Of a stretch of DNA of 64,000 nucleotides, positions 1-64,000 are shown in pieces. The translations under genes and the position numbers were made by a program. Location: the IMG/VR virus record IMGVR_UViG_3300047089_000043, positions 32,290 through 96,289 of that record; one strand, written 5' to 3'. Numbering within the stretch: the stretch's first letter is position 1; each line of letters begins with the position of its first letter. The notes beneath the pieces are model-generated. The model made no database searches, was not told where the DNA came from, and saw only the letters and a list, made by a program, of their open reading frames with translations. The DNA comes from a virus.

Positions 1-1
1 A

Positions 2-739
2 CAGCATTTTCGTGATGACGTTAAGCAAGAAGCTGACATACTGGTAATCACTTATGCAAGCTTGCTAGACGTTAATGTAGCTTACTCCGGTCAACTCGTT
101 AGGTGGGAATTTGAGGTAGCTAAGGATGAGAGTAGGGTTAAGTCTATCCTTGCTTACAATCTACGGATCAACCTAGCTAAGAACGTTAGCAGGATGATTC
201 ATCGTAACGGTGACAAGTCGATGCATGACTCATTGGATCGTATCCAAGAGGAATGGAGTGCTGAGCCGCAGTGTGGTCCAGGTGAAACCTTTAACACGAT
301 ATCACCTCCCGATGAGCCAAGCGTAAACTACGATGAAATCATGGCTTCGTTGGCTGATCCTGGATCTCGTTACCTGCGCCGATTCGTAAAGGAATTCCCA
401 TTCCTGGCGATGCAGGCTATCGGTGAGCTTACCGTGGATGAGATCCGAAAGGCAGCTAAGGTATCTAGGCGAACGGTAATGTACCGGCTCGCTCAAGAGC
501 GTGAGTTGCTGACCCCAGTATGGGATTATGAAGACTCGCTATTCGGTGACTGGCTCAAGACCTTGACCCGAGTCGAGCTGACCAAGATTCGTAACAGCGG
601 TCTTTACGATTATCTTGTTCTTGAGGTATGCGAAAAGATCACTGACAACGGGCGAGTTGACCTGCTTTGTGTAGAGGGCGACGAAGACCTAGAAGACCTA
701 GTAGAAGCTAAGACGAACCTATTCGCGGTTGGGAGGTAA
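2..739 (+). CDS. Putative helix-turn-helix / sigma-like protein, 5' partial
   Basis: The reading frame is open to the left edge, so the start lies outside the window; the TTG at 62 is only an internal candidate. At least 246 residues are visible. The middle (VDEIRKAAKVSRRTVMYRLA) looks like a helix-turn-helix recognition unit, as in sigma region 4 or transposase-type HTH domains. The N-terminal part, with basic helices, could be a sigma-2-like region, but I see no clear match. It heads the rightward operon. DNA binding is inferred; the exact role is unknown. Confidence 0.6.
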   Translation, partial: QHFRDDVKQEADILVITYASLLDVNVAYSGQLVRWEFEVAKDESRVKSILAYNLRINLAKNVSRMIHRNGDKSMHDSLDRIQEEWSAEPQCGPGETFNTISPPDEPSVNYDEIMASLADPGSRYLRRFVKEFPFLAMQAIGELTVDEIRKAAKVSRRTVMYRLAQERELLTPVWDYEDSLFGDWLKTLTRVELTKIRNSGLYDYLVLEVCEKITDNGRVDLLCVEGDEDLEDLVEAKTNLFAVGR

Positions 740-744
740 TGCAA

Positions 745-900
745 ATGTGTGACGTAAATTTTGAATGGAGAGATGACGATCCCGAGTATGTGCCCGGAGT
801 AACAGAGCATAGTTACCTCGATGACCCGCGTGACCCAATGGAGATACTGAGCGATCAGACCTTTCTCGATTGGCGCGAAGGTAAGGATTTGATTCAGTAA
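745..900 (+). CDS. Small acidic protein, 51 aa
   Basis: The ATG at 745 sits 8 nt after the Shine-Dalgarno GGGAGG (731-736), better spaced than the in-frame ATG at 739. The stop overlaps the next ATG (TAATG). The product is acidic (many D and E) with no recognised motif. Confidence 0.6.
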   Translation: MCDVNFEWRDDDPEYVPGVTEHSYLDDPRDPMEILSDQTFLDWREGKDLIQ

Positions 901-1376
901 TGAAGCTCACTGACGGCGACAGGGCGCGAATTCGCTACTACCGGCAAGAGGAAGAACTTAGCTATCGAGCCATTGCTAGGATTATCGGTTGTGATCACAG
1001 TACGGTCAGGTACGTAATTGAACCTGATAAGTACGATGAACACAAACAGGCTACTGAGCAATGGAAGAAGGATAACCCTGAGCAATATCTGCGAGCGATT
1101 ATGATTCGTATGGCTGAGCGCAGGGCATCACAATCGGGCGTTTCTTTTGACGAGTCGTTTATGGATTCGGTTGGTGAATGTCCCGCCAACTGTCCTGCCT
1201 GTAGTGTAACCATGCAGCGAGGTGAAGGACGGATTCAGCCTAATTCTCCCTCGATCGACAGGATAGTTCCTGAGCTGGGTTACGTACCAGGTAACGTGCA
1301 ATGGCTTTGTCAGTCCTGCAACGCCGTTAAGAATGATCGCGGTATGGAATACCTGCTAGAAAGACTAGGACAGTGA
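900..1376 (+). CDS. HNH-type endonuclease with N-terminal HTH
   Basis: 158 aa. Residues about 10-45 form a resolvase-type HTH (LSYRAIARIIGCDHSTVRYV). The C-terminal half has CPAC, then SIDRIVPELGYVPGNVQWLC and QSCNAVKND, the usual spacing of Cys pairs around a betabetaalpha-metal HNH fold. The first catalytic His is replaced by SIDR, as in many HNH nucleases where the general base precedes Arg/Ile, so activity is likely but not certain. Probably a free-standing phage nuclease; homing or packaging roles are both possible. Confidence 0.75.
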   Translation: MKLTDGDRARIRYYRQEEELSYRAIARIIGCDHSTVRYVIEPDKYDEHKQATEQWKKDNPEQYLRAIMIRMAERRASQSGVSFDESFMDSVGECPANCPACSVTMQRGEGRIQPNSPSIDRIVPELGYVPGNVQWLCQSCNAVKNDRGMEYLLERLGQ

Positions 1377-1618
1377 AGCAGCCGACGCCGATTACCGTAA
1401 CCGGCATTGTCCAATCATTTCGACATCGATCAGATCAGCGCGGCTTTCAGTTCCATACCGTCCGCGTAGAGACTGCAACAGGCTGGGTTAGCACGCTGAA
1501 ATACCAGCAGCTATTCGCACCTGAATTGCACCAAGGCCAGAACGTGACAATCGTGGGGTTTCCGCGAATTGGTAAGGGCACTAACCTTGCCGCTGTCAAC
1601 GTAACCGTAAACGAGTAG
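1373..1618 (+). CDS. Hypothetical protein, possible OB-fold, 81 aa
   Basis: GTG start overlapping the previous stop (GTGA). The alternating beta pattern (ITVTGIVQSF... FHTVRVET... NVTIVGFPRIGKG) resembles a small OB-fold, so nucleic-acid binding is possible. No definite family recognised. Confidence 0.6.
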   Translation: MKQPTPITVTGIVQSFRHRSDQRGFQFHTVRVETATGWVSTLKYQQLFAPELHQGQNVTIVGFPRIGKGTNLAAVNVTVNE

Positions 1619-1626
1619 GAGTTTTA

Positions 1627-1797
1627 ATGAACGACGCTAGGGTAATCATCACCGTAGGCGGATACTTCGATTCGCTCCCGGCTGCTACGAAGGACTTCGT
1701 TATGCGCAAGCTGCGGAATGGCGAGTCCAAGAAGGGCTGGCGAATTACTCCCGCCGATCAGCGCGGCAGCCAGGTCCCCGGATTCACTAACCTGTAA
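1627..1797 (+). CDS. Hypothetical protein, 56 aa
   Basis: The ATG is preceded by AGGAG at 1617-1621. The product starts MNDARVIITVGGYF and has a basic middle. No family recognised; too short for a confident call beyond being a likely gene on spacing and RBS. Confidence 0.55.
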   Translation: MNDARVIITVGGYFDSLPAATKDFVMRKLRNGESKKGWRITPADQRGSQVPGFTNL

Positions 1798-1824
1798 GTA
1801 ACCAAACGAAAAGGAAATAGATTA

Positions 1825-2061
1825 ATGAATGCAGAACTCGAAGCCATTCTCGAAGCCGTAACCGCCGAGCTGGATTTCAAGGCCGAGAATGTGGCGCGAT
1901 TCATGCGGGAGGAAGACGACCATACGGATACTTTCGCGGCTCTTTCTCTGGCGCTGGCTATCACGCCACCGTCCGACGTTCTCGACCTGGCCTTTGCCGG
2001 TATCGTCTATCTTGCTAAGGTGAAGCTGGCCGCAGCCGAGAAGATCGCGGAAGATGTCTGA
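1825..2061 (+). CDS. Hypothetical helical protein, 78 aa
   Basis: ATG with upstream AAGGAAA. The sequence is Ala/Glu/Leu-rich and looks all-helical, without Cys or catalytic motifs. It overlaps the next gene by 8 nt. No function assigned. Confidence 0.6.
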   Translation: MNAELEAILEAVTAELDFKAENVARFMREEDDHTDTFAALSLALAITPPSDVLDLAFAGIVYLAKVKLAAAEKIAEDV

Positions 2062-2305
2062 CACCGAAACAGGCGTTAAGACGAATGGTGCTCTTACCAG
2101 GAATACTATGGCCAGTGGTCGTAAGTCTACTGGTAAGAAGCACGTTCGCAATGGTCGGCCCCGTGTGCATTCCCCTGCTGGCATTGCTCGCAGGGCAGCT
2201 ATCAGGGCAGCGCATTTCGAGCCTCGTGCTAGCGACTGTGAGGCTAGGCTTATGAAGGGCTACAATCGCCCTGGTTCCATGAATCCTAGGAAGGTCAGCA
2301 GGTAG
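2054..2305 (+). CDS. Hypothetical basic protein, 83 aa
   Basis: Starts inside the end of the previous gene. Very rich in Arg, Lys, Gly and Ser with little hydrophobic content, so probably disordered or nucleic-acid-associated. No family recognised. Confidence 0.55.
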   Translation: MSDTETGVKTNGALTRNTMASGRKSTGKKHVRNGRPRVHSPAGIARRAAIRAAHFEPRASDCEARLMKGYNRPGSMNPRKVSR

Positions 2306-2311
2306 CATCCC

Positions 2312-2530
2312 ATGCCGTTTTTCTGCTTCCACGATTACGGTAAGTGGTCCAAGCTTATCGCCGGTAAGAAGCGCAAGACTTGCAAGAAGTGCGGTAACAA
2401 GAAAGTTAAGAATGCTTCTGCATGGGAGCAGTTTTTCTGTATGCACCGTTATCGCAAGAACCGCCGTCGTAAGGCTGTCATCTTGACTTGCAAGAAGTGC
2501 GCCAAGGAAAAGGAAGGGAAGACCCGATGA
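2312..2530 (+). CDS. Small Cys-rich protein with duplicated motif, 72 aa
   Basis: Two similar halves, each F-F-C-(F/M)-H followed about 20 residues later by T-C-K-K-C (residues 4-28 and 40-62), suggesting two zinc-binding CH..CxxC units made by internal duplication. Strongly basic. Nucleic-acid binding is inferred. Confidence 0.65.
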   Translation: MPFFCFHDYGKWSKLIAGKKRKTCKKCGNKKVKNASAWEQFFCMHRYRKNRRRKAVILTCKKCAKEKEGKTR

Positions 2531-2760
2531 CAATTGAGAACCATGACAACGAAGAAACTGTTGCACAAGGCATTAACCGCATTAACGCGGCGTTCTTCGA
2601 TGACGCGGGTAACCGTGCTTCGGGTCTTTGCCTGGAAGAAATCGGTCTTGACGGCCACGGCGTAGCTAACACGTTGTGGCGCATTTCCGCGCTACTCAAG
2701 GAAAGGGCTGGCGACAGTGGAAAGTTACTACGAAGCGCGAACTACCATTCGGCGCGGTAA
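2527..2760 (+). CDS. Hypothetical protein, 77 aa
   Basis: The ATG at 2527 overlaps the previous stop (ATGA), preferred over an upstream in-frame start at 2488 inside the preceding gene. RBS GGAAGGGAAG just upstream. No recognised motif. Confidence 0.6.
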   Translation: MTIENHDNEETVAQGINRINAAFFDDAGNRASGLCLEEIGLDGHGVANTLWRISALLKERAGDSGKLLRSANYHSAR

Positions 2761-2929
2761 AGACTTCGACGCTCTCTGGGCTGACTCTGGTCCCGGCGCG
2801 GAAGTTGCAGCACCGAACAGCACTGACAAGGTAAAGTTCAAGGAAGCTATCGAGCAAATCGGCCCTGATGAAATGTCAGAGATCCGGGCGTTCGATCGCT
2901 CACGCAGTGGAGGTTTTGTAAATGGGTGA
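2717..2929 (+). CDS. Hypothetical protein, 70 aa
   Basis: GTG start, overlapping the previous gene by 44 nt in another frame. Product MESYYEARTTIRRGKDFDAL... is charged and lacks known motifs. Its continuation to a short overlap with the next gene supports it being real. Confidence 0.5.
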   Translation: MESYYEARTTIRRGKDFDALWADSGPGAEVAAPNSTDKVKFKEAIEQIGPDEMSEIRAFDRSRSGGFVNG

Positions 2930-3149
2930 CGAATTTTATCGGCGTGGTTATTCGCCGCTAGATCACATGAAAGCCTATCTGGATCACGACGTGTCTGAAA
3001 CCACGCGGCTTTATGAGGAAGCCTTTGGTCTTCCCGCAACCGAACACGAATACACGTCAGAGCAGAACGGCAACACCGTAATCGTGTTCAATACGAAGGT
3101 TGTTATTGTCACGGAAAGCGGCGACGTTCGAGAGTATGCGAGGGTATAG
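2922..3149 (+). CDS. Hypothetical protein, 75 aa
   Basis: ATG with GGAGG eight nt upstream. The C-terminal beta-rich end (GNTVIVFNTKVVIVTESGDV) resembles the middle of the gene at 3420, hinting at paralogy. Function unknown. Confidence 0.6.
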   Translation: MGDEFYRRGYSPLDHMKAYLDHDVSETTRLYEEAFGLPATEHEYTSEQNGNTVIVFNTKVVIVTESGDVREYARV

Positions 3150-3427
3150 TGTCTTACCGGATTACGAGTCAGGACTTGCCGGGCCTAGCTAAGCTGGCGG
3201 AAGAATGCTCTGAGGTTGCGCAGTCCGCTGCGAAGATTATCGGTGGCTGTGATAGCCCCGATCAGCTCGCGCACCTTGAGGAAGAAATGGGCGACGTTTA
3301 CGCCGCGCTGCGATTCTTCATCGATCATAACCCCGATATCAATTGGGGCCGGATCGCTGACAGGTCCAACGAAAAGGAAATCCGCTGGAATACGAAGCGT
3401 GCTAGGAGGCTTGCACAAAATGGCTGA
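3149..3427 (+). CDS. MazG-like nucleotide pyrophosphohydrolase, 92 aa
   Basis: GTG start overlapping the previous stop. The all-alpha MazG/NTP-PPase pattern is visible: LAEECSEVAQ (ExxE helix), then HLEEEMGDVYAALRFF (ExxD helix), giving the acidic magnesium site. The family hydrolyses (d)NTPs to monophosphate and pyrophosphate; substrate here is unknown. A clear paralog on the other strand at 60397-60690 shares the PG.AKLAEEC..TAQ and HLEEE patterns. Confidence 0.8.
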   Translation: MSYRITSQDLPGLAKLAEECSEVAQSAAKIIGGCDSPDQLAHLEEEMGDVYAALRFFIDHNPDINWGRIADRSNEKEIRWNTKRARRLAQNG

Positions 3428-3653
3428 ACGTGATAAAGAGAATTTTCTGGTCACCACCATGAATGAGGTAGCGGCAGTATTCCTGTTCTCTAACACAATT
3501 GTAGTAGTTGAGAATGACGGATCGACTAGTACCATCGATCGTTACAATGGGAACTTCGACGGTCACGTGACTCTGGGGAGCTTATGCATATCGCGATCAT
3601 CGTCTTTACGATTGGTGCAGTGGTCAATTTCATCTGCGCAACTCTCAACTTGA
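3420..3653 (+). CDS. Hypothetical protein, 77 aa
   Basis: ATG at 3420 after AGGAGG. The first 55 residues look structured (VAAVFLFSNTIVVVENDG); the last 23 overlap the next small gene by 70 nt in another frame and are Ser-rich, so the frame may be passively extended. Function unknown. Confidence 0.5.
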   Translation: MAERDKENFLVTTMNEVAAVFLFSNTIVVVENDGSTSTIDRYNGNFDGHVTLGSLCISRSSSLRLVQWSISSAQLST

Positions 3654-3736
3654 TTTCGTCACGCAGACACCGCCGCATGATGGCGGCTTACGCAGCACTA
3701 CTGGAAAAGGGGTCGGAGGAATGCCGAAGTTCGTAG
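3584..3736 (+). CDS. Small membrane protein, 50 aa
   Basis: MHIAIIVFTIGAVVNFICA forms one transmembrane helix followed by a basic SSRRHRR stretch, so N-out/C-in orientation is likely. RBS GGGGAG at 3575-3580. It overlaps the genes on both sides, including the first 16 nt of the polymerase gene, suggesting translational coupling. Confidence 0.55.
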   Translation: MHIAIIVFTIGAVVNFICATLNLISSRRHRRMMAAYAALLEKGSEECRSS

Positions 3737-5481
3737 GATTCGACCTTGAAACTAACGACGCTTCCCAGCTATTTAAAGACCCGGTAGGCGAATTCGTTAG
3801 GGTCGGTGGTTGGATGACCGACAATGGTCCGAAGACTACGGCCGATATTGAGGGCGAATTGATTCCCGCGCTGGACAAAGCGGAGTACATTCACGCTCAC
3901 AACTTCTTTGGTTTCGACGGCTTGGCGCTGGCGTATCATTACCCGGAACAAGTAGACTGGGAAAAGCTGGCCGCTAAGTCACTGGACACAATGGTTCTCG
4001 AAAGGCTAAGGCGTCCACCAGAAGCTAGGGATGTGGGCGGATCTAAGGACCGCTACGACCTTACCGAAAGCTGCCGGAATAACGGCGTCGAGGGCAAGAC
4101 CGACAATCTTAAGGAATTGGCCGCTAAGCATGGCGGCCTAGATCAGATTCCCTTGGACGATCCCGAGTACCTTTCATATCTGGAAGGTGATTTGGTAGCA
4201 GGGCAAGCTTTGTTTGACAGGGTATTCGATCGGATACCTAGCAAGAAGTATGCCAAGCGAGAATTCGAGGTTGAGTCTTGGCTAGGCCGAATGACGCTGA
4301 ATGGTTTCCGCGTCGATCAGGAATTGCTGGCTAAGCGCATTAAACAAACCGAGGCTCGTAAGCAGCGGGCTATGCACGCCTTGGCCAATGATTACGGATT
4401 GCCACTGGGCCGTTTGGGTTGGACCGGGCGCAAACCTAACAAGAAGGAAGTATGGGAAGAATTCAAGGCCCCCTTCCGAACGCAAGAAGGTAAGGAATGG
4501 CTTGCCGATGCGTGGCATTCATTCGGAGTTGTCAATCCTCCCGTTACGGAAACTAAAGAACTGGCCACAGGTGCCGACGCTCTGCGGGAAATGATCGAAA
4601 CGGATATCTTGCATCCTGATCTAGTCAATGTCCTTGAACTAATGATGATCGTTACAACCAGTCGCACGGTTTATCAGACGGTTGACGATTACCTAGTCGG
4701 TGATAGAGTATTCCCCCATATCAATATGGGCCAGGCATCAGGACGTTCCAGCGTTACTAAGCCGGGGCTAACCGTATTCGGTAAGAAGGGCTTGAGGTAC
4801 CACGAACGCGATGTGTTCATTGGTGAACCGGGCTGGGTAGTATTCACTTGTGACCTTAGCCAGGTTGACATGCGGGGAATTGCAGGGCTTAGTGGTGACA
4901 GGAATTATGCGGCGTTGTTCGAGAATGGCCGCGATCCTCACTCTGAGATTGCGATGAAGTTCTTTGGCAGCGTTGCATTCCGCGATAAGATCAAGCCTAT
5001 TACTCACGGTGCTAACTACGGTCTGGGTAAGAATAAGCTGATTAAGCAGGGCCACGATCCGAAGGTAGTTAACGACTACTTCCGCGAACGCGAAATGCAG
5101 TTTCAGACGTTGATGAATTGGCAGCGGAACATTCGTGCAGAGGCGCGAGCCGGGCTGATTAACAATGGCTGGGGTCGCTTGATGAAATGCGATCCCGATC
5201 GCGTTTACACTCAGGCACCCGCGCTAATGGGTCAGGGCTGCGCCGCTGATATTCTAAAGCAGTGCATTCTTAGATTGCCTGCTAGCGTGCGGCCATATGT
5301 GCGAGTGACAGTTCACGACGAGATCGTGTTCTGCTGCCCGATCGATATTGTCGAAGACGTTATGCGAGTCGTAAAGGCTGCAATGACTTGGGAATGGCAT
5401 TCGCCCAGCGGGCTTATCATTCCTATTGAATGCGACATCGCCGGTCCTGCGAATTCGTGGGGCGCAACTTGCGCTAAGTAA
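3721..5481 (+). CDS. DNA polymerase I-type (family A) with 3'-5' exonuclease
   Basis: 586 aa replicative polymerase. The N-terminal proofreading domain shows Exo I (FDLET, residues 7-11), Exo II (HNFFGFD, about 60) and Exo III (YLEGD, about 158). The polymerase domain has motif A (CDLSQVDMRG, about 377), motif B (KPITHGANYG, about 426) and motif C (VHDEIVF, about 531). No 5'-3' exonuclease domain, normal for phage enzymes. At the fingers position GANYG lies where FGxxYG is usual. RBS GGAGG immediately upstream. Working partners are probably the DnaB-like ATPase (10132), the primase (17549/17829) and the SSB-like protein (13335). Confidence 0.95.
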   Translation: MPKFVGFDLETNDASQLFKDPVGEFVRVGGWMTDNGPKTTADIEGELIPALDKAEYIHAHNFFGFDGLALAYHYPEQVDWEKLAAKSLDTMVLERLRRPPEARDVGGSKDRYDLTESCRNNGVEGKTDNLKELAAKHGGLDQIPLDDPEYLSYLEGDLVAGQALFDRVFDRIPSKKYAKREFEVESWLGRMTLNGFRVDQELLAKRIKQTEARKQRAMHALANDYGLPLGRLGWTGRKPNKKEVWEEFKAPFRTQEGKEWLADAWHSFGVVNPPVTETKELATGADALREMIETDILHPDLVNVLELMMIVTTSRTVYQTVDDYLVGDRVFPHINMGQASGRSSVTKPGLTVFGKKGLRYHERDVFIGEPGWVVFTCDLSQVDMRGIAGLSGDRNYAALFENGRDPHSEIAMKFFGSVAFRDKIKPITHGANYGLGKNKLIKQGHDPKVVNDYFREREMQFQTLMNWQRNIRAEARAGLINNGWGRLMKCDPDRVYTQAPALMGQGCAADILKQCILRLPASVRPYVRVTVHDEIVFCCPIDIVEDVMRVVKAAMTWEWHSPSGLIIPIECDIAGPANSWGATCAK

Positions 5482-5490
5482 GGAAACTGA

Positions 5491-5607
5491 ATGACCTTCT
5501 GCCAAGAATGCGGACGGCAAATCCGCCTAGACATTACCCGCAACGGCAATCCATGGTACCATGTTAACAATAGCACGGACCACGAAGCGGAACCGGGAGA
5601 CTCATAA
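5491..5607 (+). CDS. Small zinc-ribbon-like protein, 38 aa
   Basis: Begins MTFCQECGRQIR with one CxxC, and has two His later (WYHV, DHEA) that could complete a zinc site. AAGGAAA upstream; TAATG overlap with the next gene. Function unknown. Confidence 0.55.
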   Translation: MTFCQECGRQIRLDITRNGNPWYHVNNSTDHEAEPGDS

Positions 5608-5723
5608 TGGACGAATTCACGTATGGCTTTAATACAGGCCACAGGAATTCCGTGACACTGCTTTACTTCATGGGCTGGTGGTTCGGTTGGTATGTGGGGA
5701 TGGTGGAAAGGCTCTATGTATGA
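5607..5723 (+). CDS. Small membrane protein, 38 aa
   Basis: TAATG-coupled to the previous gene. SVTLLYFMGWWFGWYVGMV is one aromatic transmembrane helix. No family recognised. Confidence 0.5.
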   Translation: MDEFTYGFNTGHRNSVTLLYFMGWWFGWYVGMVERLYV

Positions 5724-5832
5724 TAAATGGAAAACCCGTATCGCGGTAGCGCTCATTTATCTGGCGGGCGGTCTGGGTTTGATCCTTACCATTATGATAA
5801 TCGCGGATCTGGCAAGGTCCACTAATGGCTAA
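5716..5832 (+). CDS. Small membrane protein, 38 aa
   Basis: Basic N-terminus (MYDKWKTR) then one transmembrane helix (IAVALIYLAGGLGLILTIMI). RBS GGAAAGG at 5706-5712. Third of four consecutive tiny genes after the polymerase. Confidence 0.5.
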   Translation: MYDKWKTRIAVALIYLAGGLGLILTIMIIADLARSTNG

Positions 5833-5923
5833 CCTACTCGACGCACTCTGCACTTGCCCCGAATTCTGGCGAGGGCAACGAAAACGACCTATCTGTGTAG
5901 TTCACGAAAAGGAAAAGGATTAA
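5825..5923 (+). CDS. Tiny Cys-containing protein, 32 aa
   Basis: ATG overlapping the previous stop by 8 nt; product MANLLDALCTCPEFWRGQRK... has C-x-C plus a later Cys. Plausible on coupling only. Confidence 0.4.
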   Translation: MANLLDALCTCPEFWRGQRKRPICVVHEKEKD

Positions 5924-6355
5924 ATGTTTCTATTCAATAGCTCATTCTGGCGCTCCGTGCCCGGTGTGCTGCTTGGCATCGCGGTAGTAGTTGGGACCGT
6001 TGTCGGTATGTGGCAGGTGGGCTGGATTTTCCACACGGCCAATACTAACCGCGACGCAACGCTACGGCAGCACGGCGTAGGTAATCAGTCCGCAATGGTA
6101 AGCGAGATTCCGCAGAAGATCGCGGATGTTCAGCGCTATACATTGCAGATTGACAATCCCGCTTATGCTAACATGAAGAACGATATTAAGCAAAGCCGGT
6201 CTTATGCTGCTCAGCTCGTTTGCGGAGACGCCGCCCAGCTTAACTCTCTCACCGAAATCGCCCCGGCTGATCAGTCGTGGGTCACAACTAACTGTGTCGG
6301 TGGAGAACTTTCCGCCACTAGCGTTTACGCAGTAACCAGTCAGCCCGGACAGTAA
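5924..6355 (+). CDS. Membrane-anchored exported protein, 143 aa
   Basis: One N-terminal transmembrane helix (VLLGIAVVVGTVVGMWQVGW, about 14-33) followed by a roughly 105-residue extracytoplasmic domain with two Cys (VCGDA, NCVGG) that could form a disulfide. AAAAGGAAAAGG RBS. Followed by a lipoprotein gene, so the pair probably acts at the outer face of the host membrane. Function unknown; a role in superinfection exclusion is only a guess. Confidence 0.65.
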   Translation: MFLFNSSFWRSVPGVLLGIAVVVGTVVGMWQVGWIFHTANTNRDATLRQHGVGNQSAMVSEIPQKIADVQRYTLQIDNPAYANMKNDIKQSRSYAAQLVCGDAAQLNSLTEIAPADQSWVTTNCVGGELSATSVYAVTSQPGQ

Positions 6356-6365
6356 AGGAAATCAA

Positions 6366-6986
6366 TTGAATATCAGTCGTAGGATCAAGTCTGCTATCGT
6401 CATTAGCTCTGTTACTGCAATGGGCCTCGGCCTAGCTGCATGTACTTCTAGCAGCACGGTAGGTACCAATGTCGAGCAACGTCAGTCGAATAACCAGCTA
6501 ACGCAGTACACCCAGTCGCAGCCCATCCCCTATTTCAAGTGGAGTCTTGAGCGTCAGATCCTTATTGACGCCGAAGTAGCATCGGCGCAGGGCGATCAGT
6601 CCACTAGCTTTTTCTTCAACTTCGGAGTTCAGGACCCGATTCTAGTGTGTACTTCACTGGGTAATGCGGTACCGGATAGCGCTCAGCTTTCCAATCCTGA
6701 ACAGGTAGTGGGTAACAAGCAGAATAAGGTTCTGCCTTCTGGTCAGTGGACTACCTTGCCACAGATGGAGCCTTTCGGCATTCATACCTCGCCGTCTTCG
6801 GTTGGTACTTACGCTATCTGCATCATCAACGGTAAGCCGGTATTGCAGCGTGCAGAGGAAACTGTGCATACCGTAATGGCCCCGGCTACGTGGGATGCAG
6901 CGAAGCATCAGATTGTCATTACCGGCAATCCGACGACTCAGGTAACGACGACTCCCCCGGCCAGTGTCACGAATGGCAACAAGTAA
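6366..6986 (+). CDS. Secreted lipoprotein, 206 aa
   Basis: TTG start after AAAGGAA. Basic n-region (NISRRIKS), hydrophobic h-region and lipobox LAAC at about residue 26, giving a diacylglycerol-modified Cys followed by a Ser/Thr linker. The mature domain has two further Cys (LVCTS, AICII). Phage lipoproteins often block superinfection; that role here is inference from the class only. Confidence 0.75.
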   Translation: MNISRRIKSAIVISSVTAMGLGLAACTSSSTVGTNVEQRQSNNQLTQYTQSQPIPYFKWSLERQILIDAEVASAQGDQSTSFFFNFGVQDPILVCTSLGNAVPDSAQLSNPEQVVGNKQNKVLPSGQWTTLPQMEPFGIHTSPSSVGTYAICIINGKPVLQRAEETVHTVMAPATWDAAKHQIVITGNPTTQVTTTPPASVTNGNK

Positions 6987-6998
6987 ATCGTTATCGTG

Positions 6999-7020
6999 GA
7001 GCGCGGCGAGATCCGCGCTC
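6999..7020 (+). other. Perfect 8-bp hairpin between genes
   Basis: GAGCGCGG and CCGCGCTC flank the 6-nt loop CGAGAT, directly after the lipoprotein gene. There is no strong T-run after it (only TTTAGTTTT 12 nt on), so it may be a weak terminator, an RNase barrier or an mRNA-stability element. Confidence 0.6.
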
Positions 7021-7049
7021 TGCCATATCAATTTAGTTTTGGAGATCTG

Positions 7050-7532
7050 ATGACTACCGAAGAACAGATTGACAGCCTGATACTAGACTACCGGGACTAT
7101 CAGTTGAAGCGCACTAGAGCAGTTCGCAGGTTCAATACTGAATACGTCGCAACCTTGGATGCACGGCTCAGGAACACACGGGAGAAATTGGATCTCGTGA
7201 TGGCAGCGCAGCAAGCGGAAAAATACTTTGTAGAGCACAAGGGGCCGCTAAGTATCCAGACGACCGATGAACCAACCGTGGCAGACTGGCGGCGCGTAGC
7301 TGCCCGCTACGCCGAGACTGGCAGTGAAGAAGACTACGATCTGATGCTTAACCTGGTTCGCTTGGACCATCCGGTACCTAACCTGTCGGCAGAGTCGGAA
7401 CCAGTTAAAACTACTAGGAAATCGCTGGGCGATATCACCCTGGAGCAGATCTGGTATGGATCACGATGGTACGTACTGATATTCACGCTCTGGATTATAG
7501 CCATTGTAGTCGGCCTCAATCTATTCACGTAA
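7050..7532 (+). CDS. Tail-anchored membrane protein, 160 aa
   Basis: ATG at 7050 with TTTTGGAG 5 nt upstream is preferred to a GTG at 6996 that would run through the hairpin. The long helical, charged cytoplasmic part ends in one C-terminal transmembrane helix (WYVLIFTLWIIAIVVGLNLF). Third envelope-associated gene in a row after 5924 and 6366. Confidence 0.65.
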   Translation: MTTEEQIDSLILDYRDYQLKRTRAVRRFNTEYVATLDARLRNTREKLDLVMAAQQAEKYFVEHKGPLSIQTTDEPTVADWRRVAARYAETGSEEDYDLMLNLVRLDHPVPNLSAESEPVKTTRKSLGDITLEQIWYGSRWYVLIFTLWIIAIVVGLNLFT

Positions 7533-7547
7533 AGAACGGACATAACT

Positions 7548-7856
7548 ATGAAATTCCTATCGCCCTGGATTAGCAGGCGGGATCACAACGCGACGATAAG
7601 ACTTTACGAGGATTTCATCGCAGAGGATCACGCCACGATTATTAGCCTGCGTGAGAGAATCACATATCTCGAAAGAGAACGGGAAGCTATCCGGCTCGCG
7701 TCACTGACTCCCGAGCCGCAGCCAATTACAATTCTAAACTCACTGGATGCAGCCTTGGACGAAACTGCCCAAGTTATAGAAGCTGCCTTTGATGAAGATC
7801 TCGACCGCTGGGAAGCTGAGGGCGGCGCAATTGTCGATGACGGAAACGGGAAGTAA
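7548..7856 (+). CDS. Hypothetical coiled-coil protein, 102 aa
   Basis: Residues about 15-50 form a heptad-like charged helix (ATIISLRERITYLEREREAI). The acidic C-terminus ends with a TAATG overlap onto the next gene. No family recognised. Confidence 0.6.
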   Translation: MKFLSPWISRRDHNATIRLYEDFIAEDHATIISLRERITYLEREREAIRLASLTPEPQPITILNSLDAALDETAQVIEAAFDEDLDRWEAEGGAIVDDGNGK

Positions 7857-8128
7857 TGGATTGCCTAATCTGTGTCGAGCACTTCGATACTGACATGCTG
7901 AACCATATCAGGCTAATGCATCCCGAAGTTATGGACCAGAAGACCAGGCAAGAACTGCTGAGTCTTAAGCCGGTTACTCTCGCGATGCACGCCGATGACC
8001 ACGTATGCGAAAAGTGTGATCAGCAGTTCCGTACCGGAATGTACTTTGGTGAATCGTTTGAAGGGATGTTTCAGGGAATGCCCATTGTCAGCCTTATCTG
8101 CGGCGACTGTTTTATGGTGGTCGAATGA
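7856..8128 (+). CDS. Zinc-finger-like protein, 90 aa
   Basis: N-terminal CLICVEHFDTDMLNHIRLMH fits a C2H2-like unit; a second CEKC...CGDC treble-clef-like unit follows (residues 53-86). Probable zinc binding; partner unknown. Confidence 0.6.
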   Translation: MDCLICVEHFDTDMLNHIRLMHPEVMDQKTRQELLSLKPVTLAMHADDHVCEKCDQQFRTGMYFGESFEGMFQGMPIVSLICGDCFMVVE

Positions 8129-8388
8129 GGCACCGCGTTCATCCACTTGACGCTTACCCCGATTCATGGCGCTGCGTGTGTAACGAGATCTTTCGCTCTG
8201 ATAGCGGCTGGGCTATTTGTCCCAATTCTGAGGTAAAAGGATTCGTTCGCAAGTACGGACCCAACTGGTTCCATTACGTCAGCATTGACGGCGAGCCTAC
8301 TTTGCGTGGACAGACTGATTCGTGGGATGAATCATTCAGGCGGGTACTCAGAAACGTTGCAGCTATGCGCCCGGTAAAAACAGGTTGA
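8125..8388 (+). CDS. Hypothetical protein, 87 aa
   Basis: ATGA overlap with the previous gene. Contains CVCNEIFRSDSGWAICPN, a possible half zinc site. Ends at the promoter that precedes the RtcB gene. Confidence 0.55.
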   Translation: MRHRVHPLDAYPDSWRCVCNEIFRSDSGWAICPNSEVKGFVRKYGPNWFHYVSIDGEPTLRGQTDSWDESFRRVLRNVAAMRPVKTG

Positions 8389-8414
8389 CAGATCGCCGCC
8401 CAGTATGGTAAGGT
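8385..8414 (+). promoter_or_regulatory. Sigma-70-type promoter for the RtcB gene
   Basis: Perfect -35 TTGACA (8385-8390), 18-nt spacer, -10 TAAGGT (8409-8414). The transcript would start just before the RtcB RBS. It makes the RNA-ligase gene the first of a separate transcription unit inside the long operon. Confidence 0.75.
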
Positions 8415-8445
8415 GGATCTAGCAGGTTCACAGAAAGAGGATTCA

Positions 8446-9597
8446 ATGGGAAACATTACAAGGATTAATGATCATCTGCTTGTGTGGGGTGCAGCGAATA
8501 TCGATCCAGCGGCGATCAGTCAAGCCTGTGATGTTGCTAGTCTGCCTTTTGTGGTCGGTCATGCGTCCCTGATGCCTGACGGTCATGTAGGCTTCGGTCC
8601 TATTGGCCTGGTCCTCCCGACTAAGGGTGCGGTTGTTCCGTCACTCGTTGGGGTTGACATCGGGTGCGGCATGATCGCGCTTGAGACTAACCTAACGCTG
8701 GACGATCTTCCTGATTCACTCGACAAGCTTTACGCGCTGATCGCGAAGGCGATTCCGGCAGGCGTCGGTCAGGGATTTGATGCGCGGGACCATAATCTGC
8801 CTGACATTAACCGTGTTAATCTCGACCAAAAGGAATTGTCGCGAGCGGAAACGCAGTTTGGTACTCTGGGCTCTGGTAACCATTTCGTAGAGCTGTGCGT
8901 GGATGAGCGCGGCCATATCTGGCTAGTGCTGCATTCAGGTTCTCGCGGCGTGGGTAACCTCATCGCGAAGAAGCACATGGATACCGCACGAGAGCTTATG
9001 AAGCTGTACCACATCAAGCTTAACGACCCGACGTATTCATATCTGGTCGAAGGTACTCCTGAATTCGAGGCGTACATTAATGACATGCTGTGGGCGCAGG
9101 ACTACGCAATGGGTAACCGCGTGAAGATGATGCGGAATGCTTTCCAGTCGCTAGTCAAGGTAGTTCCTCATGCGTCGGTTATGCAGCAGATTAACTGCCA
9201 CCATAACTACTGCGAAAAGGAACACCACCTTGGGCAGGATGTTTGGCTGACCCGTAAGGGCGCGATTCGTATGCGTCTTGGTGACATGGGGATTATCCCC
9301 GGCTCTATGGGTACGAACACGTATATCGTTCGTGGCCTGCAAAGTGACGCGGCGTTCCATTCAGCATCTCACGGTGCGGGGCGTAAGATGTCACGGCGTC
9401 AGGCACGGGAAACCTTTTCGCCTTCTGACTTGCGGTATGCAATGTCGGATAAGACGTGGGGAACTATGTCCGCGAAGAAGCTGACTGACGAGCATCCCGG
9501 TGCTTACAAGTCGATCAAGGATGTTATGGCATCGCAGTCGGACTTGTGTGCAATTGAGCACGAGCTGACTCAGGTGCTAAACTACAAGGGAGCTTAA
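8446..9597 (+). CDS. rtcB: RtcB-family 3'-phosphate RNA ligase
   Basis: 383 aa. RtcB joins RNA 2',3'-cyclic phosphate or 3'-phosphate ends to 5'-OH ends using GTP and Mn2+. Seen: PDGHVGFGPIGLVLPTKG, GVDIGCGM (metal-binding Asp/Cys), LGSGNHFVEL, LHSGSRGVGN, HHNYCEKEHH, and SASHGAGR near the C-terminus where the guanylated His lies. The ATG at 8446 follows AGAAAGAGG; the in-frame GTG at 8413 overlaps the promoter -10. With a second RNA ligase (27410) and 22 tRNAs, tRNA repair after cleavage by host anticodon nucleases is the likely job. Confidence 0.95.
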   Translation: MGNITRINDHLLVWGAANIDPAAISQACDVASLPFVVGHASLMPDGHVGFGPIGLVLPTKGAVVPSLVGVDIGCGMIALETNLTLDDLPDSLDKLYALIAKAIPAGVGQGFDARDHNLPDINRVNLDQKELSRAETQFGTLGSGNHFVELCVDERGHIWLVLHSGSRGVGNLIAKKHMDTARELMKLYHIKLNDPTYSYLVEGTPEFEAYINDMLWAQDYAMGNRVKMMRNAFQSLVKVVPHASVMQQINCHHNYCEKEHHLGQDVWLTRKGAIRMRLGDMGIIPGSMGTNTYIVRGLQSDAAFHSASHGAGRKMSRRQARETFSPSDLRYAMSDKTWGTMSAKKLTDEHPGAYKSIKDVMASQSDLCAIEHELTQVLNYKGA

Positions 9598-9600
9598 TCC

Positions 9601-10131
9601 ATGTCCGATTACAAGATGGTCATGTCCGAAGAATTCATCGGCACTGTAAAGCGCGGTGCATTCGACCATTGGGTAGGCGAGACTGTTCCTGTTCGCGGAC
9701 CTGATAGGCAGATTATCGGTGAGGCTACTGTAACTAGCGTGGATCATCGCGATGATGGTACGGTTGCTGTAGAGGTTTCGACAGAGCTGGCTCTGGATTA
9801 TGATGGGCTGGCTCGCATTACAGGTACGTTGTGCGGTCGGGATTCCATGAGTTTCGCGCCTGTGGAACCTGACCCGCCAATGCCTTTGCTTGACGCTCTG
9901 GTCGGTAAGGGTCATTGGCACTGGGATGACGATACACCTCGGGTTAGACTGCCGCACCATCCTATGCGTGACGATGATGTCGCCAAGTGGCTTAAGGCAA
10001 AGAGGGATTCGTGGGGTGAGAATTCGTTCTCATACACCGCTATCGATGAGCTGCTAGACGAGTACCGGGCTAGGGCCGACTACGGTTTTACTCTCGACCA
10101 CGATATGTCCGAATTGGAAGGACGGTGGTAA
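9601..10131 (+). CDS. Hypothetical protein, 176 aa
   Basis: Starts 4 nt after the RtcB stop with GGGAG upstream. N-terminal half is beta-rich; the rest is acidic with several Trp (HWHWDDD). No family recognised. It abuts the DnaB-like gene without gap. Confidence 0.65.
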   Translation: MSDYKMVMSEEFIGTVKRGAFDHWVGETVPVRGPDRQIIGEATVTSVDHRDDGTVAVEVSTELALDYDGLARITGTLCGRDSMSFAPVEPDPPMPLLDALVGKGHWHWDDDTPRVRLPHHPMRDDDVAKWLKAKRDSWGENSFSYTAIDELLDEYRARADYGFTLDHDMSELEGRW

Positions 10132-10944
10132 ATGTATAGTCCCACTAAAGCAAGCCGCAGGGTAGGTAGCCGGGGCGCTCCATTGCCATCGCCGTACAAG
10201 ATTTTCAGTGACAGCAGCGTTAAGGTCACTTTCCGTCGAGGCGGCGTAAGCATGTTGGCAGGAGTCCCCGGTGCATTCAAAACTGCGCTAGCACTTAATG
10301 AGGTTGTGTCATGGGCGGATCAAGGACTTTACACGCAGTACTTTTCCGTTGACTCCGACGAGTCTACGATTGTGGAAAGGCTTAATGGAATCGTCACCGG
10401 CAAGAGTATGCAAGAGGTTGAAGCATTCACTCGCCATGACCCCACCTACTTTGACAGTCAGCTAAATGACCGGCTGGGCGATAAGGTAATGTTCGAGTAC
10501 CAGAATCAAAGCTGGGATTCGATGGTTCGTCACGTAGCATCATATGAGCAGAAGTACGGCGCATATCCCGATGTGGTCGTGATAGATAACCTGATCGACC
10601 TAGCGCCCGACGTTTATGCATTCAGCGAAATGCAGGCAATCATTAAGAATGCGGATTCGCTAGCCAAAAGGATTGGCGCTCATGTCCACATTCTGCACCA
10701 CGCAAGACTTGTTAGTCACGATTCCGCAATGGACGTGACTCCCGGTCTTCCCCCACCCGCACAGGAAATCCAAGGTCGCATGACCCAGTTTCCAACGCTG
10801 GTGATGACACTAGGCGCAGCCGGTATGAATTTGCGATTGGCTGTTGTAAAGAATCGGTTTGGGTGGCAGTACCCAGATGCGCGAGTATCGCACCCGTTCC
10901 TAGTTCACCCCAATATGCGAGTAGTAGAAGCTACCGAGAGGTAA
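10132..10944 (+). CDS. DnaB-like / RecA-fold replicative helicase ATPase
   Basis: 270 aa, the size of a lone RecA-like motor domain. Walker A GVPGAFKT (about 44-51), glutamate/acidic stretch VDSDES, Walker B VVVIDNL (about 149), and an HILHHAR motif typical of the DnaB/KaiC/GP4 group. No N-terminal primase-binding domain, so it probably relies on partners. Adjacent to replication genes. It could instead be a DnaC/RadA-like loader, but phage DnaB-like helicase is the better fit. Confidence 0.8.
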   Translation: MYSPTKASRRVGSRGAPLPSPYKIFSDSSVKVTFRRGGVSMLAGVPGAFKTALALNEVVSWADQGLYTQYFSVDSDESTIVERLNGIVTGKSMQEVEAFTRHDPTYFDSQLNDRLGDKVMFEYQNQSWDSMVRHVASYEQKYGAYPDVVVIDNLIDLAPDVYAFSEMQAIIKNADSLAKRIGAHVHILHHARLVSHDSAMDVTPGLPPPAQEIQGRMTQFPTLVMTLGAAGMNLRLAVVKNRFGWQYPDARVSHPFLVHPNMRVVEATER

Positions 10945-10950
10945 GACGAA

Positions 10951-11271
10951 ATGACCCAGCAGTATCATTTCATTCTGTTCACGCTGAGCGCGGTAACCAT
11001 CCTGAACATTCTGGGCTGGTGCGTAACCGTTGTCGGTACGTGTTCCTTCTGGGCGGTGCCTAAGCACCCGCTAGGATGGCTGGTGGCTATCGGCTCCCAG
11101 ACGTTCTACATTCCTTACATCCTCATTAACCACGAATGGGGATTCCTGGCTCACGCATTCTGCTTTAGTGCCGCGTTCATTCACAACTTCGTGTATGACG
11201 AGAGGCATCCGCGAGTGCAGCGGCTTATTGCGGAGGGTAAGCGTAAGCCTGCCGGAAAGGTTCACGTTTGA
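10951..11271 (+). CDS. Membrane protein with three helices, 106 aa
   Basis: Hydrophobic spans at about 8-32, 42-62 and 65-80 (the second includes WLVAIGSQTFYIPYIL), then a basic tail. No recognised family; nucleotide-sugar or PnuC-type transporters have similar short topology but no motif proves it. Confidence 0.6.
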   Translation: MTQQYHFILFTLSAVTILNILGWCVTVVGTCSFWAVPKHPLGWLVAIGSQTFYIPYILINHEWGFLAHAFCFSAAFIHNFVYDERHPRVQRLIAEGKRKPAGKVHV

Positions 11272-11480
11272 TTCTACGAATTCGCCATTGGTTGCGTCTG
11301 CCCCTGCTAACAAAGCGGGAGCGGCGCAACCTTAATGGCTTCTGGTTTAGCGCCGTGCATCGGGATTTTATCAGGGTGTTTAGAGGCGACGAAGCATCAC
11401 TTAAACTGTCAATAGACATCGCTTATTCGCTGGACGAATTTGCCGCAGCTATCAACTGGATTGAGGGAATGAAAGCATGA
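11268..11480 (+). CDS. Hypothetical protein, 70 aa
   Basis: TTG start overlapping the previous stop (TTGA). Basic N-terminus, then FWFSAVHRDFIRVFRGDEAS. RBS GGAAAGG upstream. Unknown. Confidence 0.5.
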   Translation: MILRIRHWLRLPLLTKRERRNLNGFWFSAVHRDFIRVFRGDEASLKLSIDIAYSLDEFAAAINWIEGMKA

Positions 11481-11773
11481 GCATGGAAAACGGATTTGAA
11501 CTGGATTTCCCAGGAGAGCCCGACGCAGTATCGAATGATGAAATGCCTGCCCCTTTGGTTACGCTCGAAGCTACTCTCGAAAAGGCTAAGGTTCTGGATA
11601 CCGTTAGGTACTGGTATCTGGTCGAATCGGAAAATGGCAGGCAGTGGAAGCACTGGTACAAGGGTGAGAATGCGGCGGATGCGATGGCCGCATATACCGC
11701 AGCTATCCTTGACGGCAACGAATATGTAATGCTCGAATCACTAAGGATGCCTAATGGGCCTAATCAAGGCTGA
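11477..11773 (+). CDS. Hypothetical acidic protein, 98 aa
   Basis: ATGA overlap with the previous gene. Mixed alpha/beta, aromatic-rich (VRYWYLVESENGRQWKHWY). Ends overlapping the next gene by 20 nt. Unknown. Confidence 0.6.
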   Translation: MSMENGFELDFPGEPDAVSNDEMPAPLVTLEATLEKAKVLDTVRYWYLVESENGRQWKHWYKGENAADAMAAYTAAILDGNEYVMLESLRMPNGPNQG

Positions 11774-12044
11774 GCGGACTACGACTATCAATTACGATGA
11801 CCTTGGCCAGAACGCCGAGATCGTAACATACTCAAAAGTTCTTATTAATTCACTACGAAAAAACACGGCAGCAGAGCAGGTAGACATCCTGCCGGAAGGT
11901 GGGTTTATCTTCCGTTTGCCTAAGAAACTAGTAACGGTTCGGAAGCCACGAGCTAAGGGATCAGGGCGCACCTGGACACCGGAACAGCGTAAGGCTGCGG
12001 CCGACCGTATGACAGCGGCGCGAGCTGCAAAGCAGGAAGGGTAA
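11754..12044 (+). CDS. Hypothetical basic protein, 96 aa
   Basis: Basic C-terminal tail (VRKPRAKGSGRTWTPEQRKA) resembles the AT-hook-like or ribosome/nucleoid tails common in phages. DNA binding is inferred only. Directly upstream of the RecB-like nuclease gene. Confidence 0.6.
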   Translation: MGLIKAERTTTINYDDLGQNAEIVTYSKVLINSLRKNTAAEQVDILPEGGFIFRLPKKLVTVRKPRAKGSGRTWTPEQRKAAADRMTAARAAKQEG

Positions 12045-12047
12045 GAT

Positions 12048-12872
12048 ATGGCTGAACCTGAGAGGGATCGTTGGGGGCGCTATAAGCTTCCCCACCCTGA
12101 GACAGGAGAAAGGCGCGGCTGGACCCGAACAACTAAGCTGGCTTCTACCCTAGATGACAGCTATGGGCTTAACGAGTGGGATAAGCGCATGGTTGTTTAC
12201 GGTATTGGTAAGAGGCTAGATCTAGCCGACCTTGCAGCCGCGTCTGATCTTGATGACGTTAAGCAGCTTACTCAAATCGCAAAGCAGGCTAAGGCTGCGG
12301 CGCGAGCTGATGAGCGAGCCAATCAGGGAACCGCGCTGCACAAGTACACTGAGCGAGTCGATCGCGGTTTGCCCAGTAGGGCACATGGGCGATGGGCTCC
12401 CGATATTGCGGTTTATACGGAAGCTCTTAAGCAGTGGGATATCACCACTGACCCGAATTACTGCGAGCGAATCACCCTAGTTCCCCAACTTGAGGTTGCC
12501 GGGACTATGGACAAGATCGTGGGATATAGGGGCCTGCCTACTATTGCCGACCTTAAGACTGGCGGCAGTGTAGAAAAGGGCCTCAAGTATGGGGCGATGA
12601 AAATCGCTATCCAGCTTGCTATCTATTCTCGCGGTTGCGGCCTTTGGGATATGGATGCCGAAGCTTGGGAACCGATGCCCGAAGGGCTCAATCAGGATCT
12701 CGGCATTATCATTCACCTCCCGGCTGGCGAAGCTACGGCCACACTTTACGAAGTGAACCTTAAGGTTGGATGGGCAGCGTCGGTGCTTGCATATCGTGTG
12801 AGTAATGCTCGCAAGTACAAGGGTTATCTAAAGCAGGTAGGTGAAAGTGTCACAATCCCTGACGAAGGATAG
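12048..12872 (+). CDS. RecB/Cas4-family PD-(D/E)XK exonuclease
   Basis: 274 aa. The nuclease core is visible: H of GTALHKYTE (about 101), D of GTMDKIV (about 155), DLK (about 168) and the downstream Q-L-A-I-Y helix (QLAIYS, about 190), the QhxxY motif of RecB/AddB/Cas4 nucleases. No Cas4 four-Cys iron-sulfur cluster is evident. It sits between replication genes and the SSB-like gene, consistent with recombination or DNA-end processing. Confidence 0.85.
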   Translation: MAEPERDRWGRYKLPHPETGERRGWTRTTKLASTLDDSYGLNEWDKRMVVYGIGKRLDLADLAAASDLDDVKQLTQIAKQAKAAARADERANQGTALHKYTERVDRGLPSRAHGRWAPDIAVYTEALKQWDITTDPNYCERITLVPQLEVAGTMDKIVGYRGLPTIADLKTGGSVEKGLKYGAMKIAIQLAIYSRGCGLWDMDAEAWEPMPEGLNQDLGIIIHLPAGEATATLYEVNLKVGWAASVLAYRVSNARKYKGYLKQVGESVTIPDEG

Positions 12873-13020
12873 CGCCGCTAAGAATGCGGCGCGAGTCCTA
12901 TCGGAACTTGCCGATGCTCTTATCGAGAGCGATATAGCTGTTGCCGTGGTAGCGGAAGTTATAGTTGCCACGTCGCCGGTCGTAATTGAGTACGCAATGA
13001 GAGGCTATTTGAGTGAGTGA
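12847..13020 (+). CDS. Small helical protein, 57 aa
   Basis: GTG start overlapping the nuclease gene by 26 nt. All-helical, Ala-rich (NAARVLSELADALIESDIAV). Unknown. Confidence 0.5.
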   Translation: MSQSLTKDSAAKNAARVLSELADALIESDIAVAVVAEVIVATSPVVIEYAMRGYLSE

Positions 13021-13318
13021 ACTAGTTGTAGATCTTGCCGATGAGGCTAGCGTTGAGCTAGCGTGGCAGATTCTTAAGCTGGTACGAACTGATCACACCG
13101 TGAACGCGGCTGATCGATCCAAGCCAGAGCTTCCACCGTGGGAGGCTGACACTACACAGGCCGTAGCGAGCGCTGAGAGCGCCGCTGAGCCTTCCGAGCC
13201 CGACCCTTGGGCAGTCAGTGCCCAGAGGCAGGAAACCCCGGCAGCGGCCACTACAGCGCCGTCTACTGCCACCAGCGCCAGCCAGGCGCAAGCCGACGAA
13301 GATGACCCCTGGTCGTAA
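13013..13318 (+). CDS. Hypothetical protein with acidic SSB-like tail, 101 aa
   Basis: GTG overlapping the previous stop. Short helical N-terminus, then a long Pro/Ala/Thr/Ser-rich disordered stretch ending DEDDPWS. The two DPW motifs echo the DPW and EPPF tail of the next gene, so both may dock on the same partner. Confidence 0.55.
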   Translation: MSELVVDLADEASVELAWQILKLVRTDHTVNAADRSKPELPPWEADTTQAVASAESAAEPSEPDPWAVSAQRQETPAAATTAPSTATSASQAQADEDDPWS

Positions 13319-13334
13319 GGAAAGAGGAAACTAA

Positions 13335-13796
13335 GTGAGTAACGAAAACGATCCGTTTTACGTGCCGGATAAGGCCAAGACGATTTCTTGGAAGAATGCG
13401 CCCGTAGGTGCCAAGATCGAAATGATTCTTGACGCTACGGCGTCTCTTGTGCAGGCGCGTGTGTACGGAAAGTCAGATCTTGACTGGTGGGACGATGAAA
13501 AGACCCAGCCGAAGATGAACGTTGTTCTTACTGGGACGGTAAAGGGCGTGCGGCGTTCGCTGTGGGCGCAGAAGCCTTCTAATCTGTTCTTTGTTCTGGG
13601 TGATGCGCAGGACAAGTCTAAGGGTAAGTTTGAAGCTGGTGGCGTTCTGGTTGTTGAGTACACCGGATCTAAGCCTAGCGATAACCCCCAGTTTAATGAC
13701 ACCAGGCTATTCAAGGCTACCTATACGCCGCCTACTGCGAGTGCGGATGACTCCGATCCGTGGGGTGCTGACGGTAGCGACGAACCTCCGTTCTGA
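13335..13796 (+). CDS. Probable single-stranded DNA-binding protein
   Basis: 153 aa. The N-terminal 115 residues are beta-rich and could be an OB-fold (IEMILDATAS... VVLTGTVKGV... NLFFVLGDA). The C-terminus is a disordered acidic tail ending GSDEPPF, the hallmark of bacterial SSB tails (DDD/E-x-PF) that recruit replication and repair proteins. Strong RBS AAAGAGGAAA. Position beside the RecB-like nuclease and endonuclease VII supports the call. Typical SSB core motifs are not clear, so it may be a diverged phage family. Confidence 0.65.
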   Translation: MSNENDPFYVPDKAKTISWKNAPVGAKIEMILDATASLVQARVYGKSDLDWWDDEKTQPKMNVVLTGTVKGVRRSLWAQKPSNLFFVLGDAQDKSKGKFEAGGVLVVEYTGSKPSDNPQFNDTRLFKATYTPPTASADDSDPWGADGSDEPPF

Positions 13797-13804
13797 GCTA
13801 GCTA

Positions 13805-14185
13805 ATGCCTCGGCGCACAAGAGCGCAAATCGAGGCTGCGAATAAGCGAAAGCTATCTGCACGAAAGTCCCGTCTTCTAAAGGTTCATCATATGACCCTC
13901 GAACAATATGAAGGTCTTAAGGCGTTCCAAGGCGGGAAATGCTATATGTGTCAGTGGGCTACGGGAAGGACTAAATCCCTTTCCGTAGACCACGACCATA
14001 AGCGTGCAAGGGAAATGTGTGAGCACGACCCGGATACAGAAAGCTGCATTAACTGCTGGCGCGGTTTGCTATGTGGTCCATGCAATAAACTATTCGGACA
14101 CGCAAGAGACGCCATCGCTTTCTTTAGGCGCGGTATCGATTATCTAACCAACCCGCCAGCAAGGCGGCTCTTTCATGGAGAGTAA
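13805..14185 (+). CDS. Recombination endonuclease VII (Holliday-junction resolvase)
   Basis: 126 aa, T4 gp49-like HNH (His-Me finger) nuclease. Seen: MTLEQYEGLKAFQGGKCYMC, then LSVDHDHK (catalytic His), RGLLCGPCNKLFGHARD (zinc Cys pair and Asn). It debranches phage DNA before packaging. Three Cys pairs beyond the usual four (CEH, CINC) suggest a slightly enlarged zinc region. Confidence 0.9.
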   Translation: MPRRTRAQIEAANKRKLSARKSRLLKVHHMTLEQYEGLKAFQGGKCYMCQWATGRTKSLSVDHDHKRAREMCEHDPDTESCINCWRGLLCGPCNKLFGHARDAIAFFRRGIDYLTNPPARRLFHGE

Positions 14186-14188
14186 CTG

Positions 14189-14410
14189 ATGGGATTTGTG
14201 GAAGCGCTACTACTGGCGTTCATCATTCTTAAGCTTACGGGTGCAATTACGTGGGCTTGGTGGCTTGTTATATCACCGATCTATCTCGACGTAATTGTTT
14301 ATCTGGTAGTATTCACGGTAGGCATCAAGTTCTGGCGGAAGCACAAGCAGAACCGTGCCGAAATTGACGAATACTGGGCAGATGTTAACGAAAGGTTCCC
14401 GCGATTTTAA
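14189..14410 (+). CDS. Small membrane protein, 73 aa
   Basis: Two transmembrane helices (FVEALLLAFIILKLTGAI; LDVIVYLVVFTVGIKFW) and a charged C-terminal tail. Unknown. Confidence 0.6.
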   Translation: MGFVEALLLAFIILKLTGAITWAWWLVISPIYLDVIVYLVVFTVGIKFWRKHKQNRAEIDEYWADVNERFPRF

Positions 14411-14659
14411 GTGAAAGCTTGCCTGATGGGTGGCCCGGCTGATGGCCGGGTCATTCAGCACCCCAAATTGTACCTACTTCTGATACCTATCCCCCGTCCC
14501 ATGGATTCCGTTTCAATGGCGGATTGCCTTAACGAATCGCTGAATGACAGGCTGCCGGTAATCCCTGTCGCCACGTATCAGTTTACGGGGCAGGCTACGG
14601 TGAACATGAACGGGGAAGTTCGCTATATGCTTTACCGATTTATCGGGATGGAGTCCTGA
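14411..14659 (+). CDS. Hypothetical protein, 82 aa
   Basis: GTG start directly after the previous stop. MGGPADGR near the N-terminus and a YQFTG...Y(M/R)LYRF ending are common in short actinophage proteins of unknown role. Stop overlaps the next ATG. Confidence 0.6.
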   Translation: MKACLMGGPADGRVIQHPKLYLLLIPIPRPMDSVSMADCLNESLNDRLPVIPVATYQFTGQATVNMNGEVRYMLYRFIGMES

Positions 14660-15090
14660 TGTATCCTGATATGACCGATGAAGAATTCACCCGGCGCATT
14701 CTGCATATTGTCCGCGTCGGGACTAGTCAGGTGATTCCCTCTTATGTGGCACGTACAGCTAGTTTCACAACGCAAGAACACATGGGAAGCAACATGCTTC
14801 TAGGTCTTACCGCCAACGTATTGCGCGATCACATTGTGCATGAAGTACAAACGGTAACTCTCGAAGTTCCCGCTACGTGGTGGCAGCATTTCAAGGCCGA
14901 GCATAGCAACGGATTCATAATTCGCAGATTCACTAAACGATTTCCAATCCGCTGGGAAACATGGACCAGAGACGTTACGTTCGACCGCTACTACGATTAC
15001 CCGGATGCATCAATTCAATTGCCAGAAGATCAGTTCGGAAGGTTCGTTGTTTACGAGAATTCCACTCAGACAGATTGGAAATTGCCTTGA
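14659..15090 (+). CDS. Hypothetical protein, 143 aa
   Basis: TGATG-coupled start. The C-terminal two thirds (TWWQHFKAEH... RFTKRFPIRW) resembles conserved actinophage proteins of unknown function. No catalytic motif found. Confidence 0.6.
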   Translation: MYPDMTDEEFTRRILHIVRVGTSQVIPSYVARTASFTTQEHMGSNMLLGLTANVLRDHIVHEVQTVTLEVPATWWQHFKAEHSNGFIIRRFTKRFPIRWETWTRDVTFDRYYDYPDASIQLPEDQFGRFVVYENSTQTDWKLP

Positions 15091-15401
15091 ATAAGCTACA
15101 GCTTAATACGAACCTTGCACGCGACCTAGCGTGGGAAATGGTCGGTTGCAAGTTTGTTGAGGGCAGCGATCATTACGAGGTGGTTGTAAACGAGCAGACC
15201 GATTCTAGTAGATGGTCGGCTATCTGCGTCCTGGTCGTTAGGATCAATGACAGGTTCTTTGAGACTACTTACGAAAAGGGCTTGACGGAATATCAGGATC
15301 ACGGTCCATTCGAGGATGACGGTGATACGGTTGAATTCTATCGCGTGATGCCCCGACCCAAAACAGGTATTGAATACGTTCCCTATACGGAGAGTTCATA
15401 A
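15087..15401 (+). CDS. Hypothetical protein, 104 aa
   Basis: TTG at 15087 overlaps the previous stop (TTGA); a longer upstream extension to 14961 would lie wholly inside the previous gene and is rejected. Unknown. Confidence 0.55.
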   Translation: MNKLQLNTNLARDLAWEMVGCKFVEGSDHYEVVVNEQTDSSRWSAICVLVVRINDRFFETTYEKGLTEYQDHGPFEDDGDTVEFYRVMPRPKTGIEYVPYTESS

Positions 15402-15826
15402 TGATTATTCCTTTCGACAGTCTTAGGCTTTACATCGTCAAGAAGTGGACCGCTGATGGCAATAGCGGAGCATGGCTGCCCGAGCATGAGCCTAACCCGC
15501 TGGCCAATCTGGAAGATACCGAGAATCTAAACTTTGCGGACATTGTGACATCTGCGCCTAGGTTCGAGGTTCCCGGCTTTCAGGGTAAGCATCTGATTAT
15601 GTTTGATGTGGATATTCCGATGCAGGTTATCGAGTCTTCCACACCTGGGCATTACCACGTTTACTTCCCGGCATCTTACGTTCCAAAGGAAAAGCTCTTT
15701 AATCTGCTGGACGCTATGGCTGAATGCGGCATTGTCGAGCGCGGCTACGCGGAGGCTTCTAGGGCGCGAGGATTTGCAGCGCTTAGGCTGCCGTGGGTAC
15801 ACAAGAATAGAGGTCGGCGTCACTAA
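15401..15826 (+). CDS. Conserved phage protein, 141 aa
   Basis: Contains FDVDIPMQVIESSTPGHYHV followed by a helical region and a basic tail. The D-x-D plus HYHVYF arrangement recalls the metal-binding core of archaeo-eukaryotic primase-like domains, but I cannot show it. Coupled (TAATG) to the cyclase-like gene. Confidence 0.55.
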   Translation: MIIPFDSLRLYIVKKWTADGNSGAWLPEHEPNPLANLEDTENLNFADIVTSAPRFEVPGFQGKHLIMFDVDIPMQVIESSTPGHYHVYFPASYVPKEKLFNLLDAMAECGIVERGYAEASRARGFAALRLPWVHKNRGRRH

Positions 15827-16350
15827 TGGTGCATCAAGTAATTGCACTTTCCGATGTTGTCGGATACAGCTCGCCTATGCGTACCAGTGACGACAGGCGG
15901 CTGATCCGTAACGCCATCTGGGAAATTACCACGATGGCATTCGGCTCCGATCACGACACATGGTATGAAGGTCGTGGCGATGGTATTCTTACCGTGCTGC
16001 CATCGACCGTTACGCCTGCCTGGGTTTACCAGGAATTTGAATCTACAGTTGTGTCGCGGCTACAGGCGTACAACAATGCTGTACGTCCCGGCCGTAGAGT
16101 TAGTCTACGAGTCGCAATTGATTACGGTATCGTTGACCAGGATTCAATGGGTCCTAACGGCGACTGCATGATCCGAGCTGGACGGCTGATCGAATCCAAG
16201 GTATTCAGGAATGCGGTATGTGCGACTAGGGCGACGGTTGGAATTGTAACCCCGCATGAACTTGTGCGGCAATTCAGCCTCGACGGTTACGACAATGTAC
16301 GGACCCAGGTTAAGGGAATGTCGCTTTACGCAAGTATGAGGATGACATGA
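15826..16350 (+). CDS. Class III nucleotide cyclase-like protein
   Basis: 174 aa, close to a single class III cyclase homology domain. Seen: ALSDVVGYSS (first metal Asp, residue about 9), EGRGDGIL (GDG with second metal Asp, about 48), RVAIDYGIV (R.ALH.G-like strand), then GDCMIRAGRLIE where active cyclases have V-N-x-A-x-R-L. Thus the transition-state Arg is kept but the Asn is Ile. It resembles the short cyclase-like proteins common in actinobacterial conflict gene clusters. Product, if any, is unknown; a decoy or regulator of nucleotide-signal defence is speculation. Confidence 0.7.
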   Translation: MVHQVIALSDVVGYSSPMRTSDDRRLIRNAIWEITTMAFGSDHDTWYEGRGDGILTVLPSTVTPAWVYQEFESTVVSRLQAYNNAVRPGRRVSLRVAIDYGIVDQDSMGPNGDCMIRAGRLIESKVFRNAVCATRATVGIVTPHELVRQFSLDGYDNVRTQVKGMSLYASMRMT

Positions 16351-16709
16351 AAGAGATTAAGGACTGGCGAGGTACGCCAATTGAAGTAGGCGACGTAATC
16401 CTGTATGCAGTGAAGCATTCGACTTCGGTAGAAGTGAATGAGGCTATTGTCAGTGAGGTTGGTTACAAGGCCCCGGCGTGGCTGGCAGAATTTGGAAATG
16501 TTACAGATAAGGACAAGAAGCCTTACGTAATTGCTGACTGGATTCTCTCGTCTTACTGCTTTAGGCCCGATTGGAAGGGCGAGATATACAATACTCGCCA
16601 CATCAAGCGGGTAACTCTTTCCAACTTCGCGGGGATTACCGTTGTGTCAAAGCATCAGGCACCGGCATTCAGTACTAATCAGCCTGCTGTTAAATGGTCT
16701 AATACGTAA
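16347..16709 (+). CDS. Hypothetical SH3-like protein, 120 aa
   Basis: Begins with DWRGTPIEVGDVILYAVK, a pattern common in short phage proteins with SH3-like beta barrels. ATGA overlap upstream and TAATG downstream. Function unknown. Confidence 0.6.
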   Translation: MKEIKDWRGTPIEVGDVILYAVKHSTSVEVNEAIVSEVGYKAPAWLAEFGNVTDKDKKPYVIADWILSSYCFRPDWKGEIYNTRHIKRVTLSNFAGITVVSKHQAPAFSTNQPAVKWSNT

Positions 16710-16954
16710 TGCCCGCTTACGAATTTCTTTGCCACCATTGCGGATATAGGCATACCGTTACTCTGACCTTTAAGCAGAAGGACAATTACTGCCCTTACTG
16801 TGAAGAATGCGGAACTAAAATGACCCAGGTGTTTAGTCCTGCTGGTGTAGTATTCAAGGGTTCCGGGTTTTATCGCAATGACAGCAGGCCCGCACCACCG
16901 AAACCTAAACCGGAAAAGAAAGAAAAGAAAAAGGAAACGACCAATGACCTTTGA
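16709..16954 (+). CDS. FmdB-type zinc-ribbon protein
   Basis: 81 aa. MPAYEFLCHHCGYRH... CPYCEECGTKM is the FmdB/CxxC_CxxC_SSSS zinc ribbon, followed by VVFKGSGFYRNDSR as in that family and a Lys/Pro tail. Putative regulatory protein, probably nucleic-acid binding. Runs into the MazG-like gene with a 11-nt overlap. Confidence 0.8.
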   Translation: MPAYEFLCHHCGYRHTVTLTFKQKDNYCPYCEECGTKMTQVFSPAGVVFKGSGFYRNDSRPAPPKPKPEKKEKKKETTNDL

Positions 16955-17534
16955 TCTGGCAGAGCTTAAAGCTATGTTCGATGAGATCCGCAAGAACAAC
17001 GTCAAGCTTGGATGGCAGCCGCACGAGCTGGAATTGGGTGAGGTACTGGCCTTGCTACATACCGAGGTAGCGGAAATGACTGACGCTTACAGGCGTTGGG
17101 GCTTTGATGATGGCACGGAGTATTCTACGCTGTGTGATTGTGGCCTCGATATCGTTGTCATTAATCCTAAGCCCGAGGGTGTTGGATCAGAAATGGCTGA
17201 CGTTCTTATCAGGCTGGTAGACAACATGGATATGTTGCCTGTTGGATTCGAGTACCTTAATTCTGGTGCCGGGCGTTTCGGTTTCTCGGATCGGTTCGGC
17301 ACTGCGTGTAATACGTTGCATACGCTGATTGCTAAACTGTCGATGGCGATGGATTCTTACGAGTCGTGTCCGCTACCGGAAGAATTGCCTTTTATCGGCA
17401 GGTGCCTTCGGGACGTTTACCAGTACCTTGTTCAGATGGCGGATCATTATGGAGTTAACCTGTACTATGAGTATGAAAGAAAACTAGTCTACAACCGGAC
17501 TAGGGCATACCGCCACGGCGGAAAGCTTATGTAA
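16944..17534 (+). CDS. MazG-like nucleotide pyrophosphohydrolase, 196 aa
   Basis: ATG at 16944 after AAAAAGGAAA. LHTEVAEMTDAYRRWG supplies ExxE and VGSEMADVLIRLVD supplies ExxD, the MazG metal site. A loop of about 40 residues with two Cys (LCDCG) separates them. The C-terminal YYEYERKLVYNRTRAYRHGG is the typical substrate-binding helix (K..YN..R..rHGGK). One of three MazG-type proteins in the window; likely dNTP-pool control. Confidence 0.85.
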   Translation: MTFDLAELKAMFDEIRKNNVKLGWQPHELELGEVLALLHTEVAEMTDAYRRWGFDDGTEYSTLCDCGLDIVVINPKPEGVGSEMADVLIRLVDNMDMLPVGFEYLNSGAGRFGFSDRFGTACNTLHTLIAKLSMAMDSYESCPLPEELPFIGRCLRDVYQYLVQMADHYGVNLYYEYERKLVYNRTRAYRHGGKLM

Positions 17535-17548
17535 GGGAGGCGTTTTCG

Positions 17549-17944
17549 TTGGGCGAATTGGACGACCTAATATCAAAGGACGATGAACCTGACGACTCTA
17601 ACGAATTGACAATTGCCGCAGTGCTGAGACATTACGGCGCTTCTCGAATTCCGCAGGGCGCTGGGTGGAAATCCATGAAATGCCCATTCACCCAATTTCA
17701 CACTGATTCCCGCGCTAGTGCGTCCGTTAACAATGGCACCAATCATTTCCGGTGTCACGCTTGCGGAACTGCTGGCGATCCTATCGACATTATCCGAAAG
17801 CTGGAACATATGAATTACAGGGAGGCATGTGAACAGGCGGCAAGAGTATTTGGTACGAGCCACACATCGGTATCACGCGGAATTCCTAGACATTTCAAAC
17901 GACCGGCAGCGAGCGGTGATAGCTGGAAAGAAATACTTGGCTGA
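17549..17944 (+). CDS. DnaG-type primase, zinc-binding (CHC2) half
   Basis: 131 aa. CPFTQFHTDSRASASV...HFRCHACGTAGDPIDIIRKL is the CHC2 zinc ribbon that reads template ssDNA in DnaG primases. TTG start after AAGGGAGG. It stops before any TOPRIM domain; that domain is in the next frame (17829-18509), overlapping by 116 nt. Either two subunits or a +1 frameshift fusion. Confidence 0.85.
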   Translation: MGELDDLISKDDEPDDSNELTIAAVLRHYGASRIPQGAGWKSMKCPFTQFHTDSRASASVNNGTNHFRCHACGTAGDPIDIIRKLEHMNYREACEQAARVFGTSHTSVSRGIPRHFKRPAASGDSWKEILG

Positions 17945-18509
17945 TCACGGGTTGTTCGACCCGAAGCATCCGAGTGCCGCAATTGCCCGGAAATATATGC
18001 TGGGCATTGTGCTTAATCCTTTGCCCGGCGACGAACGATTTCGCGGATGGCTGGCTATTCCGTATCTAACAAGGCGCGGTGGCACTAAGGCTATTCGATT
18101 CCGAAACCTTACCGGGAACGACGATGCTAAGGTCGGGCAGCATAAGGGCCAGCCTATCCGCATCTACAATTCGGAAGCGCTATTCGGTCCGCACCAAGAG
18201 ATCGGCATTGCGGAAGGGGAAGTTGACGCTATCGCTGCTACGGAGTTTCTGGGAATGCCTAGCGTTGGAATACCCGGATCTTCTACCTGGATTGCGCAGA
18301 GCCGAATATGGGCTCCCTTGTTTAAGGACTTCGAGCGCGTTCATGTTCTGCAAGATGGCGATAAGGCCGGTAAGGAAATGGCCGCAGCCGTGATCGAGAC
18401 ACTGAATTTCAAGGCCCGTGTAATCAAGATGCCTAGCAATGAAGACGTATGCTCAATGTTGATACAGGGAAGGGCTAGCGAAATTACCAAACAATTTAAG
18501 GATGATTGA
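17829..18509 (+). CDS. DnaG-type primase, TOPRIM catalytic half
   Basis: 226 aa. EIGIAEGEVDAIAATEFLG (TOPRIM Glu motif) and RVHVLQDGDKAGKEMA (DxD motif) form the catalytic metal site. GTG at 17829 lies 3 nt after GGAGG, close for an RBS; TTG at 17850 is an alternative. The N-terminal region (KKYLADHGL...RKYMLGIVL) matches the linker that follows the zinc domain in one-piece primases, so the two frames look like one protein split in two. Confidence 0.85.
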   Translation: MNRRQEYLVRATHRYHAEFLDISNDRQRAVIAGKKYLADHGLFDPKHPSAAIARKYMLGIVLNPLPGDERFRGWLAIPYLTRRGGTKAIRFRNLTGNDDAKVGQHKGQPIRIYNSEALFGPHQEIGIAEGEVDAIAATEFLGMPSVGIPGSSTWIAQSRIWAPLFKDFERVHVLQDGDKAGKEMAAAVIETLNFKARVIKMPSNEDVCSMLIQGRASEITKQFKDD

Positions 18510-19258
18510 TGAAGCTCCTTTCGATCGATATCGAAAATTCCCCGCACAAGGTGTGGACATATAAGCTGTGGGGTCCTAATATGTACGTGGCTCCCGACAT
18601 GGTTATCGAGCAATCAAAGATCATGTGCTTTGCGGCAACATGGATTGGTGAAGACTCCGAGCCCATGTTCTATTCCACATATCACAATGGATATCAGGGA
18701 ATGATGGAGGGCTTCTGGAATCTAATGAACGAAGCTGATGCCCTGGTTTACTTTAACGGCGATAGGTTCGACAGGCCGAAGATTCAGAAAGAATTGCTGG
18801 TTGCCGGATTCGATCCGCCCGCGCCGAGTAAGGGCATTGACCTTTACACGATCGTTAAGCGGCACTTCGATTTCCCGTATAAGCGACTGGATCAGGTTGC
18901 TAAAGCTCTTGGGCTCACCGGAAAGATTGGGTCACACGCGGCTAACTGGAAGCTGTGTCTTGAGAATGACCCCGATGCCTGGGAGCGTATGAAGATCTAC
19001 AACATTCAGGACGTTGTTCTGAATGAGCGGGTTTTCCATATCATCAAGCCCTGGATTGGCGGAAGCATTATCCCCAGTGATGCACTCGACCAGGGAAAAA
19101 ATGCGACCTGTCGTTGTGGCAGCACGAACCTGACTAAGGAAGGGTTCCGACAGACGCTAACAGGTAAATTCCAGAGGTACCGTTGCCGTGCTTGTGGCAC
19201 TTGGCTAACGACTGGCAAGAGCGTTTCTCGTACCGACCTTCGCCCGGAGTCCCGATGA
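18509..19258 (+). CDS. DnaQ-like 3'-5' exonuclease with C-terminal zinc ribbon
   Basis: 249 aa. RNase H-fold nuclease motifs: LSIDIENS (DxE), YFNGDRFDRP (second Asp), IYNIQDVVLNERV (YxxxD-like third motif). C-terminal CRCG...RCRACG is a zinc ribbon. Resembles the predicted ribonuclease H-like / family B-type exonuclease proteins of phages. ATG at 18509 overlaps the primase stop. Proofreading or primer removal is plausible. Confidence 0.75.
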   Translation: MKLLSIDIENSPHKVWTYKLWGPNMYVAPDMVIEQSKIMCFAATWIGEDSEPMFYSTYHNGYQGMMEGFWNLMNEADALVYFNGDRFDRPKIQKELLVAGFDPPAPSKGIDLYTIVKRHFDFPYKRLDQVAKALGLTGKIGSHAANWKLCLENDPDAWERMKIYNIQDVVLNERVFHIIKPWIGGSIIPSDALDQGKNATCRCGSTNLTKEGFRQTLTGKFQRYRCRACGTWLTTGKSVSRTDLRPESR

Positions 19259-19407
19259 TGGCGACGGTGCTGCGATTTGAAGTACCGCGAGAAGTTTGGG
19301 AAGATGAGGAAGAATTTGCAACCTGGCTTTGGCTGCGCCTTATCGACGGCTTTTTCTGGGAGGTTGACAGGTATCCAGAATACGTAACTATCGAGGTGAT
19401 TGAATGA
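19255..19407 (+). CDS. Hypothetical acidic protein, 50 aa
   Basis: ATGATG start overlapping the previous stop; either ATG (19255 or 19258) could be used. Acidic and Trp-rich (WLWLRLIDGFFWEVD). Unknown. Confidence 0.55.
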   Translation: MMATVLRFEVPREVWEDEEEFATWLWLRLIDGFFWEVDRYPEYVTIEVIE

Positions 19408-19562
19408 GTGAGTACCGGGTCGATATGGCCTTTTACGTAGAAGCTGATACGGCTGACAGCGCTAGGCTAGTAGTAGAGAACGGCATTAGTGCTCAGCTCG
19501 CGGCCGACTACGACTGGGTTGACACCAATTACATAACAACTAGCCCCGAGAAGGGAAACTAA
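19404..19562 (+). CDS. Hypothetical protein, 52 aa
   Basis: ATGA overlap upstream, TAATG downstream. Acidic; a single beta-alpha-beta-like pattern (YRVDMAFYVEADTADSARLV) of the kind seen in short phage stress or ferredoxin-like folds. Unknown. Confidence 0.55.
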   Translation: MSEYRVDMAFYVEADTADSARLVVENGISAQLAADYDWVDTNYITTSPEKGN

Positions 19563-19924
19563 TGACCACACCGTCAACAGGACCGCAGAACCAGTTGCCG
19601 GAATTCAAGCCGCGAGGCATGGGTAAGGGCGACAAGATTATGATGTGGATTCTTATCTTCATCGTAGTTCTGTTCGGACTAGGCATGATCAACAGGGCTT
19701 TCCCCGATAAGTCGGTGGCTAAGCCGCAGCCAAGGGTTACCGTTACGGCACCCGCGCATAAGGCCACAGCTCCTAGCGAGCCCATGGTTTATGTTGTTCT
19801 AAATAAATCTAGCGGTTACATCTGGTGGCTGGACAGCAATGGTAGTCCGTTTACTAAGGCGACCGCTGCTAAGTTTGCTCTGGGCCACCCGACTTATCAG
19901 GTCGAAACCCTTAAGAAGGGCTAG
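19562..19924 (+). CDS. Single-pass membrane protein, 120 aa
   Basis: Cytoplasmic N-terminus, one transmembrane helix (MWILIFIVVLFGLGMINRAF, about 28-47), then an extracytoplasmic segment with a Pro/Ala linker and a short beta domain. Immediately upstream of the glycan synthase, so it may be an accessory subunit at the membrane. Confidence 0.6.
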   Translation: MTTPSTGPQNQLPEFKPRGMGKGDKIMMWILIFIVVLFGLGMINRAFPDKSVAKPQPRVTVTAPAHKATAPSEPMVYVVLNKSSGYIWWLDSNGSPFTKATAAKFALGHPTYQVETLKKG

Positions 19925-19928
19925 TAAA

Positions 19929-21542
19929 GTGGCGCGGCTTTTGACTAGTAACTATACAAAGGACTTGATAATTCCGAGCCCTCCGCGCAAAGATGAGTAC
20001 TACGAATATCTAGGAAAGCAGCCTTTGCGGATTCTTTCCGTGATTCTTTTCGTCCTGTCGATGGGCGTCGTTTACGGCATCCTGTCGATTGGCCTAGTCT
20101 GGTATCCGCTCCTGTTCCTGCTGATTGTACTTGTTCCCTGGACTATTTACATCGTAGCCCTAGCCACATACCGACCTAGGATTACCTGGGAATCTCACGA
20201 AAAGGTTAAGGTAGCTGGTGAGTTTATGCTTAGCTCGTCAGTGGATATTCTCGTGCCGGTGTGTGGTGAGGATTTGCGGATCATTGAAAATACGCTAAGG
20301 AATGTTACGGCGATTAAGTGGCAGGGGCGGTTGAGGATTTATGTTCTTGACGATGGCGGGTCACTAGCCGTAAAGAAATTGGCCGCGAAGTATGCAGCCA
20401 ACTACCGCACTAGGCCAGATCGACCGGCCCACAGGAAATCGGGAAATCTGAATTATGGATTGTCTCACAGCGATGCAGAATTCGTCGTTGTCTTTGACGC
20501 GGACTTTGCGCCCGCTCCCGATTTTCTGCTTGAGCTAATGCCGTACATGCTTTACGAAAATATTGGCATTGTGCAGTCTACGCAATACTTCGACGTGAAG
20601 ATGCGACAAACACGAAACTGGATTCAGCAATTGTCAGGTTCAATGCAGGATATGTTTTTCTGCTGGGCTCAGCCTGCGCGGAATACAGCGGATGCTGCGA
20701 TGTGTGTCGGAACCAATGTGATTTACCGGCGCTCAGCGCTTAAGGCTATCGGCGGATTTCCACGGGTAGACGATGGTGGCGAAGATATTGTCACCGGGCT
20801 AGATATGTATTCCGAAGGGTTCCGCACCATTTATGTCCCGGTGAATCTGGCTAAGGGCGTATGCCCTGATAATTTCGATTCGGCGGTTAACCAGCAATAC
20901 CGCTGGGCACTATCAACGTTGAAACTATTTATCGGTAAGAATCCTTACAGCAAGGCGCTTAGGGATGCACCACTAGACATCGGCCAGCGTATTGTTTTCT
21001 GGTCCGGTGCATTGTACTATGCTCAGTCGATTCTGGTGCTGATCATAGCAGTCGTGCCCAGCATTATCATGCTGTGGTTTTATCCGTACCTGGTCGGAAT
21101 AGGTAACTATCTTCCAATCGCCCCGGCATTGGTGGGCATGTTCGCATTGCCCTTGATTATCCGTGGATGGCGACCTGCCACTTTGAGAATCATTGTGGTC
21201 TATTCGGTGGCTCATTTGCTGGCGGCAATCGATACCTTCCGAAACACCCGATTTCACTGGATAGCGAGCGGAGCGAATACGAGTTCTGGGAGTGTTCCTC
21301 GACGGGCAGGTTGGACGGTACGAAGCTGGGTGCTGATTTCTCAGGTGGTAACGTGGGTTGGCATTATTCATGGATTGCCAACGTATAGCTGGGCGACATA
21401 TTGGCCCGCCGTAGTCTTGACTACCTTTCAGACTATAGTCCTGTTTCCGTTGCTGCTACCCAATTACGGCATTGTGGCGCAGCCTGCCTTGCTACCTCAC
21501 TTTGCACGTAAGCGTTACAGGGCGTGGAAATGGCAAAGGTAA
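19929..21542 (+). CDS. Cellulose synthase-like processive GT2 membrane glycosyltransferase
   Basis: 537 aa from the GTG at 19929. Two N-terminal membrane helices, a cytoplasmic GT-A domain, and about five C-terminal helices. Signature residues: VPVCGED (first Asp), YVLDDGG, VVFDADFAP (DxD), GGEDIVTGLDM (TED-like catalytic base) and QQYRWALST (Q-x-x-RW). This D,D,D,Q(Q/R)xRW set marks processive synthases (cellulose, beta-glucan, hyaluronan) that polymerise and export a polysaccharide. No PilZ c-di-GMP domain. The next gene is a GH16 glucanase, overlapping by 13 nt, an arrangement that mirrors bacterial glucan-synthesis loci. The product sugar cannot be told from sequence. Confidence 0.85.
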   Translation: MARLLTSNYTKDLIIPSPPRKDEYYEYLGKQPLRILSVILFVLSMGVVYGILSIGLVWYPLLFLLIVLVPWTIYIVALATYRPRITWESHEKVKVAGEFMLSSSVDILVPVCGEDLRIIENTLRNVTAIKWQGRLRIYVLDDGGSLAVKKLAAKYAANYRTRPDRPAHRKSGNLNYGLSHSDAEFVVVFDADFAPAPDFLLELMPYMLYENIGIVQSTQYFDVKMRQTRNWIQQLSGSMQDMFFCWAQPARNTADAAMCVGTNVIYRRSALKAIGGFPRVDDGGEDIVTGLDMYSEGFRTIYVPVNLAKGVCPDNFDSAVNQQYRWALSTLKLFIGKNPYSKALRDAPLDIGQRIVFWSGALYYAQSILVLIIAVVPSIIMLWFYPYLVGIGNYLPIAPALVGMFALPLIIRGWRPATLRIIVVYSVAHLLAAIDTFRNTRFHWIASGANTSSGSVPRRAGWTVRSWVLISQVVTWVGIIHGLPTYSWATYWPAVVLTTFQTIVLFPLLLPNYGIVAQPALLPHFARKRYRAWKWQR

Positions 21543-22354
21543 AAGCAGCCGCAATCAGTTTTCTAATTCTCTTGATAACATTCACTGTTATCATTCCGCT
21601 TTTTATAGGAGGCAATATGACTAATTGGTCTGATGAATTTGATGGTCCCGCTGGGACTCCACCGGACACAAACACATGGACGTTTGTGGATAATCAGCCG
21701 CCCGGTGGTGGCAATAACGAACTTGAGTATTACATTCCAGAAGGTACCGCACTCGACGGTCAGGGAAGACTAGCTATTACCGCTAGGCGCGACAATGGAA
21801 CGTACCCGGCATGGTACGGCCCATCGCAGTTTACCAGCGGAAAGATCTGGACTCGCGGTAAGGTCGCTTTCAGGTATGGCCATGTTGAGGTTAGGGCACA
21901 GATCCCGCAAGCGGGGCAGCCCGGTACATGGCCCGCCATTTGGATGATGGGTGAGGATTTGCCTGATGTTGGCTGGCCGAAGTGCGGCGAGATCGACATT
22001 ATGGAGTCGTTTGGAGTTAACAAGTCTAAGGTGACATTCAGCTCAGCGCTGCATACGCCTACGGATAATCCGGCGCAGACTTACACGCTGCCAGCGACTA
22101 ACGACCTTACCCAGTGGCACAATTTCGCATTGGACTGGCAGCCTACTGTGCTGTCATTCAGCGTTGACGGGCAGACTTACTGGACTGTTCACAAGTCTGA
22201 TTTCAGGACGTGGCCGTTCGATAAGCCGTTCTTCCTGATCCTGAATTACGCGGTTGGCGGGCAGATGGGCGGGGATATTCCTGCTAGTGCCCCGCTGCCT
22301 TATACCATGAGCGTATCTTATGCCAAGGTTTACAATTCGGAAATCACCAAATGA
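21530..22354 (+). CDS. GH16-family endo-beta-glucanase, membrane-anchored or secreted
   Basis: 274 aa from ATG 21530. N-terminal signal/anchor helix (AAAISFLILLITFTVIIPLF), then a beta-jelly-roll GH16 domain: WSDEFDGPAG start, TSGKIWTRGKVAFRYGHVEVR, WPAIWMM, and catalytic GEIDIMESFG (ExDxxE: nucleophile, helper Asp and acid/base). Family cuts beta-1,3- or mixed beta-glucans; some members transglycosylate. Coupled to the GT2 synthase, so it may trim or release the polymer. Confidence 0.9.
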   Translation: MAKVKAAAISFLILLITFTVIIPLFIGGNMTNWSDEFDGPAGTPPDTNTWTFVDNQPPGGGNNELEYYIPEGTALDGQGRLAITARRDNGTYPAWYGPSQFTSGKIWTRGKVAFRYGHVEVRAQIPQAGQPGTWPAIWMMGEDLPDVGWPKCGEIDIMESFGVNKSKVTFSSALHTPTDNPAQTYTLPATNDLTQWHNFALDWQPTVLSFSVDGQTYWTVHKSDFRTWPFDKPFFLILNYAVGGQMGGDIPASAPLPYTMSVSYAKVYNSEITK

Positions 22355-22563
22355 CCCAGCATCGTTACAGCGGCCCTGATACTTCGGACAGGTTGGATAC
22401 TGAAACCTGGACGGAGTATTGGGATCGCAAAATGGATGAGAGACACGGCGAAGATTGCGAATGTGCAGTGCATCAGATGCGCCGCGTTCTGCGCGAGCAT
22501 CCCGACAGTTGCAATTGCGCCGTATGTTCCGCTAACCACTATATCAAGAGCCTGATCGAATGA
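22351..22563 (+). CDS. Small Cys-rich protein, 70 aa
   Basis: ATGA overlap with the GH16 gene. Two C-x-C-A-V-(H/C) motifs (CECAVHQM, CNCAVC) suggest a duplicated zinc-binding half-site. Unknown function. Confidence 0.6.
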   Translation: MTQHRYSGPDTSDRLDTETWTEYWDRKMDERHGEDCECAVHQMRRVLREHPDSCNCAVCSANHYIKSLIE

Positions 22564-22579
22564 CGATAAGAGCAATCGA

Positions 22580-22849
22580 ATGACTCTGTACGAGATCCTT
22601 AACGATATCGTCCGTAACTTGCCACCCGGCCCACATCGATATGATTTGCATTGCCATCCGGGCGTATTGCTACGACTCAGGTCTGAGTATTCGCCACCGC
22701 CTGCCTATAACGAGTACGCGCCGCCATTTATGCCGTCGATGCCTCTTTACGGCACCGTGGATATTATGGTAAGGGATGGATACGAGCCGGGGCAGTGGCG
22801 TCTTTATGAAAATGGGGTACTGAGAAAAAGCGGGAGGTTGACAGATTGA
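22580..22849 (+). CDS. Hypothetical protein, 89 aa
   Basis: Pro-rich middle (SPPPAYNEYAPPFMPSMPL) flanked by a helical N-terminus and a WRLYENGVLRKSG beta end. A run of short genes here shares ATG/TTG overlaps. Unknown. Confidence 0.55.
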   Translation: MTLYEILNDIVRNLPPGPHRYDLHCHPGVLLRLRSEYSPPPAYNEYAPPFMPSMPLYGTVDIMVRDGYEPGQWRLYENGVLRKSGRLTD

Positions 22850-23295
22850 TTTGGGGCGAGACAGGCACCCGCGATGGTGCCACTAGGCTACAGGTTGCCT
22901 CGGTTGGATGGCTTTGGTCCCGATATGCTTTCAAAGAATTGCGCGATGGGGATTGTGTCGGCGTAGATGCCCAGCTTTACCATTTGGCCAGGGCTATGAA
23001 TACGAACGTTACGCTGCATCCCCCAGTTAAGGATACGTTCCGGGCATTCTGCGGAGCTTACGATACTAAGACAACCGTACTTCCCGAGCGAGGCTACTTC
23101 ATTCGTGACCGGGATTTGGTTGATGCATCAGAGCTGATGGTAGCGTGTCCTAAACAGGTTGTGGAATTGGGCAAGATGCCGGGCGGTACCTGGTACACGA
23201 TCAATTACACCCGTCAGGTAAAGAAGCCGTTGGCTATCGTATGGCTCAATGGTCATATTACTTACGAACGCTGGGATGGAATCAATAAGATATGA
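22846..23295 (+). CDS. SLOG/DprA-like Rossmann nucleotide-binding protein
   Basis: 149 aa, TTG start after GGGAGG. Pattern typical of the SLOG superfamily (Smf/DprA, LOG): GETGTRDGATRLQ at the N-terminus, DGDCVGVDAQLYHLAR, HPP, RAFC, RDRDLVDASELMVACP and GGTWYTINYTRQ..KPLAIVW. These proteins bind nucleotides or NAD-like ligands and often sense or produce signals in defence systems. Phage copies are widespread in actinophages, role unknown. Confidence 0.75.
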   Translation: MIWGETGTRDGATRLQVASVGWLWSRYAFKELRDGDCVGVDAQLYHLARAMNTNVTLHPPVKDTFRAFCGAYDTKTTVLPERGYFIRDRDLVDASELMVACPKQVVELGKMPGGTWYTINYTRQVKKPLAIVWLNGHITYERWDGINKI

Positions 23296-23456
23296 GCAGC
23301 ATTGAGGGATATGGTGGCAGGGCTGGCAACCATCAGTACGCATTTGCACATTGCATCCAAGGCATAGGGTCCGAAGATGTGGCCAAGAGGATTGCCGAGC
23401 GAACAGCCGAACAGGAAAGAAAGGAAGCGGAGGAATGCGCGTCGGAACAAAAGTAG
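23292..23456 (+). CDS. Hypothetical protein, 54 aa
   Basis: ATGA overlap with the SLOG gene. Charged C-terminal helix (AKRIAERTAEQERKEAEECA). Unknown. Confidence 0.5.
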   Translation: MSSIEGYGGRAGNHQYAFAHCIQGIGSEDVAKRIAERTAEQERKEAEECASEQK

Positions 23457-23626
23457 GTAACGACTTCTGGATTTCCATGGGTCCGCTGGGCTGGTTCATT
23501 TACTTCTTTGTGTGGCGACCTATCTGGTTGGCTATCTGCATTGTGATTTTGATCGTCTATTATCTTTACAAGGGAATCGTCTGGTGCGGCAAGAGTTTGT
23601 GGAAGCTGGCATATGGAAAGCGGTAA
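23435..23626 (+). CDS. Small membrane protein, 63 aa
   Basis: ATG at 23435 after AAGCGGAGGA. Hydrophobic, aromatic span (WFIYFFVWRPIWLAICIVIL IVYYLY) long enough for one or two helices, basic tail. Overlaps the dCMP deaminase gene start. Confidence 0.55.
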   Translation: MRVGTKVGNDFWISMGPLGWFIYFFVWRPIWLAICIVILIVYYLYKGIVWCGKSLWKLAYGKR

Positions 23627-24074
23627 ATGGGATAAGCGATGGATGGAGATAGCTCAGCATTTCGGTACATGGTCGAAGGACCCGAGCACTAAGGTCGGCT
23701 GCGTTATTGTCGGCAGTTCCAATCAGGTTCTAAGCCAGGGATTCAACGGGTTTCCTCGCGGTGCTACTGACAGTCTAGCGCGGTATCATAACCGCGCAGT
23801 TAAATACAAGTGGGTCGAGCACGCGGAACGCAACGCAGTTTACAACGCGGCACGAACCGGGACTAGCCTAATGCAGGCTACACTTTACGTACCCTGGTTT
23901 CCCTGTGCTGAATGCGCTAGAGCAGTTGCCCAGAGCGGAATTACCACGCTGGTAACTTACAATCCATCAGGATATGACAAAGAATTTATGGTGCGCTGGG
24001 GCGAGGATTTCATCGTTAGTTGTGATATCCTTTATGAAACCAAGGTCACTATCAGATACATAGAAAGGCATTAA
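23613..24074 (+). CDS. dCMP deaminase
   Basis: 153 aa. Zinc-dependent cytidine/deoxycytidylate deaminase fold: HAERNAVYNAA (His zinc ligand and catalytic Glu) and PWFPCAECARAV (PCxxC). It makes dUMP from dCMP for thymidylate synthesis, matching ThyX 1.3 kb downstream. Confidence 0.9.
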   Translation: MESGKWDKRWMEIAQHFGTWSKDPSTKVGCVIVGSSNQVLSQGFNGFPRGATDSLARYHNRAVKYKWVEHAERNAVYNAARTGTSLMQATLYVPWFPCAECARAVAQSGITTLVTYNPSGYDKEFMVRWGEDFIVSCDILYETKVTIRYIERH

Positions 24075-24077
24075 AAC

Positions 24078-24449
24078 GTGCAAGACCTAACAAGGATCAT
24101 TGAGAACCGCGTCAAGGACGCAATCGCTAAGAGCTGCATGGCGCTGGGAATTCCCAAGGGTGATGTTTACTATGGCATTGGCGGATTCGGCACGGTCGGC
24201 CCGCTAGTGGCGACTAACCCCGAGAATGGTGAACAGGCTTTTATGGGCTTTCAGCCTTTGTGGAATTTGCAGATTGGTTTGCGGTCCGTTCTTCTTGGCC
24301 AGGAACCTATTATCGGCGGGCTCCCGATTCCTAGTATCTTCCCCACTGCACAAGAGGTTGAATTCGTAGTAGCCCGGCTGCTTGAGGAATTGCAGCAGAT
24401 GAGGGATGCTCAGAATGTAGTGCCGAAGCTGGAAGCCGGGCGCAAGTGA
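24078..24449 (+). CDS. Hypothetical protein, 123 aa
   Basis: GTG start 3 nt after the deaminase. Helical ends around a Gly-rich middle (VYYGIGGFGTVGPLVA). No family recognised; overlaps the next gene (GTGATTG). Confidence 0.6.
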   Translation: MQDLTRIIENRVKDAIAKSCMALGIPKGDVYYGIGGFGTVGPLVATNPENGEQAFMGFQPLWNLQIGLRSVLLGQEPIIGGLPIPSIFPTAQEVEFVVARLLEELQQMRDAQNVVPKLEAGRK

Positions 24450-24847
24450 TTGTAGGCCCGATTAGTAGCGAAGGGGTTAACGTGGCAGATGGATCAACGG
24501 ACCGCCGTTATTTCGAGGGTGGCGCTTACCGGGATGTTGACGAAAACAAACTGGACTATGAAGGATTCCTAAACCCCGCAGTTATCAAGCGCTATGCCGA
24601 GTATATGCACAAAAACCGGAAGCAGTCGGACGGCAAGATGCGCAACGCCGACAACTGGCAGCAGGGGATTCCCAAGAAGGTTTATATGTCGTCCATGTGG
24701 CGTCACTTTATGGACGTGTGGACTATCCACCGTGAAGCTCTTAGCAACGGCGACCTGACAGACATGCCCGAGGAAATGCAGGAAGCACTTTGCGCCTTGG
24801 CGTTCAATGTACTAGGTTACCTACATGAAGATTTGGAAGGACGCTAA
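24446..24847 (+). CDS. DUF5664-like dATP/dGTP pyrophosphohydrolase N-terminal domain protein
   Basis: 133 aa, TTG start. RYFEGGAYRD, KLDYEGFLNPAVIKRYAEYM, NWQQGIPKKVYMSSMWRH are hallmarks of the phage family once called DUF5664, linked to dATP/dGTP diphosphohydrolases of the MazG superfamily. It probably adjusts the dNTP pool with the deaminase and ThyX. No PurZ-type adenylosuccinate synthetase was seen, so there is no sign of a 2-aminoadenine genome here. Confidence 0.75.
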   Translation: MIVGPISSEGVNVADGSTDRRYFEGGAYRDVDENKLDYEGFLNPAVIKRYAEYMHKNRKQSDGKMRNADNWQQGIPKKVYMSSMWRHFMDVWTIHREALSNGDLTDMPEEMQEALCALAFNVLGYLHEDLEGR

Positions 24848-25284
24848 TGTATCTGTACCTTGGTGGAAAGATGGTCGGTATTCCGGGTCTAGGCTTCGAG
24901 GATTTCGATGAGGGCGCGGCTTTGCTGCGAATGCTAGGCCACACCGTATTCAACCCGGCCGACCACGATCGCGACAATGGCTTTGATCCCGGTCCCGATT
25001 ATGTTGGAACCTATGCGGATATTGACGCCAGCGGATTCAACAGGCGCGAGGCTCTTAGGGCCGACCTGAATTGGATCATGCTTAACTCGCAGGGAATGGT
25101 GCTGGTTGATGAGAACTGGGTAACCAGTCCCGGTACGATCGCGGAGATTGCCGCGCATCAAAGCATTTTCCTGCCGGTGTGGATGCTCTGCGATTTTCTT
25201 AAGTTCGGCTTGGAAGCGCCACAGATTCCCGCGCTGGTGAAGACGTGCCCGACTCGTATCACGGTGGAGGTTAACGTTGGATGA
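24847..25284 (+). CDS. DUF4406 / nucleoside deoxyribosyltransferase-like protein
   Basis: 145 aa. YLGGKMVGIPGLGFEDFDEG, LGHTVFNPADHD, RADLNWIMLNSQGMVLVDEN and SPGTIAEIAAH match the DUF4406/NDT-like Rossmann fold. Related enzymes cleave nucleoside glycosidic bonds. Placed in the nucleotide-metabolism cluster, so nucleotide salvage is plausible. Confidence 0.75.
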   Translation: MYLYLGGKMVGIPGLGFEDFDEGAALLRMLGHTVFNPADHDRDNGFDPGPDYVGTYADIDASGFNRREALRADLNWIMLNSQGMVLVDENWVTSPGTIAEIAAHQSIFLPVWMLCDFLKFGLEAPQIPALVKTCPTRITVEVNVG

Positions 25285-25387
25285 CTTTGGAATTGGCTCA
25301 GCGATAACGTTCATCGTATCGGTGGCGATAGCAGGATGGGGCATTGCCGCTATTCTGGGTGCACTGATCCTGACAGGAGTACTATGA
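25277..25387 (+). CDS. Small membrane protein, 36 aa
   Basis: TTG start overlapping the previous gene; one transmembrane helix (ITFIVSVAIAGWGIAAILGA). ATGA overlap with ThyX. Plausible by coupling. Confidence 0.45.
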   Translation: MDDFGIGSAITFIVSVAIAGWGIAAILGALILTGVL

Positions 25388-26013
25388 GTGACGCTATTGC
25401 AAGAGCGGAACCAATGGGCGATGGCATCGGTTTTATTGAGCTGATTGGTTTCCTGGGCTCCGACCTTACCATCGTTAATGCGGCGCGAGTTTCATACAGC
25501 AAACGGTCCGAGGTAATGGATCTAAAGGCTATCAAGCTTATCGACTACCTGATGCGCAATGAACACGGCTCACCTTTCGAGCACGTCATCTTTCAGTTCC
25601 GCGTTAGGGCTCCGCTGTACGTAGTCCAGCAATGGGAACGTCACCGCATCGCGAGTTACAATGAGGAAAGCGGAAGGTACATTGAATTGCGTACCGACTT
25701 CGCTATTCCTCTTGGTGCTGAGCACGTAGGTGTCTATCAGCAGACATACGATCTATGTGCTGCCACTTACCAATGGTTGCTCGACCACGGTGAGACAAAG
25801 GAAAGCGCGCGGGCGGTTCTGCCCCTAGCCCTTTACAAGGAATTCTACGTGACCATGAACGCTAGGGCACTAATGAACTTCCTTCACTTGCGGAATGACG
25901 ATCACGCGCAAGACGATATCAGAGCTTACGCCGCTGCCATGGAAGAAATGTTTTCCACTTTTCTGGCATTTACCGGCGAGAGTTTTAATCGATACAACAG
26001 GAAGGTGCCGTAA
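25384..26013 (+). CDS. thyX: Flavin-dependent thymidylate synthase ThyX
   Basis: 209 aa from ATG 25384 (RBS ACAGGAG). The ThyX signature RHRIASYNEESGRY (RHRxxSxNExSxRY) binds FAD and dUMP. Converts dUMP to dTMP with FAD, NADPH and methylene-tetrahydrofolate. Works downstream of dCMP deaminase; common in actinophages. Confidence 0.95.
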   Translation: MSDAIARAEPMGDGIGFIELIGFLGSDLTIVNAARVSYSKRSEVMDLKAIKLIDYLMRNEHGSPFEHVIFQFRVRAPLYVVQQWERHRIASYNEESGRYIELRTDFAIPLGAEHVGVYQQTYDLCAATYQWLLDHGETKESARAVLPLALYKEFYVTMNARALMNFLHLRNDDHAQDDIRAYAAAMEEMFSTFLAFTGESFNRYNRKVP

Positions 26014-26471
26014 TGGCTCGACATGGAACATGGACAGAAACGGGCGGGGGTGATTCTAAAATGCCCATCCTGATTATTCTGGGCGTTATCGTAGTAGCCG
26101 CTATTGGCGGTGGTGCAGCGACAGGTCTTATCTCCGCTGTCACGGTATTGCTTTACTGGGTGGCGGGAATTATTGCCCTCACCATTGCAGGCGGCGGTGC
26201 GTTTCTTATACTGACTCGCAAGCGCCGAGCTGATAAGAATCTGGAATATGCCCGCACGAGGGAACTGCAACGTAAGCAGTATTACGATGAGCTTGCCGCA
26301 CGTCACGCACGCAAGGCAGCTATTACGGCTAATGCTCAGGCCGACGCCCTAGCTCCATATGCGGCGCTGATTGCGCAGGCTTTGCACGGTAACCAGCCCG
26401 AGCCGCAGCCTGCTTATACGATGAGTGCCGAAGTAGTAAAGATTGGAGATAAGGAAGTTGAGCCACGATAA
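26013..26471 (+). CDS. Membrane protein, 152 aa
   Basis: TAATG overlap with thyX. Two transmembrane helices (ILIILGVIVVAAIGGGAATG; VLLYWVAGIIALTIAGGGAF) and a long basic helical cytoplasmic tail. Unknown. Confidence 0.6.
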   Translation: MARHGTWTETGGGDSKMPILIILGVIVVAAIGGGAATGLISAVTVLLYWVAGIIALTIAGGGAFLILTRKRRADKNLEYARTRELQRKQYYDELAARHARKAAITANAQADALAPYAALIAQALHGNQPEPQPAYTMSAEVVKIGDKEVEPR

Positions 26472-26691
26472 ACGCGATAGCGATAAGCACCTGAGATCTA
26501 TGCTGGCTCAGCTTGCTACTGTCATTGTAGTATTTCTAGCTATTGCTGTGGGCCTGCTGGCCTACGCCGTACTCAGGCCGCAGCACTACGCGCCGGTAAA
26601 GATCGATCAAAATGTTCGAGTCCAGGTCACTTGCCCCGCCGACGAAAGTATGGTAGGGTGGATACCACCGACAACGAATGGTAAGGGTTGA
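26458..26691 (+). CDS. Single-pass membrane protein, 77 aa
   Basis: TTG at 26458, 5 nt after an AAGGAA RBS, overlaps the previous gene; an in-frame ATG lies at 26501. One helix (LATVIVVFLAIAVGLLAYAV), then an outer segment with one Cys. Unknown. Confidence 0.5.
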   Translation: MSHDKRDSDKHLRSMLAQLATVIVVFLAIAVGLLAYAVLRPQHYAPVKIDQNVRVQVTCPADESMVGWIPPTTNGKG

Positions 26692-26692
26692 T

Positions 26693-26917
26693 ATGACAGT
26701 TGTGAAGAATCCCCACGCCGGGGCGTTGCCAGTTGAGCAGCCCCCGGCCGATGCACCTATCCGGTATGTTAAGTGTGACCGAGATCAGGCTTGCGACTAT
26801 GCCAAGTTTGAGATCACCACGCCTAGCGGTCCCGTGTTTCTGTGCGGCCACCACTTCCACGTTAACGAGCTATTTCTTATGAGTACCGACTATGAGGTGA
26901 ATCGGATAAATGCGTAA
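26693..26917 (+). CDS. DUF7455-like zinc-binding protein, 74 aa
   Basis: KCDRDQACDYAKFEITTPSG...FLCGHHFHVN matches the short actinobacterial family (C..C..A..sGg.L.fCgHH) seen in chromosomes and phages. Probably one zinc site (Cys, Cys, Cys, His-His). Function unknown. Confidence 0.65.
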   Translation: MTVVKNPHAGALPVEQPPADAPIRYVKCDRDQACDYAKFEITTPSGPVFLCGHHFHVNELFLMSTDYEVNRINA

Positions 26918-27278
26918 CTACGCAACTGACCCCGCTCCCGATCTGAGTAAGCAGCCTAAGTGGTTGCAGAATTACGTCGATGATATGCGGCGAGATCTTG
27001 TTCGCAAGGATAAGCGAATCAAGGAACTGTCAGAGCAGCATCCCGGCTCCAATGTAGTAATGGGCGGGCGCATCGGTGAGCCTGACGCCACTCTGCCGCC
27101 TGATTCTCGCATTTTCTTCTACGCGGGTGAAGGTCGCGACATGCTTACCAATATGGTCGAGATTCGTTTCGATCATCAGAGCGATAAGGAAAGGCTTTAC
27201 ATCGGCTCCTATGGTATGCGCGGAGTACGTATTATCCCTAGCGCTAGCAATTCCTTCTACCTCGAATTGGATGCTTGA
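26910..27278 (+). CDS. Hypothetical protein, 122 aa
   Basis: Short coiled-coil (WLQNYVDDMRRDLVRKDKRI) followed by a beta-rich C-terminal half. No family recognised. Confidence 0.6.
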   Translation: MRNYATDPAPDLSKQPKWLQNYVDDMRRDLVRKDKRIKELSEQHPGSNVVMGGRIGEPDATLPPDSRIFFYAGEGRDMLTNMVEIRFDHQSDKERLYIGSYGMRGVRIIPSASNSFYLELDA

Positions 27279-27413
27279 GTGAGTAGCATCTTTATCGTAA
27301 CGAATGACGAAGGTGACGAGTTTACTTTCGACCGCTTCGAGGAAGCGCTATACACGTTCATGCAGTGTTATCTAAACGATGCAGAATCAGCAGAGCTAAG
27401 GTGGTCATCTTGA
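27279..27413 (+). CDS. Hypothetical acidic protein, 44 aa
   Basis: GTG directly after the previous stop (TGAGTG). Starts MSSIFIVTNDEGDEFTF; Asp/Glu/Phe-rich. The stop overlaps the TTG start of the RNA ligase gene. Confidence 0.5.
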   Translation: MSSIFIVTNDEGDEFTFDRFEEALYTFMQCYLNDAESAELRWSS

Positions 27414-28108
27414 GTGCAGTAGAATTTCAGGGCTTCGGCAAAATTGCCAGGCTTAACCGGCCTATTGTAGTAACCGAGAAGATCGACGGCACTCACGCCG
27501 CGATTGGTATCAGGCTTTATGCGGTGGATCTCGGAGCGGATTACAACCTGCCTCATCACGACGATCGTGTAAGGTTCGTGGATCGTGGCGGGCGCGACGT
27601 TAATGGAATGGTCAACTACGCCGTCGTCTATGCGCAGAGCAGGAAGCGTATCATTACTCCCGCGTCCGACAACTACGGATTTGCTAAGTGGGTTTACGAC
27701 AATGCGGAAACGCTGGTTGAAGATCTGGGCGATGGGCTGCATTTCGGTGAATGGTGGGGGTCTGGTATTCAGCGCGGGTACGGATTTGAAAAGGGCGACA
27801 AGCGTTTCAGTCTCTTTAACGTCAAGCGCTGGACCGAGCCTTGTATGCTAGTCCATTCTGATGACGACAATTGCAGGCTGCCTAAGCGGTTTGCTACTCC
27901 TAAGCTTAGCGCTGTTCCGGTTCTTTACCAGGGTCCTTTTGACATGCTGAATATCCGGGCGTGTCTAGTGGATCTAGGTGTTAACGGATCAAGGGCAGCA
28001 TACGGATTCAACAGGCCAGAGGGCGTAGTCGTTTATCACACTGCGGCTAATGAACTGTTCAAGGTAACTCTTGAGAATGACGAGAAGCCTAAGAGTCAGG
28101 AAGCTTGA
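27410..28108 (+). CDS. ATP-dependent RNA ligase (Rnl2/DRB0094-type)
   Basis: 232 aa from TTG 27410. Nucleotidyltransferase motifs: I TEKIDGTHA (Lys for AMP), III HFGEWWGSGIQRGY, IV EGVVVY, V LFKVT. This family seals 3'-OH/5'-phosphate nicks in RNA. RtcB (8446) seals the other end chemistry, so together they can rejoin either class of cut tRNA. No polynucleotide kinase/phosphatase was recognised. Confidence 0.85.
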   Translation: MSAVEFQGFGKIARLNRPIVVTEKIDGTHAAIGIRLYAVDLGADYNLPHHDDRVRFVDRGGRDVNGMVNYAVVYAQSRKRIITPASDNYGFAKWVYDNAETLVEDLGDGLHFGEWWGSGIQRGYGFEKGDKRFSLFNVKRWTEPCMLVHSDDDNCRLPKRFATPKLSAVPVLYQGPFDMLNIRACLVDLGVNGSRAAYGFNRPEGVVVYHTAANELFKVTLENDEKPKSQEA

Positions 28109-28109
28109 T

Positions 28110-28286
28110 ATGAAGCTGGTAGTAACAATCGAACCCGGTTGGCAGCACGGCGCGCATGAAGTCGAAGTTGAATTGGGTGACGACTACGAGGATTACGACG
28201 CCAAGGAACTTGAAAGCGTCATGGCAGAGATTGCCGAAGACACTTTTAACAACGAAGTTTCCTACGGCTGGCACACGGTTGACTAA
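28110..28286 (+). CDS. Hypothetical acidic protein, 58 aa
   Basis: ATG at 28110 just after the ligase gene. Asp/Glu-rich (VELGDDYEDYDAKELESVMA). Unknown. Confidence 0.55.
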   Translation: MKLVVTIEPGWQHGAHEVEVELGDDYEDYDAKELESVMAEIAEDTFNNEVSYGWHTVD

Positions 28287-28416
28287 AGAAGAAGCTGCGC
28301 TCCGGTTTCAGGTAATGCTATTGGAGCATGGGGCGCAGCTTGAAACCAGCGCCGATTACTGGAAGACGACAACATTGGAGCATATGCTAAATGGCTACGA
28401 CCGATTTGACAATTAA
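28279..28416 (+). CDS. Hypothetical protein, 45 aa
   Basis: TTG start overlapping the previous gene by 8 nt; helical (KEEAALRFQVMLLEHGAQLE). Unknown. Confidence 0.5.
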   Translation: MTKEEAALRFQVMLLEHGAQLETSADYWKTTTLEHMLNGYDRFDN

Positions 28417-28552
28417 GGTTGATATGCGAAGCCTCGCCGCTGTTAAGGAATTTATTGTGAGCGTGCAAGAAATCGCGGGCACCACGAATGACCCCAATAC
28501 CGAAACTAATTTGCTCGCCGCGATTGATAAGCTTTACGGAAGGACTCGCTAA
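28391..28552 (+). CDS. Hypothetical protein, 53 aa
   Basis: ATG inside the end of the previous gene; TAATG overlap downstream. Mixed helical (MRSLAAVKEFIVSVQEIAGT). Unknown. Confidence 0.5.
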   Translation: MATTDLTIKVDMRSLAAVKEFIVSVQEIAGTTNDPNTETNLLAAIDKLYGRTR

Positions 28553-28968
28553 TGGTAACAGAGCGGGAGGATATATCCGAAGAAGCTATGGCGGCATATA
28601 AACGTGCGGCCGAAGCGGTACTTGCAGCAGGCCCGGAAGATAGAGGCGAGGTTAACAAGCAGATTGCAGAAGTCATTAAGGACGCTAAGGAATCATGGCC
28701 TACCATGTCAGAGAATGACTTGGCCAGTTTCTTCCAGTCTCAGTCTATGCTTATGACCACGCTTGGCCATATGAATGTGATGAAACTGAGCATGGCTATT
28801 GATCTAGTCTTCCGCAATTGCACCTTGGCCGCTGCCGCGATTGTCGGCGCTTACGATCTAGACGATACCGAGTCACCTAAGCGTGATCTTGACGAGCTTG
28901 CAGAAGAAGCGATTAAGGCTAACGAAGAATTCAACCTGCCCGATTCTAACACTGGCATGTATCTCTAA
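28552..28968 (+). CDS. Hypothetical helical protein, 138 aa
   Basis: Nearly all-helical, acidic, with a Met-rich middle (SQSMLMTTLGHMNVMKLSMA). No family recognised. Confidence 0.6.
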   Translation: MVTEREDISEEAMAAYKRAAEAVLAAGPEDRGEVNKQIAEVIKDAKESWPTMSENDLASFFQSQSMLMTTLGHMNVMKLSMAIDLVFRNCTLAAAAIVGAYDLDDTESPKRDLDELAEEAIKANEEFNLPDSNTGMYL

Positions 28969-28977
28969 GGTGGAGCA

Positions 28978-29373
28978 ATGGCACGCAGAAAGAAGCTAAC
29001 TTCTAATTGGCCCCCGGCTGGCTGGGATGTATCGTATGAGTATGAACTGTGCGGAACTACGGTAACGTCGCGGAAGTTTGATCTGAGAATTGCCAATGAT
29101 CCGGGTAAGCGAAAGCAAGGTGTTCTCTGGTTCCAGTTCGACTACTACGTCTTGAACAACAATATCAATAAGGGATGGATTAGCGGTTTCGATCCTAATG
29201 GGGGATTCGTTTCCTACTACCCTGACCAGATCGTAGCTGTCCGTCCCCACAGGGAAAAGAAAACTAAGGAATCGGCAGCCCGTGTACCACTTGCTAAGGC
29301 TTTGCCGAAGCAGAGAAAGAGGCGCAGCGATGCAGGACAAAAGCGCGGACCGCGTAAGGCCAAGGCCACGTAA
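28978..29373 (+). CDS. Hypothetical protein with basic tail, 131 aa
   Basis: RBS AGGTGGAG. Aromatic beta-rich domain (VLWFQFDYYVLNNNINKGWI) followed by a strongly basic Lys/Arg/Ala tail that may bind nucleic acid. Overlaps the next gene by 44 nt. Confidence 0.6.
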   Translation: MARRKKLTSNWPPAGWDVSYEYELCGTTVTSRKFDLRIANDPGKRKQGVLWFQFDYYVLNNNINKGWISGFDPNGGFVSYYPDQIVAVRPHREKKTKESAARVPLAKALPKQRKRRSDAGQKRGPRKAKAT

Positions 29374-29596
29374 TTCACACGTTGAAAAAGCGTGGGCGCG
29401 ATATGCTTATGCCTTTGAGGAAAGGGCGCGGCTAGTGGATACTGCCCCGCCCACTCTGGTATCGGCATATACTGAGCGGGAGCAGGAGAGAATGAAGGTT
29501 CTCAATGCTAAGTACCGAAGGTGCAATGAGTTGCTGCTAGAGTACTTTACAGAATTCGACGCGGACCAGATGGAGGCATTCGGTTATGGCCCATAG
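29330..29596 (+). CDS. Hypothetical helical protein, 88 aa
   Basis: ATG at 29330 after AAAGAGGCG. Charged helices (EKAWARYAYAFEERARLVD). Unknown. Confidence 0.55.
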   Translation: MQDKSADRVRPRPRNSHVEKAWARYAYAFEERARLVDTAPPTLVSAYTEREQERMKVLNAKYRRCNELLLEYFTEFDADQMEAFGYGP

Positions 29597-29798
29597 TTCT
29601 AAGATATATAATTGCTGGCATTGCGGCGGGCCGGGTATCAGTCAGGTCAGCAGTACTTATATCTGTCCCCGCTGCGATGTTACGTGGCGTCCTCATGGAT
29701 GCACGGAGCATATACTATCTGACAGGATTGCTTACTGCGGCGCGGTATTGCAAGTAGTTGACTTTGCTGACCCGGCTACACTCAGCTCCCCGGCTTAA
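29586..29798 (+). CDS. Zinc-ribbon-like protein, 70 aa
   Basis: NCWHCGGPG...YICPRCDVTWRPHGCTEH: two CxxC pairs with an extra Cys-His, a clear zinc ribbon. Unknown partner. Confidence 0.65.
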   Translation: MAHSSKIYNCWHCGGPGISQVSSTYICPRCDVTWRPHGCTEHILSDRIAYCGAVLQVVDFADPATLSSPA

Positions 29799-29814
29799 CA
29801 ACAGAGGAATACAA

Positions 29815-30105
29815 ATGAGTAAGAGAACCAGGGCGCGGCGCGTTGACCCGATTGAGGAAAACATTAGGCGCATTACCGATCCTCCCGAGCGTATGAATTT
29901 TAAGCCGATCGAGGTAAGGCTTAGCGGTCCTAAGCATTTCTTCCGCGATGATGACTCTGTGCATATCCTCGAATTCCGCACGGGAGCGGCAAGGCACAGT
30001 TACCGCAATTCAATTCCGCTCACCACAGCGGAGCTTAGGGAATTGCGACAAGAGATTACGAATTGGCTAGGCGATGACTATGGACTGAGGCCCAATGCGA
30101 GCTAG
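29815..30105 (+). CDS. Hypothetical protein, 96 aa
   Basis: ATG at 29815 with AGAGGAA eight nt upstream. Basic N-terminus, beta core (IEVRLSGPKHFF... SVHILEF). Unknown. Confidence 0.6.
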   Translation: MSKRTRARRVDPIEENIRRITDPPERMNFKPIEVRLSGPKHFFRDDDSVHILEFRTGAARHSYRNSIPLTTAELRELRQEITNWLGDDYGLRPNAS

Positions 30106-30277
30106 CACCTGGTTTGAATCGCTGGAAGATTTGCTGCGTAAGGTAGATAACGATACGGGGTTTATCGCGGTTCCTCTTATCCGTAAGGCTATGACCGAAG
30201 ATCAGCACCAGCTATTCCATGATGCCGCATGGGAACAAGGTTGTCCCATCTGCGATGAGGAACGGAAATCGATATGA
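30095..30277 (+). CDS. Hypothetical protein, 60 aa
   Basis: Starts in the end of the previous gene. Has CPICDEE near the C-terminus, a lone CxxC. ATGA coupling downstream. Unknown. Confidence 0.55.
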   Translation: MRASTWFESLEDLLRKVDNDTGFIAVPLIRKAMTEDQHQLFHDAAWEQGCPICDEERKSI

Positions 30278-30423
30278 CGTTGACCCCAACTACGCTTATT
30301 TGTGTACGATGCCTAAAGAAGTGGACGCCGCCGCACAGTTGCGACGTGGCTTATGGTGACACGCTGGTTAAGCTAATCAGAACCGAAGACTACAAGGGCG
30401 AGGCACAGGCAAATGAGGATTGA
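30274..30423 (+). CDS. Small Cys protein, 49 aa
   Basis: CVRCLKKWTPPHSC: a CxxC followed by His-x-Cys gives a compact zinc site. Too short for a family call. Confidence 0.5.
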   Translation: MTLTPTTLICVRCLKKWTPPHSCDVAYGDTLVKLIRTEDYKGEAQANED

Positions 30424-30697
30424 GCGAATACAGACCAGGCATGGGGGATTCATTGAGATCGTTCTTCCCGATGATTTCGATTTTGATGATATCGAAATGC
30501 CCACCGGGGATGACATGATTGCCGCAGCTATGCGGTATATGTCCAAGATTTATCTCGACGCATCCCAGCGAATTGCAGTCGCCACCACGTTTACGAATGT
30601 GGCGATGGCCAGCTATGCGGAAACGCTGGACATCTTGAACGATCCCGAAGCGATGGCAGCTATTGAGGAAGCTAAGCAGGAAGGTGCAACCGAATGA
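30413..30697 (+). CDS. Hypothetical acidic protein, 94 aa
   Basis: Acidic stretch DDFDFDDIEMPTGDD then Ala-rich helices. ATGA overlap with the next gene. Unknown. Confidence 0.55.
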   Translation: MRIERIQTRHGGFIEIVLPDDFDFDDIEMPTGDDMIAAAMRYMSKIYLDASQRIAVATTFTNVAMASYAETLDILNDPEAMAAIEEAKQEGATE

Positions 30698-30807
30698 GTC
30701 TGCATGACGCACTTATATGGATTCTTTCCAGCGCGGCCAGTTCCCTGCTAGTTTGTGCGTGGCTGTGGATGATGACCGAGCTGTGGCATAGGGGCGATGG
30801 ACGATGA
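30694..30807 (+). CDS. Small membrane protein, 37 aa
   Basis: One transmembrane helix (LIWILSSAASSLLVCAWLWM). Coupled on both sides by ATGA overlaps. Confidence 0.5.
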   Translation: MSLHDALIWILSSAASSLLVCAWLWMMTELWHRGDGR

Positions 30808-31010
30808 ATCGTTGCGCTTATTGTCGCGGGGCTAGGTGTCCATGCGTTTGCACTAAAGATTGCGGCGCTCGACCAGCAGAGTCCGGCAACAGTCACGTAT
30901 GCGGAAAGGCACCGCTCGAAGTGATTAAGGAATGGTTGCGCTCAACTGGCAATTACAGTGAGGAAGAACTAGAACATTATGGCGAGTTACAAGATTACCG
31001 TCTGGATTGA
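30804..31010 (+). CDS. Small Cys-rich protein, 68 aa
   Basis: CAYCRGARCPCVCTKDCGA...HVC: seven Cys in 35 residues, probably one or two zinc sites, followed by a helical tail. Unknown. Confidence 0.55.
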   Translation: MNRCAYCRGARCPCVCTKDCGARPAESGNSHVCGKAPLEVIKEWLRSTGNYSEEELEHYGELQDYRLD

Positions 31011-31107
31011 TACCGACCTTAGCCGCGATTACATCATTTCGGAGCTTGAGAGTATGGACTTTCCTAACGGCGTGCAATACGACATAGAAGAAGTGACTAG
31101 CGCATGA
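30979..31107 (+). CDS. Hypothetical protein, 42 aa
   Basis: Starts inside the previous gene; product MASYKITVWIDTDLSRDYII looks like a single beta-alpha-beta unit. ATGATG overlap to the hydrolase gene. Tentative. Confidence 0.45.
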   Translation: MASYKITVWIDTDLSRDYIISELESMDFPNGVQYDIEEVTSA

Positions 31108-31622
31108 TGGGCAGGACGCATGAATTCGTAGGCAGTGCCGCCTGGCTTAGTGCCATGGCGGCTATTCCTGCGTTGGGGCACCTGGGTTGGACCGCTGTCA
31201 TAGGTGGCGCGGGTCTTGCATATATTGCCGCTCTCGGTCCTGACATTGATCACCCGAGGGCGACGATAACCCGGATGCTTGGCCCGATTACAAAGGGAAT
31301 CAATAAGCTACTGCTGGCGCTGGGCGTTAAGCACCGGGGATTTACTCACAGCTTCTTTGCTACTGCGCTAGTCGCGATGGTTATGTTTTCCTTCGTAGCG
31401 TTCTTGCATCTGGTGCCATGGGTTGCGGCTGCGGTCGTAGTCGGCTGGCTTTCCCATTCGCTAATAGACGCTATCGGTAAACGCAAGGTTCAATTCTTGT
31501 GGCCACAGCGGGGCGGATTGTGCCTCGGTCTAGTCAGTGCTGATTCCGGCATTGAGAACTATTTCATTTTTCCGGTAGCTATCCTGGCTAACCTGTTCCT
31601 TCTTTGGGTGGTGATCTTTTAA
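31104..31622 (+). CDS. YdjM-like membrane metal-dependent hydrolase (DUF457)
   Basis: 172 aa. HEFVG near the N-terminus, LGPDIDHP, KHRGFTHSFF and WLSHSLIDAI are the His/Asp metal ligands of the YdjM/DUF457 family; about four transmembrane helices. The cellular family is SOS-linked in E. coli; enzymatic role is uncertain. Unusual cargo for a phage. Confidence 0.8.
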   Translation: MMGRTHEFVGSAAWLSAMAAIPALGHLGWTAVIGGAGLAYIAALGPDIDHPRATITRMLGPITKGINKLLLALGVKHRGFTHSFFATALVAMVMFSFVAFLHLVPWVAAAVVVGWLSHSLIDAIGKRKVQFLWPQRGGLCLGLVSADSGIENYFIFPVAILANLFLLWVVIF

Positions 31623-31829
31623 GTGATTCAGTATTTGGCAAGCAACCTGACTGTGCTGTCAGCCGAAGTAGCGTTGCCTGAAAAGGGAGTATCGTCTTAC
31701 AAAGAAATGGTGGAATTCGTACAGTACACGCTAAACGAAAGAACCGATGTGCATGACGATATCAGTTCCGCGCAACTGGCACATGCAATAGTGGAATCTA
31801 TCCTTAACAGAATGCGGGTAACTTTCTGA
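31623..31829 (+). CDS. Hypothetical protein, 68 aa
   Basis: GTG directly after the previous stop. Helical C-terminal half. Unknown. Confidence 0.5.
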   Translation: MIQYLASNLTVLSAEVALPEKGVSSYKEMVEFVQYTLNERTDVHDDISSAQLAHAIVESILNRMRVTF

Positions 31830-32083
31830 TGGCGAGAGCACATAGTATCTGGATCGTCAGGGATATCAGTGACGGCTACAAGCATAACCCTATTGGCGCG
31901 TTCACGGTCAAGCACGAATTGGTTAGCTGGCTTGAATGTGACGACACCGATACATATGGTTTGACTATCACGGTAGTTCGTGACGGTAATTTGCAGTATT
32001 CCAATCCAAAGGAAATGTGGATAGTAGCGCCGCAAACTATTCCGGCCGACGAATTCTTGCAGCAAGTGAGAGGTGGAAGATGA
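31829..32083 (+). CDS. Hypothetical protein, 84 aa
   Basis: Beta-rich (SIWIVRDISDGYKHNPIGAF). ATGA-type coupling to both neighbours. Unknown. Confidence 0.55.
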   Translation: MARAHSIWIVRDISDGYKHNPIGAFTVKHELVSWLECDDTDTYGLTITVVRDGNLQYSNPKEMWIVAPQTIPADEFLQQVRGGR

Positions 32084-32793
32084 ACGACAAAACACTGAGC
32101 AGGTACACGACTATAACCGTGATGCTTGTTGCAGCATTCGCGGCGGTAGTTTCTTATACCCACATCAGGGATCTGGCTATGACCAACGGTTACGACTGGT
32201 TCACTGCGTCGATCTTGCCGCTGTCTGTTGACGGTCTGATCGTGGGCACAAGCTTCATGCTTGTCAGTGCGTCCCGTGCGGTCCTGAGCGCCACCGTAGC
32301 GAGGTTTGGGCTGTGGCTGGGTATCATCGGGACCATCGCCGCCAACGTGGCTTACGGGCTGCCTCACGGCTTCGTAGGCTCAACCGTGTCAGCATGGCCC
32401 GCTGTGGCGTTCATCGTCGCGGTCGAGGCATGGATGCAGCTTAAGAAAAACACTATGAAAACTGTTGCGGTAGCTAGTCCCACACGACGGCGCGTAACTG
32501 TGCCGAAGTCTGAGAAAACCAGTAAAGTTACAAGGGAAACTCAGCGTAGCGGGGCAACTGGCGTCCGTAAGGGCAAGCGCGGAGTAAAGCCAACCGCTCA
32601 GATCATCGGTGAGAACGAGGGTATCCCGGTTTTCGACGGGACTCCGAGCGCTAACCAGGTTGCTACCGCTATACGTTGCGGACACGCCAAGTCGGTACAG
32701 CTACGGCAGATTATGATTGACGATAACGTAGATCTCCATGCTGCTCTTAACATCAGGAATACAAGGAAGGAGAACGCTTATGTCGAAGCGTAA
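32080..32793 (+). CDS. DUF2637-family membrane protein with C-terminal basic/HTH-like domain
   Basis: 237 aa from ATG 32080 (RBS AGAGGTGG). About four transmembrane helices carrying SYTHIRDLAMTNGYDW and SILPLSVDGLIVGTS, the DUF2637 signature found mainly in actinobacterial plasmids and integrative conjugative elements beside FtsK/TraB translocases. Residues about 130-180 are basic and unstructured; the end (PSANQVATAIRCGHAKSVQL) is HTH-like. The FtsK-type gene follows 0.7 kb downstream. Confidence 0.75.
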   Translation: MNDKTLSRYTTITVMLVAAFAAVVSYTHIRDLAMTNGYDWFTASILPLSVDGLIVGTSFMLVSASRAVLSATVARFGLWLGIIGTIAANVAYGLPHGFVGSTVSAWPAVAFIVAVEAWMQLKKNTMKTVAVASPTRRRVTVPKSEKTSKVTRETQRSGATGVRKGKRGVKPTAQIIGENEGIPVFDGTPSANQVATAIRCGHAKSVQLRQIMIDDNVDLHAALNIRNTRKENAYVEA

Positions 32794-33292
32794 CAACGGG
32801 CATTACCGATACACTAACACGGTTAGTTTCTTCGGTGATTCCATTAGGGCGACCGCGCTAGATCTATTTACGCGCATTGCCGCATCACTAGCACCGTTCA
32901 TCATGTGGCCGGTAACGGCAATACTGGGCGTAGCGCTGGCTATCTTCTGGCCTGCTAGCATTTACGTGCTGGCATTCCTTCCCATCGCTGCAATTCTCTT
33001 GTCGGTTCTCGTCTGGGTTGTGCCCCCAAAGGGTTTCAACTCTACGTTTATCCACGGGTCGATTACTATCTGGTTGCTAACAGCGCTGCTGTTTGTTATC
33101 GATCTATCCGGCTGGTCTATGTTCGCTATCTTTATGATGGTTGCGGCGGTGCCTCTTGTGTGCCTTAGCTGGGCGGTACGGATTACCGTCGAGGGCAGGG
33201 AAGGTCAAGGGCTTGAGGATATCTTTCATCAGGCCGGTGTTCCCGGTGCAAGCATGACAATTCACAAGAGCAACGGCGTTAAGAATTCTTAA
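32780..33292 (+). CDS. Four-helix membrane protein, 170 aa
   Basis: ATG at 32780 after AAGGAGAA. Four hydrophobic spans (LAPFIMWPVTAILGVALAIF onward) and a short cytoplasmic tail. Located between DUF2637 and FtsK-like genes, where conjugative elements carry Spd-type spread proteins; homology is not shown. Confidence 0.6.
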   Translation: MSKRNNGHYRYTNTVSFFGDSIRATALDLFTRIAASLAPFIMWPVTAILGVALAIFWPASIYVLAFLPIAAILLSVLVWVVPPKGFNSTFIHGSITIWLLTALLFVIDLSGWSMFAIFMMVAAVPLVCLSWAVRITVEGREGQGLEDIFHQAGVPGASMTIHKSNGVKNS

Positions 33293-33519
33293 TGACCGAG
33301 GAAGACGATTACGCGGAGGAATACTCCGAGTCTGATGGAATGAAATCAGAGTCGGAGAAGATGGCCGGGGGTCATATGCGTGCCGACCATGGTTGTAAAG
33401 ACTATGACGACTATGGCGGTAAGCATCAGGGCGGATCTTCCAGAAGCGAATACAATAAAGGTAACTGGCATCGATGGGACGGATCGGAGGCGAACGCAGA
33501 TGATGAAGACGATTACTAA
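33292..33519 (+). CDS. Small acidic, Gly/Ser/His-rich protein, 75 aa
   Basis: Very acidic, low-complexity (DDYAEEYSESDGMKSESEKM; DDEDDY end), probably disordered. Overlaps the start of the FtsK-like gene by 20 nt. Confidence 0.5.
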   Translation: MTEEDDYAEEYSESDGMKSESEKMAGGHMRADHGCKDYDDYGGKHQGGSSRSEYNKGNWHRWDGSEANADDEDDY

Positions 33520-35032
33520 ATGGCGCAATCGCAAGATAACAACCATTGAGCCGATCGAGGAATACACCGGACCTGTTAAGCGGGTACGAACTGCGCGACA
33601 CGTCCGGGCAACTATCCGGCTTCCCGATGGCACTGCCTATAAGGATTTCGTCGCCGGTACCGTTAAGAGTTCCGTTAAGGATAAGGTAGAAGCTGCGGCC
33701 GGTTGGCCACCTGGTTCAATGGTAGCGTCACCCAACTTTAACGATGCTTCCCTGATTGACGTTGTGCTGGCCGATCCTCGCATTCTGAATAAGCCGGTAA
33801 TGTGGGAAGGGCCGAGCTGGACAGGCGGCGCGTCAATCGCGGATTCAATCTCCATTGGTATGTACCAGGACGGCACCGAATGCGAGGTAGAAGTTCCCGC
33901 CTCGCAGATTCAGATCATGGGTCAGGTTGGTTCTGGTAAGTCTCTTGGCGGTGCGTGGAATGCGCTGGGTGAAATGATCACTAGGCCGGATTGCATTGTC
34001 TGGGCGATCGACATTAAGAAGGGCTTGCAGACATTGGGTCCGCTGGTACCAGGATTGCACCGGGTAGCTACCACGCCTGCGGATGCTATTGACCTGCTGT
34101 GTGATGCGGACAACCTGATTACCCCGCGAACTAACTATCTATCCTCGGAAGGGCTGGGCAAGTGGTTTAAGGGATGCGGTCTGAAATACCTAGTCGTGTG
34201 GATTGAGGAAGCGCCGTATGTTATGGACGCTTTGGGGTCCAAGGGAATCAAGGCATTCTCTGACACGGTAAAGGCCGCAAGGTCAGCAGGTATTACGGTG
34301 GCATGGTCGCTACAGCGTGCGGACTTTACTGAGCTTCCCACAAAGGTAAGGGATCAGGCTACTAAATGGTGCTTTGGCGTACAGGATGCAAGGGCATCTA
34401 AGTTTGGATTGTCAAAGGTTCAGATTGACCGTGGATGCCAGCCTGAAATGTGGGGGCAGCGAATGCCAGGCATGTCTTATATTGATGCGCCTAACATTAC
34501 CGAAGACTACGTAGCCCAGAAGCTTAGGGCTTGGTGGTTTGGCGAGAATGACAAGCTGATTTCCGCGCATGTTAAGAATTACCCCTGGCAGGAAAGGGAG
34601 CAAGACGAGATCATGGTTGAGTACTTCGCGGCTAAGGCTCGCGGAGAGACTAGCTTCTACGATCTTGGAAAGCGCCCGGCTGATAAGGTTACTGCGCCGA
34701 CAACGCCAGTAAGGGAAATCGATACTAATGATGCCGAGCCTGTTGTTTCGAGGCGTAAGGCTAAGGCTACTACGCCAATGAATCAGAAGCAGCGCGGTCT
34801 AATTGGGCGGAAGTTGCTTGACGATTTCATTGAGAAGAAGGCAGGCAATACTATTGTCGCTTCTGATCTTCTGGATATTGTGGAGTCTCTTGGACTTACC
34901 CGGCCGTGGATCTATTTGCAACTTGACGACTATGTGAAACGCGGATTGGTTGTGAAGCACAAGGAAAATAGGTCGGTTACCTGGGAGATTTTGCCCAATT
35001 CGGAATTCGATAAGGACTCGCGAAGCGAGTAA
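33500..35032 (+). CDS. FtsK/SpoIIIE/TraB-like DNA translocase
   Basis: 510 aa from ATG 33500. Walker A GQVGSGKS (about 141-148), Walker B LVVWIEEAP (about 231-238) and downstream TVAWSLQRADFTELPTKVRD (sensor-like segment) define the FtsK-HerA motor. The C-terminal 75 residues look like a winged helix (NTIVASDLLDIVESLGLTRP), as in FtsK-gamma and Streptomyces TraB. No membrane helices in this protein; the two preceding membrane proteins may anchor it. Such single-motor proteins move dsDNA between mycelial compartments in Streptomyces conjugation. Confidence 0.85.
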   Translation: MMKTITKWRNRKITTIEPIEEYTGPVKRVRTARHVRATIRLPDGTAYKDFVAGTVKSSVKDKVEAAAGWPPGSMVASPNFNDASLIDVVLADPRILNKPVMWEGPSWTGGASIADSISIGMYQDGTECEVEVPASQIQIMGQVGSGKSLGGAWNALGEMITRPDCIVWAIDIKKGLQTLGPLVPGLHRVATTPADAIDLLCDADNLITPRTNYLSSEGLGKWFKGCGLKYLVVWIEEAPYVMDALGSKGIKAFSDTVKAARSAGITVAWSLQRADFTELPTKVRDQATKWCFGVQDARASKFGLSKVQIDRGCQPEMWGQRMPGMSYIDAPNITEDYVAQKLRAWWFGENDKLISAHVKNYPWQEREQDEIMVEYFAAKARGETSFYDLGKRPADKVTAPTTPVREIDTNDAEPVVSRRKAKATTPMNQKQRGLIGRKLLDDFIEKKAGNTIVASDLLDIVESLGLTRPWIYLQLDDYVKRGLVVKHKENRSVTWEILPNSEFDKDSRSE

Positions 35033-35171
35033 AATTCGATAACGCAGAGTAATTACACAATTATTATTCGCGCCACTCGAACAATCGCACGAATCATTGC
35101 GCGCTCGCGCTAATCTGTGAAACATTCTGCCGCCAGAATAGTTTGCAAATTAGTGCGGGCGCGTTTTTGCG

Positions 35172-35187
35172 TGCGTCAGTTGACGCA
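35172..35187 (+). promoter_or_regulatory. Inverted repeat TGCGTCA-GT-TGACGCA
   Basis: Perfect 7-bp palindrome in the spacer after the FtsK-like gene, extended by TTTT on the left and AAAA on the right. It could be a bidirectional terminator-like hairpin or an operator controlling the next three small genes. Confidence 0.5.
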
Positions 35188-35242
35188 AAAGAAATCGCGG
35201 GAATCTCTAGGAATTTCTGCGCTCGCCTGATAGACTGATGTC

Positions 35243-35273
35243 ATAAGCAAAAACGGGAAGGGCAAGGAAAATG
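35243..35273 (+). repeat. Leader repeat, copy 1
   Basis: ATAAGCAAA...GGGAAGGGC.AAG.AAAATGA, ending in the start codon at 35271. The same leader precedes the gene at 35769 (35742-35772). It contains the GGGAAGGGCAAGG ribosome-binding region. Confidence 0.65.
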
Positions 35274-35495
35274 AAGCTCACGAAGTCGGGCCGCAAGAAC
35301 ATATCGCTCCTACTCTGGATCGCCGTCGCTGTCCTGGTTCTAGCCCACGTCTCAATCGTGCTAGACTTCGTGGTCCTGCTCATCGTGGTCATTCACTTCT
35401 CATTCAAGGCCGGTCGCGCTTACCAGAAGTTCACCGTTGCTTACCGCGCCGCACAAAAGAAGTCAACCGCTACTCGCCGCACCACTAAGGCATAA
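35271..35495 (+). CDS. Small membrane protein, 74 aa
   Basis: Basic N-terminus, one long hydrophobic region (ISLLLWIAVAVLVLAHVSIV LDFVVLLIVVIHF), basic C-terminus. Higher G+C and different codon use from genes to the left, as for the next two genes. Has the repeated leader described for 35243-35273. Confidence 0.65.
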   Translation: MKLTKSGRKNISLLLWIAVAVLVLAHVSIVLDFVVLLIVVIHFSFKAGRAYQKFTVAYRAAQKKSTATRRTTKA

Positions 35496-35499
35496 GGAA

Positions 35500-35682
35500 A
35501 TGAACGACACCGAAACACTCGACGCTATTCGACACATCGTCAATGTCCAAGTCGCCAACAACGAATCGGACGAAGGTGACAAATACCTTTCGCAATCCGG
35601 CTACGCAATGGAGGCAATTGACGCCATCCTCAACGGCGTTACCACGGGAATAACACGACAGTTCGCGGAGGCTGAAATCTAA
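35500..35682 (+). CDS. Hypothetical acidic helical protein, 60 aa
   Basis: ATG at 35500 after AAGGAA, 4 nt after the previous stop. Helical, acidic. Unknown. Confidence 0.6.
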   Translation: MNDTETLDAIRHIVNVQVANNESDEGDKYLSQSGYAMEAIDAILNGVTTGITRQFAEAEI

Positions 35683-35705
35683 TCTAGGAAAACCTGACTT
35701 AAGGC

Positions 35706-35734
35706 TTGCGCATAGGACCCGTGTCGGGTAAGAT
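35706..35734 (+). promoter_or_regulatory. Sigma-70-type promoter
   Basis: -35 TTGCGC (35706-35711), 17-nt spacer, -10 TAAGAT (35729-35734), 34 nt before the ATG of the 41-aa gene. Confidence 0.6.
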
Positions 35735-35741
35735 AAAGATA

Positions 35742-35772
35742 TAAGCAAACGAGGGAAGGGCCAAGAAAATGA
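35742..35772 (+). repeat. Leader repeat, copy 2
   Basis: Near-identical to 35243-35273 (ATAAGCAAACGAGGGAAGGG then CCAAGAAAATGA). Conserved leader plus RBS may set common translational control. Confidence 0.65.
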
Positions 35773-35894
35773 CCGACACGAACGCACCGGCCACCACCAC
35801 CGAAATCCATGAGTGCCCCGAAGGAACATGGTACCTCTCAGAGCATGGCGACATCTGGGCCGTTCACCCAGACCAGACCACGCACATCGTTTAA
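35769..35894 (+). CDS. Small protein, 41 aa
   Basis: Product starts MTDTNAPATTTEIHECPEGT and contains WYLSEHGDIWAVHPD. It has its own promoter, leader and terminator, so it is probably strongly expressed early. Function unknown. Confidence 0.6.
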   Translation: MTDTNAPATTTEIHECPEGTWYLSEHGDIWAVHPDQTTHIV

Positions 35895-35912
35895 TCAGAT
35901 CTCACGGGCCAG

Positions 35913-35949
35913 GCCCGATTCGCCACTGCGGGGCGGGTCGGGTCTTTTT
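35913..35949 (+). terminator. Rho-independent terminator ending the rightward operon
   Basis: GCCCGATTCGCC and GGGCGGGTCGGG pair through Watson-Crick and G-T pairs, followed by TCTTTTTC (35942-35950). Confidence 0.8.
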
Positions 35950-35973
35950 CTATGCCCAGATGCCTCACAGCTC

Positions 35974-36003
35974 TTGACACATGCCGCGCCTACCTGGTAT
36001 CGT
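35974..36003 (+). promoter_or_regulatory. Orphan sigma-70-type promoter
   Basis: Perfect -35 TTGACA (35974-35979), 18-nt spacer, -10 TATCGT (35998-36003). No coding gene follows on this strand before the convergent operon, so it may make a non-coding RNA from the 36.0-36.45 kb stretch, which holds hairpins such as CGAGGG..CCCTCG. Confidence 0.5.
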
Positions 36004-36055
36004 GGATCTTGAGACACCGGCCGAGGGACCGGGGGGGCCGAGACAACCCCTCGTT

Positions 36056-36071
36056 GTCAACGCAGGTTGAC
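36056..36071 (+). promoter_or_regulatory. Palindrome GTCAAC-N4-GTTGAC, copy 1
   Basis: Perfect 6-bp arms with spacer GCAG. Same motif at 36430, 60310 and 60326. Operator-like; each arm contains a TTGAC half of a -35 box. Confidence 0.65.
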
Positions 36072-36204
36072 GCCCGGCAGGTCCCGCTGATGGCGCTGGC
36101 GGCAAGCTCGTAACGGCATAGCCTGCGCAGCTCTCACAGCGTCGCTCACAGGCTCCGAGCCCCTAGTTGGGGTGGTACCACTAGACCCCCTATGTAGACC
36201 TGGC

Positions 36205-36338
36205 AGCGTCGCTCTCAGAGCCGTACAGGGCCATGTCCGATTTGTCATAGTTCTGGTAACTCGCATCCTCCGCTGTCAACGGAACCGCTAGGTACGCGGA
36301 ACACGCAGCACCGTCTAGAACGCGCTGAGAGCGACGCT
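36205..36338. repeat. Dispersed intergenic repeats (AGCGTCGCTCTCAG and its complement)
   Basis: The stretch 35950-36456 has no protein gene. It holds one copy of AGCGTCGCTCTCAG (36205-36218) and its inverse CTGAGAGCGACGCT (36325-36338), members of a family found in at least seven places in the window, plus a GGTATGGTTGGGTGGGT element (36361-36378). Confidence 0.6.
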
Positions 36339-36428
36339 AACGGCCTCGCCGTACCTGCCCGGTATGGTTGGGTGGGTACGCTTTCTAGGATGGCTCAGCG
36401 GGCCGCTCAGACGTGCCCCGAGGCTAGG

Positions 36429-36446
36429 TGTCAACGTAGGTTGACA
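36429..36446 (+). promoter_or_regulatory. Palindrome TGTCAAC-N4-GTTGACA, copy 2
   Basis: Perfect 7-bp arms, spacer GTAG, directly next to the terminator of the leftward operon. Confidence 0.65.
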
Positions 36447-36456
36447 AGCAAGACAA

Positions 36457-36499
36457 ACAAAAAAGCCCCGGTCGCTGGGAATGATCCCAACGCCGGGGC
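36457..36499 (-). terminator. Rho-independent terminator ending the leftward operon
   Basis: On the minus strand GCCCCGGCGTTGGGA pairs with TCCCAGCGACCGGGGC across a 4-nt loop, followed by TTTTTTGTTTG. Strong G+C stem; ends the 36.5-51.4 kb leftward transcription. Confidence 0.85.
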
Positions 36500-36509
36500 G
36501 TCTCTGCTT

Positions 36510-36659
36510 TTAGTTGTCGGTCCGATTCTCTCGCAGGAATTCAGCGCCAAAAGGCGCGGGTGCGGCTACGCCGCTCGCGAGTCGCGGCTTAGCGATGAAT
36601 GCGTTGAATTCGGCAGGCGTCATAAGGAACAACGTCCGCTCTGCTTCGGTGACTTTCAT
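36510..36659 (-). CDS. Hypothetical protein, 49 aa
   Basis: Last gene of the leftward operon. MKVTEAERTLFLMTPAEFNA; RBS AAAGGGAGTAAGG. Pro/Ala-rich C-terminus. Unknown. Confidence 0.6.
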   Translation of the reverse strand: MKVTEAERTLFLMTPAEFNAFIAKPRLASGVAAPAPFGAEFLRENRTDN

Positions 36660-36821
36660 TTACCTTACTCCCTTTCGTGCGTAGTCCTGATAAGAACGGT
36701 ACCCGTCATTGAATCCGGTTAGCTGGTATGAGTTATAGCCTAGCATATCCAGAGTTGGCCATGGCCAATTCCCCTTAGCTACTCGCCAGCCTAGATCATA
36801 AGCGTTGTCGTAGTCTTCCAT
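36660..36821 (-). CDS. Hypothetical protein, 53 aa
   Basis: MEDYDNAYDLGWRVAKGNWP; Gly/Tyr/Asn-rich. RBS GAGGGG. TAATG coupling to its neighbour. Unknown. Confidence 0.6.
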   Translation of the reverse strand: MEDYDNAYDLGWRVAKGNWPWPTLDMLGYNSYQLTGFNDGYRSYQDYARKGVR

Positions 36822-36997
36822 TAGGCACCCCTCTGATACATCCTGCGAAGGAAATCTTTAGCGGCATCCTCCGCGCTATCGCCCACGCCTACGGCAGAAG
36901 ACCCGCTAGCCATAGCGGTATAGTAGTCGCGAGCTATGCGAGTGCCGTTGGATTCGTTGATTAGTATCGCGGTGAATTGGCGGTAAGTGATCTCCAT
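36821..36997 (-). CDS. Hypothetical protein, 58 aa
   Basis: MEITYRQFTAILINESNGTR...; helical C-terminus with basic residues. Coupled by TAATG to the next gene. Unknown. Confidence 0.6.
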   Translation of the reverse strand: MEITYRQFTAILINESNGTRIARDYYTAMASGSSAVGVGDSAEDAAKDFLRRMYQRGA

Positions 36998-37155
36998 TAC
37001 TTAACCTCGATCCCCTCGAATAGCACCGCAGCGGATGCCGGTAGCTTAACCTCCGGGCTAACCGTCCAATGGGTAGAGAGGCAATGGCGGGGCACAAGTA
37101 CGACCTTACCGTTACGGACGATTCCGTGTAGGTCGTCTCCTATTTGCAGGTGCAT
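36997..37155 (-). CDS. Hypothetical beta-rich protein, 52 aa
   Basis: The ATG at 37155 is chosen over an upstream in-frame start inside the preceding gene. MHLQIGDDLHGIVRNGKVVL suggests a small barrel. Unknown. Confidence 0.55.
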   Translation of the reverse strand: MHLQIGDDLHGIVRNGKVVLVPRHCLSTHWTVSPEVKLPASAAVLFEGIEVK

Positions 37156-37352
37156 TAATCCATCACCTGATAAGCAGCCGCGATTTCTGCCACGTCCACG
37201 AACGCGATACAAATAGGGGCATCGTCAGGATGTTTCCAGTCCATACCCGTTACGTGACCGTTCAAGATATGAACTTTGAAATCCGTAACACGCAGAGTCA
37301 GGCTCTCACCCGACTTGAATAGGACCACGACAGTCTTGGACTCATTCATCAC
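37155..37352 (-). CDS. Hypothetical beta-rich protein, 65 aa
   Basis: ATGATG start; VVVLFKSGESLTLRVTDFKV suggests small barrel similar in kind to its neighbour. RBS AGGGAGA. Unknown. Confidence 0.6.
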   Translation of the reverse strand: MMNESKTVVVLFKSGESLTLRVTDFKVHILNGHVTGMDWKHPDDAPICIAFVDVAEIAAAYQVMD

Positions 37353-37705
37353 GTATTCTCCCTTACAACCTGATCGTAAGCACGCTGATAAATCTCAGCC
37401 TGCCCGCGTCGTTTGCATTCGTAGTAACAAGCATCGACCATCCAATGATAATCGCTGTTACCGTTGTTAGCCGCGAATGCAGACAGCCAGATATACTCCC
37501 CGCACATCTTGGCTAGTTCATCATCGCTAGCGCGTGAAAGCTTATCGGCAAAGTCCTGTCGCGGCGCGTAGTTTCCCTTGCCGGAAAGCGTTAGCCTGTC
37601 CGCACCTTCCGCGACCGTATTCCCGCCGTCAGCCTTTACCAGTTGCCCCGACTCGAATAGATCACTGATTAGGCTGTAGCTTACGTTCACTCCGCGATTA
37701 GGCAC
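37349..37705 (-). CDS. Hypothetical protein, 118 aa
   Basis: Ends in a helical segment (DYHWMVDACYYECKRRGQAE). No recognised family. A short stretch at its 5' side (TTCGGTTGCTGTCCGCTTA) recurs near 44.75 kb. Confidence 0.6.
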   Translation of the reverse strand: MPNRGVNVSYSLISDLFESGQLVKADGGNTVAEGADRLTLSGKGNYAPRQDFADKLSRASDDELAKMCGEYIWLSAFAANNGNSDYHWMVDACYYECKRRGQAEIYQRAYDQVVRENT

Positions 37706-37734
37706 GGCAAACAGTCCCTTCGGTTGCTGTCCGC

Positions 37735-37971
37735 TTAGGCAATGTAATGCACCTCCGGTAGGTTGCGCCAGTAGTCCCTGTCAAGATTGCATTGTTCAAG
37801 AATCGATGCAGGAACACACCAGCAATCGTTATGGCCAGTGTGCGGCCGGTACTGTGTGCCTAGCGTATTACCCGCTTCGTTCTTTCGGCAAGACCAGCAA
37901 GCCGCTAGGTGGAGATTGTATTCGGGCGTACCCCTTCTAAGGATACCGTCATTAGGCTCAGCCGTAGCCAT
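37735..37971 (-). CDS. Small Cys-containing protein, 78 aa
   Basis: CWSCRKNEAG...HTGHNDCWC: Cys/His set compatible with one zinc ion. Unknown. Confidence 0.6.
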   Translation of the reverse strand: MATAEPNDGILRRGTPEYNLHLAACWSCRKNEAGNTLGTQYRPHTGHNDCWCVPASILEQCNLDRDYWRNLPEVHYIA

Positions 37972-38110
37972 CGTAATACCCGCGAATGTAATCCCGGTTG
38001 TAAAGGATCGCTAGACCTGCCATTGTCTTTCGCGGCAGTCCACGCTTACGGTCGGCGGTACCATCTTCTATGCCTAGACCGTAAGCGATAGCGTCTGTTA
38101 GTACGCTCAC
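37958..38110 (-). CDS. Hypothetical protein, 50 aa
   Basis: GTG at 38110 overlaps the previous stop (GTGA); upstream in-frame codons lie in the neighbour. MSVLTDAIAYGLGIEDGTAD..., YNRDYIRGYYDGYG end. Unknown. Confidence 0.55.
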   Translation of the reverse strand: MSVLTDAIAYGLGIEDGTADRKRGLPRKTMAGLAILYNRDYIRGYYDGYG

Positions 38111-38310
38111 AGGTAACCACGATCCACAGTAACGGTATGCGCAGATTCCTCTGTTGCGGGGGCATTCCACTTGAGAACTACCGAGCGCTGATTGCGCCAC
38201 AGGTAAAGCTTGTGGAGGCAATGCCCATCCGCATTGCGGTTACAGGCAGGATTGCAATGGTGTGCTCTGGTTAGTTCAATGGCTTCCCTCGCGAGATCGA
38301 AACTATTCAT
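38107..38310 (-). CDS. Hypothetical Cys/His-rich protein, 67 aa
   Basis: ATG 38310 after AAAAGGGAGAA. HHCNPACNRNADGHCLHK is a compact zinc-like cluster. Unknown. Confidence 0.6.
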   Translation of the reverse strand: MNSFDLAREAIELTRAHHCNPACNRNADGHCLHKLYLWRNQRSVVLKWNAPATEESAHTVTVDRGYL

Positions 38311-38435
38311 GCGTTCTCCCTTTTGGCGAGAACCATGTAAAGGTTCCAAAGGCGTAGCCTAGTCTCGCAAGACTTGCCGAAGCAATTGTGAACCCTCACA
38401 TGGATCTCGTATTTATTGAGCGTCGTTTTAGTCAA
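38307..38435 (-). CDS. Hypothetical basic protein, 42 aa
   Basis: TTG start at 38435; ends ATGA-coupled to the next gene. MTKTTLNKYEIHVRVHNCFG, then SCETRLRLWNLYMV. Shares a VHN and W.L/V pattern with the upstream 42-aa protein. Tentative. Confidence 0.45.
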   Translation of the reverse strand: MTKTTLNKYEIHVRVHNCFGKSCETRLRLWNLYMVLAKRENA

Positions 38436-38442
38436 TAGCTTG

Positions 38443-38571
38443 TTAGCGTGCGTTGTGAACATTCCAGCGTCTCACTTTCCAGCGTTCATCATCAGCGACG
38501 TTGAAAAGGAAACACGAGAAGGTGTGAATATGCTCCCAGCCTCGCAGCCGGGGGCATATGCACGTGCTCAC
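38443..38571 (-). CDS. Hypothetical protein, 42 aa
   Basis: GTG start overlapping the previous stop (GTGA). MSTCICPRLRGWEHIHTFSC and a basic end. Tentative small gene. Confidence 0.45.
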   Translation of the reverse strand: MSTCICPRLRGWEHIHTFSCFLFNVADDERWKVRRWNVHNAR

Positions 38572-38705
38572 TTTCGCCTAATTCCAAGGTCGGTGGAATT
38601 GTGCCGCGCTGCCGCGCCTGCATTCCAGTCATCATTACATACCTCGCAGTATGCGCCGATTAGTATCAGGTATTTCCCGCAAGTGAAACAATAGTTCTCG
38701 TTCAC
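38568..38705 (-). CDS. Small zinc-ribbon-like protein, 45 aa
   Basis: GTG at 38705 overlapping the upstream stop. CFTCG...CEVCN gives two CxxC pairs 12 residues apart. Unknown. Confidence 0.6.
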   Translation of the reverse strand: MNENYCFTCGKYLILIGAYCEVCNDDWNAGAAARHNSTDLGIRRK

Positions 38706-39076
38706 CGCACTCCTACCTTTCGGTCTTGCGGCTTTGCCGCTGCCTTTCGATTCTTGCGCCGGGCACTACTATTGGCGCGCTGCTGCTTAGCGACTGCCGT
38801 CGCACGTGTGCCTTTGGCACTACCGATTACCTTGGATGCCTCATCGGTATTCTCGACCTTGCGGCCCGTGCCAATTACGACATCGGCGCAGTGCGCGAAT
38901 ACCTTAATGCCGTTGGTCGTGTTCCATGCTTCCGGCTGTAGCCTATCCGGCCCTGATGTGGTGAATGGTTCGCCAATCTGGAAATCGATCTTCCACTGCC
39001 CGCCGCGAGCTTGCCGGTAAACGACCATGCCCCTACGTAGGTCGATGGCCTTGATAGTGATAGTGTCTGCACTCAT
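38702..39076 (-). CDS. Hypothetical protein with basic Lys/Arg/Ala tail, 124 aa
   Basis: N-terminal beta domain (ITIKAIDLRRGMVVYRQARG), then a disordered basic tail rich in K, R and A. The tail suggests nucleic-acid binding. Confidence 0.6.
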   Translation of the reverse strand: MSADTITIKAIDLRRGMVVYRQARGGQWKIDFQIGEPFTTSGPDRLQPEAWNTTNGIKVFAHCADVVIGTGRKVENTDEASKVIGSAKGTRATAVAKQQRANSSARRKNRKAAAKPQDRKVGVR

Positions 39077-39390
39077 GGACGATTTACCTTCTTCATATTG
39101 AGAGCTTGTATTTCAGGATCGGACGCTTGAAATCCCGCCAGGAATAGCAGCCGGATTAGTGGTGCCTCATCGACCGTGACCCGAGGAACGTGAATCGTCT
39201 TCTGCTTATCCCTTCCGCATTCCAGGCAAGCGAAGACTTCCATGTCTACGAATGCGCCGAATGCGCCACTGTGCCGCGTGTCGATTCCCAGCGATGCCCA
39301 TGTGTGGCCGCGCTCATTCTTGGGCAGCTCGAAACGCAGACCGCAAACTACACGATCACCGGGCACCGGGAGTATGTCATTCACTTTCAT
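39073..39390 (-). CDS. Hypothetical protein with CxxC, 105 aa
   Basis: FACLECGRDKQKTIHVPRV contains one CxxC; the start MKVNDILPVPGDRVVCGLRF looks beta-rich. Unknown. Confidence 0.6.
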   Translation of the reverse strand: MKVNDILPVPGDRVVCGLRFELPKNERGHTWASLGIDTRHSGAFGAFVDMEVFACLECGRDKQKTIHVPRVTVDEAPLIRLLFLAGFQASDPEIQALNMKKVNRP

Positions 39391-39739
39391 ATGTTCCCTC
39401 TATCAGGTCTTGCGCAATTTCCAGCGCTCGACTATAGCAGTCGGTGGAGTCGAATGGGTTATGCCATTCAGTCAGCAGCTCGTTAAGATCAGCGGGAATG
39501 ATATTGACATTCCGTCCCCACGTTTCCCTTACCTGTTCCTCTGTCTGCCAGCCACGGATATCAAGATACATTCCATCGTCACGCTTAACCATGATGTGAC
39601 AATCGATATCGTGACGGCGGCAAACCTCGACAAGCTCATAGCCGGATAGGCCGTGAAGAACAACGCCAAGAATGAAACACGCACCGCGTGTAAAGAGCTG
39701 TTCGTCGTTATCGGCGGTTGTGCAGATTACGCTGGCCAT
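39377..39739 (-). CDS. Hypothetical protein, 120 aa
   Basis: RBS AGAAAGGAAAAC before ATG. Acidic, three Cys. Last coding gene before the tRNA/tmRNA block. Unknown. Confidence 0.6.
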   Translation of the reverse strand: MASVICTTADNDEQLFTRGACFILGVVLHGLSGYELVEVCRRHDIDCHIMVKRDDGMYLDIRGWQTEEQVRETWGRNVNIIPADLNELLTEWHNPFDSTDCYSRALEIAQDLIEGTYESE

Positions 39740-39764
39740 GTTTTCCTTTCTGCTAATTCATAGT

Positions 39765-39838
39765 GACCCCGACGGGATTTGAACCCGTGTCGCGAGGGTG
39801 AAAACCTCGTATCCTAATCCTGACTAGACGAAAGGGCC
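39765..39838 (-). tRNA. tRNA-Glu(TTC)
   Basis: Canonical cloverleaf: anticodon stem CGAGG/CCTCG with loop TTTTCAC, T-arm ACGGG-TTCAAAT-CCCGT. Acceptor has some G-T pairs and one mismatch at its base. Confidence 0.85.
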
Positions 39839-39842
39839 TTGA

Positions 39843-39884
39843 CTCCCTGACCAATTAGTGATCAAGCTAATCAGCCAGGGAGTT
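39843..39884. other. Inverted-repeat cassette, 42 nt
   Basis: Outer stem ACTCCCTG/CAGGGAGT, inner stem ATTAG/CTAAT, loop with TGATCA. Sits directly beside tRNA-Glu. Together with the cassettes below it accounts for the gene-free stretch 39740-40510. Confidence 0.55.
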
Positions 39885-40020
39885 TTACCGAATCTCGCAT
39901 CGGTATTCACCGCGTGCAAACATCAGTGATCGCCCTTAACGGTTATTGTCGGGCGACACTCGTTACCGATAGGGATATAAACCGTAATCCCAACTGCCAT
40001 TTGCAACGTCTTTAAATTGA

Positions 40021-40081
40021 GTGGCTAGGGGGATCAACATCACTAAGCCACCACGCTTAATGGAGATCAACCCCTAGCCAC
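40021..40081. other. Inverted-repeat cassette, 61 nt
   Basis: Perfect 11-bp outer stem GTGGCTAGGGG/CCCCTAGCCAC, internal loop, then an 8-bp inner stem with loop of 6. No T-run, so not a simple terminator. Confidence 0.6.
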
Positions 40082-40155
40082 ATTCGCGGGAGCAGGAGAG
40101 GCACACATAGCCCGACTAGGGTTACCCGTTAGTCACTCCCGAGAATTCTTATAGT

Positions 40156-40236
40156 GGAACAACAGGGAATCGAACCCTGCCGCATTACCGGCCGATGTAC
40201 GGATTTAAGTAATGCGAGACACCGCGTACTTGTCCC
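40156..40236 (-). ncRNA. tRNA-like RNA with T-arm and pseudoknot core
   Basis: Acceptor GGGACAA/TTGTTCC and T-arm CAGGG-TTCGATT-CCCTG are canonical, but there is no D-arm or anticodon arm. Instead CGCATTAC pairs with GTAATGCG, crossing a GTAC..GG/CCGTAC pairing, an H-type pseudoknot. Not tmRNA by sequence. Possibly a degenerate tRNA or a novel RNA. Confidence 0.5.
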
Positions 40237-40240
40237 TTTA

Positions 40241-40309
40241 GGGTAACCGTCGTTACCCGCAACCCACTTACGGACCTGATCATATCAGCGTCCCGATATG
40301 ACGGTGGGT
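40241..40309. other. Two hairpin cassettes
   Basis: GGGTAAC-CGTC-GTTACCC (40241-40258), then ACCCAC/GTGGGT (40262-40267 with 40304-40309) enclosing CATATC/GATATG. Lies between the tRNA-like RNA and the tmRNA-like gene. Confidence 0.5.
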
Positions 40310-40315
40310 GACCTG

Positions 40316-40468
40316 TGGAGCTGTACGGAATTGAACCGTAGTCCGCAATTCCCAGTCTTGCCTGTTAAACGATCGCGCTTTGATAGGCGACAAGCACCAT
40401 TTCATTCTCGATCAGCGCGGCGGGATTCGGACCCGCATTAGGAATTACGTCGATAGCCTTTCAGCCCC
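40316..40468 (-). ncRNA. ssrA: tmRNA-like RNA (ssrA), about 153 nt
   Basis: 5' end GGGGCTGAAAGGCTATCGACG matches the tmRNA start and D-loop; 3' end TACGG-TTCAATT-CCGTA-CAGCTCC-A gives the T-arm and acceptor. Acceptor GGGGCTG/CAGCTCC contains the G3-U70 pair needed for alanylation. A P2 helix GTAATTCC/GGAATTGC follows. The internal part has a GCGGG/CCCGC hairpin and a possible tag frame ENEMVLVAYQSAIV ending TAA. It is far shorter than bacterial tmRNA (about 350 nt), and the tag lacks the usual LAA end. Confidence 0.7.
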
Positions 40469-40509
40469 GAGTCTGCGTGGTAAGGAATGCGCAGCCCTCC
40501 ATGAGTAGG

Positions 40510-40725
40510 TCAGTAAGTCAGGGTACCGTTACCGATACCGATAGCCAGGTCGTCATAAGCGTTAGCGTTATCGGAACCTTCCGCCGATTCGCCACGCTTA
40601 AGGGCGATGAGGTCCCGAGCGGTGAGCGGCTTTCCTTCACGAATGACGGTGCCATCCTCGGCAACATCATCGCTAGCGAAATACGCCTTTACCTCGGGAA
40701 CAGAAGCCTTTCCATCGGTGGCCAT
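40510..40725 (-). CDS. Hypothetical acidic protein, 71 aa
   Basis: RBS AAGGAAA. MATDGKASVPEVKAYFASDD; Asp/Ala-rich, resembling short phage lambda-NinX-like or toxin-antidote style proteins only in size. Unknown. Confidence 0.6.
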   Translation of the reverse strand: MATDGKASVPEVKAYFASDDVAEDGTVIREGKPLTARDLIALKRGESAEGSDNANAYDDLAIGIGNGTLTY

Positions 40726-40743
40726 AGGTGTTTCCTTTCTTTC

Positions 40744-41004
40744 TTAATTGAACGAAACGAAGTGTTCTTCGTTCGTAACATCGTATCCGACCATGAAGTT
40801 ATGGCCGTCGAATTCCAGGTTGCCGGTAAATTTCACCTTGTGAATGTCCAGCGAATTCAGCAAGCCGAAAAGCCTGCGAAGCTGAGCCGCTGAAAGGAAC
40901 ACGTTTACCGGGGGCGGATTGAATGGGGGAATGGGAGCATCAAACGGCTCTGCCCCTCCTGCGTAATGGGCGGGATCGTAACCGCGATATTCGTCATCCA
41001 TCAT
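40744..41004 (-). CDS. Hypothetical protein, 86 aa
   Basis: Pro-rich N-terminus (EPFDAPIPPFNPPPVNVFLS) then a helix and beta hairpin. Coupled ATGATG start. Unknown. Confidence 0.6.
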   Translation of the reverse strand: MMDDEYRGYDPAHYAGGAEPFDAPIPPFNPPPVNVFLSAAQLRRLFGLLNSLDIHKVKFTGNLEFDGHNFMVGYDVTNEEHFVSFN

Positions 41005-41261
41005 ACGCTTACCTCCGAACTGGCATCAGCCTTACGGCTCGCAGCGGTAGGCCACGGGGCACCGTTGCACTTGGAAAGGTCGCGCCGACCGGAGTCGAAT
41101 AGCCAAACCCCGTGGCTATGCTCATCGGTGATCGTGCAGCTATTGGCAATGCGCCTTTCCTGCCTGATCCTAAGACCCGTGCGGCCCTCGATACCGGCGA
41201 GCTTTCCGCTCGTACCGAAAAGCCCTGACCGCTCCTGGTAATGACTCCTGCTCTGACTCAC
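41001..41261 (-). CDS. Hypothetical protein, 86 aa
   Basis: GTG start. Contains ANSCTITDEHSHGVWLFDSG in the middle; Arg/Ser-rich ends. Unknown. Confidence 0.5.
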   Translation of the reverse strand: MSQSRSHYQERSGLFGTSGKLAGIEGRTGLRIRQERRIANSCTITDEHSHGVWLFDSGRRDLSKCNGAPWPTAASRKADASSEVSV

Positions 41262-41273
41262 TTACTTACCCTT

Positions 41274-41441
41274 CTACTTGTTTTCCAGAGCGGACAATTC
41301 ACGCTCTAGCTGTTTGACTTCTTCAACCGGGGCAGTGTACTTAACCACATGCTTAGCCGGAAAGGTTGACTCGAATAGCGCCTGTGATGCAGCACCATCG
41401 ATATCGGCCCTGTCTACTTCACAGGGATTACGTTCGCGCAT
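41274..41441 (-). CDS. Hypothetical protein, 55 aa
   Basis: ATG 41441 lies inside the upstream gene's end, after CGGGAGAA. C-terminal coiled coil (VEEVKQLERELSALENK). Unknown. Confidence 0.55.
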   Translation of the reverse strand: MRERNPCEVDRADIDGAASQALFESTFPAKHVVKYTAPVEEVKQLERELSALENK

Positions 41442-41637
41442 TTTTCTCCCGCTTTCTGGCACGAATGTCCAGCACTTCATACGCTCCCGCTAGTGCGCGA
41501 GCATTGGAATTGTGCGAATAGGTTTTGATCTCGTACCACGTTAGGGCTTGTTCCCATGAGGTGATGTATCGGATCAATTCCCGATCGGAAACTTTAGCCA
41601 GGAATTTAACCCACGCTGTCACACGATGATCTTTCAT
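41428..41637 (-). CDS. Hypothetical helical protein, 69 aa
   Basis: MKDHRVTAWVKFLAKVSDRE..., basic, mostly helical. ATGA overlap upstream. Unknown. Confidence 0.6.
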   Translation of the reverse strand: MKDHRVTAWVKFLAKVSDRELIRYITSWEQALTWYEIKTYSHNSNARALAGAYEVLDIRARKREKNART

Positions 41638-41792
41638 GTGTTCACCTTAACCACGGATACGTTAAATCCTGCCGGTGCTTTCCAGCTTTCATCCGGCATT
41701 AGTTCAACCTCGAATTGATCGAGACGAGTTTCGACTGTCTTAATGTCGGCGTTGTAAACCGCCCACCGTCCGTAGATTGTCAGCCTTGTCAT
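41634..41792 (-). CDS. Hypothetical protein, 52 aa
   Basis: MTRLTIYGRWAVYNADIKTV..., beta-rich with acidic middle. Coupled by TAATG and ATGA. Unknown. Confidence 0.55.
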   Translation of the reverse strand: MTRLTIYGRWAVYNADIKTVETRLDQFEVELMPDESWKAPAGFNVSVVKVNT

Positions 41793-41989
41793 TAGTCCCA
41801 ACTGACAATGCTTGTGAGCGGAGCGGCGAGGAATTCATTCCAGCCGTTACCATCGTCGCGACCAAACCTAGCGATGATACCGTTACCGGATGGATCACTT
41901 ACGATCTGGATTAGCGACACGACCATCTTACGATCGGTGCCATCGGATAGATGCACGGTAATTCGCTTACCGCCTGGATAACGGATCAT
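41792..41989 (-). CDS. Hypothetical beta-rich protein, 65 aa
   Basis: RBS AGAAAGGAACAC. MIRYPGGKRITVHLSDGTDR. First gene left of the tRNA-Lys pair. Unknown. Confidence 0.6.
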   Translation of the reverse strand: MIRYPGGKRITVHLSDGTDRKMVVSLIQIVSDPSGNGIIARFGRDDGNGWNEFLAAPLTSIVSWD

Positions 41990-42020
41990 GTGTGTTCCTT
42001 TCTTATTTGCGTCAGCAAAG

Positions 42021-42093
42021 TGGATCGCCTGGGGCTCGAACCCAGAACTTACCGATTAAAAGTCGGTTACTCTACACATTGAGTTAGCGATCC
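42021..42093 (-). tRNA. tRNA-Lys(TTT)
   Basis: Acceptor GGATCGC/GCGATCC, anticodon arm ACCGA-CTTTTAA-TCGGT, T-arm CTGGG-TTCGAGC-CCCAG; all canonical. Confidence 0.95.
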
Positions 42094-42098
42094 TTGAG

Positions 42099-42172
42099 TG
42101 ATCCACATAGGATTTGAACCTATGACACGCGGGTTAAGAGCCCGCTGCTCTACCGGACTGAGCTAGTGGACC
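42099..42172 (-). tRNA. tRNA-Lys(CTT)
   Basis: Anticodon arm GCGGG-CTCTTAA-CCCGC, T-arm ATAGG-TTCAAAT-CCTAT, acceptor GGTCCAC/GTGGATC with one G-T pair. Confidence 0.95.
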
Positions 42173-42252
42173 AGCCGACCACGAGCCGCCTCATACATGG
42201 CTCGTGATCGATCCCTACCGGGGGCGTCTGCCTTGTCGTGCCGTGTGCGGCT

Positions 42253-42337
42253 CTGAGAGCAACGCTGAGCGGCCTTTGGTACATCCCTGGTAGGGTTGGG
42301 TGGGTCTAGGTTGTGAGGCTCTTAGAATCGATCTGAG
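42253..42337. repeat. Intergenic repeat element B
   Basis: CTGAGAGCAACGCT (42253-42266) and CTTAGAATCGATCTGAG (42321-42337) flank a GGTAGGGTTGGGTGGG core. Same order as elements near 36.33, 48.2 and 60.2 kb, and inverted near 46.0 kb. Confidence 0.65.
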
Positions 42338-42340
42338 AGC

Positions 42341-42571
42341 TTACCGCGCCGGGTAGACGCCAGCGTACAGATTCAGCCGCACGTTCAGCCCATCGACCTG
42401 TACGTCGGGAAGCTCGCTAAAGCCACCCGAGTTGGCGACCTGCCTCATCTTCTTACCGGGCGCGGGAGCGTCGGCAACCTGGTCAAGGTCAACCACGATC
42501 GTAAGCTTGGAACCGGCCACGCTGTAAGCAACGTTAGAGCCGACCTGAGTAAGAGTCTTAGCCTGAGCCAT
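42341..42571 (-). CDS. Hypothetical protein, 76 aa
   Basis: Strong RBS GGAGGATAA. VAYSVAGSKLTIVVDLDQVA; beta-rich, no Cys. Likely highly translated. Unknown. Confidence 0.65.
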   Translation of the reverse strand: MAQAKTLTQVGSNVAYSVAGSKLTIVVDLDQVADAPAPGKKMRQVANSGGFSELPDVQVDGLNVRLNLYAGVYPAR

Positions 42572-42645
42572 GGTAGTTATCCTCCATAGGATGTTGTGCT
42601 GCGTTTTATGGTTTGTTTACTAGTAGTTTCGATCGGACGGCTGTC

Positions 42646-42855
42646 TTAGTTGAGTTCCGGCGACCACCTAATATCGGGGATTAGCTGACCATCATCAGTT
42701 AGACGCTGCGGCCTAGTGGCGTAGCGGTAGGCATCGACCTTGTTAGCAAAAGCATTCTTGCTAAGGTGATCACCTATCGCGTAGCGCCACTGACCATCCG
42801 CGCCGTAGCCTAGATCGAAATGAGCCCAGGCATATTCGGATTCATCCGGTGTCAC
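42646..42855 (-). CDS. Hypothetical protein, 69 aa
   Basis: GTG start. GYGADGQWRYAIGDH...AYRYATRPQRL; the latter resembles the end of the next-upstream protein (YANAESAKHDARRPQQM), suggesting paralogy. Unknown. Confidence 0.55.
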   Translation of the reverse strand: MTPDESEYAWAHFDLGYGADGQWRYAIGDHLSKNAFANKVDAYRYATRPQRLTDDGQLIPDIRWSPELN

Positions 42856-43067
42856 GGTAGAGGCTCCAAATTAGCCTTAAGGTTCATCTGCTGCGGACGC
42901 CGCGCATCGTGCTTAGCGCTCTCCGCATTCGCATAACGAGCCTCACTTATGACCCACCCATCCGAATCGGTGAATCCGTAGGCGTAGGTATTGTCGGGCA
43001 TCGGCCCAACGTCCAAAGCGATCGGGGAAGAATCTCCGCGAATGTTAACTAGCGTGGACTGAATCAT
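42852..43067 (-). CDS. Hypothetical protein, 71 aa
   Basis: ATG 43067 directly after CCGGGAGGTATA. MIQSTLVNIRGDSSPIALDV. Likely paralog of the neighbour at 42646. Unknown. Confidence 0.6.
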   Translation of the reverse strand: MIQSTLVNIRGDSSPIALDVGPMPDNTYAYGFTDSDGWVISEARYANAESAKHDARRPQQMNLKANLEPLP

Positions 43068-43276
43068 TATACCTCCCGGTTTATGACTACTAGATAGGAA
43101 CCTATGGCACGTTGCCGGTTCCGAAGTTCTGTGTACCATCGCCAAGGCATATAGCGTGAAGCGATGGGCAGCTTTCCGTTTTCCTGTGTGCGGTGGCCGC
43201 AGAAAAGGCAGCGCCAGATCTGACGCTTATGCTCGCACCGTAGCATTACCTCATGCTGGGCGTGACGATTGCACAC
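43067..43276 (-). CDS. Small zinc-finger-like protein, 69 aa
   Basis: MCNRHAQHEVMLRCEHKRQI then WRCLFCGHRT: Cys/His pairs for one zinc ion, then a basic helix. Possibly DNA binding. Confidence 0.6.
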   Translation of the reverse strand: MCNRHAQHEVMLRCEHKRQIWRCLFCGHRTQENGKLPIASRYMPWRWYTELRNRQRAIGSYLVVINREV

Positions 43277-43279
43277 AGG

Positions 43280-43447
43280 TCATACCAGCCATTCTGAAAC
43301 GTCGGTGCCGAATTCAGCGGCCAAATCCTCGGCCGCTAGTTGCCGCAGTTCTTCGACAGTTTCGAGTTGATCCAATTCCTGCGCGGCAAGATCGTCCTTT
43401 TCGCGATCACTGCCGACTCCGAATAGAGCGCTCACTTTTTCCTCCAT
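43280..43447 (-). CDS. Hypothetical acidic helical protein, 55 aa
   Basis: ATG 43447 after ATGGAGGAAAA-type context. Coiled-coil-like (AAQELDQLETVEELRQLAAE). Unknown. Confidence 0.55.
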   Translation of the reverse strand: MEEKVSALFGVGSDREKDDLAAQELDQLETVEELRQLAAEDLAAEFGTDVSEWLV

Positions 43448-43947
43448 GTGATAATAGCGGCGTAACTGAATACGCCGGGCGAGCACCTGCCACAGCTATA
43501 CTTACGACCTGTCAATGGCTGACGGGCGCGAGTCTGAGTGTGGCCATTCGGGCAGGTACCAACCCAGTTGCGTGCGTGCCTTTGGCTAGGGTAGCTACCT
43601 TGCGCCGCGCCATCGTATTGACGCGCACCAGTGCAGCCAATCTCGATAGCCTTAGCTTTCCACACTTTGTCATGCCCATGGTTCGGGCAAAGTGCGTGGG
43701 CTATTTCATGCAGCACGGTATTCATTGCTGCTTTGTAAGTCCAGATAGCGAACAGGTGAACGCTAAACCCGACTTCCTTAGCGGCGTAACGGCACTGCCC
43801 GCCCCGCCTTTTCGTATTGTCGTAAACGGCTGTCCAGCCCCTAGCCGCTAGACCATACTTGTCTAGCAGCGCGGTGGCATCATCGTGAATGCGCTTAAGG
43901 TGCGCTAGGTTCACGTCGGCGGGTAGATGAATTGTGCGCCGGGCCAT
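43432..43947 (-). CDS. SprT-like zinc metalloprotease
   Basis: 171 aa from ATG 43947. NTVLHEIAHALCPNHGHDKVW is the SprT HExxH motif with the third His and HD, and C-terminal CPNGH...CGRC is the zinc ribbon. Relatives (SPRTN/Wss1) cut DNA-protein crosslinks; phage copies are common, role unproven. Confidence 0.85.
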   Translation of the reverse strand: MARRTIHLPADVNLAHLKRIHDDATALLDKYGLAARGWTAVYDNTKRRGGQCRYAAKEVGFSVHLFAIWTYKAAMNTVLHEIAHALCPNHGHDKVWKAKAIEIGCTGARQYDGAAQGSYPSQRHARNWVGTCPNGHTQTRARQPLTGRKYSCGRCSPGVFSYAAIITWRKK

Positions 43948-43952
43948 TCTGA

Positions 43953-44087
43953 TTACCTCCAACCGAGCGGAGCATACCCGCCATTCGCCATGTACTGACG
44001 CAGGCTCGCCATGTAATCGGCGGCAAGAGCCTTGTCACCATCGCGCACCGCGAGCTTGTAAAGGTTGAAAACGTAGTCCGGGTCCAT
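43953..44087 (-). CDS. Hypothetical protein, 44 aa
   Basis: ATG 44087; RBS AAAGG weak. MDPDYVFNLYKLAVRDGDKA is TPR-like helical. Unknown. Confidence 0.55.
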   Translation of the reverse strand: MDPDYVFNLYKLAVRDGDKALAADYMASLRQYMANGGYAPLGWR

Positions 44088-44130
44088 TTGGAATCGGGCC
44101 TTTCGTGTGGTGGATTTGATTTGAATTAGA

Positions 44131-44198
44131 GGCCGCTGGGGGAATCGAACCCCAACCCGTAACGAATGTGTTAACCCATCCGATACACGCACTAGGCC
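44131..44198 (-). tRNA. tRNA-like gene, anticodon uncertain
   Basis: T-arm TTGGGG-TTCGATT-CCCCCA is canonical and GGCC/GGCC starts an acceptor. The anticodon-like arm GGATG/CATTC has an 8-nt loop GGTTAACA. May be a degenerate tRNA-Asn or a pseudoknotted RNA like 40156. Confidence 0.4.
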
Positions 44199-44284
44199 AG
44201 GTTTGCAACCCATGATACCTAGTCCAATCATTCGCCAGCTTCGGGCGCGAACCCTATGATCGGCAGCGGTCAAGTTTTTATAGT

Positions 44285-44357
44285 AGGCCGGGAGGGATTT
44301 GAACCCTCACTGTCCGGGGTTTGAATCCGGTTTCTCTGCCTATTGGAATACCGGCCC
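44285..44357 (-). tRNA. tRNA-Leu(CAA), tentative
   Basis: Acceptor and T-arm (GAGGG-TTCAAAT-CCCTC) canonical. Anticodon arm CCGGA-TTCAAAC-CCCGG has an A-C mismatch at 31-39. Short variable loop, unlike bacterial Leu tRNAs. Confidence 0.65.
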
Positions 44358-44366
44358 ACAGAATTT

Positions 44367-44516
44367 TTACTCACTGGGCATCGCGAATATCGCGGCACTC
44401 CGCACCTTGGCGCAGGGCTGGCAGATATTGACAGGACCCGTAGTAGTAGTTTCGGTGAAAGTCTCGCCGCAGTCTTTACAAACTGTGGTGTAAGTGGTCT
44501 TTATCTCTTGCATCAT
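44367..44516 (-). CDS. Small zinc-ribbon protein, 49 aa
   Basis: VCKDCGETF...NICQPCAK: two CxxC pairs. Basic/Thr-rich linker. Unknown. Confidence 0.6.
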   Translation of the reverse strand: MMQEIKTTYTTVCKDCGETFTETTTTGPVNICQPCAKVRSAAIFAMPSE

Positions 44517-44652
44517 TAGCCTGTCCTTTCTGCTGTGTGGTGGATAAGAGTTGAGAACAATGGGCCGACCTATCGTCTTATTTATTCTCCCCGGATTGTG
44601 CGCACGCCCCGGATACCGTCAGCTATTGTCAGCCGTTTTAACCGCTTCGCTC

Positions 44653-44736
44653 CCTTGCGATAAACGCGCCCGCTCTAACGCGGATCTTTCACCATTCGCC
44701 CACTGAATACAGTTCATAAACACCGCTCACGCAAGG
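44653..44736. other. tRNA-sized inverted-repeat cassette
   Basis: Terminal stem CCTTGCG/CGCAAGG (7 bp), 84 nt, with internal TGAA/TTCA and CGCG stems. Part of the protein-free stretch 44517-45537, which otherwise holds more cassettes, a tRNA-like RNA and promoter P1. Confidence 0.5.
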
Positions 44737-44920
44737 CAGCAAACAGGCCCTTTCGGTTGCTGTCTGCTTATCGCGCTTATGTGCCGTAGCTGCCAGCCTA
44801 GGGTTAATCTATGGCTAAAGGCTCTTGACGGTTCCCATTGTCCAACTTTATGTGCGGACAAACCCCCTGCCGTTATCGCATTCAGCGACGGCTCCCGGTT
44901 CTTTGCCTGCCCGCACTAGC

Positions 44921-45027
44921 GGTGAATGCGGGAATCGAACCCGCGTAATCGTCATTGTTTCGGTTGCTATCCGGGCGGAAGCCCGAGCCTAAGCGTCCCT
45001 AACAATCCACGTACAACCGTTATCACC
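44921..45027 (-). ncRNA. tRNA-like RNA with T-arm and pseudoknot core, 107 nt
   Basis: Acceptor GGTGA/TTCACC region and T-arm GCGGG-TTCGATT-CCCGC are tRNA-like. Between them CGGTTG/CAACCG and ATTGTT/AACAAT cross each other (pseudoknot), with a hairpin CGGGC-TTCC-GCCCG inside. Confidence 0.5.
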
Positions 45028-45119
45028 GGCCATTGAGCTAGTCTCTGTCTCTACTATGTGCGATGCCCGTAGGCCGCTAAAGCTAGATAAAGAAGAAGGA
45101 CTTTCTCAGTTTGGCTTAC

Positions 45120-45170
45120 GCGGCTAAGTCCCGAAACACGATTACCCTATGGACAATCGAAACTAGCCGC
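45120..45170 (-). other. 7-bp-stem cassette, 51 nt, possible pseudoknot
   Basis: Outer stem GCGGCTA/TAGCCGC. On the minus strand CGATT/AATCG and GTCC/GGAC cross. Tail end of the array driven by P1. Confidence 0.5.
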
Positions 45171-45287
45171 AATCCACAAGACCTGGCACTTGCTAAGCCC
45201 ATTGAGTCACCTCGCCGGGCCGGGAATCCACCATGCGAATTCCCTTAGCCACGTGTTCCGCTTTGGCTTGTGGTTTAGTTTATGGTT

Positions 45288-45344
45288 GCTAACCTTTCCC
45301 GTGGCGGTGCCCAATCGCACCCTGGCCCCACTACCGAGGTTAGC
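45288..45344 (-). other. 7-bp-stem cassette, 57 nt
   Basis: Outer stem GCTAACC/GGTTAGC; inner nested stems GTGG/CCAC and GGTGC/GCACC. Confidence 0.5.
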
Positions 45345-45364
45345 CGTTCGTTTCGGCTTACTGC

Positions 45365-45463
45365 GACGAACCATCAAAGGTGGACTTCTCACCGCGAGAT
45401 CCCGACTTAGAGATCCTTCGGCCGCAGTCCCGACCTGCCCGTTCGTCTTGCCTTACATCACTA
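45365..45463 (-). ncRNA. Structured leader of promoter P1
   Basis: First about 100 nt of the P1 transcript. Shares CGGGCAGGTCGGGACTG, CCGAAGGAT, loop TAAGTC and AAGTCCACCTTTGATGG with the P2 leader (47404-47510). The hairpin GATCTC-TAAGTC-GGGATC keeps its pairing while its sequence differs from P2 (GATTCC/GGAATC). Confidence 0.6.
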
Positions 45464-45492
45464 ACATTACAGGGCGGCGACCCGGTTGTCAA
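45464..45492 (-). promoter_or_regulatory. Leftward promoter P1
   Basis: TTGACA (45487-45492), 17-nt spacer, TAATGT (45464-45469). Upstream CGCAGGTCAG and a T-rich TTTTCAAGATTTTTC tract recur at the other leftward promoters. Drives the structured-RNA array. Confidence 0.8.
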
Positions 45493-45537
45493 ATCCTGGC
45501 CAGGCCGCTGACCTGCGACGATGAAAAATCTTGAAAA

Positions 45538-45750
45538 TTACTTCCATCGGATCGACTTGGAATCTACCCTCCGAACGAAGATCTTCCCGCTGAGAGTACG
45601 GAGAGTGACGTTAGGGCCACGGGTCCATACCCGCGTGATCGTGGCAGGCTCAACGATCCATGAAACGAAGATCGTAAGCTCGCCGTTACCGTCAGCCGCC
45701 CACTTGACGTGTTCAAACTCGACGGTATCACCCGCTGTGAACGTGGGCAT
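45538..45750 (-). CDS. Hypothetical SH3/OB-like protein, 70 aa
   Basis: FTAGDTVEFEHVKWAADGNG...GPNVTLRTLSGKIFVRR is a small beta barrel pattern seen in short phage proteins. Unknown. Confidence 0.6.
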   Translation of the reverse strand: MPTFTAGDTVEFEHVKWAADGNGELTIFVSWIVEPATITRVWTRGPNVTLRTLSGKIFVRRVDSKSIRWK

Positions 45751-45935
45751 TACCGCACGCGCCTAGCGTGGGGCGCATTGTCCCGAAGGATGGGCAGCGC
45801 GGCCAGCTCTGCGCGGGTGAGCGCACCCGAGACGCCAGCACGGCGCAGAGCGCTACGGCGATCATTGTCCCGCTTGATACGGGCCATGGTGAGGCTGGCG
45901 CGGACGGTGGCAGGGCTAGGAACGGTGGGCTGCAT
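45750..45935 (-). CDS. Hypothetical basic protein, 61 aa
   Basis: Arg/Ala-rich, helical. Follows repeat element C. TAATG-type coupling to the next gene. Unknown. Confidence 0.55.
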   Translation of the reverse strand: MQPTVPSPATVRASLTMARIKRDNDRRSALRRAGVSGALTRAELAALPILRDNAPHARRVR

Positions 45936-45989
45936 GATCTGTCTCCCTCTGGTTTACGTGGCTGCGTCGCGCACCTATGGCGCTAGACA

Positions 45990-46078
45990 GCTCTCAGATA
46001 GATTCTGAGCGGATATCAGGGCCGACCCTACATGGTTGCTAGGGTCGGCCCGTTCGGACGGCTTAGCGTTGCTCTCAG
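45990..46078. repeat. Intergenic repeat element C with 11-bp hairpin
   Basis: Inverted version of element B: CTCTCAGATAGATTCTGAG, then a perfect hairpin GGGCCGACCCT (46019-46029)/AGGGTCGGCCC (46041-46051), then AGCGTTGCTCTCAG (46065-46078). On either strand the hairpin lacks a T-run. Confidence 0.65.
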
Positions 46079-46100
46079 CGTCCTACGGACGCAAGACGTG

Positions 46101-47252
46101 TCAGACTTCCGAGCAACGGGTAAGAACGGTACTCTTGGTCCCGTTGTACTCGTCATGCTTACGCACGGTACCCTTGAGAGTGAAGCTGCGGTCAACGTCA
46201 CCATCGCGGAACACGGCGCGACTTGAGAACCACTTAACCAGGTGGCCATCATCGGTCACGAAGGAATAGAGCGAGGTAACGCCGAACTGTCCTTCGATAA
46301 AGCGAATGGACTTGAGCGTCACGGGAAGCTCCAACTTATCCTTGATCTCGCCAAGGAATTCATTGGTAAGCTCGTTATTCTCGCGCTGCTTGATAAGCGA
46401 ACGCTCGCGAGACTTGGCCCATGCCTGCGGAGCGGAAACGAGGAAGCCGACAAAGCGCGGCTCAACGAATTCGCTGCGAGCGATGTTCTTAAGGTTCGTG
46501 ACGTACTCGCCATAGCCCGAGAATTCATCCGACAGAATGAATTCGCGAATCATGGTGGCCGCACTGGCAGACTCCGCAACGTGCGGCAGAATCTTCTGGG
46601 CAAGCTCACGCTCAGCAGGGGTACGCGGATCGAGTACGGCAAGCACCGTTCCCTTAGTCGCGCCCTCATCACCGGAGCGAACATAACCGAACTGCTCAAT
46701 GCAAGCCCAGGCAGCGGCCAGAATGGTATCGACGGAATAGACCGGGGCCGAATGGCCAAAGCCACCCTCGCCAAACAGGTCATTGTCGGACGGCGGCATG
46801 ACCCACACCGGGTTAGTGTTCCACCCGAGGAAATCCTTTAGGCAAGTAGATCCGACTTGGACCTGCTCACCATTGTCACTGCGGACAATGTAAGTGCTCT
46901 TGCGATAGCGGTTGATTCCGCAGTGATCGCACGAACCTTCGGTAATTCCCGAGCGATCGATGCCATCGACACCGGGCGCGGTGAACAGGACCATTCCGCC
47001 ATCGGCCCAATCGGCGCGAGCGAGGAAAGTCCAGCCGTCGTACTTCGGGGGATTGCCGGAAATGGTAACGTGTACCATCTGACGCTCACGCTTGAGGCCA
47101 ACGCCATTGTCGGTAACTTCGGTGAAAGCCTCGCCGCTAACGGTAAGGATTCCAGTCCAGCCACGCTTAGCGGCGCGGGCGTTAAGCTTGGCGATCTTGT
47201 TGGAGGTGAGTGCGAATTCAGCAGGAGTGAGATCGATTTCGCGAGTGCTCAT
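46101..47252 (-). CDS. Conserved phage/plasmid protein with four-Cys motif, 383 aa
   Basis: Longest leftward gene. CDHCGINRYRKSTYIVRSDN...QVGSTCLKDFLG marks a family widespread in phages and plasmids but without assigned function; the Cys set probably binds zinc. The C-terminal third ends with a beta-rich WFSSRAVFRDGDVDRSFTLK segment that looks like an OB/SH3 domain. No nuclease or ATPase motif seen. Confidence 0.75.
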   Translation of the reverse strand: MSTREIDLTPAEFALTSNKIAKLNARAAKRGWTGILTVSGEAFTEVTDNGVGLKRERQMVHVTISGNPPKYDGWTFLARADWADGGMVLFTAPGVDGIDRSGITEGSCDHCGINRYRKSTYIVRSDNGEQVQVGSTCLKDFLGWNTNPVWVMPPSDNDLFGEGGFGHSAPVYSVDTILAAAWACIEQFGYVRSGDEGATKGTVLAVLDPRTPAERELAQKILPHVAESASAATMIREFILSDEFSGYGEYVTNLKNIARSEFVEPRFVGFLVSAPQAWAKSRERSLIKQRENNELTNEFLGEIKDKLELPVTLKSIRFIEGQFGVTSLYSFVTDDGHLVKWFSSRAVFRDGDVDRSFTLKGTVRKHDEYNGTKSTVLTRCSEV

Positions 47253-47293
47253 TTTGCTTTGCCTTTCGGTCTATGCCGTTGTCTTGTTTGAGT

Positions 47294-47365
47294 AGGCGAT
47301 ATCGGATTTGAACCGATGGCATCTGCTTTGTAGGAGCAGCGCTCTACCGAACTGAGCTAATCGCC
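47294..47365 (-). tRNA. tRNA-Val(TAC) with C33
   Basis: Acceptor GGCGATT/TATCGCC, anticodon stem CTGCT/AGCAG with loop CCTACAA, T-arm ATCGG-TTCAAAT-CCGAT. Position 33 is C instead of the near-universal U. Confidence 0.9.
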
Positions 47366-47403
47366 TGCGTTGCCAGCCTTTCATGCGAGGCTGGCCGATC
47401 TTG

Positions 47404-47510
47404 GTAGGTAATTCGCAGAACCATCAAAGGTGGACTTCTGACCACGCGATTCCGACTTAGGAATCCTTCGGTTCTCAGTCCCGACCTGCCCGTTCTGCCC
47501 TACATCCACT
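47404..47510 (-). ncRNA. Structured leader of promoter P2
   Basis: Homologous to the P1 leader. AGAACC near the start pairs with GGTTCT at the end; hairpin GATTCC-TAAGTC-GGAATC inside. Runs into tRNA-Val. It fills the gene-free stretch 47366-47606 together with P2. Confidence 0.6.
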
Positions 47511-47539
47511 ACATTACAGGCTGGCCGGGAGCTTGTCAA
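47511..47539 (-). promoter_or_regulatory. Leftward promoter P2
   Basis: TTGACA (47534-47539), 17 nt, TAATGT (47511-47516). Confidence 0.8.
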
Positions 47540-47606
47540 ATCGTGAGCAAGCCCCTGACCAGGGCAAACGAAAAACTTTGAGAAAAACTCTGGCCTCGCC
47601 AGCCTG

Positions 47607-47957
47607 TTACAGCGTCTCCCACACCTCGCCTCGCAGGTAATCGATCCGAGTAGCGCCAGAGTCCGGGGCACCGAAATCATCCAACGGGCCGAACGCTTCC
47701 TCACTTTCGGAATCGCCCAGGAATACGCCCGAGAAATACAGCTCGTCATCATCATCGTAAATGCGGAATCGCGTAAGCTGATCCGCATTCTTGATTGGGT
47801 GCGCGAGAATTGCGAGCTGCGCATCGGTCGCATTGTGCGGACCGTGAATGCTAACAGTCTCGGATTCGAGGTGATCGCGGGTAATGCGCCATGCATAGGA
47901 GCTTTCATCCGCGTTGTAATTCGGGTCCATTGCGCGAGCCTGCGCGTAGCTGACCAT
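47607..47957 (-). CDS. Hypothetical acidic protein, 116 aa
   Basis: YAQARAMDPNYNADESSYAW at the start; acidic throughout. RBS GGAGG before ATG. Unknown. Confidence 0.65.
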   Translation of the reverse strand: MVSYAQARAMDPNYNADESSYAWRITRDHLESETVSIHGPHNATDAQLAILAHPIKNADQLTRFRIYDDDDELYFSGVFLGDSESEEAFGPLDDFGAPDSGATRIDYLRGEVWETL

Positions 47958-47962
47958 TGTGA

Positions 47963-48157
47963 TTAAACCTCCATTGCCTTGCTGACGGCAACCAGCGCGT
48001 CAGAGATTGCGAGCTGCGCGTCTAGTGCGGTTGACAGCTCATTCCGTGCGTGCTGCGCGGTCGTGATCTTGTTAACCCTCTTGTGAATCCGGGCGATAGC
48101 GCGGTGAACCTTGGTAAGCTCGTCACGCTCTGCGCGGGTGAGAGTCTGTGTCTGCAT
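47963..48157 (-). CDS. Hypothetical helical protein, 64 aa
   Basis: Helical heptad-like sequence (RDELTKVHRAIARIHKRVNK). Unknown; may be a small dimeric regulator. Confidence 0.6.
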   Translation of the reverse strand: MQTQTLTRAERDELTKVHRAIARIHKRVNKITTAQHARNELSTALDAQLAISDALVAVSKAMEV

Positions 48158-48179
48158 GATGCGATCCTGTCTGTCTGCG

Positions 48180-48269
48180 CGGCCCTCACAGCCACGCTGA
48201 CGGCGTTTGGCAGGCGACCCGGTATGATCGCCTACCCTAGCGGTCTGAGAGGCTTAGAATCGATCTCAG
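48180..48269. repeat. Intergenic repeat element D
   Basis: CACGCTGACGG, then CCCGGTATGATCGCCTACCC, then CTTAGAATCGATCTCAG (48253-48269), the same order as elements B and E. It runs into the end of the next gene. Confidence 0.6.
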
Positions 48270-48661
48270 GCGTACTCTGACGGCGTTCCCTGCGGCCAGT
48301 ACCCGTCACCCGTGGCGAAGTAATACGCGCCACCCGTGACAGGATTGCCAGCGGCGTACAGCGCGTCAACCTCATCGGTCGAATCGACCACGGCAACCAC
48401 GTTGAAATCAATGGTCAGCTTAACATCGTCATGGAAGACACCGACATAATCCGCCTCGCCCATGTCAGCCATTATCATATCGAATGCCGCGACGAATGTC
48501 GCAAAGCTGGCATTCTCGTGAATGGAAAGCGTGCCGCTAATTGCGACCGCGTAAGCGTCGGCACCATCGGGCACCATGAAACCATCGGCGCTAATTGTCG
48601 CGCCACCCCACGGTCCCTGTGCCCTCTTGTAAGCGATTTGCTTAACCGCGCAACTGATCAT
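48266..48661 (-). CDS. Hypothetical protein, 131 aa
   Basis: Beta-rich, acidic; SISADGFMVPDGADAYAVAI-type repeats of short strands. Four-nt spacing from the next gene. Unknown. Confidence 0.6.
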   Translation of the reverse strand: MISCAVKQIAYKRAQGPWGGATISADGFMVPDGADAYAVAISGTLSIHENASFATFVAAFDMIMADMGEADYVGVFHDDVKLTIDFNVVAVVDSTDEVDALYAAGNPVTGGAYYFATGDGYWPQGTPSEYA

Positions 48662-48664
48662 TGT

Positions 48665-48757
48665 TTACCTCCCGCATTCCAGAATGGCGACGCCACACGC
48701 CGCGACGATAACCACGATCATAAGAATAAAGACGATGAGCATGTGATGCCCTTTCAT
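48665..48757 (-). CDS. Tiny membrane protein, 30 aa
   Basis: One transmembrane helix (MLIVFILMIVVIVAACGVAI) after a short basic/His N-terminus. Coupled to 48266. Confidence 0.5.
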   Translation of the reverse strand: MKGHHMLIVFILMIVVIVAACGVAILECGR

Positions 48758-48776
48758 TGTGCTTGAATTTCAGAGC

Positions 48777-48848
48777 GCGCCGTATAGGACTTGAACCTAT
48801 GACACACGGTTTAGGAAACCGTTGCTCTATCCTCTGAGCTAACGGCGC
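48777..48848 (-). tRNA. tRNA-Arg(CCT)
   Basis: Acceptor GCGCCGT/ACGGCGC, anticodon arm ACGGT-TTCCTAA-ACCGT, T-arm ATAGG-TTCAAGT-CCTAT. Confidence 0.95.
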
Positions 48849-49034
48849 TTGTTATTCACTCCCGCATTATCCGATCGCCGTTTGCTTGGCACAAAGGCCA
48901 AGTATTGCGCTCGCCCTCCCGGTGATCATCCTTATTTCCTGGCCAAAGTCTGCACTGATATGGTCAGCAACTTGCATTGCTTTCCGCCAGGACCCCAATC
49001 GGAATACGGTATCTTTAACGTGAATGGTTATTCG

Positions 49035-49253
49035 TCAGTGAACAGGACGGCGCGTAACGGTCCACGTACCGTCGCTGAATAGTGACGACGGAGCGAATGA
49101 ACGGTGCCGGTCTGAATTGTTCCAGACAATTACCGTATCGCCCTGCTCGTCTTGGCACGCCTTCTTAGCGTCCGCCTTCTTATGGAATAGCCCGAAGTCA
49201 TAACCGGACTCCCACTTAATACCGAGATAAGCGTGATAAACGTAGGTGGTCAT
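49035..49253 (-). CDS. Hypothetical protein, 72 aa
   Basis: ATG 49253. MTTYVYHAYLGIKWESGYDF; WNNSDRHR. The stretch 48849-49034 to its left holds no gene I can support. Unknown. Confidence 0.6.
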   Translation of the reverse strand: MTTYVYHAYLGIKWESGYDFGLFHKKADAKKACQDEQGDTVIVWNNSDRHRSFAPSSLFSDGTWTVTRRPVH

Positions 49254-49269
49254 TTGCGTTTGTCCTTTC

Positions 49270-49425
49270 TTAGCTAACGACGATGGCGGCAATGACCATA
49301 AGCAGCGCGGCCACGAATGGCACGGCCAAGGTCAGCGCGTGGCGGTAATTCATTACCCAGAATTCCTGTGCGATTTCATCCTTTTCCAGGTTGCACAGAA
49401 AGTCGCGGGTCGCCGGGCTATTCAT
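49270..49425 (-). CDS. Membrane protein, 51 aa
   Basis: Helical acidic N-terminus then a C-terminal transmembrane helix (LAVPFVAALLMVIAAIVVS). RBS TAGGAG. Tail-anchor topology. Confidence 0.6.
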   Translation of the reverse strand: MNSPATRDFLCNLEKDEIAQEFWVMNYRHALTLAVPFVAALLMVIAAIVVS

Positions 49426-49433
49426 TGCGTCTC

Positions 49434-49685
49434 CTAAAAAACGTCTAGTGCTACGTCATATCCATGATCGGGATTCATTAGCACAACCACGCGGCCACCT
49501 TTAGCAGGCTGCGCGGAAAGGCCATACTGGTTAACGATGAAAGGGATTAGCCTAGCACGCCTTTCATCAAATCCGATTACCTCAATAAAGAGCCTTTCTA
49601 GTTGCTCGACGTTTATCTGAATGAGGAAAAGCGCCCCGTTATATGAGCGCTGTTCCTCGAATGGCAACGCGGTCCTTTTAACCAT
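49434..49685 (-). CDS. Hypothetical protein, 83 aa
   Basis: ATG 49685 overlapping the upstream gene by 8 nt. LFLIQINVEQLERLFIEVIG: alpha/beta. Unknown. Confidence 0.55.
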   Translation of the reverse strand: MVKRTALPFEEQRSYNGALFLIQINVEQLERLFIEVIGFDERRARLIPFIVNQYGLSAQPAKGGRVVVLMNPDHGYDVALDVF

Positions 49686-49899
49686 GCGCCTTTGCCCATT
49701 CCTCATAACGGCGAGTGGCCGCTAGTGCGCTGCGGTAAAGAGCGGAACCGACATGCACCGGCTCATCGTGCGAATCGCGCACCGCGTAAATGCCCATAGC
49801 CTTTTCGACGTAAGCGCGAATACGGCTATCATCATCGGTGAGGCTGAATTTGACGCCGCCGCTATCGTTGCGCTCTACAAGCGCGACACCTATAACCAT
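49678..49899 (-). CDS. Hypothetical protein, 73 aa
   Basis: MVIGVALVERNDSGGVKFSL...; RBS AGAGGGAAC. Ends in a charged helix (ATRRYEEWAKAHG). Unknown. Confidence 0.6.
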   Translation of the reverse strand: MVIGVALVERNDSGGVKFSLTDDDSRIRAYVEKAMGIYAVRDSHDEPVHVGSALYRSALAATRRYEEWAKAHG

Positions 49900-49908
49900 T
49901 GTTCCCTC

Positions 49909-50193
49909 TCAGAATTCGTCACGATAGCAGCTAGCGCGATAGGCAACCTCGCCCAGATTGTCGCAATAGATGCCGGTTTTGGTTCCCTTATCGGTGACCT
50001 TGGTTCCGCGAACGTGCAGACGGGTAACGGTGTAATCGTCGCTGCCCTCATTGTACTTGACGACGACCTTATAGCCGTAGCGCACGGGGAGAATTACCGT
50101 GCATTCCGAATTGTCGTAAAACCACCGACCGCCCGATATTGCGAGCACGTTCATCATTCCGATTTGGTCGCGAACGGTCATTGCATCGAACAT
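49909..50193 (-). CDS. Hypothetical beta-rich protein, 94 aa
   Basis: ATG 50193 (in-frame upstream codons overlap the P3 leader region). VILPVRYGYKVVVKYNEGSD. Unknown. Confidence 0.55.
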   Translation of the reverse strand: MFDAMTVRDQIGMMNVLAISGGRWFYDNSECTVILPVRYGYKVVVKYNEGSDDYTVTRLHVRGTKVTDKGTKTGIYCDNLGEVAYRASCYRDEF

Positions 50194-50299
50194 TGTGAGC
50201 CTTTCATTTAGCCTTTGGAGCGCTTGCATCTAGCGTTAGCGCGAATTCAGCTAAAATCATTTGCTGGATTTATCAACCCTCGGAGCTTTCATCGCGAAT

Positions 50300-50408
50300 C
50301 TGAGAACCATCGCTACCGCAACCCCTTGCCGGTACACCAGCCACTTTTGAGTTTTCAAGATCCGTGCGCTCCCGGTTCCCGCTTGCTCCCCGGTGCCTTA
50401 CATTCACT
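50300..50408 (-). ncRNA. Leader of promoter P3
   Basis: About 110 nt between P3 and the next gene; ends in GCGATGGTTCTC like the P1/P2 leaders but the middle differs. With P3 it accounts for the gene-free stretch 50194-50669. Confidence 0.45.
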
Positions 50409-50437
50409 ACATTACGGCAGTTCGGCCCGCTTGTCAA
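50409..50437 (-). promoter_or_regulatory. Leftward promoter P3
   Basis: TTGACA (50432-50437), 17 nt, TAATGT (50409-50414). Upstream CGCAGGTCAG and A/T tract as at P1. Confidence 0.8.
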
Positions 50438-50669
50438 ATTTCGGTGGTGCCTCTGACCTGCGGGTTTAAGAAAGTTTGAAAAATCTTTGGGTGCTTCGGT
50501 GCTTCGGCAGGCCCGGACACCTCCCTATTTTTAGGGTTGCTTCGGCCCTTCACGGTCCCGTGGCCGGTGTCTCAAGTACAACAATACCAGCCCGGCGACC
50601 TAGTGTCAAGCGGCAGAGCCGCACGTGTGCCTACGGCACTATCCGGGCTGTCCTGCCTGCCTAGAGCGC

Positions 50670-50900
50670 TCAGAGCACGCGGTAGCCGCGAATCTGAGCG
50701 ATCCTTAGCAGTGCCTCACGGGTACGCAGATTGCGCCGCAGACCGCGATACGCGACCGTGTAGCCGTCGCCTAGCTCGCCGGTAGCGCGGGTAAGAACAC
50801 GGCCATCGCTGCACATCACCCAGAGGTAAGGATACCCAGCAGGGCTAGCTACGCGGATACGCGCAATCTCATGCGCACCGTTGGCTGAGATCTTCGCCAT
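50670..50900 (-). CDS. Hypothetical basic protein, 76 aa
   Basis: ATG 50900. Beta strands then a basic RRNLRTREALLRIAQIRGYR helix; similar in style to its neighbour (LWVMCSDGRV versus IYIMTSDGRI), so the two are probably paralogs. Confidence 0.6.
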   Translation of the reverse strand: MAKISANGAHEIARIRVASPAGYPYLWVMCSDGRVLTRATGELGDGYTVAYRGLRRNLRTREALLRIAQIRGYRVL

Positions 50901-51094
50901 TACTTCACGACCTTTCGCATACCATCGCGCCATGCGATGTCTACTAGCGTCTGCGTGTTTCGCATCGCTGGATTGGCAACGATTCCGCGCTGCTTAAATC
51001 CTGTGTTCGCCTTACGGACCATAATGCGCCCGTCCGATGTCATTATGTAAATGTGCATTGCCCGCTTAGGTGCGGTGACCACTAGCCGCCTCAT
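50900..51094 (-). CDS. Hypothetical basic protein, 64 aa
   Basis: AMHIYIMTSDGRIMVRKANT; TAATG coupling. Probable paralog of 50670. Unknown. Confidence 0.6.
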   Translation of the reverse strand: MRRLVVTAPKRAMHIYIMTSDGRIMVRKANTGFKQRGIVANPAMRNTQTLVDIAWRDGMRKVVK

Positions 51095-51414
51095 AGTGCC
51101 AGCTCCGCGAACTGCGCACGCTCGCGAGCGGAGGAAAGAATCAGCATTCCTTGCAGTTTGCGAATTTCCGCAACTGTCGTCTTGTCGCTGCGCTTACGGT
51201 TGCAGTCGCAGCAGCTAGGAAGGATGTTTGCCCAGACGTAACGCCCGCCCTGGCTACCGGGAATGATCTTGTCAACCTCCATGCCAGTGTCCGTAACCAG
51301 CTTGGCGCAGTGTACGCAGGCAACCTTTACGCCGTCGCCATAGGTGCAGATGAGCTTGATACGCCGCGCACGTCGGTCCGCTGCGCTCCCCCGGATTTCG
51401 CCGCCTGCCCTCAT
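51091..51414 (-). CDS. HNH endonuclease, 107 aa
   Basis: First gene of the leftward operon under P5. CVHCAKLV...EVDKIIPGSQGGRYVW, ANILPSCCDCNRKRSDKT: zinc Cys pairs and HNH-like core with Asp in place of the first His (VDKI), Asn conserved. Nuclease likely. Confidence 0.8.
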   Translation of the reverse strand: MRAGGEIRGSAADRRARRIKLICTYGDGVKVACVHCAKLVTDTGMEVDKIIPGSQGGRYVWANILPSCCDCNRKRSDKTTVAEIRKLQGMLILSSARERAQFAELAL

Positions 51415-51438
51415 CTTGACTCCCTGACTAGGTTGTTT

Positions 51439-51455
51439 GCTGATCTAAGATCAGC
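51439..51455. promoter_or_regulatory. Palindrome at P5 start site
   Basis: GCTGATC-TAA-GATCAGC, perfect 7-bp arms, overlapping the P5 -10 and start. Operator or 5' hairpin. The P6 promoter at 63.0 kb has a palindrome in the same place. Confidence 0.6.
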
Positions 51456-51481
51456 TTAGTCGAGTTTGGGGCAGATGTCAA
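51453..51481 (-). promoter_or_regulatory. Leftward promoter P5
   Basis: TTGACA (51476-51481), 17-nt spacer, TAAGCT (51453-51458). Heads the leftward operon. Confidence 0.8.
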
Positions 51482-51518
51482 GCCCTAGTTTTGGGGAGGT
51501 GAAGCGATCGTTACTATT

Positions 51519-51613
51519 TAGGACGGGCACGACGCGGCGGTAAGGTGCAACGTCGCAGGTAGACAGCTTGTGACCTGGTGTTTTGCACTTTTTTCGATGT
51601 GCTTGCCCGTCCT
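51519..51613. other. Large structured cassette, 95 nt
   Basis: Perfect 10-bp terminal stem AGGACGGGCA/TGCCCGTCCT with inner pairs CGACG/CGTCG, CAGGT/ACCTG and GTGCAA/TTGCAC, some crossing. First element of the rightward tRNA array. A weak rightward promoter (TTTTGG-17-TACTAT) may lie just upstream. Confidence 0.5.
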
Positions 51614-51673
51614 AGTAGGTGAAGATACTTCGAGAAAATGACAGTGGCGACTGTTACGATCGTTGTACGACAC

Positions 51674-51755
51674 GCCGGATTATGCAAGTAGACAAAGCTC
51701 GCGGTTTGTAAAACCGTTACCTCTGGTTTCATTGGTGCAAATCCAGTATCCGGCA
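51674..51755 (+). tRNA. tRNA-Tyr(GTA)
   Basis: Acceptor GCCGGAT/ATCCGGC, anticodon arm GCGGT-TTGTAAA-ACCGT, extra-long variable region as expected for bacterial Tyr. Confidence 0.85.
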
Positions 51756-51760
51756 CTTGA

Positions 51761-51846
51761 GAACTATGGATTAATCGCGTAGAGGTTTGGCAGCCAAACG
51801 AAACTATCCACCGTGCCAACGGACTAGAATGATAGTGAAATAGTTC
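51761..51846 (+). other. 7-bp-stem cassette, 86 nt, not a tRNA
   Basis: GAACTAT/ATAGTTC terminal stem; inner hairpins GTTTGG-CAG-CCAAAC and CCGT-GCCA-ACGG, and CTATC/GATAG. No T-loop or anticodon-like loop. Confidence 0.55.
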
Positions 51847-51853
51847 TTTCAAT

Positions 51854-51927
51854 GGGGCATTAGCTCAGCTTGGTAGAGCGTCTGATTTGCAATCAGAATG
51901 TCATCGGTTCAAATCCGTTATGCTCCA
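51854..51927 (+). tRNA. tRNA-Ala(TGC)
   Basis: Acceptor GGGGCAT/ATGCTCC with G-T at 3-70, anticodon arm TCTGA-TTTGCAA-TCAGA, T-arm ATCGG-TTCAAAT-CCGTT. Confidence 0.95.
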
Positions 51928-52019
51928 CGAATAAAAACAGGATGTTTGTTAGTGACTGTCCGAGGTATCAGATTGATACCCAGAGAAACTATCACCTATT
52001 ACAGATTGGAAGTCCAGAT

Positions 52020-52196
52020 ATGAATATGGCAGAATTCAAAGCAGCAGTTCACAAGCTGCCAGATGACCTAGACGTATTCCTTAAGGTTCCTGACCTTACA
52101 TCAGAGATTATCAGGAATCGCGGAGAGATGCCAGTAACATCTATTAAGATAGCCCCGGCTGGTTTTGGGTTGCTAGTTCTTATCAGTTCTGACTAA
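52020..52196 (+). CDS. Hypothetical protein, 58 aa
   Basis: ATG 52020 after TTGGAAG. MNMAEFKAAVHKLPDDLDVF...VTSIKIAPAGFGLLVLISSD; similar in layout to small actinophage proteins. Embedded in the tRNA array. Unknown. Confidence 0.6.
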   Translation: MNMAEFKAAVHKLPDDLDVFLKVPDLTSEIIRNRGEMPVTSIKIAPAGFGLLVLISSD

Positions 52197-52209
52197 CTAA
52201 TCTTTAAGT

Positions 52210-52255
52210 AATGCTGATTACCATCTTACGATTGGTAATCATTATCGCGTCCGTT
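52210..52255 (+). terminator. Two strong hairpins after the 58-aa gene
   Basis: TGATTACCA-TCTTACGAT-TGGTAATCA then GCGTCC-GTT-GGACGC. No T-run; could be RNA-processing or 3'-end elements rather than terminators. Confidence 0.45.
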
Positions 52256-52265
52256 GGACGCTATG

Positions 52266-52347
52266 GTGTCTTGACCCAAATAGCTGAGGGATCGGACTGT
52301 GAATCCGTGCGTAATGCAATAGCGAGTGCGAATCTCGTAGGACACCC
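52266..52347 (+). tRNA. tRNA-His(GTG)
   Basis: Acceptor (G)GTGTCTT/AGGACAC(C), anticodon arm TCGGA-CTGTGAA-TCCGT, T-arm GCGAG-TGCGAAT-CTCGT. D-loop and 13-nt variable loop are atypical. Confidence 0.75.
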
Positions 52348-52410
52348 GAGTAGTTAGACTTTAAGGGATCTCCAAAAACTACTATAATCTAAATAGGAAA
52401 TCCCCTCATC

Positions 52411-52481
52411 GCGGGTTAGTGTAGTTCAGTAACACGTCAGCCTCATAAACTGAAACCACCGGAGCAAAGCCGGTACCCGCT
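52411..52481 (+). tRNA. tRNA-Met(CAT)
   Basis: Acceptor GCGGGT/ACCCGC, D-arm GTGT/ACAC, anticodon arm TCAGC-CTCATAA-ACTGA with C-A mismatch at 31-39, T-arm ACCGG-AGCAAAG-CCGGT. Lacks the three G-C pairs of an initiator, so probably elongator. Confidence 0.8.
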
Positions 52482-52493
52482 ACTAATTGAATA

Positions 52494-52620
52494 AGTCTGG
52501 GCGGAACGTCTTGAGATAGGCAGACTATAAACTAGCGAGGCGGCAATTAGGTCGAGGGCAAACGACCCATAAACTTTTAGAATCCTGGGTAGGTATGAAT
52601 CCCTTTACTACCTAGGGCAC
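52494..52620 (+). other. Structured stretch without tRNA features
   Basis: GTCT..AGAC, GGTCG-agggcaaa-CGACC and TAGGTA..TACTACCTA stems follow each other. No coding gene or canonical tRNA fits. Confidence 0.4.
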
Positions 52621-52652
52621 ATTAATTAAGGGATGCCCGTTAGGGAGTCGCA

Positions 52653-52802
52653 ATGACTGTTGTAGATTTTGATGATAGGACCATTACGTTCGTTAGTGAT
52701 GGCAATGAGGTAACACTTACCTGGGGTGAACTGAATTTCCTTAAGCATTACAAGGCCGATAAGGCTAAGGAAACCCCGGCAAAGCGCCGCTCGCGGTACT
52801 AA
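52653..52802 (+). CDS. Hypothetical protein, 49 aa
   Basis: RBS AGGGAG. MTVVDFDDRTITFVSDGNEV, basic C-terminus (KRRSRY). Unknown small protein inside the tRNA array. Confidence 0.6.
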   Translation: MTVVDFDDRTITFVSDGNEVTLTWGELNFLKHYKADKAKETPAKRRSRY

Positions 52803-52840
52803 TTTAGACCACCTATTTCCTCGTGATCTAGGTCTAAGAT

Positions 52841-52869
52841 CCCTGTATGATTCTCACGACCATACAGGG
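52841..52869 (+). other. Hairpin CCCTGTATG/CATACAGGG
   Basis: Perfect 9-bp stem, 11-nt loop, no T-run. Immediately followed by the next cassette. Confidence 0.5.
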
Positions 52870-52871
52870 AA

Positions 52872-52920
52872 GGATTACACGGTGCAGATAATCCGGCCGG
52901 TAAAGAGCTAAGTGTAATCC
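52872..52920 (+). other. 9-bp-stem cassette, 49 nt
   Basis: GGATTACAC/GTGTAATCC ends with a CCGGCCGG core. Same design as other cassettes between tRNAs. Confidence 0.55.
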
Positions 52921-52924
52921 GCAT

Positions 52925-52995
52925 TGGAGATTGGTGTAGTGGTAACACAACGGCTTCCAAACCCGTTGACGTGGGTTCGATTCCTACATTTCCAG
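52925..52995 (+). tRNA. tRNA-Trp(CCA)
   Basis: Acceptor TGGAGAT/ATTTCCA, anticodon arm ACGGC-TTCCAAA-CCCGT with C-C mismatch at 31-39, T-arm GTGGG-TTCGATT-CCTAC. Gly(TCC) is the less likely alternative reading. Confidence 0.75.
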
Positions 52996-53017
52996 CTATT
53001 GATAAGGGAGGTATCAC

Positions 53018-53233
53018 ATGACCACGGTACAAGATTATGTGAACTATTGTGAACAGAACGATATGGACACCGATGATATGATGTCTGCCGCATTCTTTGC
53101 TAACAGGCGAAAGATGGACGGAAATCCAATCAACGGAAATGTTGACGATGGCGGAACAGAGTGGACGGATCTAGTTGATTTCATTGCACCCGAGTTGCTG
53201 CCTGCTGTTTGTCCTTTGCCACCTAGGCGTTAA
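53018..53233 (+). CDS. Hypothetical protein, 71 aa
   Basis: Strong RBS AAGGGAGG. MTTVQDYVNYCEQNDMDTDD...; acidic. Unknown. Confidence 0.6.
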   Translation: MTTVQDYVNYCEQNDMDTDDMMSAAFFANRRKMDGNPINGNVDDGGTEWTDLVDFIAPELLPAVCPLPPRR

Positions 53234-53247
53234 GAAAGGGGGGAAAT

Positions 53248-53379
53248 ATGCTACTTCTAATTCTACTGCTGCTATTGCTGCTGCTATTTGCAGGCGCAGG
53301 ATTTGCGCTTCACGTCCTATGGTGGGTTGCTATTATTCTGCTGGTTGTAATCGTAGTTTCTGCTGTAACGCGGCGTTAA
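53248..53379 (+). CDS. Small hydrophobic membrane protein, host-like, 43 aa
   Basis: RBS AAAGGGGGG. Poly-Leu helix, then GAGFALHVLWWVAIILLVVI: matches the short hydrophobic (Lmo0937/DUF5670-like) proteins common in actinobacteria. Probably taken from a host. Two short helices. Confidence 0.65.
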   Translation: MLLLILLLLLLLLFAGAGFALHVLWWVAIILLVVIVVSAVTRR

Positions 53380-53394
53380 TTCTTTAACGCCTAA

Positions 53395-53469
53395 TCCCGT
53401 TTCGTTCAAATGGAAGGACAGCAGGCCCTGAACCTGCCAATTCTAGTTCGACTCTAGACGCGGGAGCCA
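53395..53469 (+). tRNA. tRNA-Gln(CTG) with C33 and encoded CCA
   Basis: Acceptor TCCCGTT/CGCGGGA, D-arm GTTC/GGAC, anticodon stem GCAGG/CCTGC with loop CCCTGAA (C33), T-arm TCTAG-TTCGACT-CTAGA, ending GCCA. Confidence 0.85.
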
Positions 53470-53576
53470 TTACCAATTTAACAACCTAGGAATCTATCCA
53501 ATAGCTAGACTACAGAATGGGGATTATGTGAACGATATGCAATCTTATTCAAGAGTTTGGTCGTATTGGGGTTTGA

Positions 53577-53640
53577 TTACCTAGGCGGTGATCCGATATC
53601 TAAAGGGTAGCGGGTTACTTCACTACCTGGATTAGTTTGT
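53577..53640 (+). other. Structured cassette
   Basis: GGTGA/TCACC outer stem with GGTAG/CTACC inside; followed by GCGGTT/AACCGC. No tRNA features. 53470-53576 has no gene I can support. Confidence 0.4.
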
Positions 53641-53673
53641 CACCTTGGCGGTTGTATAGGTAAAACCGCACAT

Positions 53674-53747
53674 GCCCGGTTAGCTCAGATGCGGAGAGCA
53701 GCCGTTTTGTAATCGGCAGGTCATCGGTTCAATTCCGATACTGGGCT
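53674..53747 (+). tRNA. tRNA-Thr(TGT)
   Basis: Acceptor GCCCGGT/ACTGGGC, anticodon arm GCCGT-TTTGTAA-TCGGC, T-arm ATCGG-TTCAATT-CCGAT. Confidence 0.95.
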
Positions 53748-53834
53748 CTAGAATGTCAGTACCGTATGATACAATTAAATAAACAACTGAATAGGACAGC
53801 AGCACGCTACGCGACTGCTGACCGTTTAAGTCAC

Positions 53835-53905
53835 GCGGGTATAGGCTAACGGTAAACCATCTGCCTTCCAAGCAGATTTTGCCGGTTCGATACCGGCTAC
53901 CCGCT
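53835..53905 (+). tRNA. tRNA-Gly(TCC)
   Basis: Acceptor GCGGGTA/TACCCGC, anticodon arm TCTGC-CTTCCAA-GCAGA, T-arm GCCGG-TTCGATA-CCGGC. Confidence 0.95.
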
Positions 53906-53946
53906 CTAGTATTACAATTGATCGATATCGCCATTGAGCGATATAA

Positions 53947-54018
53947 CGGGATGTGGTGTAATGGTAGCGTGCCTGGCCTGGAACCAGGAGATAGAAAGTT
54001 CGATTCTTTCCATCCCGA
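53947..54018 (+). tRNA. tRNA-Pro(TGG) with C33
   Basis: Acceptor CGGGATG/CATCCCG with A73, typical of Pro; anticodon stem CCTGG/CCAGG with loop CCTGGAA (C33); T-arm GAAAG-TTCGATT-CTTTC. Confidence 0.85.
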
Positions 54019-54044
54019 CTAATACAATTAAATACGAATTACAT

Positions 54045-54118
54045 GGGGCTGTAGCTCAGCTAGGTAGAGCGATTGGGTGAAATCCAATAGGCCATAGGTT
54101 CAATTCCTTTCGGTCCCA
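54045..54118 (+). tRNA. tRNA-Phe(GAA)
   Basis: Acceptor GGGGCTG/CGGTCCC, anticodon arm ATTGG-GTGAAAT-CCAAT, T-arm ATAGG-TTCAATT-CCTTT. Confidence 0.95.
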
Positions 54119-54122
54119 CTAT

Positions 54123-54197
54123 GGCGGAATGGCTGAGCAGTTAGGCGAAGGCTTGCAACACCTTTCCAGACGGGTGCAAATCCCGTTTCCGCCTCCA
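54123..54197 (+). tRNA. tRNA-Cys(GCA) with encoded CCA
   Basis: Acceptor GGCGGAA/TTCCGCC with U73 (Cys identity), then CCA. Anticodon arm AAGGC-TTGCAAC-ACCTT with C-A mismatch at 31-39. Confidence 0.85.
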
Positions 54198-54215
54198 CTT
54201 ACAATTTAATACAAT

Positions 54216-54290
54216 GGGGCTATAACTCAGTTAGGTTAGAGTGCTACCTTGTCACGGTAGAAGCCACGGGTTCAAATCCCGTTAGTCCCG
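54216..54290 (+). tRNA. tRNA-Asp(GTC)
   Basis: Acceptor GGGGCTA/TAGTCCC, G73, anticodon arm CTACC-TTGTCAC-GGTAG. Confidence 0.95.
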
Positions 54291-54294
54291 CTTT

Positions 54295-54369
54295 AGGCGT
54301 ATAGCTTAGTCCGGTAAAAGCAGTTCCCTGATAAGGAAAAGATCAGAGGTTCAAATCCTTTTACGCCTA
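54295..54369 (+). tRNA. tRNA-Ile(GAT)
   Basis: Acceptor AGGCGTA/TACGCCT, A73, anticodon arm TTCC-CTGATAA-GGAA, T-arm AGAGG-TTCAAAT-CCTTT. Confidence 0.9.
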
Positions 54370-54371
54370 CT

Positions 54372-54455
54372 AGTGCCAGTGCCGATAACCTAAGCTCAAG
54401 CTAGTGTGCCCTACGGGGAATGTCGCAGACATTGACGGTGAGGCATTGGCACAGT
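54372..54455 (+). other. Cloverleaf-like cassette, not a tRNA
   Basis: GTGCCA..TGGCAC terminal stem with three inner hairpins (AGCT-CA-AGCT, CCC-TAC-GGG, AATGTC-GCA-GACATT). tRNA-sized but no T-loop or anticodon loop. Confidence 0.55.
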
Positions 54456-54463
54456 TTTACAAT

Positions 54464-54537
54464 GCATCTATAGTAGTAATCGGATAACACACAGGTCTAC
54501 GAAACCTGAATTATCGGTTCGAGTCCGATTAGATGCG
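54464..54537 (+). tRNA. tRNA-Arg(ACG)
   Basis: Acceptor GCATCTA/TAGATGC, anticodon arm CAGGT-CTACGAA-ACCTG, T-arm ATCGG-TTCGAGT-CCGAT. A34 would need host TadA to become inosine. Confidence 0.95.
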
Positions 54538-54541
54538 CTAG

Positions 54542-54628
54542 ATTGTACGAATGCGGTGTGCAGACCACTACCTATGAATAGACGTATTCTTAATTCCGCG
54601 CCTACAGTACGGCGGAAAGGCTACAATC
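54542..54628 (+). other. Cloverleaf-like cassette, not a tRNA, 87 nt
   Basis: Terminal stem GATTGTA/TACAATC (7 bp) with hairpins GTG/CAC, GAATA-GACG-TATTC and TTCCG/CGGAA. Confidence 0.55.
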
Positions 54629-54634
54629 TTTAAT

Positions 54635-54708
54635 GCCCCTTTAGCCCAATTGGCAGAGGCGCTAGGCTTAGATCCTAGAGGTTATTGGTTCAAATCCAAT
54701 AAGGGGTA
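54635..54708 (+). tRNA. tRNA-Leu(TAG), short variable arm
   Basis: Acceptor GCCCCTT/AAGGGGT, anticodon arm CTAGG-CTTAGAT-CCTAG, T-arm ATTGG-TTCAAAT-CCAAT. Lacks the long variable arm of bacterial Leu tRNA. Confidence 0.9.
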
Positions 54709-54720
54709 CTAGTTTTACAT

Positions 54721-54793
54721 TGGCTAGTAGCTTAATCGGCAAAGTACCGCCCTGTTAAGGCGAGGGTTATTGGTTCGAGTCCAATCTAGTCAG
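54721..54793 (+). tRNA. tRNA-Asn(GTT)
   Basis: Acceptor TGGCTAG/CTAGTCA, anticodon arm CGCC-CTGTTAA-GGCG, T-arm ATTGG-TTCGAGT-CCAAT. Last of the array. Confidence 0.9.
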
Positions 54794-54841
54794 CTCATAA
54801 AAATTCATAAAACGCATTCGCGTTCGCGGTAATCTCCGCAA

Positions 54842-54861
54842 TTTGAAGAGTTCTCTTCAAA
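54842..54861. promoter_or_regulatory. Palindrome TTTGAAGAG-TT-CTCTTCAAA
   Basis: Perfect 9-bp inverted repeat between the tRNA array and the glycan genes. Operator-like; a second inverted repeat TAATGC-CTCACC-GCATTA lies at 54889-54906. Confidence 0.6.
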
Positions 54862-54942
54862 ACATGACAATTGAACAACCCAATCGCGCTAATGCCTCAC
54901 CGCATTAGTGCGTTTTGGCGTCTCTACATAAAGGATATCACT

Positions 54943-55695
54943 ATGCGCCGCAAAGCTCCGTCAATTGTGAAAGCGTATTGGTGGACAGGACGTGAAAATT
55001 TCGGGGATGCAATGGTGCCTCTCTTGATAAATCACTTCACATCACATACCGCGCAATGGGAACGCATTGGTAAGTCTGACGTGGTTTCTGTCGGTAGCGT
55101 GCTAGAGCACTTGCCGCCTCTGTACGACGGTTTCATCCTAGGGGCGGGCAGGTTGTACCCGGACAGCGTTCTAAGGCTTTACGGTGGATCTCAGCGCGTT
55201 CTAGCCCTACGCGGTCCGCTAAGCGCTAAGGCGTGGCCGCATGATGTAGCTTTGGGTGATCCTGGTTTGCTCGCGAATGAGCTAGTTGGTCCGCAACGTC
55301 GAGACATCGATCTAGGGATAGTGCCTCACTGGTCAGATTCTAGTCTTTCAATCAATAAAACTTGGTACAACTCACGTTGGACTACCAAGGTGATACGTCC
55401 CGAGGATGATCCGCTAACTGTGATCAAACTTATAGGCAGATGTAAGAAGATCGTTTCAAGCTCACTACACGGGATTATCGTTGCTGACTCATTCGGGATA
55501 CCTCGCAGATTTGAATACACGCCGCGATTCGACAAAGAGGGTGGCCTATTCAAATTCGAGGATTACTCCGCAGCGATCGGCGCGAAACTCGTTGTCGGTG
55601 AGACTTACCACGCGAATAACAGAAACGTGGGGAATCGCAAACATGAGCTTTGGGACGCTTACCGCACACTAGATAAATTGATTGGCAGCTTATGA
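54943..55695 (+). CDS. Polysaccharide pyruvyl transferase
   Basis: 250 aa from ATG 54943 (RBS AAAGGATA); an in-frame ATG at 54871 would read through an inverted repeat. ENFGDAMVPLLINHF, ALRGPLSAKAW, LGDPGLLA and SSSLHGIIVADSFGIP are signatures of the WcaK/AmsJ/CsaB family, which put a pyruvate ketal from PEP on exported sugars. Coupled (ATGA) to a glycosyltransferase, so it may modify a surface glycan. Confidence 0.85.
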   Translation: MRRKAPSIVKAYWWTGRENFGDAMVPLLINHFTSHTAQWERIGKSDVVSVGSVLEHLPPLYDGFILGAGRLYPDSVLRLYGGSQRVLALRGPLSAKAWPHDVALGDPGLLANELVGPQRRDIDLGIVPHWSDSSLSINKTWYNSRWTTKVIRPEDDPLTVIKLIGRCKKIVSSSLHGIIVADSFGIPRRFEYTPRFDKEGGLFKFEDYSAAIGAKLVVGETYHANNRNVGNRKHELWDAYRTLDKLIGSL

Positions 55696-56570
55696 CATGG
55701 GAACAGCTAGCGGGAATCATCGGGATGATCATTACCCTGATAATCCTGGCATACGTCTTTGTCAATAGGCGGCGCAAGCCTGGCCACGGAATTTCTTTGC
55801 TAGTCCCATTCCGAGCCGATAATGCACGCCGCGCAGAAACCTGGAATTGGCTTAGGTGCTATTGGGAGAATGAACTACCCGGCGCGGAAATTATCGTCAG
55901 CTCCGATGATCACATTCCTTTCTGCAAAACTGCCGCAGTAAACAAAGCAGCGGAAAAAGCTAAAGGCGACGTAATTGTAATTCTCGATGCCGATTGCTAT
56001 TTGGCCGGTGATGTAATCGAGTACTGTGCTAAGGAAATCAGAAAAGAAATCAAGCGCGGTAATCGTTTGTGGTTTATGCCTTACCGTCATTTCTACCGAT
56101 TGACAGAAACAGCGTCACTTGAAATTCTGAATTCTAACCCGGCCGACCCTCCGCGATTCTTTGCGGCGCAGCCTTCCAAATATCAATTGGAGCAATCCAC
56201 CGCAACCGATATCGGTCACTGGTTCGGCGCACTTATTCAGATCATGCCCAAAGAAGCTTTCACCATTGCCGGAAAAATGGATATTCGTTTCTACGGTTGG
56301 GGTGGCGAGGATGTAGCATTTATGCACGCGCTAGACACGCTATACGTTCCGCATAAAACTGTGCCCAGTGGCGTAATTCATTTGTGGCATCCGAGTATTG
56401 GCAGTAGTGCCAAGGATCGCAAATGGGTTGGACAGGAAAAGCCCGGCTCTAATAGCAATCTCGCATCGCGTTATCATCGCGCTATGGGTGATGCCGGGAT
56501 TATGCAAGATCTCGTTGAGAGTCATAAGATAGTTCCGCCAATTGAGACGCCGGAGAGTTTCTACGAATAA
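55692..56570 (+). CDS. Membrane-anchored GT-A glycosyltransferase
   Basis: 292 aa. N-terminal helix (LAGIIGMIITLIILAYVFVN), then LLVPFRADNARRAETWNWL, VIVILDADCYLA (DxD) and FYGWGGEDVAFMHAL, the GT27/GT7-like C-terminal galactosyltransferase signature. Donor and acceptor unknown. Likely acts with the pyruvyl transferase. Confidence 0.85.
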   Translation: MTWEQLAGIIGMIITLIILAYVFVNRRRKPGHGISLLVPFRADNARRAETWNWLRCYWENELPGAEIIVSSDDHIPFCKTAAVNKAAEKAKGDVIVILDADCYLAGDVIEYCAKEIRKEIKRGNRLWFMPYRHFYRLTETASLEILNSNPADPPRFFAAQPSKYQLEQSTATDIGHWFGALIQIMPKEAFTIAGKMDIRFYGWGGEDVAFMHALDTLYVPHKTVPSGVIHLWHPSIGSSAKDRKWVGQEKPGSNSNLASRYHRAMGDAGIMQDLVESHKIVPPIETPESFYE

Positions 56571-56606
56571 CATGCAATACACAACTAAAGAAGATCGGGA
56601 GTCGCA

Positions 56607-58679
56607 TTGAAGGATTGGTCAAAGCAGCGCACAAAGGATTGCGAATCCAGGGAACGCGACAATGAATTTCCATATCTAAGTTTTCGACTGCATGACGAAT
56701 TCGTAAAGCCCTATGCGAATAAGACACCATCTTGGGGATTCCCTATGGGTGCGGGTAATACATTGGGCGAACATTCCTGGGTTACTAAGTATTCTCGACT
56801 CAAGGCCAATGGAGCTAAGGAACGATTCTACGAAGGATTGCGCCGCGTTATCGAAGGAATGTATAGCATTCAAAAAGACCATACGCGACGTTTGCGACTC
56901 CCATGGAATGAAGAACAGGCACAGATAAGCGCACAGGAAGCATATCAGCGCGTATTCGATGGCAAGTGGTCACCTCCGGGGCGCGGTCTATGGATGATGG
57001 GCACCGAATTCGTTAACGGTCGTAATGATTCCAGCGCTTTGCAGAATTGCGGATTCATTTCTACCTACGATTTGCATAACGAGCTATCGAGTCCGTTTAG
57101 CCGTTTGATGAATATGTCAATGCTGGGCGTAGGCGTAGGATTCGACACAAGAGGCGCAAACCAAATTACATTGAATCACCCGGATTCACCTAGCGGCTTT
57201 ACTCGCACAATTGAGGATAGTCGCGAGGGATGGTGTAAGTCTCTTGACGTATTGCTTGATTCCTATTTCACAAGCGGAAAACGCAGGCCGGTATTTGATT
57301 ACTCCGCTATCCGCGCAGAGGGTGAACCTATCATTGGATTTGGCGGAACGTCGGCAGGGCCGGAACCGCTAATCAAATTGCACACTCGAATTCGCGATAT
57401 GCTCGATAACCGGGCTGGCGAACTATTGTCATCTGTCGATATCGTGGACGTTATGAACATGATTGGTAAATGCGTTGTCGCCGCCAATGTTCGATCATCC
57501 GCAGAAATCGCTTTGGGTGACGCTAACGATATCGCATTCTTGGATCTAAAGGATTGGGAAATTAACCCCGAGCGAATGGGACCTGACGGATGGGGATACA
57601 CATCTAACAATTCCGTTATCGCGGAGTCTGGGCAGGATTATTCACACCTTGCCGAACGCATGGCGTCTAATGGCGAACCGGGAATTATCTGGTTGGACGT
57701 TGTACGCAAGTATGGCAGGCTGGCAGACGAACCTAATAATCGTGATCAGCGCGCAATGGGCGTCAATCCGTGCGGTGAGCAACCGCTAGAAAACAATGAA
57801 CTTTGCACATTGGTCGAAACGTACCCAACGCACCATGATTCAATGGACGATTACCTACGTACACTCAAATTCGCTTACCTCTATGGCAAGAGCGTAACTC
57901 TGCTAATGACGCAATGGCCAGAAACCAATGCGGTAATGCGGCGCAATGCGCGTATCGGAACTAGCATGACTGGACTCGCACAATTCGTAGAGTCTCGCGG
58001 TTGGTCTGAATTGCGAATGTGGCAGAATGCCGGATACCAGGCTATCCGCGATTGGGACAAAACATACTCTGAATGGTTGGGTGTTAGGGAATCCATTAAG
58101 GTAACTACCGTAAAGCCTAGCGGAACCGTTAGCCTATTGTTTGGCGTAACTCCCGGCTGTCATTGGCCGCGTGAATCCGGCTACTACGTTAGGACCGTTA
58201 GGGAAAATGTTACTAACCCGATTGTGCAGATTATGCGCGATGCCGGATATCCTGTAGAACCGTCACAAATGAATCCAGACACGACCGTCGTTATTTCACT
58301 TCCCGTAGAAGGACCGGAAATGCGATCGGAACGCGACGTATCCATATGGGAAAAAACGCATCTGGCGCAACTGTGCCAACGCTATTGGTCCGATAATTCT
58401 GTGTCGGTAACGGTAACGTTTAGCGAAGCTGAGAAATCACAGATTCCAGCATTGCTAGCGACATTCGATGGACAGCTTAAAAGTCTGTCCGTTATGCCTA
58501 TGGCGGATGGCGTTTATGCGCAGGCACCATATCAGCGCGTATCGCGGGAAGTATGGGAATCTATGCGAGCTAACGTAAAGCCTATTGACTGGAATTTGCT
58601 GTATTCACCTAGCGCGGGAATGCCTGCGGCCGAAGGTGAGTTGTATTGCTCAACAGATGTTTGTGAAATCAAACGATGA
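56607..58679 (+). CDS. nrdJ: Class II (adenosylcobalamin) ribonucleotide reductase
   Basis: 690 aa, TTG start after ATCGGGAG. Monomeric Lactobacillus leichmannii-type RTPR: first active Cys in LQNCGFIS, VNPCGEQPLENNELC with radical Cys and Glu, TVKPSGTVSLLFG, and C-terminal redox pair CSTDVC. Reduces ribonucleoside triphosphates using host B12; no small subunit needed. Feeds the dNTP pool with dCMP deaminase and ThyX. No intein or frameshift seen. Confidence 0.95.
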   Translation: MKDWSKQRTKDCESRERDNEFPYLSFRLHDEFVKPYANKTPSWGFPMGAGNTLGEHSWVTKYSRLKANGAKERFYEGLRRVIEGMYSIQKDHTRRLRLPWNEEQAQISAQEAYQRVFDGKWSPPGRGLWMMGTEFVNGRNDSSALQNCGFISTYDLHNELSSPFSRLMNMSMLGVGVGFDTRGANQITLNHPDSPSGFTRTIEDSREGWCKSLDVLLDSYFTSGKRRPVFDYSAIRAEGEPIIGFGGTSAGPEPLIKLHTRIRDMLDNRAGELLSSVDIVDVMNMIGKCVVAANVRSSAEIALGDANDIAFLDLKDWEINPERMGPDGWGYTSNNSVIAESGQDYSHLAERMASNGEPGIIWLDVVRKYGRLADEPNNRDQRAMGVNPCGEQPLENNELCTLVETYPTHHDSMDDYLRTLKFAYLYGKSVTLLMTQWPETNAVMRRNARIGTSMTGLAQFVESRGWSELRMWQNAGYQAIRDWDKTYSEWLGVRESIKVTTVKPSGTVSLLFGVTPGCHWPRESGYYVRTVRENVTNPIVQIMRDAGYPVEPSQMNPDTTVVISLPVEGPEMRSERDVSIWEKTHLAQLCQRYWSDNSVSVTVTFSEAEKSQIPALLATFDGQLKSLSVMPMADGVYAQAPYQRVSREVWESMRANVKPIDWNLLYSPSAGMPAAEGELYCSTDVCEIKR

Positions 58680-58819
58680 AACATATTCGATGGCATTCAC
58701 TTAATCGGCGCGTCGTAATTGACTCGCACGATCTAAGGATAGGTCTGTTCTACGTTAAAGGACATTCCGCATGGCTGCACATTCCAGGCGTAGTGATCCA
58801 ATTGAGAGGTGATCTGTAA
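58676..58819 (+). CDS. Hypothetical protein, 47 aa
   Basis: ATGA overlap with the reductase gene, TAATG overlap downstream. MKHIRWHSLNRRVVIDSHDL... basic/His-rich. Unknown. Confidence 0.55.
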   Translation: MKHIRWHSLNRRVVIDSHDLRIGLFYVKGHSAWLHIPGVVIQLRGDL

Positions 58820-59079
58820 TGCCGTATCACGTAGCCAAGACTAAACAATGTCCAGCGGGTAAACCGTGGGGCGTGATTAAAGATTCTGACGGATCGAAAA
58901 TGGGTTGCCATCCAAGTAAATCAGCGGCCAATAAACAGCTAGCCGCGCTATACGCAAATGAACCGGGAATGAAAGCAACGCCGGATCTAAATACCCGCGT
59001 GGTAACCGTTCCCCAAATTCGCCCGGCCACTAATACACAAAGGACCGCTAATGATTCCACCCAACGCCAAACCCGGTGA
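58819..59079 (+). CDS. Small protein with capsid-protease-linker-like motif, 86 aa
   Basis: KQCPAGKPWGVIKDSDGSKM and GCHPSKSAANKQLAALYANE match a short domain found alone or fused to head/maturation proteins of phages. Disordered C-terminus. Role unknown. Confidence 0.6.
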   Translation: MPYHVAKTKQCPAGKPWGVIKDSDGSKMGCHPSKSAANKQLAALYANEPGMKATPDLNTRVVTVPQIRPATNTQRTANDSTQRQTR

Positions 59080-59605
59080 TTTCTTTCTAGTCAGTTTCGA
59101 CGGTAAGAATCCCAACATCCGCAATACTGGCAAGTGGCTTAAGCATGGCGGTGCTATCCGCCTAGCACAATTGGCAGCGGGTGAGGGTTTCAGTCAATAT
59201 GAACACGCGGGAATTTATGTTGGTGACGGTAAGGTAATCGAGGCTTCCAATGGTGGCACGGTTCTAACCGATTGGCATTATGACAATGAAGACGTTGAAT
59301 GGTCGAGTGGAATCATCAATCCCACCGCTGCGCAACGTATTCGCATTGTCAATGCGGCATATGGTTATGTAGGTACGCCCTATTCGTGGCCAGATTATGC
59401 GGCTATTGCGGCTAAGAAGCTTAACCTATTGCCAGCAACTAATAGTCTCAAGGATTATGTAGCTAGTACAAAACACATGATCTGTTCTCAACTAGTGGAC
59501 CAGACTTACAACGATGCTGAATATCATTTGTTTAATGATGAACGTTGGCCGGGATACGTAATGCCGGGAAGTCTTCACAATTTGCTTGCCAGTAAACGTA
59601 GATAA
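59051..59605 (+). CDS. Permuted papain-like (NlpC/P60-type) hydrolase
   Basis: 184 aa. FSQYEHAGIYVGDGKVIEAS carries the His; MICSQLVDQTYNDA carries the Cys, the circularly permuted order of YaeF/YiiX-like proteins. Substrates in this group include peptides, amides or lipids. No signal peptide, so it may act inside the cell or in the virion. Confidence 0.75.
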   Translation: MIPPNAKPGDFFLVSFDGKNPNIRNTGKWLKHGGAIRLAQLAAGEGFSQYEHAGIYVGDGKVIEASNGGTVLTDWHYDNEDVEWSSGIINPTAAQRIRIVNAAYGYVGTPYSWPDYAAIAAKKLNLLPATNSLKDYVASTKHMICSQLVDQTYNDAEYHLFNDERWPGYVMPGSLHNLLASKRR

Positions 59606-59623
59606 AAGAAAGGTCGTATTGCT

Positions 59624-60037
59624 ATGGCACTAGCGGTTGGTAATCATGCAGACGTAGCAATGCACAATGTTCTAATTGAACAGCTAAGCACTGATGGTAG
59701 TTATGTACTCGTATCGCTCCCATGGGACGGCGTAACAATTGACGGTGACGGTAACCACGTTCTAATTAAAACGTGGTTGCCGACCACTAACGCAAACACA
59801 ACCATTACTCAAGTTGCGCCGCCTAATTGGCCACCGCTTGAAAATGATACTTGGATTGTGCCGGGAGTAACCCAACCGGCATTTGTCGTTGCGTCAGGTA
59901 CAGGAAAACTCTTTTTCCTGACTGCCGCGAATATCCGCAGAGAATTCAGCGGACAGAATGTCATTCCGCCAACTATCGAAGATGCATTGGGACAGTTTGG
60001 TAATTCGCTAACTCTATTGCATCGGGGCATTACGTAA
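59624..60037 (+). CDS. Hypothetical protein, 137 aa
   Basis: Strong RBS AGAAAGGT. Beta-rich, no Cys (ITQVAPPNWPPLENDTWIVP). Style resembles small virion decoration proteins but no match is certain. Confidence 0.55.
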   Translation: MALAVGNHADVAMHNVLIEQLSTDGSYVLVSLPWDGVTIDGDGNHVLIKTWLPTTNANTTITQVAPPNWPPLENDTWIVPGVTQPAFVVASGTGKLFFLTAANIRREFSGQNVIPPTIEDALGQFGNSLTLLHRGIT

Positions 60038-60049
60038 TCGCTGCCAGCC

Positions 60050-60300
60050 TCACAGCGTGCCAGCCTGCCTAGCCTCTCAGCCTGCCTAGCTCACAGCGTG
60101 CCAGCCTGCCAGCGTCGCTCTGACAGCCTCACAGCGCTACCCGCTAGGGTCGCATGGCACGACGTACCCTCTAGAACGCTCTGAGAGCAACGCTAACGGG
60201 CGTTCGGAGCCTTCCTGGTGTGGTTGCTAGGGTCGGATCTCTGAGAGGCTTAGAATCGATCTGAGAGGCTTACAGCCTGCCAGCGTGCCAGCCTGCCCAG
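60050..60300. repeat. CT-rich repeats and intergenic element E
   Basis: Repeated CAGCCTGCCTAGCCTCTCAG and CACAGCGTGCCAGCCTGCC units (60050-60140), then CTGAGAGCAACGCT (60181-60194), TGGTGTGGTTGCTAGGGTCG, and CTTAGAATCGATCTGAG (60249-60265). No gene in 60038-60396. Confidence 0.7.
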
Positions 60301-60308
60301 CGTTGCCG

Positions 60309-60343
60309 TGTCAACGTAGGTTGACTGTCAACTTTGGTTGACA
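60309..60343. promoter_or_regulatory. Tandem palindromes GTCAAC-N4-GTTGAC, copies 3 and 4
   Basis: GTCAAC-GTAG-GTTGAC (60310-60325) and TGTCAAC-TTTG-GTTGACA (60326-60343) lie head to tail, next to the terminator below. Same motif as at 36.06 and 36.43 kb. Confidence 0.7.
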
Positions 60344-60354
60344 CCGAGGGCATA

Positions 60355-60396
60355 AAAAATGACCCATACCCGGATTACCCGGATATGGGCCAATTC
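60355..60396 (-). terminator. Terminator of the 60.4-61.5 kb leftward operon
   Basis: CCCATATCCGG..CCGGGTATGGG stem followed on the minus strand by TCATTTTTTATG. Confidence 0.75.
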
Positions 60397-60690
60397 TCAC
60401 GCGCTAACGCGCTGCTTACGGGAACGCCGTACCGTGCGACGCGCATTCCAGCGCGTCAGCTTCATTTCGACGCGCCGGGAAATTCCCTTAACGTCGGTCG
60501 CATTGTGCTGCTGAAAGAACGCGATGGCGGCGAGGGTGTCCGCGATTTCTTCCTCTAGGTGCGCCCACGTTTTGACGGAATTGTCGCCACCTACGATCTT
60601 CATAAGCACTTGCGCAGTTTCGTTGCATTCCTCGGCCAGCTTAGCCGCGCCGGGAAGAACGTCACTCTGGACACGGAATGAATTCGACAT
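60397..60690 (-). CDS. MazG-like nucleotide pyrophosphohydrolase, 97 aa
   Basis: LPGAAKLAEECNETAQVLMK and HLEEEIADTLAAIAFF carry the ExxE and ExxD pairs. Paralog of 3149-3427, same length and motif spacing, on the opposite strand 57 kb away. Basic C-terminal tail differs. Confidence 0.85.
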   Translation of the reverse strand: MSNSFRVQSDVLPGAAKLAEECNETAQVLMKIVGGDNSVKTWAHLEEEIADTLAAIAFFQQHNATDVKGISRRVEMKLTRWNARRTVRRSRKQRVSA

Positions 60691-60695
60691 TTTGA

Positions 60696-60803
60696 CTAAC
60701 CCTCTTCTGTTGAATTGGCAGGCTTACGGAGTGTGATGATAATCGATATCCAGCCTATGAGCATAACTAGGCCGGATATCGCGCCGACAATAGCGGTGGA
60801 CAT
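60696..60803 (-). CDS. Tiny membrane protein, 35 aa
   Basis: One transmembrane helix (AIVGAISGLVMLIGWISIII). Coupled (TAATG) to 60803. Unknown. Confidence 0.5.
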   Translation of the reverse strand: MSTAIVGAISGLVMLIGWISIIITLRKPANSTEEG

Positions 60804-60907
60804 TACAGGATCACCAATGCCAGAATGACTAGCACTGCCGTCAGCACTACCGGAATAACCAGGACCAGAGCATTACGCCCGGTAGCCCAGAATTCGACGT
60901 ACTCCAT
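60803..60907 (-). CDS. Tiny membrane protein, 34 aa
   Basis: One transmembrane helix (LVLVIPVVLTAVLVILALVI). Like several 30-50-aa single-helix proteins in this genome. Unknown. Confidence 0.5.
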   Translation of the reverse strand: MEYVEFWATGRNALVLVIPVVLTAVLVILALVIL

Positions 60908-60910
60908 CTG

Positions 60911-61084
60911 TCAGAATTCCTTTCGATTTGAAAGCTCTTTGCGAATAGCGATCTTGGCATCCCCGGTAGGCGTGCAATTGAATGCCTGCCAGAGAATTTC
61001 GCTGGGCGTACTGGACAGATTAACCTCTGCCCAGTCGATAACGTCGCTATGCGACTTGACGTAGTTTACGACGCTGGCACCCAT
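60911..61084 (-). CDS. Hypothetical protein, 57 aa
   Basis: MGASVVNYVKSHSDVIDWAE..., helical, with DAKIAIRKEL. TAATG coupling upstream. Unknown. Confidence 0.55.
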   Translation of the reverse strand: MGASVVNYVKSHSDVIDWAEVNLSSTPSEILWQAFNCTPTGDAKIAIRKELSNRKEF

Positions 61085-61200
61085 TAGACCGGGTACTCGT
61101 CATTGGTCGGGTAACGGCCATTGGCCATAACGAACTTGGCAGAGAAAACACGGCGCATTTCATCGCGCTGCATTTTGGCATTCCATTCGCTAGCGGACAT
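61084..61200 (-). CDS. Hypothetical protein, 38 aa
   Basis: RBS AAGGAAACAC. MSASEWNAKMQRDEMRRVFS helical; Unknown. Confidence 0.5.
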   Translation of the reverse strand: MSASEWNAKMQRDEMRRVFSAKFVMANGRYPTNDEYPV

Positions 61201-61231
61201 TGTGTTTCCTTAGTTAGGTGGATTGGGATAG

Positions 61232-61283
61232 TGAGCTATTGGGAATCGAACCCAATCCTCAAATTGCGAGGAACCGTTAGCCC
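61232..61283 (-). ncRNA. D-armless tRNA-like RNA, 52 nt
   Basis: Acceptor GGGCTA/TAGCTC, single-stranded linker, anticodon-like arm CCTC-GCAATTT-GAGG with a 7-nt loop, T-arm TTGGG-TTCGATT-CCCAA. No D-arm. Could be a remnant. Confidence 0.45.
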
Positions 61284-61295
61284 GGTAATGCTTAC

Positions 61296-61360
61296 TTGGC
61301 AGACGCTAGAATGTCGTAAGCGTCGCAACGCTTACAGCCTACGTAACCACGCGCTGCCAA
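61296..61360 (-). other. 7-bp-stem cassette, 65 nt
   Basis: Terminal stem TTGGCAG/CTGCCAA with inner hairpin GTAAGCG/CGCTTAC. Confidence 0.5.
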
Positions 61361-61363
61361 TCC

Positions 61364-61498
61364 TTAGTGCTTAGCAGGAATGAAGATTCCGAGTGTTCCC
61401 ATAACCATGATGCTTATGAGAACTGCCAGCGGGAAATTGTTGACGAAGATATGGATGCATGGCCGGGAATCTTCGACCAATTCCATAACCTTAGTCAT
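61364..61498 (-). CDS. Small membrane protein, 44 aa
   Basis: MTKVMELVEDSRPCIHIFVN then a C-terminal transmembrane helix (FPLAVLISIMVMGTLGIFIP). ATG 61498 chosen; upstream codons in frame run into non-coding repeats. Confidence 0.5.
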   Translation of the reverse strand: MTKVMELVEDSRPCIHIFVNNFPLAVLISIMVMGTLGIFIPAKH

Positions 61499-61582
61499 GT
61501 AGTGGGTACTGTTCAAACCTCGCGGATGGAGGTGAGCACTACGCATTACGCGAATTCCTTTACTTGAGTGCGGACACTTTCA

Positions 61583-61665
61583 GCGGAATATCGGAACCCG
61601 TTTTACGCCCCTAGAATTACATCCGACAGATAACTAGGTTTGGGACTTAGGTGCGGATATTCCGC
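61583..61665. other. 10-bp-stem cassette, 83 nt
   Basis: Perfect GCGGAATATC/GATATTCCGC outer stem, inner CCTAG/CTAGG. Lies in the gene-free stretch 61499-62416. Confidence 0.55.
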
Positions 61666-61670
61666 CTAGC

Positions 61671-61730
61671 GGTAAGCGCTGGAATCGAACCAGCCCGGTC
61701 ATTAATGCGCTATTGCTAGCATCCCTTACC
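61671..61730 (-). ncRNA. Short tRNA-like RNA, 60 nt
   Basis: Acceptor GGTAAGG/GCTTACC and T-arm GCTGG-TTCGATT-CCAGC are tRNA-like; the inner 28 nt hold only one short hairpin. Confidence 0.45.
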
Positions 61731-61933
61731 CGTTTGTAACTTACGTCCTAAGACTGCATTCAGGTTTAGTAAACCAGACAACCTCTTTGTACTTACCCCA
61801 TAAGGTTAGCGATTGGATACTGGCCACCCATCTAAGGTCAAAGTCTGGGAGCATCCGACGCGCCATTGCTGGCCTTTCGGTTCTAGCTCCGGCTCTTGCA
61901 ACCTGCCCGGCGCCTCACTGCCTTACATTCATA

Positions 61934-61962
61934 AATGTAAGCCCTGGCAAGGGATCGGTCAA
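61934..61962 (-). promoter_or_regulatory. Leftward promoter P4
   Basis: TTGACC (61957-61962), 17 nt, TACATT (61934-61939). Drives the leftward 60.4-61.7 kb RNA cassettes and genes. The three 21-bp repeats lie upstream. Confidence 0.75.
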
Positions 61963-61978
61963 ATCCTTTATCGGGTAT

Positions 61979-62083
61979 ATAATCGCAGGTCACAGCGTTA
62001 TCCACCACATAACCGCAGGTCACAGCGTTAAAAAGAATCTTGAAAATACTCTGGGGATTTACATAACCGCAGGTCACAGCGTT
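61979..62083. repeat. Three 21-bp direct repeats (iteron-like)
   Basis: ATAA(T/C)CGCAGGTCACAGCGTT at 61979-61999, 62009-62029 and 62063-62083. Upstream of P4, so activator sites, or an origin iteron set. The CGCAGGTCA core also occurs upstream of P1 and P3. Confidence 0.75.
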
Positions 62084-62263
62084 TCGTACCTGGTTGCATC
62101 GGTCACTCTGCCTAGCCTCTCAGCCTGCCAGCCTCACAGCGTTCTAAGCGCTTGAAACGTGCGACCCTAGACAATGTGCCTAGACCTAGGTTCTATGCCG
62201 TTAGCGTCGCTCTCAGCGCGTTCTAGAGGGTACGTCGTGCCAGCCTCTCAGCCTCACAGCGTT

Positions 62264-62360
62264 GCCTAGGTGCCTCTCAGCTAGCCTCTCAGCCTGCCAG
62301 CCTGCCTAGGTGCCTCTCAGCTAGCCTCTCAGCCTGCCAGCCTGCCTAGGTGCCTCTCAG
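62264..62360. repeat. 40-bp tandem repeat, two full copies plus part
   Basis: Units 62281-62320 and 62321-62360 are identical (start CTAGCCTCTCAGCCTGCC, end AGGTGCCTCTCAG); 62264-62280 is a partial unit. Same CT-rich family at 60.05 and 63.26 kb. Confidence 0.8.
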
Positions 62361-62375
62361 CCCAGAAACGCAAAA

Positions 62376-62399
62376 TGCCCCGGTATCGCTACCGGGGCA
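62376..62399 (-). terminator. Terminator of the leftward 181-aa gene
   Basis: Perfect TGCCCCGGTA-GCGA-TACCGGGGCA stem on the minus strand followed by TTTTGCGTTT. Confidence 0.75.
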
Positions 62400-62416
62400 C
62401 CTTGTGACGTTTTGGA

Positions 62417-62962
62417 CTAGTGCGAATTCTCGCGTGCCCAATTCCATGTGCCCGCTTGCACGTGGTTTGTGATCATGTCTAGCTCACTCGCGACGATACG
62501 GTAAGCCGTAGCAACCTCTGAGTAATCCTTGGCTGATTTGGGGCCAGCGGCATTCCATTCGCGAGTTGCCACGCGGTATGCCCAGCAATCGACGGTAACG
62601 GCATCCGTGTCCGTGGGGTCAACCATGTTGCGGTAGAAATGGCCCGTCTTGGAACCCATTGGCAGAACGTATTCCGGGTCGGCACCATTCAGAATGGCTT
62701 CGACCTTACGGATGCTGGCACCTAGGCCGCGAACCTCTTTGCCATTCATTGCGTCGATTGCGAGTTGCACGTTGCGCTCCCAGCGCATACGCGGTGAGAG
62801 TGCGCTTATGATTCCGGCACCCTTGCGAACGTCGCCATTCCCCACTTGCTCCGCTAGCTGGTTTGCGACCGTGTACCAAACCGCTCCGCGTGCTTTCTGG
62901 TCATCATTCGCGGCGTTCCATGCATCGCGGATGTTCTGGGCTAGAGTTTCGATGCGAGTCAT
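62417..62962 (-). CDS. Conserved actinophage protein, 181 aa
   Basis: RGAVWYTVANQLAEQVG, KGAGIISALSPRMRWERNVQ, TGHFYRNMVDPTDTDAVTVD: a family frequent in actinophages (DUF7178-like). The layout of helices with a late VTVDCWAYR Asp recalls HhH-GPD DNA glycosylases, unproven. Own promoter P6 and terminator mean it is transcribed alone. Confidence 0.65.
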   Translation of the reverse strand: MTRIETLAQNIRDAWNAANDDQKARGAVWYTVANQLAEQVGNGDVRKGAGIISALSPRMRWERNVQLAIDAMNGKEVRGLGASIRKVEAILNGADPEYVLPMGSKTGHFYRNMVDPTDTDAVTVDCWAYRVATREWNAAGPKSAKDYSEVATAYRIVASELDMITNHVQAGTWNWARENSH

Positions 62963-62987
62963 TCTGTGTGCCTCCCGGCTGTCTAAG

Positions 62988-63030
62988 TGGTGCTACGCAC
63001 CATCTTAGTCAGGATTTTGGGGTTTGTCAA
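62988..63030 (-). promoter_or_regulatory. Leftward promoter P6 with palindrome
   Basis: TTGACA (63025-63030), 17 nt, TAAGAT (63002-63007), with TGGTGC-TAC-GCACCA (62988-63002) at the start site. Confidence 0.8.
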
Positions 63031-63139
63031 GGGATCTCGGAAACTTCTTTTCAGCGGGTGCGCGGCTCTCAGACGGTCTGTGCGCCCGGTGCGGCAGCAC
63101 CGTGTAGCTAGCATTGCACACGCTTACTCTCAGAGTGCC

Positions 63140-63153
63140 AGCGTTGCTCTCAG
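63140..63153. repeat. Dispersed repeat AGCGTTGCTCTCAG
   Basis: Member of the CTGAGAGC(A/G)ACGCT family; another copy at 62203-62216. The spacer 62963-63349 has no gene I can support besides these elements. Confidence 0.55.
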
Positions 63154-63223
63154 GCCCATACAGCGGTAAGTCTGGAATCCTGACTGACTAAATCTTTTCA
63201 AAAGTTAACGGTGTTCACTCGTT

Positions 63224-63238
63224 ACATACCCAGTATGT
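63224..63238. promoter_or_regulatory. Palindrome ACATAC-CCA-GTATGT
   Basis: Perfect 6-bp arms upstream of the HNH gene, overlapping a TACATA -10-like hexamer. Operator candidate. Confidence 0.55.
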
Positions 63239-63265
63239 CACGGTTAGGTAACGATACCTATGTGC

Positions 63266-63327
63266 CTAGCCTGCCTAGCCTCTCAGCCTGCCTATGGAGC
63301 TAGCCTGCCTAGCCTCTCAGCCTGCCT
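63266..63327. repeat. Direct repeat of 28 bp, CT-rich
   Basis: AGCCTGCCTAGCCTCTCAGC... occurs twice, 34 bp apart start to start, just upstream of the HNH gene. Same family as 60.05 and 62.28 kb. Confidence 0.65.
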
Positions 63328-63349
63328 ATCTGATATGGAGTGTGTACCC

Positions 63350-63802
63350 ATGGGTAAGCCGCAATATGGATATGAGCATAGAAAGGACAGGACTAGGGCT
63401 ATTGACGCAATGGTTAATGGCTCACCCTGCCCACGTTGTAATCGCCCTATGTACAAATGGCAGCGACTACAGCTAGGCCATGTGATAAGCGTCGCCATGG
63501 GTGGCAGCAATGGGCCTACCCGCATTGAACATGGTACGTGCAATGAGAGTGCGGGTGCGCGGTTGGGTAATAGGCTTAAGGCTATAAGGCGTAAGCGTGG
63601 TAAGGGTATGCCTAGCCTAGGTGATAGGACCAATGGTGCTATGTCTAGTAGTGGTGTGCCTATGCCTAGTGCTATGGGTAGTAAGCCTAGTAGTGATAGG
63701 GGCTATCAAGGAATGCCTGCCCAGGATGGTGGGGGATATGGTAGGGATGGCCGGGTAAAGCGTGATAGCTCGCCTACTAATACCCGCTTGCCTAAGTGGT
63801 AA
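63350..63802 (+). CDS. HNH endonuclease, 150 aa
   Basis: ATG 63350 (earlier in-frame codons translate the CT repeat). CPRCNRPMYKWQRLQLGHVI, GGSNGPTRIEHGTCNESAGA: zinc Cys pair, GH (catalytic His) and N. C-terminal 60 residues are low-complexity (Gly, Ser, Met). HNH genes of this kind often lie beside terminase genes, so packaging genes may follow outside the window. Confidence 0.85.
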   Translation: MGKPQYGYEHRKDRTRAIDAMVNGSPCPRCNRPMYKWQRLQLGHVISVAMGGSNGPTRIEHGTCNESAGARLGNRLKAIRRKRGKGMPSLGDRTNGAMSSSGVPMPSAMGSKPSSDRGYQGMPAQDGGGYGRDGRVKRDSSPTNTRLPKW

Positions 63803-63904
63803 AGCGGAGGGTATGGGTCCTACATATGCGCTGGAATAGCGACTGATAAAGCGATGCAATGGGAGGGTAATAGCTCGCCTAATGCCTGGCAATTGGGGGA
63901 ATCC

Positions 63905-63930
63905 TAATCATCTGCCCTAATCATCTGCCT
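63905..63930 (+). repeat. Tandem CTAATCATCTGCC
   Basis: Two copies of a 13-14-bp unit after the HNH gene; function not apparent. Confidence 0.6.
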
Positions 63931-63955
63931 ATAATTGCGCAATCACACACCATTA

Positions 63956-63983
63956 GCAAGGCTAACTACCTTGCCCATTTTTT
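63956..63983 (+). terminator. Rho-independent terminator
   Basis: GCAAGG-CTAACTA-CCTTGC then CCATTTTTT. Ends the HNH transcript. Confidence 0.85.
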
Positions 63984-64000
63984 ATTCGATTCTTGCCGAC

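Follow-up and report, generated by a model that had tools for sequence, protein, structure and literature searches.

The tRNA operon of phage T4 holds stable RNAs that are not tRNAs, namely RNAs C and D. In T4, tRNA precursors are mostly dimeric, with spacers of less than 5 nt, and are cut by RNase P; the phage M3 RNA and C4 antisense RNA are non-tRNA substrates processed by the same enzyme (PMC11143913). GOLLD and ROOL are structured RNAs of phages and prophages, of unknown function, that are often found near tRNA islands (PMC12286853). Beyond GOLLD, ROOL, and RNase P substrates, our search of the literature on small RNAs in tRNA arrays returned little. Annotation of phage tRNA arrays usually stops at the tRNAs, and if covarying unlisted RNAs sit there, a regular component of large phage genomes is being under-read.

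The locus considered here comes from an uncultured actinobacterial phage. The window, by which we mean the whole 64,000-nt stretch of DNA that was analyzed, covers bases 32290-96289 of a 96,289-base IMG/VR virus record (IMGVR_UViG_3300047089_000043). Its closest cultured relatives are the Streptomyces phages KimJongPhill and Zuko, at ~42% in the one protein compared. The class II ribonucleotide reductase shows 94% identity to that of contig L005, which spans the plus array only from ~53,750 onward, and 67-68% identity to those of G002 and G003. Arrays of tRNAs lie on both strands of the window, with ARAGORN reporting 14 plus-strand tRNAs (51854-54794) and 7 minus-strand tRNAs (39763-48848). 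Outside the ARAGORN tRNAs, a scan for a T-arm and acceptor finds only a tRNA-Tyr, a tRNA-His, a tmRNA, and two tRNA-like segments. The two additional tRNAs are unseen by both ARAGORN and Rfam:

51674-51757, plus strand: divergent tRNA-Tyr (GTA), read from the sequence and found by the T-arm/acceptor scan
52266-52348, plus strand: divergent tRNA-His (GTG), found by the T-arm/acceptor scan and from the sequence

The tRNA-Tyr has a 7-bp acceptor, an anticodon arm of GCGGT-TTGTAAA-ACCGT, and a T-arm of ATTGG-TGCAAAT-CCAGT. Because Rfam and ARAGORN miss Tyr and His, the lack of a tRNA match is weak evidence in this genome. Segments that are tRNA-like and have no regular anticodon arm are found at 61671, 40155, and 44125.

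A first-pass annotation had listed 12 inverted repeats in and around these arrays as one family of tRNA-mimicking RNAs, and all 12 are present where it placed them. They are given below with the evidence for each; the folding z-scores (z) are biased, because the elements were picked for their stems.

51519-51614, plus strand: rod-like element that precedes tRNA-Tyr (GTA) and is closed by 11 bp (z -5.3, selected)
51760-51847, plus strand: element with an 8-bp closing stem and no T-arm, in the interval between tRNA-Tyr (~4 nt away) and tRNA-Ala (6 nt away) (stem, fold)
52872-52920, plus strand: 49-nt element closed by 9 bp, with tRNA-Trp 4 nt further on (stem; z -2.6)
54373-54452, plus strand: element flanked by tRNA-Ile and tRNA-Arg, closed by an 11-bp stem (one G-U) around three hairpins (z -3.1; comparison with L005)
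54540-54629, plus strand: element flanked by tRNA-Arg and tRNA-Leu, closed by an 8-bp stem around three hairpins (conservation in L005; z -1.0)
39842-39885, minus strand: 44-nt hairpin of ~16 bp, 3 nt upstream of tRNA-Glu, of which the listed stem at 39842-39883 is part (fold; z -6.6)
40021-40081, minus strand: 61-nt rod with an 11-bp closing stem (z -6.4, selected)
44653-44736, minus strand: 7-bp stem, with no support beyond the stem (z -1.7)
45120-45170, minus strand: 51-nt rod with a 7-8-bp closing stem (stem, fold)
45288-45344, minus strand: 3' hairpin of a leader RNA, 8-bp stem (covarying paralogue)
61296-61360, minus strand: probable 22-codon CxxC ORF with a TTG start, listed for a 7-bp stem (codon changes relative to L005)
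61583-61665, minus strand: conserved structured RNA with a 10-bp closing stem (homologues, compensatory changes)

The set is mixed, and its elements do not form a single family of tRNA look-alikes. Neither sequence nor model comparison showed any similarity among them, and a common family was rejected on that ground. The stems themselves exist, although the perfect 7-10-bp pairing over ~50-95 nt first described is in fact 7-11 bp over spans of 42-96 nt, with one G-U pair, and the 7-bp closing stem that had been equated with a tRNA acceptor is the exception. The proposed three-hairpin cloverleaf is the minimum free energy (MFE) fold only of 54373, of 54540, and in part of 51760; 51519, 40021, 39842, and 45120 are rods, and 51519, 40021, and 39842 are the strongest folders. 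The absence of a T-loop and an anticodon loop was correctly noted. In none of the listed elements does a T-arm (TTCRANY-like loop of 7 nt) directly abut a 7-bp acceptor, and an anticodon arm (5 bp, 7-nt loop, U33) is absent from them when their MFE folds are inspected by eye. The tRNA covariance model (RF00005) matches none of the listed elements at E up to 5, in a search that is insensitive and misses Tyr and His. Mimicry of tRNA was rejected on the T-arm, the anticodon arm, and the variable length of the closing stem.

An intrinsic terminator (a G+C-rich hairpin with a T run) is found at the 3' end of no closing stem; one weak terminator-like site lies inside 51519. Rfam 15 at the gathering threshold finds only tRNA and tmRNA in the window, and the Rfam models of GOLLD and ROOL have no match there. 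The description of the set as outside known RNA classes holds to the extent that Rfam 15 has no match and some members are structured RNAs, and it fails for 61296, which is better explained as coding.

Related contigs allow a comparison of 61583 and of the segment beside it:

61671-61797, minus strand: tRNA-like segment with no regular anticodon arm (conserved T-arm and acceptor)

This segment has a T-arm of GCTGG-TTCGATT-CCAGC and a 7-bp acceptor, both of which are retained in L005 and in contig L042. The 61583 element starts 5 nt downstream of it, and the homologues of 61583 (L005 9420-9522 and L042 3176-3278, both on the minus strand) each directly follow a tRNA-like segment with a T-arm. 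The L005 and L042 copies are ~94% identical, and among their differences are three pairs that are double-changed yet paired and two pairs with one-sided changes kept as G-U. These compensatory changes fall in the closing stem and an inner hairpin, and they were counted between L005 and L042 only; the window stem was registered by hand, which does not amount to a sequence alignment, and its pairs are uncounted. The window copy has a 10-bp closing stem of different sequence and retains the inner hairpin loop TRTCG and the motif GTAAwTC. When a model built from those two relatives is searched at E up to 1, it misses the window copy, and the homology of that copy is therefore based on synteny and on a short BLAST match, part of which is the adjacent T-arm. 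Judged by these comparisons, 61583 is a real, unlisted RNA with its own non-tRNA core. Nearby, 61296 was rejected as an RNA: relative to L005, five of its eight changed codons are synonymous and one stem pair is broken, in a small sample read by eye, and 61296 is probably a small CxxC ORF.

The hairpin at 45288 was found to belong to a larger structure, a leader RNA with two clear copies and a likely third:

45363-45449, minus strand: leader RNA copy 1, downstream of promoter TTGACA-N17-TAATGT (45492-45464)
47413-47500, minus strand: leader RNA copy 2, upstream of tRNA-Val and downstream of promoter 47539-47511
61820-61916, minus strand: likely divergent leader RNA copy 3, downstream of TTGACC-N17-TACATT (61962-61934)

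Between the paralogues at 45363 and 47413 there are three double-changed pairs, plus two in the hairpin that follows. This hairpin is 45288, and its counterpart after the 47415 leader covaries (GCTAACC/GGTTAGC versus GCCAGCC/GGCTGGC). The third copy is probable, with E of 0.04-0.14. The window has 7 matches to the promoter pattern versus 1.5 expected, all on the minus strand. Since the leaders directly follow promoters, they may act at the start of transcripts, for instance in antitermination. An exact-pattern search of IMG/VR with the leader core gave no match. Covariation is found for 61583 and for the leader containing 45288, and for about half of the list, seven elements, the stem is all the evidence there is.

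Two elements of the plus array are illuminated by L005 in other ways. The 54373 element is cleanly absent from L005 as a unit, leaving CTAGTTTTAC, and AGT direct repeats flank it; such module-like presence and absence suggests that 54373 has been gained or lost as a unit. The 54540 element is ~99% identical in L005 and the adjoining tRNA-Arg has diverged. It is conserved like the best tRNAs, and its two copies give no variation for covariation.

Related phages carry other covarying elements in their tRNA arrays that are absent from Rfam, and the arrays of G002 and G003 have four conserved non-tRNA elements in common. One of the four, which we call famA, is a family of 60-65-nt elements whose core is fixed and whose closing stem changes in sequence from phage to phage, in the layout P1-AUGWUCC-P2-GACACCUGGCGGUGACGGCC-P1'. 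An exact search for its core found 25 IMG/VR contigs with 20 distinct copies; the core is also present in 8 genome contigs, of which six belong to Streptomyces and the other two resemble chance hits within coding regions. Across nine sequences, 12 of 19 pairs are double-changed, and no shuffle reaches the covariation score. There is no Rfam match to famA, and INPHARED holds no famA-type elements. In the window, the famA model R3 gives no match at E up to 5, and the core with 2 mismatches is in no array gap. The 54373 element was considered as a member on account of the common GACGGTGA and was rejected, as the famA model and core searches do not place it. A smaller structure is common to the window and a relative:

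53797-53823, plus strand: small hairpin, stem-CACGCTACGCGA-stem, between tRNA-Thr and tRNA-Gly (copies in G003)

The two further copies in G003 have rewritten stems and an invariant 12-nt loop. Searches for further arrays gave one distant locus with a minus-array protein as the query and none with the HNH neighbour.

Stem-spotting alone does not tell elements from chance. After masking of tRNAs and ORFs, closed stems of at least 8 bp were counted in the gaps and in dinucleotide shuffles (n=200). The plus-array gaps have 5 such stems versus 3.25 in shuffles (35 of 200 shuffles reach 5), the minus-array gaps have 11 versus 7.3 (5 of 200 reach 11), and coding pieces have 34 versus 37. Because these counts are near those of shuffled sequence, stem counting by itself is weak evidence, and the counts were rejected as proof of structured RNAs. 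Chance could account for many of the inverted repeats on the list. Taken further, the gaps could be mostly chance or neutral spacer: their stems would be of the kind that reading ~3 kb by eye turns up, and 61583 and the leader would be the only real elements. Besides the stem counts and the probable coding nature of 61296, the seven elements without relatives (51519, 51760, 52872, 39842, 40021, 44653, and 45120) would fit this account. No credible homologue of 51519, 51760, 39842-40145, or 54373 was found in 24 phage records, and INPHARED contains no relatives of gap elements. Such an account is unlikely, however, in light of how the gaps fold and evolve. Unselected 80-nt gap windows fold more stably than coding DNA (median z -0.82 and -0.59 versus -0.12), with Mann-Whitney P = 8e-4 for the plus array and 2e-4 for the minus array, values that are optimistic because the windows overlap. 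Furthermore, 54540 is strongly conserved, 54373 behaves as a unit, and 51519, 40021, and 39842, though selected, fold far below shuffles in energy. The evolutionary evidence points to a minority of gap pieces as real structured RNAs of an unlisted class.

If some elements are real, they could still serve the tRNAs and have no function as free RNAs, either as structural insulators that prevent tRNA co-misfolding or as processing aids that guide RNases. Locations a few nt from tRNA ends, diverse sequences, and module-like presence and absence are all consistent with such a role. We consider it improbable, since several array tRNAs lie ~4 nt apart without an intervening element (54119/54123 and 54291/54295) and since conservation in 61583 and the leader extends to their cores and is not confined to stems. 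The elements could instead be tRNA genes so eroded or derived that the anticodon and T-arm are gone; such genes would be similar in length to the elements and would sit among tRNAs as they do. This phage indeed carries derived tRNAs that ARAGORN and Rfam miss, along with the three tRNA-like segments described above. Yet the derived Tyr and His retain a T-arm and a 7-bp acceptor, neither of which is found in the listed elements with their 7-11-bp stems, and 61583 is conserved with a core unlike that of a tRNA. The missing tRNA-model match counts weakly here, as Tyr and His are missed too. An origin by tRNA erosion is very improbable on these grounds.

We favor, with moderate confidence, a mixed collection of orphan structured RNAs that are co-transcribed with the tRNAs and probably released by tRNA-processing nucleases. 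Because the set is mixed, different elements may have different explanations. The intervals between tRNAs would hold independently folding non-coding RNA segments on the same transcripts as the tRNAs, and minus-strand transcripts would start at the TTGACA-N17-TAATGT promoters and continue into a leader RNA. Host RNase P would cut the 5' ends of flanking tRNAs and RNase Z/E-type enzymes would cut the 3' ends, which would free the elements as discrete 45-100-nt RNAs whose closed ends could resist exonucleases. Release by tRNA processing is expected because many listed elements are only 1-11 nt from a tRNA end, and the cutting of T4 dimers, M3, and C4 RNAs by RNase P suggests by analogy that free RNAs would be produced. 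We infer transcription, excision, and a role as orphan small RNAs from this arrangement. More tentatively, the tRNA operons of large actinobacterial phages may be general carriers of swappable small structured-RNA cassettes that are released by nucleases, with 61583, 54373, 54540, and, in relatives, famA as members of a large unlisted repertoire that has a role in infection. If true, this would supply specific short RNAs whose expression and effect on infection become directly testable.

Comparison with described systems places these elements among several partial counterparts. They resemble GOLLD and ROOL as phage structured RNAs near tRNA islands, although those RNAs are hundreds of nt in length and the elements here are ~42-103 nt with no Rfam match. 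Another counterpart is famA, a closed non-tRNA element of 60-65 nt in the tRNA arrays of related phages, which differs in being absent from the window and in also being found in prophage-like contigs without tRNAs. The M3 and C4 RNAs are phage non-tRNA RNAs that RNase P cuts, and similar processing would be predicted here by analogy. Finally, T4 belongs to another phage group and is likened by arrangement, not by sequence, but that arrangement is a similar one: its tRNAs lie a few nt apart, and the stable non-tRNA RNAs C and D sit within its tRNA operon.

The following tRNA-like segments of the window, all on the minus strand, have a T-arm, and their anticodon arm is irregular or absent:

40155-40243, minus strand, tRNA-like
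44125-44276, minus strand, tRNA-like
44919-45024, minus strand, tRNA-like
61208-61278, minus strand, tRNA-like
61671-61797, minus strand, tRNA-like

The segment at 61208-61278 looks like a minimal acceptor/T-arm RNA that lacks a D-arm, and relative to the related virus contig L005 it has compensatory differences in the T-stem and in a small hairpin. An Rfam scan returned a tmRNA match at 40313-40468 (minus strand, 52 bits), in which model positions 1-374 are covered by only 156 nt. This tmRNA is very short. Its 5' sequence, GGGGCTGA..TCGACG, is typical, and it has a candidate tag frame ending in VLVAYQSAIV*. ARAGORN did not report a tmRNA at this locus.

Promoter-like sites of the form TTGAC-N18-TANNNT are each followed by a structured leader:

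45464-45492, minus strand, promoter-like site
47511-47539, minus strand, promoter-like site
50409-50437, minus strand, promoter-like site
61934-61962, minus strand, promoter-like site

Three of the four leaders have one architecture in common; the leader after the 50409-50437 site has a different one, and similar sequence occurs in L005 and in a second related contig, L042. GCCTGCC, AGCCTCTCAGC and other short repeats occur in many copies at 60040-63330, on the right side of the window, and are also found in both contigs. Three direct repeats with ATAACCGCAGGTCACAGCG, spaced by 30 and 54 nt, lie at 61968-62081 and occur in L042 too.

The tRNA arrays of two related phages, G002 (positions on L044) and G003 (positions on L045), share the non-tRNA element famA and three further conserved non-tRNA elements, these three with 77-88% identity:

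L044 4137-4199, minus strand, famA
L045 9434-9496, minus strand, famA
L044 3647-3713, 4202-4284 and 2745-2809, conserved non-tRNA elements
L045 9667-9734, 10224-10306 and 9371-9433, conserved non-tRNA elements

Further famA copies were found on L064, L074, L081, L084 and prophage-like contigs. The element occurs in phage tRNA arrays and Streptomyces genomes; an integrase-like gene lies upstream of it in two contigs. With a length of 60-65 nt, 12 covarying pairs and no entry in Rfam 15, famA is apparently a new RNA family.
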